DNA from: Nanobdellota archaeon
GTDB taxonomy: Archaea; Nanobdellota; Nanobdellia; Parvarchaeales; Parvarchaeaceae
DNA length: 36,119 nt
NCBI GenBank assembly: GCA_021836125.1
Contig: JAKBJF010000007.1
Span: 1 to 36,119 of the forward strand
Direction: 5' to 3'
The notes below the pieces were generated by a model. It searched no databases, had not been told where the DNA came from, and saw nothing but the letters and a program-made list of their open reading frames with translations. Positions 1-36,119 of this stretch are shown one piece after another (position 1 is the stretch's first letter; each line of letters opens with the position of its first letter). A program made the translations under genes and the position numbers.

Positions 1-169
1 GCACTATCTTCCGGCGAATTCCTAGACCGCCCGGTAGAAAAGGTATATTACGATCACGATTTTAAATCCCTCGACGCAATAAACTACTTGTACGGGGAGG
101 GGATATACGAGGATAAGATAAGCAAGATGTTGAGCGTAGGCGGTCTAGGAATTCGCCGGAAGATAGTGC
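1..169. repeat. 31-bp perfect inverted repeat at the window edge (arms 1-31 and 139-169)
   Basis: Bases 1-31 are the exact reverse complement of bases 139-169, with 107 bases between the arms. The right arm encodes conserved Nre sequence (GGLGIRRKIV), so it is the genuine copy. The left arm, read in the same frame, gives residues not expected in an Nre protein (ALSSGEFLDR). The simplest reading is an inverted chimera from amplification or assembly at a contig end rather than a biological hairpin. Confidence 0.9.
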
Positions 170-720
170 CGACAAAATGGAGTATAACTGCAGTGGACGA
201 TTCCATAGGCAAGAACATCATAGAAGAGATAAAGGAGTACAGCACTGAGGATGTTTTCTTTATAATGAGCGGAGGTACTCTGGGAAACAACTTTACCGTA
301 TTATTCTTCGAAGGGCCATGGTCATTCGAACTTATAGAGGCCTGGAACAACGGAAACGAGCTCTACATTGGTAAGAGCGACTATGAACAGTATTCTGGAA
401 GGACAAAATACGTTGAAAATACTGCCGGAGCGTATTATGCGGTAAGGTTGGCCGTATTAGAGAAGCTGAAACTCATGAAAAGACAATTTTCCGTTGTAGC
501 CATAAGAGAGATAACTCCGGAATATTTCGTTCCTCTCGGCGTATGGGTAGTGAGAGAAAGCGCAAGAAAGGCCATGAATGGCATAAGAACCGACACCAAG
601 GACTTCAATGAGCTCATAGCAAAATCCGACTCTGCATGCAGATATGTACATGACATTTCAAAAAGAAGCAAACTTATAGATTTCAGGCTGAAAACCGTAA
701 GTCTTAACCACTTCATATAA
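1..720 (+). CDS. nreA: Nre-family archaeal DNA repair protein, C-terminal part (5' truncated)
   Basis: The reading frame is open from base 1 without a start codon, so the gene is cut by the window edge. It reads RPVEKVYYDHDFKSLDAI, then LLSVGG-type sequence and RKIVPTKWSITAVDD, the most recognisable block of the archaeal Nre (DUF650/DUF651) proteins. About 230 of the usual 400 or so residues are present; the N-terminal zinc-finger region is missing. Nre proteins are repair factors that in haloarchaea interact with PCNA. The C-terminus ends KTVSLNHFI, spaced like a degenerate PCNA-interaction motif (L-x-x-F-hydrophobic). The first ten codons (bases 1-31) are probably artefactual because they are an inverted copy of bases 139-169. 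A TTG at 88 is an in-frame alternative start but conserved sequence precedes it, so it is not the real one. Confidence 0.85.
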   Translation, partial: ALSSGEFLDRPVEKVYYDHDFKSLDAINYLYGEGIYEDKISKMLSVGGLGIRRKIVPTKWSITAVDDSIGKNIIEEIKEYSTEDVFFIMSGGTLGNNFTVLFFEGPWSFELIEAWNNGNELYIGKSDYEQYSGRTKYVENTAGAYYAVRLAVLEKLKLMKRQFSVVAIREITPEYFVPLGVWVVRESARKAMNGIRTDTKDFNELIAKSDSACRYVHDISKRSKLIDFRLKTVSLNHFI

Positions 721-781
721 TCTTTTGTGCGCTTAATGCGTTTTTTTAAAAGTTAAATACATTGACCTGCAGAAATTTAAA

Positions 782-1822
782 ATGATACTTGAACTGTTGG
801 TTTCAGCTTTGTTAGCTTTTATATCGGTCCTAGCGGGAGGAATTTTTATAATTCCGATACTAGTAAGAAGCGGGTTTATAGAGCAGGACATAAACAAGCT
901 TTCGAGACCGATGCTTCCCGCAGGTGGCGGTATATTGCTGCTTTTCGGTATATTCATAGGCGTGATGTCATTCGTATTTGCAAGCGATTTTATAATCGGC
1001 TCACAGATAAATTCTTATTTTTTAATGGCTTCGTTTGTAAGCGTCGCAGTAATTGCGTTCATAGGCTTCATGGATGATCTCATGGGCAGCCGCGTAAGAA
1101 CGTCAAAAGCCTCGCTCAAAAGCATATCAAAAAATTACATTAAATTCAGCGGAGGGCTAAAACAATGGCAAAAACCATTGCTTACTCTCGTTGCCGCGAT
1201 ACCGATAATGACAATAAATTTCGGCTCCCCGGTGGTGAGCCTGCCTTTTATAGGCAGCGTAACGATACCTGAACTTTTATACACGATAGTGTTTATTCCC
1301 CTTGCAATAGCTTTTGCAGCGAATTCTTTCAATATGTTGGAAGGCCTTAACGGCATAGCCGTTGAAATGAGCATAGTTGCGTTTTCTGCTCTCGCACTGT
1401 TCGCATATCACACACAGCAATACTCGGCTTTCGGCATAGCGATGATATTCGTGACCAGCCTGATAGCTTATCTCTACTACGGTGCTTATCCTTCAAAAAT
1501 ATTGCCCGGAGACAGTTTGACGTATCTGTTGGGAGCCGGTTTCGCTTCGGTTATAATAATAGGGAATATGGCCCCGTTCGGAATGATATTGATAATACCA
1601 TGGATAGTCGAATTCATACTAAAGGCCAGGATACGTTTTCATGCCCACTCGTGGGGCCTTATACAGAAGGACGGCACCCTAAAGTCGCCGCATGATAAAA
1701 AGATATACTCTATGACTCATCTGTTCTTGAGAACCGGAAAATTCAAGGAGTGGCAAATCCCGCTTATGCTGGCTGGAATCGAAGCGATCTTCGCAGCTGC
1801 CGCAATCGCATTAATGTGGTAA
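782..1822 (+). CDS. ALG7/MraY-type UDP-sugar:polyprenyl-phosphate sugar-1-phosphotransferase (AglH-like)
   Basis: The 346-residue protein is strongly hydrophobic with about ten predicted membrane spans. It carries the family signatures in order: FMDDLMG (the DD pair), NSFNMLEGLNG (the NxxNxxDGxxG block with Asp replaced by Glu), and PGDSLTYLLGA. The C-terminal block HAHSWGLIQKDGTL...SPHDKKIYSMTHL resembles eukaryotic and archaeal ALG7/AglH enzymes more than bacterial MraY. Such enzymes move GlcNAc-1-phosphate (or a similar sugar) from UDP onto a dolichol-phosphate lipid at the cytoplasmic face, the first step of N-glycan assembly. The exact sugar cannot be read from sequence. A TATA-like stretch at 745-754 about 30 bases before the ATG suggests a leaderless transcript. 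It stands alone between nre and an AAA ATPase gene. Confidence 0.85.
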   Translation: MILELLVSALLAFISVLAGGIFIIPILVRSGFIEQDINKLSRPMLPAGGGILLLFGIFIGVMSFVFASDFIIGSQINSYFLMASFVSVAVIAFIGFMDDLMGSRVRTSKASLKSISKNYIKFSGGLKQWQKPLLTLVAAIPIMTINFGSPVVSLPFIGSVTIPELLYTIVFIPLAIAFAANSFNMLEGLNGIAVEMSIVAFSALALFAYHTQQYSAFGIAMIFVTSLIAYLYYGAYPSKILPGDSLTYLLGAGFASVIIIGNMAPFGMILIIPWIVEFILKARIRFHAHSWGLIQKDGTLKSPHDKKIYSMTHLFLRTGKFKEWQIPLMLAGIEAIFAAAAIALMW

Positions 1823-1878
1823 ATCTCTGTAAATTTTACAATTAAATCGAAGTCTTTTTGTAAATTTAATATACTTAA

Positions 1879-3414
1879 ATGAGTCTAAAGATAGCTGTTA
1901 TGACTGAAGAACCGAGCGAGGAAACTTCCTTATTGGAGAGGATCGAAAAGGCGATAGACGCATACATAAACCACACTCTAGAGGAGAATCCAAGGATAAG
2001 AAATACGTGTTCAAGACTTCTTAACATGAATATTAACTCCAGGCATCCGAAGACACTCGATCAGGTGCTTTCCGCAAGATACGCATTTGACAGGAACACA
2101 GACAGCATATCCGTCATTATGGATTGCGATGGTTCGCCCCAGCAGTACAATGCCGTTTCATCCCTTTTGGACATCTGTTCTTCACAGGTAGGCACCTACG
2201 TAAAAAGAGATTACCCGCAAACTTTTATGGTCACGATAACAAATCTCGACAAGGTAGCAGAATTCAAGATGAAAAGCATACAAGCGTCATATAACACGCC
2301 GCTGAGAGACTGCACACTTTTTACCATAGATTACAGACAGAGCAGGATAGTGAATTCCGGGACCGTAACAATAACGTTTAAGCGTGAGATAGCAGAAAGG
2401 ACTGACCTCGCAGTCGATATATTCGGTTCCGTGTGGTCTAACGTCGTAATGAACGAAAAGAGGCTTTTCCAATCAGAGGAGTCAAAAGGCGCTAAAGATG
2501 AACTTGTTGAAAGACTATCGAATTGCGGAGTAGAGATAAAAAGAGAGGAAAAAGTGATGCTCGGCGGCTATGAGGACCTTAAAGACAGAGTAAAACGAGA
2601 CATAATAACTCCTGCGATGCATCCGGAATGGTACGAACAGATGCGCAATATTACGATGGTCAATCCCACTAAATCAGCATCCACTTTGATACTGTTCTAT
2701 GGGCCGCCAGGCACCGGAAAGACATTGATGGCGAAGAAGATAGCATCTGAAGAGGGGATGAACTTTCTTTACATAAGAGCGAAAAGCATACATCATTCAG
2801 CGTACATGGGCGAGCCGCTGCGCAGGCTTGAGGAGATATTCGACACGGTCGAAGCGTTCAGTTCAAAGTACGGAAAGACGATATTGTTCGTGGACGAGAT
2901 AGACGATCTCTTGATAAAAAGGAGCGAAGACAGCCAGCCGGTCGCGCTTGAGAACCGCAGGGTTGCAAACGCTTTCCTTACGAGAGTCGAAGGGCTGAAA
3001 CCTTCAAATAGCGGCCTAATAGTCATAGGTGCGACGAATTCATACGAATCGCTTGATAAAGCACTAAAATCTCGTATCAGGCACGGGATAGAGTTCTACG
3101 ATCCAAAATACGACGACAGGGTGGACATACTTTCGCTTTATGCGAAGCACTTACCAAGAAAGTCAATAGACAAACTGGCCAGCATGACAGAAGGGTTTTC
3201 CGGCAGAAGCATCGATATAGTCAGACAGGCCGCAGAGAACGCAGCAATATACGATCAGAGAGAACGGCTGGAAAACGGAGAATCCGTAGAACCCCCGTCG
3301 TTTTCTTACTACGAAAAAGCGATCGCGGATGAAAGGAAACTCAAGATGGACGGAAACAATGAAACAAAATACGCGAGCAGAAAGAAGATAGAGAATTCAT
3401 CTGCCTATTCGTGA
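1879..3414 (+). CDS. AAA ATPase with an unrecognised N-terminal region
   Basis: A single AAA module occupies about residues 225-450 of 511. The Walker A is GPPGTGKT at 275-282, a pore-loop-like YMGE near 309-312, the Walker B ILFVDEIDD near 335-343, then the sensor-1 region VIGATNSYESLDKALKSRI. The usual RRPGRFD arginine-finger block is changed to KSRIRHGIEF. The N-terminal 220 residues match no domain I recognise and probably act as substrate or partner adaptor. The C-terminal lid (GFSGRSIDIVRQAAENAA) is typical of classical AAA unfoldases. The charged tail looks disordered. The chosen start is the ATG at 1879. The in-frame ATG at 1900 sits at a better distance from the AT-rich stretch at 1862-1871 and could be the real leaderless start. 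Function unknown: unfoldase or remodelling ATPase is inferred. Confidence 0.8.
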   Translation: MSLKIAVMTEEPSEETSLLERIEKAIDAYINHTLEENPRIRNTCSRLLNMNINSRHPKTLDQVLSARYAFDRNTDSISVIMDCDGSPQQYNAVSSLLDICSSQVGTYVKRDYPQTFMVTITNLDKVAEFKMKSIQASYNTPLRDCTLFTIDYRQSRIVNSGTVTITFKREIAERTDLAVDIFGSVWSNVVMNEKRLFQSEESKGAKDELVERLSNCGVEIKREEKVMLGGYEDLKDRVKRDIITPAMHPEWYEQMRNITMVNPTKSASTLILFYGPPGTGKTLMAKKIASEEGMNFLYIRAKSIHHSAYMGEPLRRLEEIFDTVEAFSSKYGKTILFVDEIDDLLIKRSEDSQPVALENRRVANAFLTRVEGLKPSNSGLIVIGATNSYESLDKALKSRIRHGIEFYDPKYDDRVDILSLYAKHLPRKSIDKLASMTEGFSGRSIDIVRQAAENAAIYDQRERLENGESVEPPSFSYYEKAIADERKLKMDGNNETKYASRKKIENSSAYS

Positions 3415-3461
3415 ATGCGCGGCAACTAAAACAATTAAAAAAATTAAACAAAACAAATAAT

Positions 3462-3680
3462 TTAGACTCTGTATCTGAATACCCACATGCCTACAGCGAA
3501 CACTACTGCGCCTACTATAAGTTCAGCACCTAGTGTCTGTATGCTTGGTGTGAGTTCGTACAGTGCTTGCACAAATCCTAATGCAAGTAAGACCAGTCCG
3601 AGGCCTAGAAACAAGAATGCCAATCCGGCATCTACAAGCTTCTTTTCCGCGTCTGCGAACTTAACACTTCCTTTTGCCAT
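3462..3680 (-). CDS. Small two-span membrane protein
   Basis: This 72-residue protein has a charged cytosol-like N-terminus (MAKGSVKFADAEKKLVDAG) followed by two hydrophobic segments, FLFLGLGLVLLALGFV and LIVGAVVFAVGMWVF, and a short basic end (RYRV). No family is recognised. A clear TATA box on its strand (3701-3710) lies 21-30 bases before the ATG, as expected for a leaderless message, which supports it as a real gene despite its size. It is divergent from the HIT gene and convergent with the AAA ATPase gene. Confidence 0.75.
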   Translation of the reverse strand: MAKGSVKFADAEKKLVDAGLAFLFLGLGLVLLALGFVQALYELTPSIQTLGAELIVGAVVFAVGMWVFRYRV

Positions 3681-3700
3681 GTTTAATTAAAGGTTTTTAT

Positions 3701-3710
3701 CTTTATAAAC
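3701..3710. promoter_or_regulatory. Near-palindromic TATA box shared by divergent genes
   Basis: CTTTATAAAC reads as a TATA box on both strands because its core TTTATAAA is palindromic. It lies about 25 bases before the minus-strand ATG at 3680 and about 42 bases before the plus-strand ATG at 3748. No other good TATA-like sequence is visible in the 67-base gap, so one site may direct both transcripts. Confidence 0.55.
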
Positions 3711-3747
3711 CCTAATTTTCGTAGTAAACCGAGCAAAATACACAAAA

Positions 3748-4311
3748 ATGGAAGGAGACAAGTGCGTTTTCTGCCTCATAGCTTCAAAGGCGATAAAATC
3801 AACGGAAGTATACGAGGATGACAATATATTGGCGGTTTTAGACATAAATCCGGCCACAAAAGGACACACGATAGTCATACCAAAGGTGCATTACAGCAAT
3901 CTTTACGAAATACCGAACAACGAATTTCTCGGTATGTTAAGCGTCACAAGAGCACTGATGTATGCGCTGATGCTTTCACAAGGTGCCACGAACGTCGATA
4001 TGCTGTATACTCAGGAGCTTGCGAAAGGCAATTTCTCACCGCACGCACTGCTGCATCTACTGCCAAGATACAAGGAAGATACGGTAAATTACGTATGGCA
4101 GCCGGAAAAGCCGTCTCCGGAAGAGATGCTGGCAACGCAACAAAGCATACAATCGGCAATCAGCAACGTCAGTCAGGAAAAACAGGCGGTACCGCCGCCG
4201 CCACAGCCCGTACAACAGGCTCCGCCGCAGCCTCCAAAACAGGAACCAAAACCAGAGCCTAAAAAGGAAGAAAAACCGCAGGAATTGAAGAAAAGAACGA
4301 TTATAATCTAA
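3748..4311 (+). CDS. HIT-family protein with a degenerate catalytic motif and a Pro-rich tail
   Basis: Residues 1-115 follow the HIT fold: CVFCLIASKAI, VYEDDNILAVLDINPATKGHTIVIPKVHY, and the C-terminal block SPHALLHLLPRY. In active HIT hydrolases the last block is HxHxHxx, with the middle His as nucleophile that forms the nucleotidyl intermediate. Here it is H-A-L-L-H, so the middle His is Leu and hydrolase activity is not expected. The N-terminal CxxC and the flanking His residues remain, so the fold and perhaps metal or nucleotide binding are kept. From about residue 130 the protein becomes a low-complexity Pro/Gln/Lys/Glu tail ending in KKRTIII, absent from typical 110-140 residue HIT proteins. 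It probably acts in binding rather than catalysis; its partner is unknown. Confidence 0.85.
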   Translation: MEGDKCVFCLIASKAIKSTEVYEDDNILAVLDINPATKGHTIVIPKVHYSNLYEIPNNEFLGMLSVTRALMYALMLSQGATNVDMLYTQELAKGNFSPHALLHLLPRYKEDTVNYVWQPEKPSPEEMLATQQSIQSAISNVSQEKQAVPPPPQPVQQAPPQPPKQEPKPEPKKEEKPQELKKRTIII

Positions 4312-4317
4312 GACCCG

Positions 4318-4851
4318 TCAGTTTGGAGTGTACTGCACGTTTATGCTACTGTCTTTTTCGATTTCTTCTTTTACTTTTTCCTTTAAGTCTTTAAATTCCG
4401 CGCTTTTTATGTCGAAGTAATCGTAAAACGACGGTGACACTCTAAGGATTTTTGTATTTCCTTCCCTCTGTGTCGTTATAAGTCCGCGGCTGATAAGCTC
4501 CTTGACATGCTGATAAGCTATCGAACCTCTGGTCTTTATCAGCTCCGTTTGGGTTATTTTTCCCTTCAAAGCGATAACACTTAAGGTCATAAGTATGCCC
4601 TTACCTAGATCGGTCCTTAAGTTCTCCTCCGCCAGGAAAATAAGCTCCGGTCTGAGCCTCATGCGGTACAAACTTCCTTCAGTTACTATTTCAAACGCAC
4701 TTTTTCTATCTTTGTATTCGGAATTGAGATCGGCAACAGCTTTTTTGACTATAAGCTCGTTCGTCTTTGTTTTTTTCTTTAGCTCTTCGAGCGATATCCC
4801 GTCCCCGAATGCAAATATAAGTGCTTCAACGTATTCCTTGGTTCTTGACAT
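4318..4851 (-). CDS. scpB: Segregation and condensation protein B (ScpB)
   Basis: The 177-residue protein starts with the typical ScpB opening (YVEALIFAFGDGISLEELKK) and has two predicted winged-helix domains. The second contains ALKGKITQTELIKTRGS and HVKELISRGLI, matching the IAYxQPITRxEIxxIRG pattern of ScpB. ScpB dimers bind the kleisin ScpA, and together with SMC they form a condensin-like complex that compacts and segregates the chromosome. Its start overlaps the end of scpA by 26 bases, indicating translational coupling. No smc gene lies in this window. It is the last gene of the minus-strand operon. Confidence 0.9.
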   Translation of the reverse strand: MSRTKEYVEALIFAFGDGISLEELKKKTKTNELIVKKAVADLNSEYKDRKSAFEIVTEGSLYRMRLRPELIFLAEENLRTDLGKGILMTLSVIALKGKITQTELIKTRGSIAYQHVKELISRGLITTQREGNTKILRVSPSFYDYFDIKSAEFKDLKEKVKEEIEKDSSINVQYTPN

Positions 4852-5485
4852 ATATCTCAGTAAACGGCTCCTCCTGTGAAAGTTCCACCCTGTGCATGTT
4901 CGTTATGAAAAGCAGAGGCAGCAGAGTGTATACTATATCTTCTCTATCTCCCTTTTTTAACAGCTGTGAGAACTTTATCATTTCGTTTAGCACAAAAAGT
5001 TTAGTAAGTCTTTCTATAAGCATGTCTATCCTATCTTCTATCTTTACTTCCTTAAATTTTAGCTCGAAGTTTATTCTGTTCTTTATAGTTGCACGCATGG
5101 CCGATTTTATCGTGTCTATCAGCTCAGCCAGAGTTATCGGTCTGTTTCTTATTATAGGCAGCTTTGGCGAAACGGATATGCCGGCGGGTATCGCCCTTAT
5201 GTACCTGTCGAGCCTGGCTTCTTCCTTTGTCTTTTTGTTCAGAAGATCCTCAAGCATACGATCCGCCTGCATTTTCAGCAGTATTGCCAGGGTGTGAAGG
5301 AACCTGCCACTGAACCTAAAATCGACAGCCTTCAATTTCGACGTTATTGCCTCGAATTTATCCGCAAGTTTTATTATGTCTATGTTCAGTGGGTCCATGT
5401 CTTCCTCCCTTATTATGGAGGTTATCAGATGTTCCCACGCAAGCTCATCGTTCAATATCAGCTGGTAAAGTGCCTCGTACTCCAT
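4826..5485 (-). CDS. scpA: Segregation and condensation protein A (ScpA kleisin)
   Basis: The 219-residue protein carries the ScpA signature near its N-terminus (DPLNIDIIKLADKFEAI, then a helix ending LAILLKMQADRML), which binds the SMC neck. The middle is charged and the C-terminal third (LTKLFVLNEMIKFSQLLKKGD) matches the winged-helix end that binds the SMC head. It is the bridging kleisin of the SMC-ScpAB complex. Its ATG lies six bases after the cdc48 stop and its end overlaps scpB, so three genes are transcribed as a unit. Length is normal for an archaeal ScpA. Confidence 0.9.
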   Translation of the reverse strand: MEYEALYQLILNDELAWEHLITSIIREEDMDPLNIDIIKLADKFEAITSKLKAVDFRFSGRFLHTLAILLKMQADRMLEDLLNKKTKEEARLDRYIRAIPAGISVSPKLPIIRNRPITLAELIDTIKSAMRATIKNRINFELKFKEVKIEDRIDMLIERLTKLFVLNEMIKFSQLLKKGDREDIVYTLLPLLFITNMHRVELSQEEPFTEIYVKNQGIR

Positions 5486-5491
5486 GACAGC

Positions 5492-7786
5492 CTATACAAA
5501 ATAATTCGGTTGCTCGAGAGTCTGTGGCTTCTTTCTTGCGTATATGCGCTTGGCCTGCTCTTCGTAAGACTTGACTTCGTCCGGCGTCAGGCTAGGCTTT
5601 ATTATGTCAAGAGCCTTATAAAAATCGTCCGCAGACACCGAATCTGCACCGATGTTTTCCCTAAGAGCTATCATGCCGGCTTCCTTCGATAATCGTTCCA
5701 GGTCAGAACCTACGTAACCTTCCGTTTTTTCCACGAGTTCGTCTATCAGTTTCTTGCGTTCCTGTTCCGGCATAGGCATTTTGCGTACGTACACCGAAAG
5801 TATCGCCTTTCTTTCCTCTTTGGAAGGCGGAGGCACGAATATTAAACTGTCAAACCTTCCAGTCCTCAATATTGCCGAATCTATCTTGTCCACACGGTTT
5901 GTGGCAGCTATCACTACGACGTTTTTAAGAGGTTCTATTCCGTCCAATTCCGTAAGAAGCTGGTTCACCGTCTGCTCCGCTGCGCCGTTAAATTCCATCC
6001 CGTTTCTTTTCGTGGCGATCGCGTCTATCTCGTCTATGAATATTATCGCGGGAGCTACCTGTCGTGCTTTGTTGAAGACATCCCTTATGTTCTTCTCGCT
6101 TTCACCAACGAACTTGTTGAATACTTCAGGTCCTTTTATGACGATAAAATTGGATTCTGTCTCCGTTGCCACTGCCTTTGCCAGCAGCGTCTTTCCCGTT
6201 CCTGGCGGCCCGTAAAGCAGTATGCCCTTTGGAGGAGTTATGCCTACTCTGTTGAACGCATCCCTGTGTTTTATCGGCCATTCAACGGCTTCCGCCAGTT
6301 GTTTCTTGACTCTTTCAAGACCGCCTACATCTTCCCAGTGTATGTTTGGTCTTTCTATAAGTACTTCACGCATTGCACTCGGTCTTACAAACCTGAGCGC
6401 CTCCCTGAAGTCGTCCATCATCACGATAAGTTTTTCAAGTACGGCTTTGGGAATGTTCTCGCTTTCTTTTATATTAAGTTCGTTTATGTTTCGTCTTATG
6501 ACGTTCATCGCCGCTTCCTTTATGAGTGATTCCAAGTCCGCACCAACAAACCCATGCGTTATTCCGGCAAGATAGCCAAGATCAACGTCCTTTCCTATCG
6601 GCATGCGCCTTGTGTGTATCTTCAATATGCTCAATCTGCCTTCTTGGGAAGGTACGCCTATCATTACTTCCCTGTCAAATCTTCCAGGTCGTCTGAGCGC
6701 AGGATCCATCGCGTTCGGCCTATTCGTAGCGGCTATAACAACGACCTTACCCCTGCTTTTAAGCCCGTCCATTAGAGTAAGTAGCTGCGAAACGACGCGA
6801 TGCTCCACCTCACCGACGCTTTCTTCCCTTTTCGTGGCGATGGCGTCTATCTCGTCTATGAATATTATAGAAGGAGAATTCTTTTCCGCATCCTCGAATA
6901 TTTCTCTAAGCCTCTTTTCAGCGTCGCCAACCCACTTGCTCATTATCTCCGGACCGTTAAGCGATATGAAATACGCATCGCTTTCATTTGCTACGGCTCT
7001 TGCCAGCAGCGTCTTTCCCGTTCCTGGCGGACCATACAATAGGACACCCTTCGGAGGAGTTATGCCAAGCCTCATGAATATCTCCGGATGTTTTAATGGC
7101 ATTTCGACCATTTCTCTTATCTTATTTACTGCATCCTCAATCCCGCCTATGTCCTCATAGCTTACAGACTTTACCTTTGTTTCGTCCGTGGACTTCGCAG
7201 ATTCGGAGGATATTATTATATCTGTATTCTCGGTTATTACCACAGTCCCTTTCGGACTCGTTGAAGTAGCGACGAACCTCAATTCCGACAGACCAAAGAA
7301 TGCACCGGGGAATATACCTTCAAGTGTCATGTGTATAATATCATCTCCAAAAAAGTCGCTTACGTTCCTGCGACTGCCTCCTCCGGCAGTTATCATGTCT
7401 CCCTTTGTCACTGCTCTTCCGTTTAGCATCTTTGCTATGACCTCTTCAGCGCCTTTCACGACCGTGTTTGACATCGGTGCGAGAGTAACGCTGTCTCCTT
7501 CGGCCACTTCAGCCTTTCTTATGATTACGCTTTCCCCGACCGTCGCTTTCGCGTTTTTTCTGGTAGTGCCGTCCATTCTAACTATCTTTATGTTAAGGTC
7601 CGCAGGATACGAACGCTCGACCATCGCTACGGTCTTCCGGTTGCCTTCGATCTCGACATAATCCCCAGGCCTTACGCCTATCTGTTTCATTGAATTAGAA
7701 TCTATCTTTACGACATTGTAGCCTATATCTGACTGTATCGCTTCCGCGACCTTCAAAGTAACTCCCGGTCTTTCATCGTTTTCCAT
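5492..7786 (-). CDS. cdc48: Cdc48/VAT-type tandem AAA unfoldase
   Basis: The 764-residue protein has an N-domain (about 1-190, double-psi barrel type; [13 protein letters not shown]) followed by two AAA modules. D1 has Walker A GPPGTGKT at 252-259, Walker [11 protein letters not shown] near 307-316 and arginine-finger region RRPGRFD. D2 has Walker A at 526-533, Walker B near 581-590 and [10 protein letters not shown]. Both ATP sites look intact. The protein uses ATP to unfold or extract substrates and in archaea can feed the 20S proteasome. The last residues, NYFV, resemble the C-terminal hydrophobic-aromatic-X tail that docks on the proteasome (inference). It sits between orf161 and scpA with gaps of three and six bases. 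Confidence 0.95.
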
Positions 7787-7789
7787 AAT

Positions 7790-8275
7790 CTATTCAAAAT
7801 CTATTACCCTCCTTTTGCTGTATTTAACTGCCCATCTCTTAATGAGAGATTCAATGTCCTTCTCATTCTTCGATGGGATATAAACGACGCTCCTGCCTAT
7901 CCTTTTTCCACCTGAATTTTGCACAAGCCCGCCCTTGTCTCTCCTTCCGAAAAGCGAATAATTAAAAAGCATCTTCTTGCTCTGGTTTAGCGAACTTAAG
8001 TCATAGATTATCTCAGTGAACTGCTTGAGGCCGAATCTGTCGAGTATCGTCTCATTGTCGAATATGCTTATGGCATCCGAGAACTCCTTTATCATGTGTT
8101 TCTCGATGACATCGGCGATGTCCATAAACTCAACATCTTCATCTCCAAGAACGTCCTTTATCCTTTCCTCGGATTTGTCGTCGTCGCTTTTCATCAGGAC
8201 GTACAATTTATCGTTTTTTCGCATTATATCAAATACCTCTTTCATCAGGTCTCTCGGTAGAAGATTTGATTCCAT
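7790..8275 (-). CDS. Unknown protein, first gene of the cdc48-scpAB operon
   Basis: I do not recognise this 161-residue protein. The first 100 residues are acidic and helical (SDDDKSEERIKDVLGDEDVEF). The last 60 contain a glycine-rich basic stretch (LFGRRDKGGLVQNSGGKRIG) followed by SVVYIPSKNEKDIESLIKRW, which could be a nucleotide- or nucleic-acid-binding loop (inference). It starts a tight operon with cdc48, scpA and scpB, so a role as adaptor or regulator of Cdc48 or the condensin is plausible but unproved. A TATA box at 8303-8312 on the same strand supports the start at 8275. Confidence 0.75.
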   Translation of the reverse strand: MESNLLPRDLMKEVFDIMRKNDKLYVLMKSDDDKSEERIKDVLGDEDVEFMDIADVIEKHMIKEFSDAISIFDNETILDRFGLKQFTEIIYDLSSLNQSKKMLFNYSLFGRRDKGGLVQNSGGKRIGRSVVYIPSKNEKDIESLIKRWAVKYSKRRVIDFE

Positions 8276-8302
8276 GTTTTATAATAGTTAAAGAAGGGAA
8301 TG

Positions 8303-8312
8303 CTATATAAAG
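8303..8312 (-). promoter_or_regulatory. TATA box of the orf161-cdc48-scpA-scpB operon
   Basis: On the minus strand this reads CTTTATATAG, 28-37 bases before the orf161 ATG at 8275. The predicted transcript start is near 8282, giving a very short leader. It is the only good TATA-like element before the four minus-strand genes. Confidence 0.6.
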
Positions 8313-8406
8313 TTTACTATAAACCAAAATATGTAAAATTTACAACCTTAAAAACCGCCTGAAAATTCATTTAAAACTAAAACAAGGACTACCTTAAAGA
8401 AGTAAA

Positions 8407-8450
8407 GTATTTATATAATACTGTATCATAAAATTCAAGGTGAGAACCTT
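8407..8450 (+). promoter_or_regulatory. TATA box followed by a short hairpin at the predicted mRNA 5' end
   Basis: A TATA-like TTTATATA at 8410-8417 predicts transcription from about 8438. The sequence starting at 8437 is a perfect 5-bp stem closed by a GNRA tetraloop: AAGGT-GAGA-ACCTT (8437-8450). The mRNA would therefore begin with, or just inside, a hairpin, leaving about 22 bases to the ATG at 8473. Such a 5' hairpin may affect stability or translation (inference). Confidence 0.45.
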
Positions 8451-8472
8451 TGTTTTGGTTCGGTAACTGGAC

Positions 8473-9042
8473 ATGCAAGAAACAAATATGAACGATATAG
8501 ACAACGTCAGGACAGATATCGATAGATACAAAAACATAAAGATATCTCGTTTAAACCCTGAAGACTGGTTATCTCTTAAAGCCCAGCTTATTTCCTTGGA
8601 AAAGAGGTGTTTTCATCCAGATATACAGGAAACAGAGAGAAGCAAAAGAAAATTGCTAACTCTTGAAGACACGATTGCATTCGTTGCAGAAAAGAACGGC
8701 AAAGTCCTTGGTGAATCTTACGGGCTACCAATACAGAAATATAAGGGCATTCCGGATAGCGATCGTATAACCAAAGATTATGCTCGCAGGGGCATAAAGG
8801 CATTTTATCACGTTTCACTAGCAGTTCTTCCCGAATACCGCGAGCATGGCATAGGAAGTGCGCTGATAGGCGCGCTTTTTGCCGAAGCCAAGCGGCAAGG
8901 ATATGATGTAATATTAGCTCACGCAAAGGAAGGCGCATCACTGGAATTACATAATCGTCGCGGGGCAAAAGTGATAAAATCCTTCGACAACTGGTTTGGA
9001 ACTGGAAATAAATACTGGCTATGTGAAGTATACATTCACTAA
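8473..9042 (+). CDS. GNAT-family N-acetyltransferase
   Basis: The 189-residue protein shows the GNAT core: TIAFVAEKNGKVLGESYG (strands 2-3), FYHVSLAVLPEYREHGIGSALIGAL (strand 4 and the R-x-x-G-x-G acetyl-CoA pyrophosphate loop), and ELHNRRGAKVIKSFDNW (the asparagine-rich helix and final strand). Such enzymes acetylate an amine on a protein N-terminus, antibiotic or small metabolite; the acceptor here cannot be predicted. The first 35 residues are a charged extension. An ATG at 8488 is an in-frame alternative start that would remove five residues. The gene has its own promoter with a leader hairpin. Confidence 0.85.
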   Translation: MQETNMNDIDNVRTDIDRYKNIKISRLNPEDWLSLKAQLISLEKRCFHPDIQETERSKRKLLTLEDTIAFVAEKNGKVLGESYGLPIQKYKGIPDSDRITKDYARRGIKAFYHVSLAVLPEYREHGIGSALIGALFAEAKRQGYDVILAHAKEGASLELHNRRGAKVIKSFDNWFGTGNKYWLCEVYIH

Positions 9043-9086
9043 ATCAAAATCATGGATATGGCTATGAAGACACAAAAGTACGAAAT

Positions 9087-9092
9087 AGGAGG
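9087..9092 (+). promoter_or_regulatory. Strong Shine-Dalgarno sequence
   Basis: AGGAGG lies nine bases before the ATG at 9102. Many genes in this window look leaderless, so a full Shine-Dalgarno implies this gene is translated from a longer message, probably co-transcribed with the upstream GNAT gene. Confidence 0.7.
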
Positions 9093-9101
9093 TTAGATAT
9101 A

Positions 9102-9827
9102 ATGTCAAAAACAAATACGGAACTGATAGACATCTTAAAAGAAGACGTGCACGATGCATTGTCAGATTCTTTTTTAGAATCCTTAGGCATGGAAGACGGC
9201 TTCAAAAAAATGCATACTCTGTTGCATAAAAATTTCGAGCAGAAAGTGCTTTCTAGAAAAGAGTACAAGGAGCTGGACAATAATTATTTGGAAGATATAG
9301 TCATCCCGTATTTGTGCTCAAAATACTTTGATGGTTCTTCAATAAGAGCATCCTATCAGGGTTACCCTTTCATGCCTATGAGACTTTCCTCATTTGAGGG
9401 AAGAAGCCTAGATTACATAAGAGGAACTATAGTAAGCTCTCTAATAAACAATTCCGCAGAGAACTATTTCGAGATAAGACACGCAAAAAAACTCGCGCTA
9501 TTGGGGTATAAGCTGAAAAAGGATAAAACGCTCGTCGTTTACGGCAAGCACGGCCCTGGTTTGGGCTTTAGTAACCAAGGCGGAAAGATATTCGAGACAC
9601 CGTCCGAGATACTTGATGTAAATATCCGAGATGCAACTTACGGCCTGTCCGCCGCAATGGCATCGTCTTATTGGTCGTTTAATCAGGGGACTTCGTTAGA
9701 AGGGCTCATTGTCATGGGCAGCCTGATATTTGGACTTGCGTCATTTTTAGCTTCTGATATAAGATATTTCTTTTTGGAAAGGAAGATATCTGCCTTGGAA
9801 AAAGATATGGATAAAGAGAGACAGTAA
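9102..9827 (+). CDS. Unknown protein with a C-terminal membrane segment
   Basis: The 241-residue protein is mostly soluble, with charged helices up to about residue 95 and a mixed region to 195 (LVVYGKHGPGLGFSNQGGKI is glycine-rich). One membrane span follows (LIVMGSLIFGLASFLA), then a charged tail (LERKISALEKDMDKERQ). I recognise no family. The arrangement suggests a cytoplasmic domain anchored near its C-terminus. An AGGAGG at 9087-9092 fixes the start. A hairpin with a short T-run follows 42 bases after the stop. It probably shares a transcript with the preceding acetyltransferase gene. Confidence 0.75.
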   Translation: MSKTNTELIDILKEDVHDALSDSFLESLGMEDGFKKMHTLLHKNFEQKVLSRKEYKELDNNYLEDIVIPYLCSKYFDGSSIRASYQGYPFMPMRLSSFEGRSLDYIRGTIVSSLINNSAENYFEIRHAKKLALLGYKLKKDKTLVVYGKHGPGLGFSNQGGKIFETPSEILDVNIRDATYGLSAAMASSYWSFNQGTSLEGLIVMGSLIFGLASFLASDIRYFFLERKISALEKDMDKERQ

Positions 9828-9868
9828 AAGCGACAGATTGTCGATGGACGATTAAAAAGGTCAAAAAC

Positions 9869-9887
9869 AAGCGAATTTTTCGCTTTT
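9869..9887 (+). terminator. Hairpin plus T-run, probable terminator
   Basis: AAGCGAA (9869-9875) pairs perfectly with TTCGCTT (9879-9885) across a three-base loop, and TT follows, ending in a run of four T. It sits between the gene ending at 9827 and the promoter of the next gene, where a terminator is expected. Archaeal termination often needs only a T-run, so the hairpin's role is inferred. Confidence 0.45.
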
Positions 9888-9893
9888 ATGATT

Positions 9894-9905
9894 AATTTAT
9901 ATTTT
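9894..9905 (+). promoter_or_regulatory. TATA box for the membrane-protein pair
   Basis: AATTTATATTTT is centred about 28 bases before the ATG at 9928, so the transcript would start at or next to the start codon (leaderless). Confidence 0.55.
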
Positions 9906-9927
9906 ATGGATTGTAGTTAATCTGTAT

Positions 9928-10293
9928 ATGCTGTCTGCTTATGATACGTTTTTGCTCGTATCAAATTTATATCTCGCAGCGGCTGGTATTTTCAGCACCG
10001 TGTTCGCTTCATTGATATGCCTGACGATAGTCAAGCACATAGAGGATAGAGCACCGGCGGCGTCCTTTTTCCTAAGGCTTAACAGCACGATTTCCGAACT
10101 CGAGGAGTTAATGGCCTTTGGATTCGTATTTTTTATAATATTCCTCCTTTTTGTATTTTATTCTTTTATGGGCAGTCCGGACGAGCTTTTCATCATAATA
10201 CAGTCGCTCGGCATGCTGGACATAAGCGTGATAGCACATGTTGTATACAAGTGGTATAAATACAACTTCAAGAGGTTTTTATGGTCCAACTGA
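9928..10293 (+). CDS. Unknown three-span membrane protein
   Basis: The 121-residue protein has three hydrophobic segments: SNLYLAAAGIFSTVFASLIC, FGFVFFIIFLLFVFYSF and a weaker IIIQSLGMLDISVIAHVVY. A charged loop (KHIEDRAP...STISELEEL) lies between the first two. It ends in a basic aromatic tail (WYKYNFKRFLWSN). No family is recognised. It overlaps the next gene by 13 bases. Both proteins share size, span number and layout, so they may form a hetero-oligomeric membrane complex (inference). Confidence 0.7.
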   Translation: MLSAYDTFLLVSNLYLAAAGIFSTVFASLICLTIVKHIEDRAPAASFFLRLNSTISELEELMAFGFVFFIIFLLFVFYSFMGSPDELFIIIQSLGMLDISVIAHVVYKWYKYNFKRFLWSN

Positions 10294-10757
10294 TTCTTAG
10301 CTTCGACACGATTTACCCCATAGCTTCGGTACTGTTCTCTTTCATGACCTTGATCTCAGTAATCATATTATGGAAACGAATGAAGTCAAACGCTTTAGTT
10401 CTCGCCGCCAGATTATACACCAGCCGTGTTAAGTATTTCTCATTTTTTGTACTTTTCATTGCGGCGCTCTCATTCATGATAGGATATGTTTTCTTTGCCG
10501 CGGGTTATGTCGAATACCTGTTCTTCGGGTTGTCAAGTTCAAACATAAACTTTCTCGATGATTTCAATTCATATACAGACCTAATAGCCTTTGGTTCGAT
10601 TGCGGTATTCTTCTTCATATTATCCTACAAAAGGAGCGGTAAAATAAAACTAGAGAAGGAAGTAACGCCGCCTCCGAATATCCGTAAATATTCGACAAAA
10701 GCAGAAATAGGAGCAGAGGAAAAAAGGAACTACGCAGACGACGAACAGCAAAAATAA
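10281..10757 (+). CDS. Unknown three-span membrane protein, partner of the preceding gene
   Basis: The 158-residue protein has three membrane spans (about residues 10-28, 53-76 and 102-116) and a 40-residue charged cytoplasmic tail (KLEKEVTPPPNIRKYSTKAE...). Its ATG lies inside the end of the upstream gene, so the two are translationally coupled. The layout mirrors the upstream protein, with a basic loop after span one (LWKRMKSNALVLAARLYTSR). No family is recognised. Confidence 0.7.
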   Translation: MVQLILSFDTIYPIASVLFSFMTLISVIILWKRMKSNALVLAARLYTSRVKYFSFFVLFIAALSFMIGYVFFAAGYVEYLFFGLSSSNINFLDDFNSYTDLIAFGSIAVFFFILSYKRSGKIKLEKEVTPPPNIRKYSTKAEIGAEEKRNYADDEQQK

Positions 10758-10781
10758 ATATCGCCGTATACCCCAAGAATT

Positions 10782-11144
10782 ATGCATAATCGCAGAGACA
10801 AGGAAAGGACAATTTACTACCATGGGTACTTGGGTTTCGGATGGATACCCTTGGTCATCTTTTGGACAATAGTCGCGCTGTCTTTCGGATTTTTAAGTTA
10901 TAGTTCCGGGTCTTCCGTTTATGTATTCAGCGTCATACCGGGCATATTTGGAATTTTATTCTTCTTATTCATGCTATTCTTTTTTTTCAGAGTGTTCTTT
11001 GGAAGTTCGCACCATCTTCATCGGCATTACTGGTACGGTTATAGTGACATCCCTGAAGAGATACTTAGACGAAGGTATGCAAGGGGAGAGATAAACTACA
11101 AACAGTTCAGAAAAATGCTTAATGACATCAGAAGGGGACGATAG
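10782..11144 (+). CDS. Membrane protein with a C-terminal SHOCT motif
   Basis: Two adjacent hydrophobic segments (GWIPLVIFWTIVALSFGFLS and VIPGIFGILFFLFMLFFFF) are followed by a His-rich linker (SSHHLHRHYWYGY) and the end IPEEILRRRYARGEINYKQF. This last piece matches the SHOCT pattern (short C-terminal helix pair, EILkeRYArGEIsxeEFexm), found at the end of many small membrane proteins of uncertain role, possibly for oligomerisation. A TATA-like AAATAAATAT at 10752-10761, overlapping the previous stop codon, lies 25 bases before the ATG. The gene may therefore be transcribed separately and leaderless. Confidence 0.8.
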   Translation: MHNRRDKERTIYYHGYLGFGWIPLVIFWTIVALSFGFLSYSSGSSVYVFSVIPGIFGILFFLFMLFFFFRVFFGSSHHLHRHYWYGYSDIPEEILRRRYARGEINYKQFRKMLNDIRRGR

Positions 11145-11207
11145 AGACCCGCTTAACGTCGCACCAGAACCAGTTATGCATCAAGAAGCCACATCGTGAA
11201 TCTTATG

Positions 11208-11215
11208 CTTATATA
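11208..11215 (+). promoter_or_regulatory. TATA box of pepF
   Basis: CTTATATA lies 27-34 bases before the ATG at 11242, placing the transcript start a few bases upstream of the start codon. Confidence 0.5.
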
Positions 11216-11241
11216 GGTGTTGTTTTCATATAGTAGATAAC

Positions 11242-13038
11242 ATGGTTTTCAAGCAGAAAAGATGGGATTTGACAGACGTGCTAGCATACCGGGAAGGTAA
11301 ACAGTTTGACGATTTTTTGTCGGGGATAGAGAAAGACGTGAAAGAATTTGAAGGGCTCAGACCAACGCTTGGTTCTATGGACAGGGCCGGTCTGGAAACC
11401 GCCATAGCCTTAAAGGAAAAAATAACGGAAAAGTTGTTTAGACTCGGCGCATACGGGGGGCTTTGTTTTGCTGCCGATACCCAATCTGAAAAAATAAACG
11501 CATTTCGGAAAAAAACCGAGGAAATTGTCACAGTCGCAAACAACAGGCTCCGATTCTTTGAACTTTGGCTCGGCAGCCTGGATGAACACAGGGCGAAAGA
11601 TATAATGCCGACTAAAAACGATTACAAAGCTTACGTAGATAACATAAGAAATCTTAGCAAGTATGATTTAAACGAGAAGGCAGAAGAAGCCATATCTATA
11701 AAAGACCTTTCAGGAAGCAGCGCATGGAAAAGCCTTTATGATACTACGACCAGCGCCTTTAATTTCATTGTCAGAGACGGAAGAAAAGCCGTTAAAGACA
11801 AGAAAGGAAAAACCAAACTATTCCTTAACGAAGAGCTGAATCTACTGATAACCGGTCGGGAAATTAAAATGGGCAGTTTGGCGTACAAGGCGCGTTTTAA
11901 CAAATATGCGGCAAATGGACGGCTCCTTTTTGATATATATTCGAACATAGTAAAGGATTACGACGATGAGGCTTCGCTCAGGGGCTTCTCGACACCGATA
12001 TCCAGGATGAACGTCGAGAACGGCATAGAAGATGAAGCGGTAGAGGCGCTATTGTCTGCATGCAGGAAAAACAACGGGATCTTCCAGAGGTTTTTCGGAG
12101 TAAAAGCACGTCTTTTGGGAGTGGATAAACTTTCTAGGTCCAACCTGTATACTGCTATCGATACCGTCGATAAAAAAATGGAATATTCAGACGCAGTCGA
12201 GCAGGTTCTCGATACGTTCAGGGCTTTTGATTCGAGATTCAGCGATTTAGCAAGACTGGTCTTTGAAAAGGATCACGTCGACTCGGAGACAAGGCCTGGC
12301 AAGAGAGGCGGGGCTTTTTGTGAACCTTGGTCCGCAAAGGGAGTGCCTTACATCCTGTTGAATTACACCGGAAACATAGAGAGTGTTTCCACAATAGCGC
12401 ACGAATCCGGTCATGCGATACATTCGCTTTTAGCCTCGTCCCATCCTATTTTGGCAGGAGACGGCATGCCGCACAATTCAGGACTGCCCCTAGCAGAAAC
12501 AGCATCTATATTCGCAGAGATGATTTTGAACGACCGGCTTATGGCGACCACAGAAGATCCAAAGATAAAGCGGACCATACTTATCAGGGAAATAGAGAAA
12601 GCATACGCAGCCATAACGCGTCAGGCCTACTTCGTAATATTCGAAAAACAGGCCCATGAAGCCATAAAGAAAGGGGCGAGCACGGATGAGATCTGCGATA
12701 TGTATTACAAGAGCCTAAAGGAACAATTCGGAGAGTCCGTCTCTATACCCGAGGAATTTAAATGGGAATGGTCTTATATCCCACACATATTCCACACGCC
12801 TTTCTACTGCTATGCCTATTCTTTTGGCAGCCTTTTGACTTATGCGATGTACGATAGATACGGGAAGAACCCAGAGGCGACAAGAGACGAGATGGTAAAG
12901 CTGCTTTCGTACGGCGGTTCCAGAAAACCAAGCGAAATACTGAAAGAGATAGGGATAGACATAAAATCCGAAGCATTTTGGCAGTCTGGATTTGACGTTC
13001 TTAAAGAACGAGTTGCTGAACTTGAGAAGTTAATCTAA
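11242..13038 (+). CDS. pepF: Oligoendopeptidase F (M3B metallopeptidase)
   Basis: The 598-residue protein has the M3 zinc site TIAHESGHAIHSLL (HExxH with the two His and catalytic Glu) and the third zinc ligand in LPLAETASIFAEM about 26 residues later. The C-terminal block YIPHIFHTPFYCYAYSFGSL is the PepF substrate-binding and transition-state Tyr/His region. The N-terminal 200 residues form the usual helical part. Length is typical of PepF. The enzyme cleaves short peptides in the cytosol, finishing degradation of proteasome products or imported peptides. It has no signal peptide. The gene appears monocistronic with its own TATA box. Confidence 0.93.
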   Translation: MVFKQKRWDLTDVLAYREGKQFDDFLSGIEKDVKEFEGLRPTLGSMDRAGLETAIALKEKITEKLFRLGAYGGLCFAADTQSEKINAFRKKTEEIVTVANNRLRFFELWLGSLDEHRAKDIMPTKNDYKAYVDNIRNLSKYDLNEKAEEAISIKDLSGSSAWKSLYDTTTSAFNFIVRDGRKAVKDKKGKTKLFLNEELNLLITGREIKMGSLAYKARFNKYAANGRLLFDIYSNIVKDYDDEASLRGFSTPISRMNVENGIEDEAVEALLSACRKNNGIFQRFFGVKARLLGVDKLSRSNLYTAIDTVDKKMEYSDAVEQVLDTFRAFDSRFSDLARLVFEKDHVDSETRPGKRGGAFCEPWSAKGVPYILLNYTGNIESVSTIAHESGHAIHSLLASSHPILAGDGMPHNSGLPLAETASIFAEMILNDRLMATTEDPKIKRTILIREIEKAYAAITRQAYFVIFEKQAHEAIKKGASTDEICDMYYKSLKEQFGESVSIPEEFKWEWSYIPHIFHTPFYCYAYSFGSLLTYAMYDRYGKNPEATRDEMVKLLSYGGSRKPSEILKEIGIDIKSEAFWQSGFDVLKERVAELEKLI

Positions 13039-13077
13039 TAACAGAAATACGCAAAGCACAGACTCATCAGCATCGCA

Positions 13078-13093
13078 TTCTGCATATGCAGAA
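13078..13093. repeat. 16-bp perfect palindrome in an intergenic region
   Basis: TTCTGCATATGCAGAA is an exact palindrome, 40 bases after the pepF stop and about 27 bases upstream of the TATA-like sequence of the next gene. Size, symmetry and position fit a dimeric regulator's operator. It is less suited to be a terminator because no unpaired loop or T-run is present. Confidence 0.4.
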
Positions 13094-13118
13094 GGTCATA
13101 AAGAAACTGGAAAAGATT

Positions 13119-13131
13119 AAGAATTATAATA
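13119..13131 (+). promoter_or_regulatory. TATA box of the second acetyltransferase gene
   Basis: GAATTATAATACG is centred about 25 bases before the ATG at 13150, as for a leaderless gene. Confidence 0.5.
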
Positions 13132-13149
13132 CGCAATATCATACCATAG

Positions 13150-13650
13150 ATGGATTTGGAGTCGATAAGCATAAAGAAACTTCCGCCAAGCAGATGGAAA
13201 GAATTTAGGGCTCTGCGTCTGGAAGCGTTAAAAAGCGAACCCACTGCATTCGGCAGCTCTTACGCAGAAGAAAAAAATCTCACAGAGAAAGAATGGAAAA
13301 GAAGAATAAAAACCGCATTATTCGCACTTGCAAACGGTAAACCCATAGGAATAATCGAATATGAATTCCATAAGAAGATTAAGGTCCAGCACATCGCGAC
13401 GTTACACAGCGTTTACTTAAACAATGCGTACAGATCTAAAGGCATCGGCATAAAGCTGTTAAAAGGGACCATATCGGTCATCAAGAAGAACAGGAAGATA
13501 CTAAGAGTGGATCTTTCAGTCAACGCAAAGCGGTTACCTGCGATTAAGCTATACGAAAGAAATGGTTTTAAGGTAGTAGGTTGCGAAAGAAAAGTATTGA
13601 AGGTAGACGGCAAATTTTACGATTTTCTTTTAATGGAAAAGTTCTTTTAA
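13150..13650 (+). CDS. GNAT-family N-acetyltransferase
   Basis: The 166-residue protein is a complete GNAT domain. It begins with KLPPSRWKEFRALRLEALKSEPTAFGSS, common in small-molecule acetyltransferases, then LFALANGKPIGIIEYEF (strands 2-3), TLHSVYLNNAYRSKGIGIKLL (strand 4 and acetyl-CoA loop), and RLPAIKLYERNGFKVVGCE (final helix and strand). The AIKLYERNGF block is diagnostic. The substrate is unknown. It is not closely similar to the acetyltransferase at 8473-9042. A 16-bp palindrome upstream may control it. Confidence 0.88.
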   Translation: MDLESISIKKLPPSRWKEFRALRLEALKSEPTAFGSSYAEEKNLTEKEWKRRIKTALFALANGKPIGIIEYEFHKKIKVQHIATLHSVYLNNAYRSKGIGIKLLKGTISVIKKNRKILRVDLSVNAKRLPAIKLYERNGFKVVGCERKVLKVDGKFYDFLLMEKFF

Positions 13651-13766
13651 ATTGTCTTTATTGAGATACATTTATAATTATGATCAATACATGGGCGTTA
13701 TGATATTCTCCTTCTAGGCAAGTTTATCTTTGGCTAATATATACGTGCAATATTTGCCACTACAGG

Positions 13767-13840
13767 GTAATATTAATCTAAGATACTTTCATAGTTAGTT
13801 GTGCAAGAGCACAACACCAAAGGACGGTGCAGAGGTGATT
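13767..13840 (+). promoter_or_regulatory. Promoter, leader hairpin and ribosome-binding site
   Basis: A TATA-like TAATATTAAT (13767-13778 region) predicts transcription from about 13797. The leader then opens with a perfect 7-bp hairpin, GTTGTGC-AAGA-GCACAAC (13798-13815), followed by a weaker CACC/GGTG pairing (13815-13829) and an AGGTGAT Shine-Dalgarno just before the ATG at 13842. As at 8437-8450, the message is predicted to start with a hairpin. Confidence 0.45.
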
Positions 13841-13841
13841 T

Positions 13842-14360
13842 ATGGAAGAAAAAACAAGTCTCGACGAAATTGTAGACAGAGAGAGCAAATTAAGTGAGAT
13901 AGCCGATTTTTGGTTGAATGTATTAGAAGGTCTGGGCGGGATTCCAATAGAGTCAGAGTATGTATCCGACGGGGATCGCTATGTGAATCTTGGTTCCCAT
14001 CCAGCGGATCATGGGTCTATAAACGACCTTAACGGCTTTTCCGTGCAGTATAACCTGAATTATTCTCGTGCGACCTTGAGAATCTCTTACCAAAAACAGG
14101 AAGTTTTAACCCTTTCCTTCCTTTGCAATCATCAACAATATCGTACTACATATGGAAGTTTTACGGTGTCCAAATATGACAAGAGCGGCGTATGGGAAGG
14201 CAAGCTTGATAAGATGCTCCCGAGAAGGGAATTGATAATAAAAGAGCAACTCGATAGGCGGCATCAGCGGGAACGCGATGCTACAGACAAACTGGCGGAA
14301 GCGACAAAAGAGAAAGAGTTAAAAGAAAGGACATTGGCTTTGGGAGCGTACCTTAAGTAG
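13842..14360 (+). CDS. Unknown protein, relative of the 16681-17211 gene product
   Basis: I recognise no named family. The 172-residue protein has a helical N-terminus (LSEIADFWLNVLEGLGG), a central beta-rich part (NGFSVQYNLNY..., ATLRISYQKQEVLTLSFLC) and a strongly charged coiled-coil-like C-terminus rich in Arg/Lys/Glu. The same plan and several matching positions occur in the protein encoded at 16681-17211: [DN]FW near the N-terminus, GFS, L-x-x-x-Y-x-[KQ]-x-x-[VL]-L, and W...L...L..R. The two are probably distant paralogues that flank the ABC transporter. The start is supported by an AGGTGAT sequence next to the ATG. No signal peptide or membrane span is visible. Confidence 0.7.
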   Translation: MEEKTSLDEIVDRESKLSEIADFWLNVLEGLGGIPIESEYVSDGDRYVNLGSHPADHGSINDLNGFSVQYNLNYSRATLRISYQKQEVLTLSFLCNHQQYRTTYGSFTVSKYDKSGVWEGKLDKMLPRRELIIKEQLDRRHQRERDATDKLAEATKEKELKERTLALGAYLK

Positions 14361-14415
14361 GAGCCCCAAACTTTTTTTATGATTCGAAGGCGACTTCATT
14401 TAATGCGCGATCCAT

Positions 14416-14437
14416 GCTTGGGGGCAAATCCTCAAGC
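14416..14437 (+). repeat. Intergenic stem-loop of unknown role
   Basis: GCTTGGGG (14416-14423) pairs with CCTCAAGC (14430-14437) in eight base pairs including one G-T, around a six-base loop. It lies 56 bases after the previous stop codon, downstream of a T-run at about 14371-14377 that could itself be the terminator. No T-run follows it, so it may be an RNA structure or chance. Confidence 0.3.
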
Positions 14438-14563
14438 GTGATTGCAAATTCGATGTTCAGATTTAAGAATTTTAGGTCTACTTTTTCACAAAATTGTAAA
14501 ACGAATGCGATTTAGTCTTTTTTATTAAATCGACCGTGTATAAGATAACGATTAATACAGAAT

Positions 14564-15529
14564 ATGTTTAGCTATAGTGTGATGACACCTTCGTTACAAG
14601 CTATCAATCTGACAAAAAGATACGGTCAATTTGTAGCCGTCTCAAAGTTAAATCTAAAGATCGAGGGGGCAAAATGCGTCGGGTTTCTAGGGCCAAACGG
14701 CGCAGGAAAGACAACAACCCTTAAACTTTTTACGGACATGATACGACCGACAGACGGTCACGCGCTTATAAACGGCGTAGACGTGCATGAAGAAAAGCGA
14801 AGGGCACTATCGTCCGTAGGAACGCTGATTGAGACGCCGGAAATATATCCTTCTTTGACCGAGAGAGAAGCCCTGCTTATGGTAGCAGAGCTCAAGGGGG
14901 TCCCGCGTAAGTTTTTGGAAAAAAGCGTAAGAGAAGTAGCTGATAAGGTAAGAATGAAAGAGTGGCTTGATCAGAAAGTCGGCAGGATGTCAAAGGGAAT
15001 GAAGCAGAGAATAAATATAGCAGCAGCTCTTTTGGGAGACCCGGATATAATCCTCCTGGATGAGCCAACTTCAGGACTTGATCCCCGCGGGATGAACGAA
15101 GTGAGAGAAATAATAAAGGACCTGAAGAAGGAGAGAAGACTGATATTCATGAGTTCCCATCTTCTAAGTGAAGTGTCCGAGATATGCGATGAGGTCGCCC
15201 TCATAAATCACGGTAAATTGATGGCATATGGGCCAATAGATGAGGTGACATCAAAATTCTCGGATAGTGGTGCGGCAATAATCGAGGTATCTGTGCTGAA
15301 GCCGCTGCAGGCTAATGTTATAAAAAAGATAAAAAAACTTCCAGGAGTAAAGAGCACAGAGGTTCTAGATACAAAAAGATTCAATCTGAGAGTCTCGGGT
15401 GACGTCGCTAAGACACAGCAGAAGCTGCTGGAAAGCCTTGTCAAACTGAAGATAGGAGTCATAAGCTTCAAGCCATCAACGTCGGCATTGGAAGAGACTT
15501 ACCTGAGCGTCTTTAAGGAGACGGCATAG
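14564..15529 (+). CDS. ABC-2 type transporter ATP-binding subunit
   Basis: The 321-residue protein has all ABC motifs: Walker A GPNGAGKTT, Q-loop region (VGTLIETPEIYPSLT), signature MSKGMKQR (the S of LSGGQ kept, second G changed), Walker B IILLDEPTSGLDP and switch His in MSSHLLSEV. Residues about 235-321 form a C-terminal extension common in exporter ATPases of the multidrug/lipid type. It energises the membrane subunit encoded one base downstream (stop ends 15529, next ATG at 15531). Substrate unknown. An in-frame ATG at 14582 would shorten it by six residues and is equally possible. Confidence 0.93.
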   Translation: MFSYSVMTPSLQAINLTKRYGQFVAVSKLNLKIEGAKCVGFLGPNGAGKTTTLKLFTDMIRPTDGHALINGVDVHEEKRRALSSVGTLIETPEIYPSLTEREALLMVAELKGVPRKFLEKSVREVADKVRMKEWLDQKVGRMSKGMKQRINIAAALLGDPDIILLDEPTSGLDPRGMNEVREIIKDLKKERRLIFMSSHLLSEVSEICDEVALINHGKLMAYGPIDEVTSKFSDSGAAIIEVSVLKPLQANVIKKIKKLPGVKSTEVLDTKRFNLRVSGDVAKTQQKLLESLVKLKIGVISFKPSTSALEETYLSVFKETA

Positions 15530-15530
15530 A

Positions 15531-16409
15531 ATGGAAACATTAAACTTAGGAAAAAAGAACGTGGTCCCGAATAGCATCGAGCAGACGCTGACGATGCTTA
15601 AGTACTCTTTTCTTGATTATATAAGATCCAGAAGGTTCTTCGTTCTGCTTATAATTGCCGTAGCGGTAGCTTCCATTCTTACGGGCGTTATAGGTTATTT
15701 CAGGCCTTCCGACTCACTATCGTCACCGCTGGCGTTCTACAGCAGTTGGTGGGGAGAAAGCGGCACGTTCATAATAATACTATCTGCGATATTCTTCGGA
15801 GGCGATGCTATATCCGGCGAATTCCAGAACAAGACGGGCTATTTCCTGGTGGGTAACCCGATACGTCGGTCTGCAATTTACATAGGGAAGTGGCTGGCGG
15901 CGCTTATAGCATCTCTTGCTGTTCTTGCGGTGTTCGCTCTGATGACAATAGGAAACGGGTTTTATTATTTCGGCTCGGCTGGCGTGCCAAACCAGTTTTT
16001 GGAATCGCTTGGTTTTTCCGTTTTGTACATGATTTCTGCCTTAGGACTAACCTTCTTCTTTAGTTCCATGTTTAAGAGTAGCACTGTCGCGATCCTTACC
16101 ACAGTCATACTGCTGCTGTTTGTCTTTTCGCTTGTGCAGACACTGGTAGCGGATCTGGCTCATGTGGAACCCTGGTTTATGATAACTTACGGTGCGCAGA
16201 TAATTGGAAACGTGCTGATGAACCCTTATCCGCCACCGACGAGTACTGTTAGCAGTTTTTCAGGCGGACCTCCCGGAGGATTCCGTGGCGGTTCATCGGT
16301 AGCAGCCTATAATGCTACGATACCTGAGGGGATAATAATCTTAGTCGTTTATTTCTTTGTTACTATGATAGTAGGGCTCGTGCTGTTCGAAAGAAAAGAA
16401 TTTACATAG
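15531..16409 (+). CDS. ABC-2 type transporter permease
   Basis: The 292-residue protein has six predicted membrane spans. The first is FFVLLIIAVAVASILTGVIG after a 35-residue cytosolic start, and the last is IIILVVYFFVTMIVGLVLF. A GDAISGEFQNKTGYFLVGNP loop after span two matches the ABC-2 permease pattern, in which this cytoplasmic stretch couples to the ATPase. A glycine/proline-rich extracytoplasmic loop (SSFSGGPPGGFRGGSSVAAY) lies before the last span. With the preceding ATPase it forms a complete exporter, probably as a dimer of each subunit. The transported compound cannot be told from sequence. It is followed by a short frameshifted gene. Confidence 0.9.
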   Translation: METLNLGKKNVVPNSIEQTLTMLKYSFLDYIRSRRFFVLLIIAVAVASILTGVIGYFRPSDSLSSPLAFYSSWWGESGTFIIILSAIFFGGDAISGEFQNKTGYFLVGNPIRRSAIYIGKWLAALIASLAVLAVFALMTIGNGFYYFGSAGVPNQFLESLGFSVLYMISALGLTFFFSSMFKSSTVAILTTVILLLFVFSLVQTLVADLAHVEPWFMITYGAQIIGNVLMNPYPPPTSTVSSFSGGPPGGFRGGSSVAAYNATIPEGIIILVVYFFVTMIVGLVLFERKEFT

Positions 16410-16489
16410 TCGGCACCATCCTTCTACAGACTCATGAAAAGGACAGGTTTAGGTTTTAAATACAAAAAAGCATCTATAAATAACTGGCA

Positions 16490-16716
16490 ATGGCAGAGAA
16501 GTATACTAGCCTAGAAAATATTCTAAGAGACGTCTCAAACGATAAATTGATGGTTCTGAAGCTTATGAACTGGCGTTTGACCCGATTTTCGGAATAAACT
16601 ATAATCCAGTGCTTACAGAGGCTAATAAAATAAAACTTAGCGAAACATATTATACGTGTGCGTTTGAGGAGTTATGTCGCTCAACTGTGCTCAAAGCCAT
16701 TAAGAGAGTTTTTTAG
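16490..16716 (+). pseudogene. Frameshifted small gene of unknown function (two frames joined)
   Basis: A start at 16490, with TTTTAAATAC (16454-16463) about 30 bases before it, opens MAEKYTSLENILRDVSNDK and then meets a stop at 35 codons. At 16544-16546 a shift of one base back (equivalent to one missing A in AAA) opens a second frame. That frame reads IDGSEAYELAFDPIFGINYN and continues to a TAG at 16714-16716, for a joined product of 75 residues. Its N-terminus resembles the 13842 protein (MEEKTSLDEI versus MAEKYTSLENI). The break is a real mutation or a sequencing error in a short A-run. Its end overlaps the end of the convergent gene at 16681 by 36 bases. Confidence 0.5.
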
Positions 16717-17211
16717 CTCCTGCGTTCTTTGCCAATCGCGCTCGCTCATCTCCGCGAGCATCTTTCGCTTTCGCATCTTTGCTTTACCTATCCCTTCTTC
16801 ACGCACTCTTCTGTGTTCGTAGGCTTTCTTGTCTCTTTCTATTATGCCTCTTTGTTTTAGGAGCCTGCGCATTGCCATACGCCACTGTTTGTCATTGTCT
16901 GAGAAATTTACTTGGTATTCATATTTACTATGACCGGAATAATTGACCTTAAGCACAAGTTTCCCTTTATAATATAGCCCTAATCTGTCCCATTCGCCGT
17001 AAGCACCGGAAAAACCATGGTCCAAGTCCGCAGTAAAACCGTGGTAATTTCCAAGATACCATTTGACTTCATTATTGCGGGATGAGTTTAAACCATAATC
17101 CTTTGTAGTAGAGCCGGTACCCAAACGGACAGCCGCTTTATCCCAAAAATTGATTATCTTAAAAAGCTCCTCTTCATTTTCAATCAACCCTTCCAGCTCA
17201 GAATTATCCAT
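16681..17211 (-). CDS. Unknown protein, relative of the 13842-14360 gene product
   Basis: The 176-residue protein has a helical N-terminus (EELFKIINFWDKAAVRLG), a central region rich in Gly/Tyr and beta strands (HGFSGAYGEWDRLGLYYKGK), and a very basic C-terminal helix (KKAYEHRRVREEGIGKAKMR). It shares plan and scattered positions with the protein at 13842-14360 and lies on the other side of the ABC exporter, in opposite orientation. A minus-strand ACTATAAATT near 17245 and GGGTG before the ATG support the start. The basic tail could bind nucleic acid (inference). No family is recognised. Confidence 0.65.
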   Translation of the reverse strand: MDNSELEGLIENEEELFKIINFWDKAAVRLGTGSTTKDYGLNSSRNNEVKWYLGNYHGFTADLDHGFSGAYGEWDRLGLYYKGKLVLKVNYSGHSKYEYQVNFSDNDKQWRMAMRRLLKQRGIIERDKKAYEHRRVREEGIGKAKMRKRKMLAEMSERDWQRTQELKNSLNGFEHS

Positions 17212-17226
17212 AACAACACCCTTTAA

Positions 17227-17427
17227 ACTTTAGGCACTGCTACAATTTATAGTTTGGAAGGTCATAGAAATGATAACATAGAATTACGTAATCGGATAAT
17301 GTCGATAACGCCAGAAGAGCGTAAACGGTTGGGAATAAACAAAAGCACGCTATGGTATAGGCAAAAGGCTATAAAGGAAGGAAATAAAAGTAAGGTCTAT
17401 AGCAAAACGTTGCAGAAGTTATCTTAG
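17227..17427 (+). pseudogene. Remnant resembling the C-terminal end of an archaeal Cas1
   Basis: A 66-codon open stretch (after a stop at 17224, no convincing start, ending in TAG at 17425-17427) reads ELRNRIMSITPEERKRLGIN, then KSTLWYRQKAIKEG and KVYSKTLQKLS. The pattern of a short helix, G-[IF]-x-K-x-T-L-[WH]-Y, a basic helix and a final x-x-x-L-x-x-[LV] is what I recall from the C-termini of several archaeal Cas1 integrases. The rest of Cas1, Cas2 and any CRISPR array are absent nearby. An ATG at 17299 could make a 42-residue stand-alone peptide, so a small DNA-binding gene is the alternative. The assignment is from memory of family sequences and is uncertain. Confidence 0.45.
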
Positions 17428-17436
17428 TAAAATTTA

Positions 17437-19077
17437 CTAACCACCTTGAGATAAGGTTTCAACCTTGTTCTTAAAATCATTAAAATCAACTAGGTTTAAT
17501 TTATTATCACTTAAACCTATAATTTTAACTTCAAGTTGTTTTTCTTTATCATACAAAATTCCCGCTCTATGCTTTTTTAGTCTATCTTCTATTTCTTCTA
17601 AGTGAATCAATGCAGATATCGGTCTAAGAATTACTTCAATCTTTTTATAATAGTCATTCCCTTTATATTTTAAAATTGTTTCATCGAATTTCTTCATTGG
17701 CTCCAAAGTGCCAACAAACGTTTCGATTTCTATAGCTGTAGACACACCATTTTCAGTATATGTAATGTCGGGCACAATATTGCCGTCTAAAGATTTCGCT
17801 TCGCTTTTAAGTATGCCCCGCTCTGTTAAATCTGTTAAAAATTTATATAAATCATTTCCAAACTTCTCTTTTTCATGATAATCTCGCCACAATGCCATGA
17901 TTAGTATTGAATATGTAACTACTTTTAATGGAAACTGCGTTACATCGGTTTCATTGTCTCTGTTTCGTCGAACAAACATAGAAAATTCATACATCAACTT
18001 AGAAAGCGACATTTGATAATTTTCTAAACCTTGTTTAAAACCACCTATTGCGCCTAATATCCCGTAAACAAGCGCATCATTTTTATTCTCCTGATTTAGT
18101 AAAAGGATGTCTATTGCGTCTTCCGTAGCCTTTTGTAATTCAGTTTTAGTGTAATTAGATATTTTGTTAGGTACAATAATAATTAGTATACCAAATGTTT
18201 GTAATAAACCGACGTTAAGGCGAGGCACCGTGGCCTTAATGAACTTGTCCAAGTCCGTTTTTTCGTTACAATCCCATACTTCTATCTTGTTATCTAAGCT
18301 AAATTCATCTAAAGAAAATTCTGTAAGCCTGTCAACTAAAACATTATCTTCATCATCAACTGGTTTACGGAAGGTTATTGACGGATATTCCGATTTTAGC
18401 TCTCTAAACAGCTCTTTCAATGCGTATATTATTGCATAACGCCAGTCGTTATCTTGTTCTGTCCTGTTTTCTTTGCTTTCTGCTAATATAACTATTATCG
18501 GCTTTCTATTTCTATCACTGGTTCCCCTAGGAAAGCGTTCTGATTTTTCTTTTGGATTATTAGGATTGTCGTTTACAATACCGCAAACAGATTCAAAATC
18601 TGGTATTCCCTCCATAACATTATGTGCAATCCTGTAAATTAAAAAACTTCTTTTAATTAATTTCTTGCTTAAACTGAGTCTTACTCCTTTTGTGTAGTTG
18701 ATAGTAAACGACGTAATCGACTTTATAATTTTATTTAGAGTTTGAAAATGCGTATACTGCACGTCTTTGATAGTTAAAGTTAATTTGCGTTCTGGCAACG
18801 TCTCTTTCAACTGTTGTTTTTGTAGTGAGGTATTCAATACGCCCGTCTTAGTGTCATTTGATTTTAATATTCTAATTGTCAATTTATTATGTAAACTAAT
18901 TCGTGCATTTGCATTAATTTTACTTGTTTTTATATTGAGTTTAGGCAAAAGCTGCTGTTTATAATTGGTTATAAAGTAATGTAAGTTACTTTTCCGATAT
19001 TTATCGGATTTAATTTTGCTCCTTTGCTTTCTTTTTCTTCTCTTATAAGGTTTTGTTTTTTGCTTAGTTTTTTCCAT
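17437..19077 (-). CDS. Unknown protein with a possible PD-(D/E)XK-like C-terminal domain
   Basis: The 546-residue protein begins with a very basic tail (MEKTKQKTKPYKRRKRKQR...), typical of nucleic-acid binding. A middle part has alternating strands and helices (KPIIVILAES, IEVWDCNEK, FGILIIIVPNK) suggestive of a Rossmann-like fold. A helical part follows, then about residues 421-546, where PDITY (D437) and AIEIET (E450, E452) resemble the D...E-x-K core of PD-(D/E)XK nucleases with the Lys position taken by Glu. No ATP-binding motif is seen. The gene is much more AT-rich than the core genes around it. Its start overlaps the end of the upstream 422-residue gene by 14 bases, so they form one operon. 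It is probably a mobile-element or defence gene; this is inferred from context. Confidence 0.7.
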   Translation of the reverse strand: MEKTKQKTKPYKRRKRKQRSKIKSDKYRKSNLHYFITNYKQQLLPKLNIKTSKINANARISLHNKLTIRILKSNDTKTGVLNTSLQKQQLKETLPERKLTLTIKDVQYTHFQTLNKIIKSITSFTINYTKGVRLSLSKKLIKRSFLIYRIAHNVMEGIPDFESVCGIVNDNPNNPKEKSERFPRGTSDRNRKPIIVILAESKENRTEQDNDWRYAIIYALKELFRELKSEYPSITFRKPVDDEDNVLVDRLTEFSLDEFSLDNKIEVWDCNEKTDLDKFIKATVPRLNVGLLQTFGILIIIVPNKISNYTKTELQKATEDAIDILLLNQENKNDALVYGILGAIGGFKQGLENYQMSLSKLMYEFSMFVRRNRDNETDVTQFPLKVVTYSILIMALWRDYHEKEKFGNDLYKFLTDLTERGILKSEAKSLDGNIVPDITYTENGVSTAIEIETFVGTLEPMKKFDETILKYKGNDYYKKIEVILRPISALIHLEEIEDRLKKHRAGILYDKEKQLEVKIIGLSDNKLNLVDFNDFKNKVETLSQGG

Positions 19078-20332
19078 TTATTACATCACAAAGTGCTTCC
19101 GCGTAGTGTGTATTGGGTAACGTTATTTTAATTTCGACTATTTCCTTTTCAGTGGTTTTACAAATATCCGAAACAAAACCGATCTTAGCAAAGGTTTTTA
19201 ATAATTCTATAGTTTGTTCCTTTGTTACACTCCTATTTTTAAGTTCAGTTTTTCTGCCGTAATCGCCCCTATATCCAAACCACTTGTTAGAGATGGAAAT
19301 TAATCTATCGTTTTTATTAAAAGCTAGATACAGGTCTCTCGAAGGTTCGTAAGAGTCTATCGCACAGGATATCGCAGCTAGGACTTCTCTCTCAAAATCG
19401 ATATTTCCATTAACTCCTATTTTGTATTGTGTTAATCTCAGCTCTTTATTTGGTCGATTTAAAACCTCCCACAATTCCATTAAGTTTTCAATCACACTAG
19501 TAGGTCTCTTTTCTTTTTTATTATAATCTATATAGTCACTGCAGGGTTCAAATGCAATCATAGCCTTTGGAGAGGCTTCGATTTTATTAAACTCTTTGTC
19601 TACAAACGAAAAGCCAAATAATTCTAGAAATTTTCTCAGGTTATTATCTTTTGCAGAGAAATACTTAGTAGACAATTCTTCAATAGTAGATAAATTTAAA
19701 GTGAAGAGAAATCTTACATATTCATTAAGTATTAAGTTGGTAATTTCATTTGGGGTCTGTTCTCTAACAAGAAGCTCTATGCCACTCTGTTTGTTATCCA
19801 TTTCTGATGGTAGCAGGGCGTTAAATTCCTCTCCTGTAAGTTCTAAATACCCCCTATTGGGGGGCATGCCTTTATTCCTTAACTTGTCACAAAGTCTGGT
19901 TGTTTTTTCATTCAGCTCCTTTATATATACTATCATTGGCGATTTATCTTTTATCCCGACCTTTATAGAATTATTTTTATAAAAATCCTGCTGGCATGCT
20001 AAGCTTTCATTAAAGCTATCTATATTGCCTGCGTAAAGCCCAAAGACATTATACATAAATTTAGCAAATCCATTGGGATCCTCACTACCGCCAAATAACA
20101 TTATGGCAATTTTATCTGCTGGAAGTCCGAGTCGTTCAGAAAATTGTTCATTTGTCACTTTTTTGTGCAACATCTCATAGAAATCGAGAAATTTCTTTGT
20201 ACTGTTATTTAGGGCAAAGATTGGTTCAAATAGTTTTTCTCGCCAATTTTCTAGGTTAGATACTTCCTCTGCCTGCAGTTCATTATTGAAAGTATTATTT
20301 TCTGAGGGCCTTTCTCTTGGATTATCTTCCAT
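19064..20332 (-). CDS. Unknown protein, first gene of the AT-rich accessory operon
   Basis: I do not recognise this 422-residue protein. It is soluble, with no membrane span, signal peptide or Walker motif. Residues 60-80 (TNEQFSERLGLPADKIAIML) have the spacing of a helix-turn-helix and could bind DNA. The rest mixes charged helices with short strands. The C-terminal 70 residues (RSVTKEQTIELLKTFAKIGF...) look like a winged helix or small alpha/beta domain. It is translationally coupled to the downstream 546-residue gene. Upstream lie two mutually exclusive hairpins (20412-20447). Base composition, isolation from core genes and closeness to tRNA-Gln and a possible Cas1 remnant suggest acquired DNA. 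Confidence 0.7.
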   Translation of the reverse strand: MEDNPRERPSENNTFNNELQAEEVSNLENWREKLFEPIFALNNSTKKFLDFYEMLHKKVTNEQFSERLGLPADKIAIMLFGGSEDPNGFAKFMYNVFGLYAGNIDSFNESLACQQDFYKNNSIKVGIKDKSPMIVYIKELNEKTTRLCDKLRNKGMPPNRGYLELTGEEFNALLPSEMDNKQSGIELLVREQTPNEITNLILNEYVRFLFTLNLSTIEELSTKYFSAKDNNLRKFLELFGFSFVDKEFNKIEASPKAMIAFEPCSDYIDYNKKEKRPTSVIENLMELWEVLNRPNKELRLTQYKIGVNGNIDFEREVLAAISCAIDSYEPSRDLYLAFNKNDRLISISNKWFGYRGDYGRKTELKNRSVTKEQTIELLKTFAKIGFVSDICKTTEKEIVEIKITLPNTHYAEALCDVINGKN

Positions 20333-20411
20333 GTACTATTAGAGAAACTTTAGCCTTAAAAGGTAGTCCAATTTCCGAGAGATAGCACTGAAAAGAGTAC
20401 CATTTGCGTGA

Positions 20412-20447
20412 GATGGCATTATCCCGCCATCTTTATTGAGGGATAAT
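20412..20447. promoter_or_regulatory. Two mutually exclusive hairpins
   Basis: GATGGC (20412-20417) pairs with GCCATC (20426-20431) around an eight-base loop. That loop, ATTATCCC (20418-20425), is itself the exact complement of GGGATAAT (20440-20447). Only one of the two stems can form at a time. The element lies between the YdeI-type gene end and the start of the 422-residue gene, about 80-115 bases before its ATG. It could be a terminator, a switch or a protein-binding site. Confidence 0.45.
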
Positions 20448-20483
20448 ACTATCGACCTAAAATGAGACTAAAGGTTGTAAAGA

Positions 20484-20795
20484 TTATTTATCTTTTCTCT
20501 TCTTGTCCAACAGTATCCATTTTACTGATTGGCTTAATGATTTATCTTTTCTATGAGTACATCCTATCCAACAGCAAGGTCTTCGCATTCCTTCTTTCAA
20601 CTCAGAAACGACTCTTGTAACATGCTCATCTCTTGTTTGTTGCTGCTTTGGGGAAATCGTCCAGCAAATCCACTCGTTTCTTGCTAAGGGCGTAATGTCT
20701 TCCCATTTTTCGAAAGCTTTCTTGTCTGTCGATATCGCCTCTTTTAAGTCATTTGGTATCTTGTGCACTGTTCCGGAAGATATTTTTTGTGTCAT
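20484..20795 (-). CDS. YdeI/OmpD-associated family protein
   Basis: The ATG at 20795 gives 103 residues. An in-frame TTG at 20810 is less likely because a palindromic TATA (ATTTATAAAT, 20816-20825) lies 25 bases before the ATG. The protein matches the C-terminal YdeI/OmpD-associated domain: HKIPNDLKEAI, then FEKWEDITPLARNEWICWTI, TRDEHVTRVVSELKEGMRRP and CCWIGCTHR. The ARNEWICW and RRPCCW blocks are highly characteristic. The molecular role is unclear; some bacterial members are linked to stress or peptide resistance. The family is mostly bacterial, so gene transfer is likely. Cys residues in CCWIGCTH could bind metal (inference). Confidence 0.85.
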   Translation of the reverse strand: MTQKISSGTVHKIPNDLKEAISTDKKAFEKWEDITPLARNEWICWTISPKQQQTRDEHVTRVVSELKEGMRRPCCWIGCTHRKDKSLSQSVKWILLDKKRKDK

Positions 20796-20815
20796 AACTG
20801 ACAAAATCAAGAGAA

Positions 20816-20825
20816 ATTTATAAAT
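20816..20825 (-). promoter_or_regulatory. TATA box of the YdeI-type gene
   Basis: The palindromic ATTTATAAAT is centred about 25 bases before the minus-strand ATG at 20795 and decides between that start and the upstream TTG at 20810. Confidence 0.6.
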
Positions 20826-20903
20826 CTTTTATATTTTGGCTATTTAATAAAGTAATCCAAGCAGTAGTGCAATTTCTAACTGCTGTATATATCCCCAAAT
20901 TAC

Positions 20904-20976
20904 AATAGCCCCGACCGGATTTGAACCGGTGTTTCAGGCTCCAAAGGCCTACGTGCTTGACCGCTACACTACGGGG
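20904..20976 (-). tRNA. tRNA-Gln (anticodon TTG)
   Basis: On the minus strand the acceptor stem AGCCCCG pairs with CGGGGCT, followed by discriminator A. The anticodon arm is TAGGC-CTTTGGA-GCCTG, with anticodon TTG. The T-arm is ACCGG-TTCAAAT-CCGGT and the D-arm contains TAGCGGTCAAG. CCA is not encoded. Its 3' end points towards the AT-rich accessory genes, the usual orientation when elements integrate at a tRNA. I see no second copy of the tRNA 3' end in the window to mark an attachment site. Confidence 0.93.
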
Positions 20977-21019
20977 CTTCGTATAGATAATATTGAGATT
21001 TTCACTACTAATATCTTGC

Positions 21020-22108
21020 TTACGAGACAGAAGGATCGTATTCGTATTTAGAAGACTTAAGCTTTTTACGTAAACTGTTGAAATCTTTTTCGTCCTCATA
21101 AAACAGCGGCTTAAGCTTAGTTAAGAAATCATCGATCGATTCAGTCGAATAAACGGTCTTTCCGTCTATAGTGGAAGGATAACATATCTTGTCGTTTTTT
21201 ACTTCCGACAACTGTAGTAAATGCAAGATCATATGACGCCCTTCCATGCTTTTATCCCTTGCTTTGTCTAGCAGGAAGTCCGAATATTTTACTTGTTTTC
21301 CGTTGAAGTAAACTTCTATATTCTTTGCATCGAATTTAATTAGTTCACTTGACGCTGTAGTACTAAGTTCTTCTCCAATCTCATCTAAAACTTTTTCATA
21401 AAGTTCTCCGGTAACCGGCCTGACGGTTTTTTTGCCCTTATCAATAATATAAAACTCTTTCATCGGTCCATATTCCGATTGAGATCCATCGAGCATATTA
21501 TCCAAGCTTGATGGCGCGGTCGCATCGTCATTGCGAGCCTTCTCAAGTATCTCGGTGTTGTCTTTTAGAATTAACAAAGTCGTTTCGATAATTTCTTCAT
21601 TGGCATAATCCATAAACAAGCATCTTTTGACTTTTTCTGAAACGAAATTATTTTTCCCAGCATTGAAGCCTATTGGCTTAAGATTCTTAATTTTCGAATC
21701 TATTTTTAATTTTAAGCCGACGGCGTAGACCGAGGGCAATTCGTTTCCTTTACATATTTTTGAGCCGTTTATCGGATCTATTGTCACGGCACCCGTGTCG
21801 GCATCGTAGTATTTTACCGGGCCGGCCGTTTCCAGTGGCGTAGTATCTCCTTTCATCTTGTTATTCGTGTGCAGTACATCTAACATGGAACAGGCTCCTC
21901 TCACCCTCGAGTTTTTGAGGTCGTATTCCAGTGCTATTGAATAAAGCAGTGGCTCTGAAATAGCGGATACCATATCTTTCAATGACGGAGCTTCATTTTT
22001 TGAAAGATTCAGCAAGTTTTCGGAATCCGCAGCGCATTCCAATATTTTTTCTAGATAGTCAACGTGCTGTCCTTTTTGTTCATCGCAGTATTCGGCGTTT
22101 TCTGCCAT
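21020..22108 (-). CDS. Unknown acidic protein beside tRNA-Gln
   Basis: From the ATG at 22108 the protein has 362 residues; a TTG at 22135 would add nine. It is soluble, acidic and rich in charged helices, with no signal peptide, membrane span or nucleotide-binding motif. Possible landmarks are YYDADTGAVTIDPINGSKIC, VKRCLFMDYANEEIIETTLL and the C-terminal CYPSTIDGKTVYSTESIDDF. I recognise no family. A minus-strand TTAATATAGT near 22185 could be the promoter. It lies 43 bases upstream of tRNA-Gln on the same strand and is divergent from the small coiled-coil gene at 22275. Confidence 0.7.
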   Translation of the reverse strand: MAENAEYCDEQKGQHVDYLEKILECAADSENLLNLSKNEAPSLKDMVSAISEPLLYSIALEYDLKNSRVRGACSMLDVLHTNNKMKGDTTPLETAGPVKYYDADTGAVTIDPINGSKICKGNELPSVYAVGLKLKIDSKIKNLKPIGFNAGKNNFVSEKVKRCLFMDYANEEIIETTLLILKDNTEILEKARNDDATAPSSLDNMLDGSQSEYGPMKEFYIIDKGKKTVRPVTGELYEKVLDEIGEELSTTASSELIKFDAKNIEVYFNGKQVKYSDFLLDKARDKSMEGRHMILHLLQLSEVKNDKICYPSTIDGKTVYSTESIDDFLTKLKPLFYEDEKDFNSLRKKLKSSKYEYDPSVS

Positions 22109-22244
22109 ATCTTCACGGAAGTTACGAACAGGCAAAAAGCATGCCTATTTCGCACCAGTACAGCTACTTTAGAGAGGAGACTTACTATATTAAGCTTTGT
22201 CCGTAAAATGCGGTTTTTTACACAAACGAAAAGCAGGGTGGCAC

Positions 22245-22254
22245 GTTTATAAGC
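22245..22254 (+). promoter_or_regulatory. TATA box of the small coiled-coil gene
   Basis: GTTTATAAGC is centred 25 bases before the ATG at 22275, giving a leaderless transcript. Confidence 0.55.
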
Positions 22255-22274
22255 TATAACAAATAATCAATCCT

Positions 22275-22568
22275 ATGCAGAGTGAAGACGTGTTTATAGG
22301 CGTGCCAATGGCCTCGATAGAGCTAAAACACATAGATTTGCAGACAAAATCGGAAGCCCTAGCGGCTTTGCACGAAGACATAGACGAGGACATACAACAG
22401 AAAAAGGACCTAATGGACACGCTGGCTAAAAAATTCGAAAAATTAGACGAACTTTTGCGCAGGCTGTTTGAAGATCTTAACAACGAGAGTATGAAGGGTG
22501 CTATAAAACCCGCTTTCAGGGACAAACTGGGCATAGAGGAACTCGAAAGCCAATTGGGCATGAAGTGA
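22275..22568 (+). CDS. Small coiled-coil protein of unknown function
   Basis: The 97-residue protein is dominated by a heptad-rich helix from about residue 18 to 70 (DEDIQQKKDLMDTLAKKFEK, LDELLRRLFEDL), strongly predicting a coiled coil. It ends GIEELESQLGMK. No family is recognised. A well-placed TATA box and a position directly before tRNA-Leu support it as a real gene. It might be a structural or adaptor protein. Confidence 0.7.
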   Translation: MQSEDVFIGVPMASIELKHIDLQTKSEALAALHEDIDEDIQQKKDLMDTLAKKFEKLDELLRRLFEDLNNESMKGAIKPAFRDKLGIEELESQLGMK

Positions 22569-22606
22569 TATCCTTTTAATTTAGGAAAAATAGTTATAAT
22601 TCTTAT

Positions 22607-22707
22607 GCAGGGATAGCGAAGCCTGGTTAAACGTGACAGACTCAAGAGCCACGTTTGAGCCATCTGTTCCCTTTGTGGGTTCGGGAGTTCAAATCTCCCT
22701 CCCTGCA
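22607..22707 (+). tRNA. tRNA-Leu (anticodon CAA) with a 15-base intron
   Basis: Acceptor arms GCAGGGA and TCCCTGC pair fully, followed by discriminator A. The T-arm is GGGAG-TTCAAAT-CTCCC, and a long variable arm (TCCC-TTTG-TGGG) marks a class II tRNA. The anticodon stem is ACAGA/TCTGT and the loop reads CTCAAG-[intron]-A, giving anticodon CAA. Removing the intron gives an 86-base tRNA. CCA is not encoded. Confidence 0.92.
22647..22661 (+). other. Archaeal tRNA intron (15 bases) after position 37
   Basis: The intron AGCCACGTTTGAGCC sits at the canonical 37/38 position. CTCAA before it pairs with TTGAG inside it, forming the short central helix of a bulge-helix-bulge structure for the archaeal splicing endonuclease. 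With a 4-bp central helix, cuts after G37 and before A38 fit a relaxed form of the motif. It is close to the lower size limit for archaeal tRNA introns. Confidence 0.85.
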
Positions 22708-22742
22708 AGTTTTCGTGTTTTGACGTCTTAAAAACTGCAGAA

Positions 22743-25142
22743 TCAGATATCTGAGATTTTTACGATAGAATTTCCGGAAGGCTTGCTTATAATTATGTTC
22801 CTGTCCGCTATGTTTTTCATCGTGTCTTCGTGTGTTACGATTATTATCTGTTTTATCCCCTTTATCTTAGTTATCGCGTCAGAAAGTGCGTTTATGTCTT
22901 CTTTGTCGAGCCCGGAAGTAGGCTCATCCATTATCAATAGCTCGTTTTTAGATATGCCACCAAGTGTTGACGCTATAGACGAAAGAGCTATTCTGTATGC
23001 CAGTGCGACAGACGTTTTTTCTCCTCCTGATAGAGACCTTGCATCCATAACTTCGTTTTCGGCGATAACATTAAGGTTATAGTCCCTGTCTATGTCAACG
23101 ATATAATCTGTATTGCTCCTTATCTCATTGAATTTGATCTGAAAATTTGATTTAAACTCCTCTATGAACCTGTCGCGAACATATCCGCGTATGTCTTTTA
23201 TGTCGTCTCTGAGACCGCTGAGTTTTTCATATAAAGATTCATCGCTTCTTATCTTGGCCTCTAAGGACTTCCTTTTAGTTATCTTTTCTTTCAAAGCCGT
23301 AAATTGCCCATTGAGTTCCTGTAGCTCAAGATTTTTTATTTCCATTTCCCGCTTTGATTCTGCGCTTTCCGTGGAAAGTTTGTTATATACTTCCCGAGCC
23401 TGTCTAAGGTCGGATTCAAGCACACCTACCTGCGCCCCGTCGAATTTTATTTCTTCCAATTCCTTTTCCAGGATTGCCATTTCTTCTTCAATGCTGCTAT
23501 TCGACTTTTTCAGTGTAACCAGCATGTTCTTGGCCGCAGATATCTCGTTTATTTTATTTCTTATGTTCACTAGCTCTTCAAGTTCCTTATCTATCGCGGA
23601 TATCTGTTTGTCTAATCCACTTATTTCCGACACGATCAGGTTCATTTGCTCGCTGTGATTTTCAAGATCGGACTTTTTGCTTGCGATATCGATTTTAAGC
23701 GCCTTTTCCTTTGAAATCTCAAATGAATTTAACGCGTTTTCTATTTCCACACCTAATTTCCCAAGATTCAATTCTAGCGTCTTTTTTGGTATTTTATTCG
23801 CACCGATTAGATTTTTGTATCTTTCTATTTCGCCTTTACATTTTGATATTTTCTCTGCGTACTCTTTCTGCAGGTGCGAGTCGTCAAGAAGCTCACTGCC
23901 GCACATTTTACAAATTTTATCCGAAAGGGACTGCTCCTTCTCTCTATTCAGCGAATCGATGGTTTCGTTTAGCTGTTCTATTCTGCCGGATAACTCGTCA
24001 GCGTCCGGCTCGTTTTTTCTCTCCGAAATCGACGCTTTTAGGCTTTCTTCTGTTCTTCTAAGGGCTTCGAGCTTTGATTCATACTCTTTTATGCTCATGT
24101 CCAGTTCGTCCTTTGTTTTCGACATGGCTGTCAATTCTGAGTTTGTTTTATAGAAGGACTCGCGTATCTTGTTCAGGCCCCTTTCTTTTTCCTGTTTTAG
24201 CGTGTTCTTTTCACGCCTTTCGTTTATGAGTGCAGTTTCCTTTTCAGGCGTCGTTTTAAGCTCATTTATTTCCGTGTCTTCCAGCTTCTTTTCCAGTTCC
24301 TTTTCCTCTATTTTGTTTTTCTGCAAAGTGGCGCGTTTTTCATCTAACCTGGAAGCTGCGATGTAGTGTTTTTCCTTCGCTTCCATCGCGAATTTTATTT
24401 CCGATTCTGTCTTATTTATGTTTGAAGATGCCAGTCCGAGCTCCCTTTCGAGTACGTCGCGTTTCGCGTTAAGCTCTTCGAGTCTTAATCCTATATCCGA
24501 ACGGCGTTTTTCCAGTTTTATCAATTCGTTCTCCCCTTCTATGAACAATATCGCCTTCTTGTCGGCATCAAGTTCATTTTTAATCTTGTCGATAATGGCT
24601 TTCATGTAATCGTAAGTCTTGGCATATCTATCCAGCTGTAGGAGGGAGTCTATGTACTCCTGTTTTTCTTGCGTCGTCTCGAATATCAGGTTCTTTAATT
24701 CGTCCTGTTTTATGTACGTTATCGCTTCGAAAGCACGCCTTGGGGACTCTGATTTTATGCCGAGTAAGCTGGCAATATAAACGTTCAGATCGGTGGCACG
24801 ATTCTGCAGGTCCACTTGTCGGCCTTCCTTAAGCACCTTGTTCATGGAATCGTCATTTCTTACGTTTTCTTTTATCCTTTTCAGCCCGCGCTTTACGGTA
24901 TAAGACTGGTCGTCTTCCTTTACGCCTAGCGCCAGAGAACCGTTTTCTGTCCTTCTTCTAAGGATCATGCCAGCGTCGCTTTTGTCCGCTATCTTGCCGA
25001 ATAAACAGTACTCGATCGACATTAGGATTGAGGATTTTCCGCTTCCGGTGTTTCCGGTTATTACGTTTATTCCGTTTGTGAACTCTATGCGTGAGTCCGT
25101 ATGGCTTCTTACGTTTTTCATTTCTACGTATTCTAATATCAT
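22743..25142 (-). CDS. rad50: Rad50 DNA double-strand-break repair ATPase
   Basis: The 799-residue protein starts with MILEYVEMKNVRSHTDSRIE and has Walker A GNTGSGKSS at about 31-39. Long coiled-coil arms are interrupted by a zinc hook (ICKMCGSELL, CxxC). Near the end come the ABC signature SLSGGEKTSVALAYR and Walker B LLIMDEPTSGLD, followed by the switch IVTHED. Two Rad50 copies join through the hook and bind Mre11 to tether and process DNA ends in homologous repair. Its ATG overlaps the mre11 stop (ATGA), so the pair is coupled. The usual archaeal partners HerA and NurA are not adjacent. Confidence 0.95.
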   Translation of the reverse strand: MILEYVEMKNVRSHTDSRIEFTNGINVITGNTGSGKSSILMSIEYCLFGKIADKSDAGMILRRRTENGSLALGVKEDDQSYTVKRGLKRIKENVRNDDSMNKVLKEGRQVDLQNRATDLNVYIASLLGIKSESPRRAFEAITYIKQDELKNLIFETTQEKQEYIDSLLQLDRYAKTYDYMKAIIDKIKNELDADKKAILFIEGENELIKLEKRRSDIGLRLEELNAKRDVLERELGLASSNINKTESEIKFAMEAKEKHYIAASRLDEKRATLQKNKIEEKELEKKLEDTEINELKTTPEKETALINERREKNTLKQEKERGLNKIRESFYKTNSELTAMSKTKDELDMSIKEYESKLEALRRTEESLKASISERKNEPDADELSGRIEQLNETIDSLNREKEQSLSDKICKMCGSELLDDSHLQKEYAEKISKCKGEIERYKNLIGANKIPKKTLELNLGKLGVEIENALNSFEISKEKALKIDIASKKSDLENHSEQMNLIVSEISGLDKQISAIDKELEELVNIRNKINEISAAKNMLVTLKKSNSSIEEEMAILEKELEEIKFDGAQVGVLESDLRQAREVYNKLSTESAESKREMEIKNLELQELNGQFTALKEKITKRKSLEAKIRSDESLYEKLSGLRDDIKDIRGYVRDRFIEEFKSNFQIKFNEIRSNTDYIVDIDRDYNLNVIAENEVMDARSLSGGEKTSVALAYRIALSSIASTLGGISKNELLIMDEPTSGLDKEDINALSDAITKIKGIKQIIIVTHEDTMKNIADRNIIISKPSGNSIVKISDI

Positions 25143-26302
25143 TGTCGCATCGCATCCTCTATTCTTTTTATAACTCCGCTTATGTCCGATTTGGTCTCTG
25201 CGGCAGACATCATAAAATCTGCAAGTTCTATCTCCTTATCGCTGTAGCCTTTCGCCTTTAGAAATTCCTTTTCTACGCTGGCTATGTCTTTGCTTTGTAG
25301 TGTTATGCTGGTCGCGTCTTTATCGGACAATTTAGACGAATTTACGCTGACGTAAACATAGCCGTTTGATAACGCGCAGTTCTTTACGGATGCGACGTCA
25401 AGTTCTCCCCTTTGCCCTCTCATTTTTCCCTCTAACTTTATTATCAGCAGTTTGCCGTCATTCTTTTTCATTAGAGCCTTCGCCTCCGATTCTATCTCGT
25501 CGGCGCTTCTGCCATCGCAGTTTATTCTGAATATGTCCCGCTCTCTAGTCTTCAATTTTACATATTCCATCCCAGTTATCCCTTCGCTTCCGTAATCCAC
25601 CACGTAGAAGCCCCTGTCAGGGTTGTCGACCATCTCTTTCTCGTCGCAGTATTCGGTCGAGCCAGGGTATTGTATAACTCCTCCATTATAGTGTATGTTG
25701 TCCCTGTGACCGTGCCAATGCCCCGCAGCGTAATAGTTAAACCCGGTTGGGAGGCTTTCCGTGTCCAGGTCTTTGAACTGCTCGCCCAGCGAGGATATCG
25801 TATGATGGAATAGGAAGATTTTTATCCAGGCAGGATCTGAAGACGCTATTTTTAGTTTTTTGAATATTTCGTCCTCTACCCTGCTTCTTTTTCCCCTAAT
25901 CCCGCATATGAACGCGTTATGGTAGGTTTCCCCTCTCAGCATCACGCCTTCGTCGGTATATTTTATATAACGTTTTGAATTCAGATTCACGAGGAGCCCG
26001 TTTCTGTCGAATAATTCGACTATGCTGTCCTCCTCTCCCATGCCGATATCGTGGGAACCAGGAACAATGAAAATTTTTATACCGTTTTGTCTTAGCTTAT
26101 TTAGTTCGTCTGTCACGAATAGAAGGTCGTTTAGCGAAGGATCTCCTTCGTTAAAAAGATCGCCAGCATGCACTATAAAATCAGGTCTGTTTTTTATAGC
26201 ATAGTCTATAAGCTGTCTGAACGAATCCTTTACGTCCTCGTTTCGTCGCTCGTCCTTGTAGACTTTCCCTATATGCGTATCGCCGACGTGTATAAATCTC
26301 AT
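25139..26302 (-). CDS. mre11: Mre11 nuclease
   Basis: The 387-residue protein has the phosphoesterase motifs in order: VGDTHIG (D8 and H10), VHAGDLFNEGDPS, PGSHDIG, LFHHT and GHWHGH. These coordinate two Mn ions for 3'-5' exonuclease and endonuclease activity. The third motif is GSHD rather than the usual GNHD: the metal-ligand Asn is replaced by Ser while the catalytic His is kept. The C-terminal 120 residues form the capping and Rad50-binding regions. It is the first gene of the mre11-rad50 operon with a TATA box about 31 bases upstream. Confidence 0.95.
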   Translation of the reverse strand: MRFIHVGDTHIGKVYKDERRNEDVKDSFRQLIDYAIKNRPDFIVHAGDLFNEGDPSLNDLLFVTDELNKLRQNGIKIFIVPGSHDIGMGEEDSIVELFDRNGLLVNLNSKRYIKYTDEGVMLRGETYHNAFICGIRGKRSRVEDEIFKKLKIASSDPAWIKIFLFHHTISSLGEQFKDLDTESLPTGFNYYAAGHWHGHRDNIHYNGGVIQYPGSTEYCDEKEMVDNPDRGFYVVDYGSEGITGMEYVKLKTRERDIFRINCDGRSADEIESEAKALMKKNDGKLLIIKLEGKMRGQRGELDVASVKNCALSNGYVYVSVNSSKLSDKDATSITLQSKDIASVEKEFLKAKGYSDKEIELADFMMSAAETKSDISGVIKRIEDAMRQ

Positions 26303-26328
26303 ATCACTAACTAAATTATGTGTTTTGC

Positions 26329-26338
26329 CTATAAATTA
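26329..26338 (-). promoter_or_regulatory. TATA box of mre11-rad50
   Basis: On the minus strand this is AATTTATAGG, centred about 31 bases before the mre11 ATG at 26302. The divergent thioesterase gene starts at 26402 and must use a different, weaker AT-rich site. Confidence 0.5.
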
Positions 26339-26401
26339 TTTTTATGGCGTTCTCGTGCAAACTATTAATTCCTTGATCGTGAAATTAGTATTGTAGGCGA
26401 T

Positions 26402-26797
26402 ATGGGGAAAGAATTCGTGATAAAGGAAAAAGTAAGAATATACGACACTGACTTACAGGGCATAGTGCACTATTCAGGATATTACAGATTTTTTACGGAT
26501 GCGCTGGAGCAATTTGCACTTGAAAAGATAGGCGACGGGTTTCCGATAATAGACAAGAAAGCGATGTTCGTTGTAGTAGAATCAAATGCGAGATACCACA
26601 AATCAGCCGTACTGGGGGACTTACTGAACGTACGGATAACGCCAGAATTGTTGTCTGATAAGGCGATAAAGTTCAATTTTGCGATAGACAGGAACGGAGA
26701 CGAAATATGCGACGGATTCATAACACAGGTGCTAATTGACAAGAAAAGATGGAAGGCCGTACAGATACCAAAATCATTAAAGGATAAGCTCGGTTAA
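26402..26797 (+). CDS. YbgC/4HBT-type acyl-CoA thioesterase
   Basis: The 131-residue protein is a single hotdog domain. VRIYDTDLQGIVHYSGYYRF matches the 4HBT active-site block (YxDTDxxGxVhHxxYxxxf), with the catalytic Asp in the YDTD segment. NARYHKSAVLGDLLNVRI and the final FITQVLIDKKRWKAVQIPKS complete the fold. Such enzymes hydrolyse acyl-CoA thioesters in the cytosol; the chain type is unknown. The gene stands alone, divergent from mre11 and convergent with rnhB. Confidence 0.88.
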   Translation: MGKEFVIKEKVRIYDTDLQGIVHYSGYYRFFTDALEQFALEKIGDGFPIIDKKAMFVVVESNARYHKSAVLGDLLNVRITPELLSDKAIKFNFAIDRNGDEICDGFITQVLIDKKRWKAVQIPKSLKDKLG

Positions 26798-26801
26798 GCG
26801 G

Positions 26802-27455
26802 TCAAAAGTCGTCCAAAGTCAAATTTTTTATGTTCTTGAAGGTTCTCCAGGTCTTTCTTATGTATTTTCTTAGCTTTTCGTCCTCAAGCAGGCCTTCGTT
26901 CCTTAATTTTACCAAGAATTCCTTTGTGCGCGGGTCCGATGGATACCCGCTACCGAAATCGTAGCCTATTTCTTTGACTATGCGCGACACTTCCCGTTCT
27001 CTTTCGGCTTTTGCCAGTATGGATGCAGCGCCGACTTCTATATAGTCCCTGTCAGCATAATTAGCGGCTATTATCTCTTTGTCCCTTATCTGGATTTCAA
27101 CGTATTTTTTTATTTTGGATGTATTTGCGCTTGGAGAGTCGATTATCAGCCTCTCTCCTGCGAGCGATCTTGCTATGTTTATCATATTGTCAAGCTCCAT
27201 ATAATTCAAGTTCTTTTCATCGTCGAACCTATTGTCTATTTCTTCAGGGGACAATGCGACGACCTTGTATCCATTTGCAATCTCCTTTATTTTCGGCTCA
27301 AGTTCGTTTATTTTTTTTATCGAGAGAAGTTTCGAGTCTTTAACACCTAGGTCCTTAAGGGTCTTCGCGTCCTTGTCCTCCAAAGCGACGCCACCGATTG
27401 TCAGAGGGCCTATTATCGAGCCGCGGCCGGCTTCGTCAACTCCTATCGTTATCAT
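26802..27455 (-). CDS. rnhB: Ribonuclease HII
   Basis: The 217-residue protein begins with the type 2 RNase H block MITIGVDEAGRGSIIGPLTI (catalytic D7 and E8; the common GRGP is GRGS). It has LIIDSPSANTSK (third acidic residue), AANYADRDYIEVGAASILAK (the Tyr and Ala-Ser-Ile-Leu-Ala-Lys block) and GSGYPSDPRTKEF. It removes ribonucleotides and RNA primers from DNA. The last residues, NLTLDDF, resemble a PCNA-interaction motif lacking the final aromatic. Its ATG overlaps the end of the truncated dph2 by 20 bases. Confidence 0.95.
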   Translation of the reverse strand: MITIGVDEAGRGSIIGPLTIGGVALEDKDAKTLKDLGVKDSKLLSIKKINELEPKIKEIANGYKVVALSPEEIDNRFDDEKNLNYMELDNMINIARSLAGERLIIDSPSANTSKIKKYVEIQIRDKEIIAANYADRDYIEVGAASILAKAEREREVSRIVKEIGYDFGSGYPSDPRTKEFLVKLRNEGLLEDEKLRKYIRKTWRTFKNIKNLTLDDF

Positions 27456-27780
27456 TTTTTATCTCTTTCGGCTTTGTTCTTTCGTCTGCCCTAAATTTTG
27501 CGTGTCCGAAATTTATCAAAAGTTTTATTCCTGCTTTGTCTAGGCCTATCGGGATGTCGCAGGCTCCGTAATTGCTGCCACCCCATATGTAAACCTCCGC
27601 TGAGGTGTTGTTGGATATAAGTTCTGCTATGTCAAGTGCATGGAGTTTGAAACCGTCCGGAAGTTGTATAGCGACCTTATCGTACTTCTTTTCCTTTATG
27701 CGGTCTATTATAGAATCAAAATCTATGTCGTATTTATTTACTAAATACTTCACTCCGTCGTTTTTTATGTCGTATTTCAT
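27436..27780 (-). CDS. dph2: Diphthamide synthesis protein Dph2, first domain only (truncated)
   Basis: The 114-residue frame matches the N-terminal domain of archaeal Dph2: YDKVAIQLPDGFKLHALDIA, EVYIWGGSNYGACDIPIGLD and LLINFGHAKFR. It includes the first of the three Cys that hold the 4Fe-4S cluster (YGACDIP). Full Dph2 has three such domains and about 330-350 residues. Here the frame ends in a charged tail and runs into rnhB, so the second and third domains, with the other two cluster cysteines, are missing. A complete radical-SAM-like diphthamide enzyme cannot be formed from this gene alone. It is either a decaying gene or a stand-alone domain. Confidence 0.85.
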   Translation of the reverse strand: MKYDIKNDGVKYLVNKYDIDFDSIIDRIKEKKYDKVAIQLPDGFKLHALDIAELISNNTSAEVYIWGGSNYGACDIPIGLDKAGIKLLINFGHAKFRADERTKPKEIKNDNDRS

Positions 27781-27810
27781 GCGCTATTATTTATATTCGT
27801 GACTGGGTAT

Positions 27811-27822
27811 AGTTTATATACT
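27811..27822. promoter_or_regulatory. TATA box placed midway between divergent genes
   Basis: AGTTTATATACT gives TTTATATA on the plus strand and TATATAAA on the minus strand. It lies about 38 bases before the nth ATG (27855) and about 36 bases before the dph2 ATG (27780), so it could serve both directions. Confidence 0.5.
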
Positions 27823-27854
27823 TTTAGTATTTTACGGGCACTTTTAAAAAAGAT

Positions 27855-28544
27855 ATGCATAGCTACACTAAATCGCAGAGGCAAAAAGCAGTCGCACTGG
27901 CCAGGTTCCTTTCAAAAAGATATCCTGATGTAAGGCATCAGGCCGAGAGCCCGTTCAGGATACTCATAAGAACGATAATATCACAACAAAACAGGGACGA
28001 GATGACAGACATTAGCTTCAAGAAGCTTTTTTCGCGTTTTAAAACACCGGAAGACTTTGCTGATGCAGACGTAAGAAGTATAGCTTCATTAATAAAACCG
28101 TCCGGTTTGTACGCACAAAAGGCACGTGCGATAAAAGATACATGCATACAGCTGATATCCAGCTTCGATGGAAAAGTACCGAAGACGAGAGAAGAACTGA
28201 TGAGCCTGAAGGGAGTCGGTGGCAAAACAGCGGATATAGTCATGGCTTACGGATATGGGCAGGATGTTATAGCGTGTGATACGCACGTTATATGGGTTGC
28301 AAACGCACTAGGGATAGTAAATTCCGCGAAACCAGAGGAGGTCAGAAGCGCTCTAATGGACATTGTGCCAAAGAAGGAAAGAAGGATGCTTAACATAAGA
28401 ACCGTGGAATTCGGCAAAAATATATGTATAAAATCAAGGCCGAAGTGCAACCTGTGTTCTCTAAGACGCGTCTGCGATTACTACAAAAACGTCGTTTTAC
28501 CGAGCGGCAGGCTATCAAATGTTCTGTCTGATAAAGATTATTAA
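27855..28544 (+). CDS. nth: Endonuclease III (bifunctional DNA glycosylase/AP lyase)
   Basis: The 229-residue protein has the helix-hairpin-helix LMSLKGVGGKTADIVMAYGY with the catalytic Lys in GGKTA, and the catalytic Asp in CDTHVIWVANALG. The C-terminal iron-sulfur ligands are C-x6-C-x2-C-x5-C (CIKSRPKCNLCSLRRVC). The N-terminal ILIRTIISQQNRDEM is the typical barrel start. It removes oxidised pyrimidines and nicks abasic sites in base excision repair. Length and motifs are complete. Confidence 0.95.
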   Translation: MHSYTKSQRQKAVALARFLSKRYPDVRHQAESPFRILIRTIISQQNRDEMTDISFKKLFSRFKTPEDFADADVRSIASLIKPSGLYAQKARAIKDTCIQLISSFDGKVPKTREELMSLKGVGGKTADIVMAYGYGQDVIACDTHVIWVANALGIVNSAKPEEVRSALMDIVPKKERRMLNIRTVEFGKNICIKSRPKCNLCSLRRVCDYYKNVVLPSGRLSNVLSDKDY

Positions 28545-28566
28545 TCCAAACTAACTTACCTTCTAT

Positions 28567-29328
28567 ATGGTCCAGATAGTCAGCGCTAAAAGGGCATTGA
28601 TAAGCGGGCTTTCATTTTTGAGCCAGCCAAGAATGTGGTTGCCTTTCATAGGGATACTAGCCTCTACGCTGATATTCCTTTACTTCGGCATATACCAGTA
28701 TCTAGGTCTTTATTTTCAGAACCCATTAAACAACGTGTACGCTTATCAGGCAGGGGATATGACGGTTGCGATGTCGTTGTCATTTGTTCTCGCTTTTATA
28801 CTGTTTTCAACCCTATTTATTGAATTTGCAGTAATGATAAGATACGCCGTCGACAATAACCTTAAAGCGAGCATTGGCAGGATATTTTTAATAAGCCTGA
28901 AGACTTATCCGCGTTTTCTGGTATCGGCGTTGCTTCAGGGGTTGCTGGCACTCGGCGGTGCGATACTATTGATAGTACCGGTATTCTATCTTGGACCCAG
29001 GACGCTGTTCGTTTCCGTATTGACGGTTTATGAGGACCTTGGGCCTTTCACTGCACTTTCAAAGTCAAATAAACTGACAAAGCCGATATTTCTGCGCTGC
29101 CTGATGGTCTTTGCATTCTATGTCGTTCTTGGTTCGGTTCTTATGTATCTGTGGGGTAACGTCGGTTTTTCAACGTTTTATAAGTTCATTTTCGACGGCG
29201 CAACGCTTTCTTTCCTGCTTATAGCGTTTATGATAAGTACCATTTCCCTTTTTAATCAGTTGAATAAGAGCGCATATGCAAGAGGCGGATTTTCATATCT
29301 GGAATCGCATATAAAAAGCTTGGGATAA
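28567..29328 (+). CDS. Unknown multi-span membrane protein
   Basis: The 253-residue protein has about six hydrophobic segments, including LPFIGILASTLIFLYFGIYQ, MSLSFVLAFILFSTLFIEFA, LLQGLLALGGAILLIVPVFY, LMVFAFYVVLGSVLMYLW and LSFLLIAFMISTISLF. The YLGPRTLFVSVLTVYEDLGP loop with SKSNKLTK after it resembles glycerophosphoryl-diester-like and DUF4013-type integral membrane proteins, but I cannot assign a function. It is followed ten bases later by another membrane protein gene, with which it is probably co-transcribed. Confidence 0.75.
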   Translation: MVQIVSAKRALISGLSFLSQPRMWLPFIGILASTLIFLYFGIYQYLGLYFQNPLNNVYAYQAGDMTVAMSLSFVLAFILFSTLFIEFAVMIRYAVDNNLKASIGRIFLISLKTYPRFLVSALLQGLLALGGAILLIVPVFYLGPRTLFVSVLTVYEDLGPFTALSKSNKLTKPIFLRCLMVFAFYVVLGSVLMYLWGNVGFSTFYKFIFDGATLSFLLIAFMISTISLFNQLNKSAYARGGFSYLESHIKSLG

Positions 29329-29338
29329 TTATAATAAT

Positions 29339-30025
29339 ATGGCGAGTGATATTTGGCAGGATTCAATTTCGTTTTTGGAAAAAAACATTAAAGAATACGG
29401 GATCTTAGTCGTACTCTTCTTAGTGATTCTCGCAGTCATATATTCAATAGCCAGCGGACTATCAACGCTGTTCTTCATCCTTTATGTGGGTAGCATAGGC
29501 TTTACTATCGGCTCTATAATCCTGTTTTCATTATGGGGGTTGCTGTACGCGCTAGTGACCGGCACATATATGTTCGCCCTTAAGGATGGAATAAATTCTT
29601 TGAACAAAAACCAGCAACTTAATTACGTGGGTTCAATTACAAATGGATTTAAGTCTATGACCAAGGACATGAATATGACCTACACGGTTTCAATAATAGG
29701 GCTCGTTAGCGGTTTTATTTATGGCGCATTCAACGCACTTTCTAATTATGGACTGTCAGTGATAGGACAGATATTAAGCGGCGTAGTTTTTGCAGCCGCG
29801 ATAGTGTTCCTGCTTTCAAAAATGTACGGTCTGAGCATTCCTAAATTAGTGGATAAGATAAAGAGTATAAACCACACGTCGCCGAACGCAGGTTTGTTCA
29901 TGATATTGACGATAGTCTTACCGATAATACCTATAGTCGGTGCCTTGGAAATATTTATGCTTTCATTTGCCCTTGTAATACTCACGAAATCTCCCGGTCA
30001 GACCCAAGCGCAGACGAAAAGATAG
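29339..30025 (+). CDS. Unknown multi-span membrane protein
   Basis: The 228-residue protein has about five hydrophobic segments, among them ILVVLFLVILAVIYSIA, STLFFILYVGSIGFTIGSII and ILTIVLPIIPIVGALEIFML. Its short loops and size resemble the preceding gene's product, so the two may work together. No motif identifies its function. The C-terminal tail is short and polar (SPGQTQAQTKR). It precedes the RNA polymerase operon, which has its own promoter. Confidence 0.75.
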   Translation: MASDIWQDSISFLEKNIKEYGILVVLFLVILAVIYSIASGLSTLFFILYVGSIGFTIGSIILFSLWGLLYALVTGTYMFALKDGINSLNKNQQLNYVGSITNGFKSMTKDMNMTYTVSIIGLVSGFIYGAFNALSNYGLSVIGQILSGVVFAAAIVFLLSKMYGLSIPKLVDKIKSINHTSPNAGLFMILTIVLPIIPIVGALEIFMLSFALVILTKSPGQTQAQTKR

Positions 30026-30055
30026 GGCGTAAATATATAATTTTCCCGATAGAAA

Positions 30056-30067
30056 GCTTTATATACT
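30056..30067 (+). promoter_or_regulatory. TATA box of the RNA polymerase operon
   Basis: GCTTTATATACT predicts a transcript start near 30088, about 29 bases before the rpoH TTG codon. This leader contains AAGGT just before the start. Confidence 0.55.
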
Positions 30068-30116
30068 AGATATTTATACTCTAATAATAATCAATTACTT
30101 AGTGTAAAAGGTAACC

Positions 30117-30350
30117 TTGGATATCGAAATTTTTACCCACCGCCTATCCCCAAAGTATAGGGTTCTCTCAGACGATGAGGTTGAGAGTCTTCTGAATAAG
30201 TATAATGTTACAAAACGAGACTTACCTAAAATAAAGGCGAATGATCCTGCAGTTACAAAAATAGGTGCTCAGGAAGGTGCAATAATCGAGATAGACCGTA
30301 ATAGTCCTACCGCAGGGCAGGCAAAATATTACAGGTTTGTAGTAAAGTAA
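30117..30350 (+). CDS. rpoH: RNA polymerase subunit H (Rpb5-like)
   Basis: The 77-residue protein is a complete archaeal RpoH: FTHRLSPKYRVLSDDEVESL, VTKRDLPKIKANDPAV and GAQEGAIIEIDRNSPTAGQA match the conserved C-terminal Rpb5 domain. It sits in the lower jaw of RNA polymerase where it meets subunit A'. The start is a TTG, supported by an AAGGT five bases upstream and by exact family length. It heads the operon rpoH-rpoB''-rpoB'-rpoA'. Confidence 0.95.
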   Translation: MDIEIFTHRLSPKYRVLSDDEVESLLNKYNVTKRDLPKIKANDPAVTKIGAQEGAIIEIDRNSPTAGQAKYYRFVVK

Positions 30351-30359
30351 CTTGTGTTT

Positions 30360-31838
30360 ATGGATAAAAGAATGGCGTTGTTGGATGCGGCAATCAAGGA
30401 CATGAATATAGCTGAGCACCACATAAAGTCGTTTGAATATTTCATAGACAACGGCTTACAGAACATAGTCAATAGCAATTCTACGATAGAACCAGTGATA
30501 AAACCGGCAGGAGTGACTGAATTTCTAATAAAACTTGGAAAAATAACGGTAGGAAAGCCAGACATAAGAGAAATAGACAGTACCGTAAGGCCGATAATGC
30601 CTATGGAGGCAAGGATAAGAGACCTTAATTATGATGCATCCATGACATTGATGGTCTCCTACATCGCTGATAAAAAAGTAATAAAAGAGAAAGAAGTTGT
30701 CATAGGCAGAATGCCGATAATGCTGAAATCTAAATATTGCAATCTTTTCGGGCTTTCAAAAGAGGACCTTATTAAAATAAAAGAAGATCCAAACGACCCC
30801 GGCGGGTACTTCATAATAAACGGCACGGAAAGGATAATAATAACTACTGAAGATCTTGCACCGAACAATATCCTGATAACAAAAGACAGTCAGGAAGGGA
30901 TACTGTATTCCGCAAAGATATTTGCAGATGCTGACGATATAAAAGTACCACACACTGTATCTCTATCATCTAATAACCTACTTTATGTTACTTTCGGGAA
31001 AATAAAACGCTTCCCGGCGGTTACACTGTTGAAGGCGCTCGGAATCACCAGTGACGCAGAACTGATAAAACTTCTTGCAGGCGGCAATGAAGATATGGAA
31101 AACACGCTGCATGTTAACTTAGTAGCATTTCCAGAGAAAACCGAAAAGGAATCTCTTATAGCAGTTGGTGAAAGTCTGCACTCGGTGCACCCAATAGAAA
31201 CCGCGGAAACTAATATCGATTCGCTTCTGTTTCCTTTCTTAGGGAGGACGAATGCGTCGAGAGGACTTAAGGCTGAGTATCTTATATTTGTGTTACGCAG
31301 ACTGCTCGCATCGGCTGAAGAGAAAAAGGAAGTCGACAAGGACCACTACTCAAACAAGCGCTTGCATTCAGAATATTACAATATGGACATGCTTTTTAGG
31401 TTTGTTTTCAGACAGGTTCTTAATGATGCGAAATATAATTTTGAAAGGGGCATAAGAAAGGACAAGATACCCACACCAGAATATATATTCACAGCGGATC
31501 AACTGACTTCAAGATTAAGGTCATCATTTGCAACTGGACAATGGGTGGGCGGCAGAGTAGGCATAACGCAACATCTTGACCGAAGAAGTTTTCCTTCTAC
31601 AGTTTCACACTTAAGGAAGATAGAGTCTCTTCTTACTTCTAACAGAGAAAATTACCGTGCTAGGGATCTTCACGGCACCCACTTCGGAAGATTCTGCGCC
31701 GTTGAGACGCCAGAGGGTCCTAAAATCGGACTTACAAAGAATTTAGCGTTACTATCAAGAATATCAATCGACGGTGTCTCTGAAAAGGAGATATCCGCTG
31801 AGCTTAAGAAATACGGGGTAAAAGTGCTATGGATTTAG
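30360..31838 (+). CDS. rpoB2: RNA polymerase subunit B'' (N-terminal half of beta)
   Basis: About 493 residues from the ATG at 30360; a GTG at 30354 would add two. It contains the B-subunit N-terminal blocks VGRMPIMLKSKYCNL, DPGGYFIINGTERIIIT and TGQWVGGRVGITQHLDRRSF, then HGTHFGRFCAVETPEGPKIG, the fork-loop/rifampicin-pocket region. The beta homologue is split into B'' and B' here, as in many euryarchaea and some DPANN lineages. The last bases overlap the rpoB' start by ten bases. It forms the lobe and protrusion of the enzyme. Confidence 0.95.
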   Translation: MDKRMALLDAAIKDMNIAEHHIKSFEYFIDNGLQNIVNSNSTIEPVIKPAGVTEFLIKLGKITVGKPDIREIDSTVRPIMPMEARIRDLNYDASMTLMVSYIADKKVIKEKEVVIGRMPIMLKSKYCNLFGLSKEDLIKIKEDPNDPGGYFIINGTERIIITTEDLAPNNILITKDSQEGILYSAKIFADADDIKVPHTVSLSSNNLLYVTFGKIKRFPAVTLLKALGITSDAELIKLLAGGNEDMENTLHVNLVAFPEKTEKESLIAVGESLHSVHPIETAETNIDSLLFPFLGRTNASRGLKAEYLIFVLRRLLASAEEKKEVDKDHYSNKRLHSEYYNMDMLFRFVFRQVLNDAKYNFERGIRKDKIPTPEYIFTADQLTSRLRSSFATGQWVGGRVGITQHLDRRSFPSTVSHLRKIESLLTSNRENYRARDLHGTHFGRFCAVETPEGPKIGLTKNLALLSRISIDGVSEKEISAELKKYGVKVLWI

Positions 31839-33631
31839 TGTTTTTGAACGGAAAGCTAGTTGGAAAGAGCGACGACGGCAAGGGTCTTATAAAAGCGTTG
31901 ATAGAAGATAGGCGCGCCGGAAAGCTTCCTTCTTCGTTAAACACCAGATATATAGAAGAAACATCGAGTGTCATGATAAATACCGATGGTGGCAGGCTTA
32001 CGAGGGCGTTGATAGTTGTTAAGAACGGCAGGCCTTTGGTGACGGAGGAAGACGTCAAGCTGCTTGCAGAGGGACACATAACGTGGAACGATCTCATAAA
32101 CTCCGGCAAGATCGAATACTTAGATGCGGATGAAGAAGAAGGTGCGTATACTGCCCTTTCAGAGGATGAAGTAACAAAAGAACACACACACCTAGAAATA
32201 ACTCCCCTTTCAGTTTTCGGCACGCAGGCTTCGCTTTTGCCCTTTATAAATCACAGTAACGCGCACAGAAATGTTACGGCTGTAAAAAGCGTGCAGCAGG
32301 GTGTCGGGATATATTCCACTAATTATATCATAAGGATGGACAATGATTCGATGATAGCCGTCGATCAACAGATACCTCTTGTTAGGACAAAAATATACGA
32401 CAGTGAGAATTTCAGCACACACCCACTCGGGCAGAATATCGTTGTCGCAGTCATGTCCTATCTTGGCTACAATATGGACGATGCAGTAATAATAAACAAG
32501 TCCTCTGTTGAGAGGGGGCTTTTCAAATCTTTATTCTTCAGGCCTTACAAAGTCGAAGAGACAAAATATATCGGCGGGCAGACAGATTCAATATGTGTGC
32601 CGGACAAGGACGTTATAGGTTACAGATCGGAAGATTCTTACAGGTTCTTAGACGATGACGGTATAGTACCTCCCGGTGCAAAGATAGACAGTGGAGATGT
32701 CCTTATAGGCAGAGTGTCTCCTCCACGATTCGTTTCATCAGTAGATAAATTCAGGCTTGGCTTACAGAAGCAAGTCGAATCATCGGTGGAATGTAAGACA
32801 GGAGAAGGTGGTGTGGTCGACAATGTTTTCGTTACCTCCACAGCGGATGGTAATAAGTACGTTTCATTAAAAGTAAGACAGGACAGGACACTGGAAGTAG
32901 GTGACAAGTTTGGTACTAGAAGCGGACAAAAGGGAGTCGTCGGCATGCTTTTGAATCAGGAAGATATGCCATTTACATTATCAGGAGTAGTGCCAGATCT
33001 TCTTTTTTCCCCATATTCATTACCATCAAGAATGACCATGGGTTACTTGCTTGAGCTTATAGGCGGTAAAGTAGGCGCTATGGGGGGCAGGTACATAGAT
33101 GGAACTTCGTTCACTGGCGAAGACGAAGAATCTCTAAGAAAGGAATTAGCTTCTTTCGGTTTTAGAGAAAATGGAGTAGAGCTTATGTATAATGGTATAA
33201 CCGGCGAAGAAATGAAGGCAAGAATATTCGTTGGTGACATGCTGTATATAAGGCTTAAGCACTTCGTAGCAAACAAGATACAGTGGAGGGCGAGGGGACC
33301 GATACAATTGCTTACCAGACAGCCGACAGAGGGAAGATCGAAGAGCGGCGGTCTTAGACTTGGAGAGATGGAGAAAGACGTATTTGTGGCGTATGGTGCT
33401 GCACTTTCTCTTAAAGAAAGGTTCGATTCAGACAAGGTTACAATACCAGTTTGTTCAAAGTGCGGGCTTATATCTGTTTATAATGTAAGAAAAAGGACGG
33501 GATACTGCCACCTTGATGGTGAAGATGCACCGATTAAACTTATAGAGGTGTCGGCATCTTTCAAGATACTATTGGACGAACTGAAATCGATAGGCATATA
33601 TCCAAAGATACTGCTTGGGAGAAAAGTATGA
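31829..33631 (+). CDS. rpoB1: RNA polymerase subunit B' (C-terminal half of beta)
   Basis: The 600-residue protein contains QNIVVAVMSYLGYNMDDAVI, GDKFGTRSGQKGVVG and RARGPIQLLTRQPTEGRSKS, all hallmark beta-subunit blocks lining the active centre and wall. The C-terminal zinc region reads VCSKCGLISVY...TGYCHLDGEDA: the first CxxC is present, but the second pair is C-H-L-D instead of the usual CxxC, so one zinc ligand is lost or replaced. It overlaps the rpoB'' end by ten bases and shares an ATGA stop-start with rpoA'. Confidence 0.95.
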   Translation: MDLVFLNGKLVGKSDDGKGLIKALIEDRRAGKLPSSLNTRYIEETSSVMINTDGGRLTRALIVVKNGRPLVTEEDVKLLAEGHITWNDLINSGKIEYLDADEEEGAYTALSEDEVTKEHTHLEITPLSVFGTQASLLPFINHSNAHRNVTAVKSVQQGVGIYSTNYIIRMDNDSMIAVDQQIPLVRTKIYDSENFSTHPLGQNIVVAVMSYLGYNMDDAVIINKSSVERGLFKSLFFRPYKVEETKYIGGQTDSICVPDKDVIGYRSEDSYRFLDDDGIVPPGAKIDSGDVLIGRVSPPRFVSSVDKFRLGLQKQVESSVECKTGEGGVVDNVFVTSTADGNKYVSLKVRQDRTLEVGDKFGTRSGQKGVVGMLLNQEDMPFTLSGVVPDLLFSPYSLPSRMTMGYLLELIGGKVGAMGGRYIDGTSFTGEDEESLRKELASFGFRENGVELMYNGITGEEMKARIFVGDMLYIRLKHFVANKIQWRARGPIQLLTRQPTEGRSKSGGLRLGEMEKDVFVAYGAALSLKERFDSDKVTIPVCSKCGLISVYNVRKRTGYCHLDGEDAPIKLIEVSASFKILLDELKSIGIYPKILLGRKV

Positions 33632-36119
33632 AACTGGACACAAATTTTGTATACAATAAGATAATGGGTATAGAATTCGGGCTTCTTTCGCCGAAAATCA
33701 TACAAAAGATGAGCAGTGTTTCTGTTACATCTTCAGAGTTGTATGATATAGACGGTTTTCCGATAGACGGCGGTCTAGCAGACTTAAGACTCGGGGTTAC
33801 CGATCCAGGCCTTGCATGCAAAACATGCAACAATACTATAAGGGACTGCCCCGGACATTTCGGTCATCTTGAACTGGCAAGGCCAGTCTTCAACGTAAAG
33901 ACGGTACAATACGTCTATAGCATAATAAACGCTACATGTAACTCATGCGGCAGGATACTTATCCCAGAAGCTTCGTTGAAGAAACTGAGTGAAAGCATAC
34001 TCAGGATAGAAGCTCAAGAGGGAGTCCAGAAAAAGAATAAATTCATAAAAACGATAATAAAACACGCTAAAAACATAGCCATATGTCCGTTCTGCAGGGA
34101 AAAACAGCAGAAGACAAAACTGGAAAAGCCTTACACGTTCCTTCTTGCAGGCCAAAAACTTACGCCTGTTGATATACTCGAACGATTGGAGAAGATAAAG
34201 GATTCAGATCTGCAGTTTCTTGGTTTGGATCCGGACTATTCAAGACCAGAATGGATGATAATAACCATATTGCCAATACCACCGATAACTATCAGGCCGT
34301 CGATAACTTTGGAAAACGGCCAGAGGAGTGAGGATGATCTTACGCACAAACTTACCGATATAGTAAGAACTAATCAAAGACTAGCGGAAAACATAAAATC
34401 TGGTGCTCCAGAAATAATAATAGACGAGCTTTGGGACCTATTACAGTACCATGCTACTACTTTTATATCGAATGGCGTCGCGCAGGTACCTGTCGCCAGA
34501 CATAAATCCGGCAAGAAATTAAAGACACTCGAAGATAGGATAAAGGGAAAAGAAGGAAGATTCAGGGGATCCGTGCTTGGGAAGCGTGTGAATTATGGTG
34601 CAAGGTCAGTAATAGCCCCAGACCCGTTCCTGCGTACTGAACAAGTCGGTGTACCAATAACGGTTGCAAAGGAACTCACATACCCGGAACATGTTACGGA
34701 ATTTAACTTGAATAGGTTAAAGAAACTCATAGAGAACTTCAAAGAGTATCCAGGTGCAAATTATGTCATAACACCAGATGGTATAAAGAAGAAAATAACC
34801 GACACGACAGTGAAAAACATCGCGGATGAAATTAAGCCAGGCTATATCGTAGAAAGACACCTTATAGACGGCGACATGGTACTTTTCAACAGGCAGCCAT
34901 CCCTTCACAGACTATCAATAATGGGACATTATGTAAAGGTTTTACCATATAGAACATTCGGTATAAACCCTACCGCTACGCTCCCATACAATGCAGATTT
35001 TGACGGGGACGAGATGAACATACACGTTTTGCAAAACGAGGAAGCACTCGCAGAAGCAGACATGATAATCAATATAAAACACAACATCGTATCACCGGCA
35101 CGGACTTCCACTTATCGGAGCTGCACAAGATTACATATCCGGATGCGCATTGCTGACCAACAGAGACATTCAACTTTCAAAAGAGGACGCAGAGTTTCTT
35201 CTTGTAAACATAGGAATGGAAGTTGATCTGACTAAAGAAAAATACGCAGGAAGAGAGATATTCAGCATGCTTCTTCCAAAGGACTTGAACTTTGACAGCA
35301 TAAGCAGCACCTACAAACTGTCAAAGGAAGATGACGATTACGTTAAAATAAAGAACGGTAGGCTTGAAAGCGGAGTCATAGACAGCGCTACTATAGGAAA
35401 GGAAAATGGAAGTCTTCTTCAGTTCCTGTTCGTAAGATACGGCTCGCAAACAACTGCAGATTTCATAGACCACGCAACTAAGTTGGGGCTAATGGTACTT
35501 TTGAAATTTGGTATGAGTGCCAATATATCAGACTTCGACTTGCCGTCAATAGCGGACGAGAAAATAAGAGAAGTCATAGACAACGGCGAGAAAGAGGTAG
35601 ACGCTCTAATAAAGAACTATGACGAGACCACTGAAATAAGGATAATTAACCTTACTAACAAGCTTAGAAGTAGAGTAAGGAACGTAATAGACACCTTCAT
35701 AAACAAGAAAGGCAACATGATAGAAACCATGATAACGACCGGTGCAAAGGGAAGCGTAATAAATCTTATTCCAACGGTAGGTGCTGTAGGACAGCAGCTA
35801 TTGAGAGACGTCAGAATAAGTGCCGGATTCGAAGGCAGACTGACATCACACTTCAAGAAATATGATAAAAGTCTTAAGGCAAGGGGTTTCATAACCTCAA
35901 ATTACAAGAAAGGACTGAACCCGGTGCAGTACTTCCTACACTCCGCAAGCGGTAGAGAAGGTTTGATGGACAACGTGATAAGAACACCGATATCTGGTTA
36001 CATGCAGAGAAGACTGTCGTCCGCGTTGCAAGACATAAAAGTTTATAATGACAGATCCGTAAGGCTAGGTAACAAGAAGATAATCCAGTTCACGTATGGA
36101 GAAGACGGCCTTGATGTGT
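33628..36119 (+). CDS. rpoA1: RNA polymerase subunit A' (frameshifted, runs off the window)
   Basis: The N-terminal frame carries the zinc motif CKTCNNTIRDCPGHFGHLEL, the rudder/lid region GKRVNYGARSVIAPDPFLR, and the catalytic NADFDGDEMN. It stops early at 35226. From 35102 the next frame continues the protein without a break: GLPLIGAAQDYISGCALLTN, later SARISAGFEG-like and bridge-helix/trigger-type sequence HSASGREGLMDNVIRTPISG. Comparison with the conserved SPRxGxPxIG block puts two missing bases at about 35095-35101. Because RNA polymerase is essential, a sequence error is more likely than a true pseudogene. About 830 codons are visible; the 3' end lies beyond the window. Confidence 0.93.

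What the first reader, a model, noticed from the sequence alone, without database searches (positions are those of the whole stretch)
17437..20332. AT-rich two-gene operon of unknown proteins: candidate new defence or mobile-element module
Two large, translationally coupled proteins of no recognised family, one with a very basic N-terminus and a PD-(D/E)XK-like C-terminus (D437, E450, E452), the other with a possible helix-turn-helix. Composition differs sharply from core genes (13 of 60 G+C at 17461-17520 against 29 of 60 at 6001-6060). They lie between a possible Cas1 remnant and a tRNA gene. A nuclease-like protein plus a DNA-binding partner in an island is a common defence layout.
Basis: inference. 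Interest (0 to 1): 0.7.

Follow-up and report, generated by a model that had tools for sequence, protein, structure and literature searches.

The report
Two-gene archaeal nuclease defence module
The two unknown genes are a divergent copy of a two-gene unit found patchily across archaea (a probable DNA-cutting enzyme plus a partner) that no searched library names, and it sits where a sister strain carries a restriction enzyme, so it is probably an undescribed defence system against viruses or plasmids.

Summary
The two ORFs are real and overlap by 14 bp. Neither matches Pfam, NCBIfam, PADLOC or the PDB. They are divergent members of a conserved two-gene operon, A (helical partner; window P0002) then B (nuclease; window P0001). 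Profiles built without the window recover P0001 (E=9e-12) and P0002 (E=2e-11). A lies directly upstream of B in 40 other loci, from Thermoproteota, methanogen/haloarchaeal relatives and one bacterium. The predicted helix-turn-helix was not found.

Defence evidence is by location. A same-species genome has near-identical flanks but carries a type IIG restriction-modification enzyme in exactly this slot, with equally foreign composition. Relatives sit inside a BREX-5 operon, beside type II restriction-modification genes and beside a Piwi-domain gene. The family is patchy (9% of Thermoproteota, 1 of 371 genomes of its own phylum) and can decay. Systematic neighbour enrichment was weak. Activity is untested, the middle domain is unidentified and structure prediction failed. 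I rate a nuclease-based defence module at 0.62.

The parts
19064..20332 (-). Gene A (P0002, 422 aa): partner protein, predicted mostly helical, first gene of the operon
   Evidence: Profile of 29 family members without the window hits it at E=2.1e-11; 47.7 bits against at most 5.0 for 200 shuffles. hhalign E=3.9e-10 over residues 25-246.
17437..19077 (-). Gene B (P0001, 546 aa): predicted PD-(D/E)XK-type nuclease, second gene of the operon
   Evidence: Profile of 8 family members without the window hits it at E=9.3e-12; 39.8 bits against at most 2.8 for 200 shuffles; hhalign E=6e-9 over 302 columns.
19064..19077 (-). 14-bp overlap of A and B reading frames (translational coupling)
   Evidence: 18 of the 31 A-B pairs overlap.
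18778..19077 (-). Basic N-terminal region of B (residues 1-100)
   Evidence: pI 10.9, charge about +24. Long variable N-terminal regions are general in the family, but their pI ranges from about 4.4 to 11.8.
18043..18507 (-). Middle domain of B (residues 191-345), conserved in the family; alpha/beta-like by eye, function unknown
   Evidence: Aligned in A3/A7; no PDB sequence match for the profile.
17437..17937 (-). C-terminal nuclease domain of B (residues 381-546)
   Evidence: K385, E426, D437, E450, E452, T453, G456 fall on conserved columns. P0001 has Q381 where 32 of 33 have H.
17767..17769 (-). Codon of D437, invariant catalytic aspartate
   Evidence: D in 33 of 33
17722..17730 (-). Codons of E450-I451-E452, the (D/E)-x-(E/K) motif
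   Evidence: Columns E27/D6 and E26/K7 of 33
17254..17409 (+). Remnant: C-terminal tail of a cas1 gene, left edge of the variable slot
   Evidence: identity to the same-species genome falls from 97-100% to 83% and 55% inside it.
17319..20886 (.). Exchangeable cargo segment of about 3.57 kb replaced as a unit between two genomes of one species
   Evidence: Flanks 97-100% identical in G147, which carries a type IIG restriction-modification enzyme here instead.
20906..20978 (-). tRNA-Gln(TTG), right edge of the slot
   Evidence: identity to G147 resumes 19-20 bp beyond its 3' end.
20484..20810 (-). Short ORF of 108 aa inside the cargo; whether it belongs to the system is unknown

Best explanation
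A-B is a two-gene, nuclease-based defence module, horizontally exchanged among archaea, of a family that no searched library names. SHOWN: homology of both genes to the family, conserved order and overlap, catalytic-motif conservation, patchy presence, foreign composition, and exchange with a type IIG restriction-modification enzyme in one chromosomal slot. INFERRED: B is a metal-dependent DNase. Its C-terminal PD-(D/E)x(E/K) domain cuts DNA; the variable N-terminus and conserved middle domain hold, target or regulate it. A is made in step with B, forms a complex with it and acts as sensor or regulator. No methyltransferase belongs to the module, so self-protection cannot rest on the module's own DNA modification. 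B is therefore most likely kept off by A and released by an invader signal, or directed at DNA structures or ends found in invaders. In some loci a proteasome-like or HExxH protease gene abuts the pair, so activation by proteolysis is plausible for those variants.
For: Family and pairing: E=9e-12 for B, 2e-11 for A, with no B hit and only one marginal A hit (E=0.07) among 587 control and genus ORFs. A directly upstream of B in 30 other loci and in 10 of 10 full-length, non-edge loci fetched later. Motif: D 33/33, E/D, E/K, K 32/33, E 31/33. Slot exchange: L023 carries a type IIG enzyme (PADLOC 3.1e-108, Pfam Eco57I 1.4e-35) between the same flanks; both cargoes have 33-34% G+C against 42% flanks. 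Relatives in defence loci: in L201, A-B lies inside a BREX-5 operon (PglZ 92% identical to annotated BREX-5 PglZ, BrxC-like 88%, PglX-like PDB BrxX E=9e-61), while Halorubrum has only an 83-aa-sized gene between the same two BREX genes. L129 has a DNA methylase (5.8e-44) and an endonuclease-like ORF directly upstream; L130 has Piwi (6.5e-6) and HATPase/NOV_C neighbours. Proteasome-like gene directly downstream of B in L135, L136, L142. Patchiness: 31/349, 19/247, 1/371, 1/151 genomes; stop-ridden copy in G794.
Against: No activity data. A systematic PADLOC scan of 150 neighbours against 150 control ORFs gave only weak enrichment, and methyltransferase-motif ORFs occur in 2 of 41 case loci against 0 of 20 controls, which is not significant. 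Many pairs sit among ordinary genes. A Pyrodictiaceae clade has B alone in conserved synteny next to genes that look housekeeping. P0001 has Q where 32 of 33 relatives have H, and uses ExE rather than ExK. Both structure models failed.
Confidence: 0.62

Rival explanations
1. Toxin-antitoxin or addiction module: B is a DNase toxin, A its neutraliser, kept because loss of the pair is harmful; any defence effect is secondary.
For: Two overlapping genes with partner first, nuclease second, and horizontal mobility. No modification gene in the module.
Against: Both proteins are large (about 350-480 and 460-780 aa), unlike classical toxin-antitoxin pairs. B alone occurs stably in Pyrodictiaceae. A-B inside a BREX-5 operon and swapped with a restriction-modification enzyme point to defence.
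Confidence: 0.15
2. Mobile-element function: A-B serves replication, recombination or maintenance of integrated elements rather than the host.
For: Foreign composition, tRNA-adjacent slot, a relative on a Halorussus plasmid.
Against: The cargo has no integrase, replication or structural gene. No family member was recovered in viral contigs with the motif patterns tried or in phage records by tblastn of P0001 and P0004; only one plasmid relative was found.
Confidence: 0.12
3. Accessory DNA repair or recombination nuclease of mainly thermophilic archaea.
For: Most members are in Thermoproteota; the Pyrodictiaceae copies of B lie in one conserved, apparently housekeeping context; a NurA-like hit and a HerA-like ORF lie near one pair.
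Against: Patchy presence (at most 9% of genomes), a pseudogene, absence from 243 near-complete relatives in the own phylum, and replacement by a restriction-modification enzyme in the same species.
Confidence: 0.09
4. Assembly or binning artefact: foreign contig joined into this genome.
For: The genome is a 35-contig, 66%-complete assembly; the pair is absent from all close relatives.
Against: Both junctions fall exactly at the natural slot edges used by G147's own cargo, and both flanks are near-identical to G147.
Confidence: 0.02

Closest known systems
PD-(D/E)XK nuclease superfamily
   Same: Invariant D, then (D/E)-x-(E/K), with a conserved upstream E and K in the C-terminal domain of B
   Different: P0001's branch has ExE instead of ExK, and no PDB or Pfam nuclease family is hit by sequence or by the profile
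Shedu (SduA)
   Same: From general knowledge and PMC12839542: a PD-(D/E)XK domain behind a variable N-terminal part, sometimes inside BREX loci
   Different: Two obligatory genes here; no SduA or DUF4263 match in Pfam or PADLOC
Nuclease-protease pairs of Hachiman and AVAST (PMC12799240)
   Same: Some A-B loci have a protease-type gene abutting the nuclease (proteasome-like, or HExxH motif)
   Different: Different protease class (trypsin-like there); most A-B loci, the window included, have none; no sequence match
Auxiliary or backup nucleases embedded in BREX loci (PMC12839542)
   Same: A-B lies inside a BREX-5 operon in one haloarchaeon
   Different: Elsewhere A-B is independent of BREX; helical partner A is of no known family
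Type II and IIG restriction-modification
   Same: Nuclease cargo in the same chromosomal slot of the same species
   Different: No methyltransferase in the module

Membership tests
A-B family described here (unnamed) | Gene B profile match over middle and nuclease domains | tested here: met
   E=9.3e-12, profile without the window; hhalign 302 columns
A-B family described here (unnamed) | Gene A homologue directly upstream on the same strand | tested here: met
   P0002 E=2.1e-11; 14-bp overlap
PD-(D/E)XK nuclease superfamily | Conserved D and (D/E)-x-(K/E) catalytic residues | tested here: met
   D437, E450, E452 on conserved columns; seven relatives keep K at the last position
PD-(D/E)XK nuclease superfamily | Restriction-endonuclease-like fold | tested here: inconclusive
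   Single-sequence AlphaFold models unusable, pLDDT 31 and 36; no PDB profile hit
PD-(D/E)XK nuclease superfamily | Metal-dependent DNA cleavage | not testable with these tools
   Needs protein
Shedu | SduA / DUF4263 domain | tested here: not met
   No Pfam or PADLOC match for P0001 or for the six relatives of B scanned
Restriction-modification system | Cognate methyltransferase in the module | tested here: not met
   None in the window cargo; not conserved in other loci
BREX | BrxC, PglX, PglZ core genes with the module | tested here: not met
   None in the window cargo; only L201 lies within a BREX-5 operon
Known defence systems in PADLOC 2.0.0, including PDC candidates | Match to any PADLOC model | tested here: not met
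   best is a chance-level Cas8b hit at 0.008 to one A protein
Toxin-antitoxin module | B toxic alone, neutralised by A | not testable with these tools
   Needs expression
   No helix-turn-helix family hit; profile PDB hits are generic coiled helices
Antiviral defence system | Protects cells against virus or plasmid | not testable with these tools
   Location evidence only

The most novel reading that the evidence does not exclude
A-B is a previously unnamed archaeal immune system with its own principle: an N-terminally variable PD-(D/E)XK nuclease controlled by a dedicated helical sensor partner, without DNA modification or guide RNA, in some lineages switched on by a proteasome-like protease. 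It moves between archaeal phyla and plugs into BREX operons and tRNA-side hotspots bordered by Cas1 remnants.
Probability: 0.35. Interest if true: 0.85.

Novelty: new variant of a known kind. Interest (0 to 1): 0.64.

Why it matters
Archaeal defences beyond CRISPR and restriction-modification are poorly known; [quoted passage not shown] A conserved two-gene module found in about 9% of sampled Thermoproteota genomes and invisible to current defence libraries would be a concrete addition, with named catalytic residues to mutate. Its exchange with a restriction enzyme in one slot, and its place inside a BREX operon, make a direct resistance test worthwhile. The profiles could be used to annotate many hypothetical proteins.

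Tried and rejected
Direct searches with P0001 and P0002 found no relatives; the only lead was a weak hit (E=0.2) to a Halorussus plasmid protein, which opened the family through a motif scan. Weak hits in the own phylum with a 2-row profile were chance. PDB profile searches found nothing. The viral-contig motif scan returned unrelated ligase- and helicase-like proteins. PADLOC neighbour enrichment was weak. Considered and rejected: fusion of A into the 1403-aa Halorussus protein; use of the tree to place P0001, because its branch is too long; a local Ntn-hydrolase profile did not confirm a proteasome-like ORF in the genus. Literature: no open paper searched describes this pair, but the arCOG tables and most subscription papers could not be searched, so an uncharacterised arCOG for these genes may exist.

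Full report
THE OBSERVATION. The two ORFs exist at the stated coordinates: 19064-20332(-), 422 aa (P0002, here gene A), and 17437-19077(-), 546 aa (P0001, here gene B), with a 14-bp overlap. They lie between a Cas1 C-terminal remnant at 17254-17409 and tRNA-Gln at 20906-20978. Pfam, PADLOC, PHROGs, NCBIfam and PDB do not recognise either protein; one sub-threshold Pfam hit to P0002 (Phage_TAC_3, 21.1 bits against a 22-bit cut-off) is the nearest. A helix-turn-helix was not found.

FINDING THE FAMILY. P0001 and P0002 have no detectable single-sequence relatives in the own class or family, in genome contigs (P0001 only), in viral contigs or in phages (P0001 only). One weak plasmid hit (E=0.2, residues 427-492, 33%) in a Halorussus protein suggested the motif PDI...EIETxxGT. 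A degenerate DNA scan for that motif in GTDB genomes found homologous proteins in Alkanophaga, Thermoproteaceae, Caldivirga, Pyrodictiaceae, Archaeoglobaceae, a Euryarchaeota MAG, a Thermoprotei MAG and bacterium HR23. They share one plan: a variable, often repetitive N-terminus, a middle domain that looks alpha/beta by eye, and a C-terminal domain with that motif.

THE PAIR IS CONSERVED. Directly upstream of B lies a second conserved gene, A. A profile of eight B proteins, without the window, finds P0001 at E=9.3e-12. A profile of 29 A proteins, without the window, finds P0002 at E=2.1e-11, with shuffles at most 5 bits against 47.7. Among 587 ORFs of control and genus loci neither B profile hit anything, and the A profile gave one marginal hit (E=0.07). 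A lies directly upstream of B in 31 of 41 B ORFs, the window included. The exceptions are a Pyrodictiaceae clade, gene fragments or split genes, and contig edges. In a second set fetched afterwards, A was upstream in 10 of 10 intact loci away from contig edges. Variants with two A-type genes exist (L129, L135, L142, L152).

THE NUCLEASE. In the 33-row alignment the column of D437 is D in 33 of 33; E450 is E in 27 and D in 6; E452 is E in 26 and K in 7; E426 is E in 31; K385 is K in 32. The K-bearing members (L137, L138, L139, L145, L146, L147, L149) have the textbook (D/E)xK. This supports a PD-(D/E)XK nuclease with an ExE variant in the window's branch; ExE active sites are known in BamHI (own knowledge). 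P0001 departs at Q381, where 32 of 33 have H. No fold was obtained.

THE SLOT. Genome G147 is of the same species. Window 13800-17407 and 20863-26400 match it at 99-100%. Base-level comparison puts the left breakpoint inside the Cas1 tail near 17319 and the right one near 20886, next to the tRNA 3' end. Between them G147 carries an 877-aa type IIG restriction-modification protein (PADLOC 3.1e-108; Pfam Eco57I 1.4e-35), an RNase H protein and a 122-aa ORF. Both cargoes have 33-34% G+C against about 42% around them. In other members of the genus, Cas1 tails border further variable cargo, some of it restriction-modification-like by sequence reading (L028, L037; not confirmed by profile search).

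RELATIVES IN DEFENCE LOCI. In L201 (G883) the order is BrxB-like 193 aa, BrxC-like 1280 aa, an HTH protein, a nucleotidyltransferase-like protein, A, a 91-aa ORF, B, PglX-like 1420 aa, PglZ 730 aa. PglZ is 92% identical to annotated BREX-5 PglZ, the ATPase is 88% identical to the gene beside annotated BrxB, and the methyltransferase matches BrxX structures at 9e-61. In Halorubrum ezzemoulense only an 83-aa-sized gene separates the same two BREX genes, while Natrinema thermotolerans has an annotated ATP-dependent endonuclease and another gene before pglZ. L129 has a DNA methylase (5.8e-44) and a further endonuclease-like ORF directly upstream of A; L134 has a methylase-like gene in the same direction; L130 has a Piwi-domain protein (6.5e-6, just below the Pfam cut-off) and a HATPase/NOV_C protein. 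A proteasome-like gene directly follows B in L135, L136 and L142, and an HExxH-containing ORF directly precedes A in L063, L069 and L126 (by eye).

HOW STRONG IS THE DEFENCE CASE? The exchange in the slot and the BREX embedding are strong single cases. The systematic test was not: 150 neighbours against 150 control ORFs differed only slightly (two type II methyltransferases and two GajA/OLD-like against kinases and helicases). Distribution is patchy: 31/349 Thermoproteota, 19/247 in Alkanophaga's phylum, 1/371 in the own phylum, 1/151 in the HR23 phylum, and one copy is full of stops (G794). This fits an accessory, horizontally moving trait.

MECHANISM. The most likely reading is a DNase (B) with a coupled partner (A) that restrains or aims it. 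As no methyltransferase travels with the pair, recognition of self by its own DNA modification is unlikely. Either A senses an invader and releases B, or B acts on DNA structures typical of invaders. Protease genes beside some pairs recall the nuclease proenzymes of PMC12799240, but the proteases belong to another class, and the window has none.

NOVELTY. PD-(D/E)XK nucleases are common in defence (PMC12839542 lists them as the most frequent auxiliary effectors of BREX). New here is the specific two-gene family, its archaeal spread and the absence of any named model for either gene in the libraries searched. An uncharacterised arCOG may already group these proteins; that could not be checked. 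I therefore file it as a new variant of a known kind.

Noticed in passing
window 17254-17409; L023:8435-8587; L025:5585-6115; L026; L028; L029; L030; L032; L034; L037: Cas1 C-terminal tails of 27-177 aa are scattered through the genus at the edge of variable cargo, often within 10 kb of a tRNA-Gln; in L034 a Cas1 tail runs straight into the start of another Cas1. They may mark insertion or recombination points.
   Followed up: partly
L024:8486-9715 (G147); L035:5496-6671 (G128): Full-length Cas1 genes with no CRISPR-like direct repeats in 6.5 kb around them; possible solo Cas1 or casposon-type gene.
   Followed up: partly
L120:7456-8841, L121:7428-8801, L123, L151:6709-8103: Pyrodictiaceae carry B without A in a conserved, apparently housekeeping neighbourhood, as if domesticated.
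   Followed up: partly
L209 (Natrinema thermotolerans CP031304.1) 13439-17663: A BREX-5 operon contains an annotated ATP-dependent endonuclease and a large unnamed gene before pglZ, on the opposite strand: another embedded candidate defence module.
   Followed up: no
L045/L211 (Halorussus pelagicus plasmid), P0004: A 1403-aa protein ends in the B-type domains, with a long N-terminus of no known family, behind two unnamed large genes and a DUF3883 gene.
   Followed up: partly
window 16684-17211 (-): P0003, 176 aa, no family match, sits beside the Cas1 tail in both genomes of the species and has a 49% relative in L042.
   Followed up: no
window 22607-22707 (+): Second tRNA found by Rfam (101 nt, intron-sized) that ARAGORN missed.
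   Followed up: no
L207 (G794) 7388-8323: B gene broken by nine stop codons, no intact A beside it: decay of the module.
   Followed up: no
L028:5733-6416: ORF that by eye resembles a proteasome-like Ntn-hydrolase in the Cas1-tail/tRNA-Gln slot of G173; a small local profile did not confirm it.
   Followed up: partly
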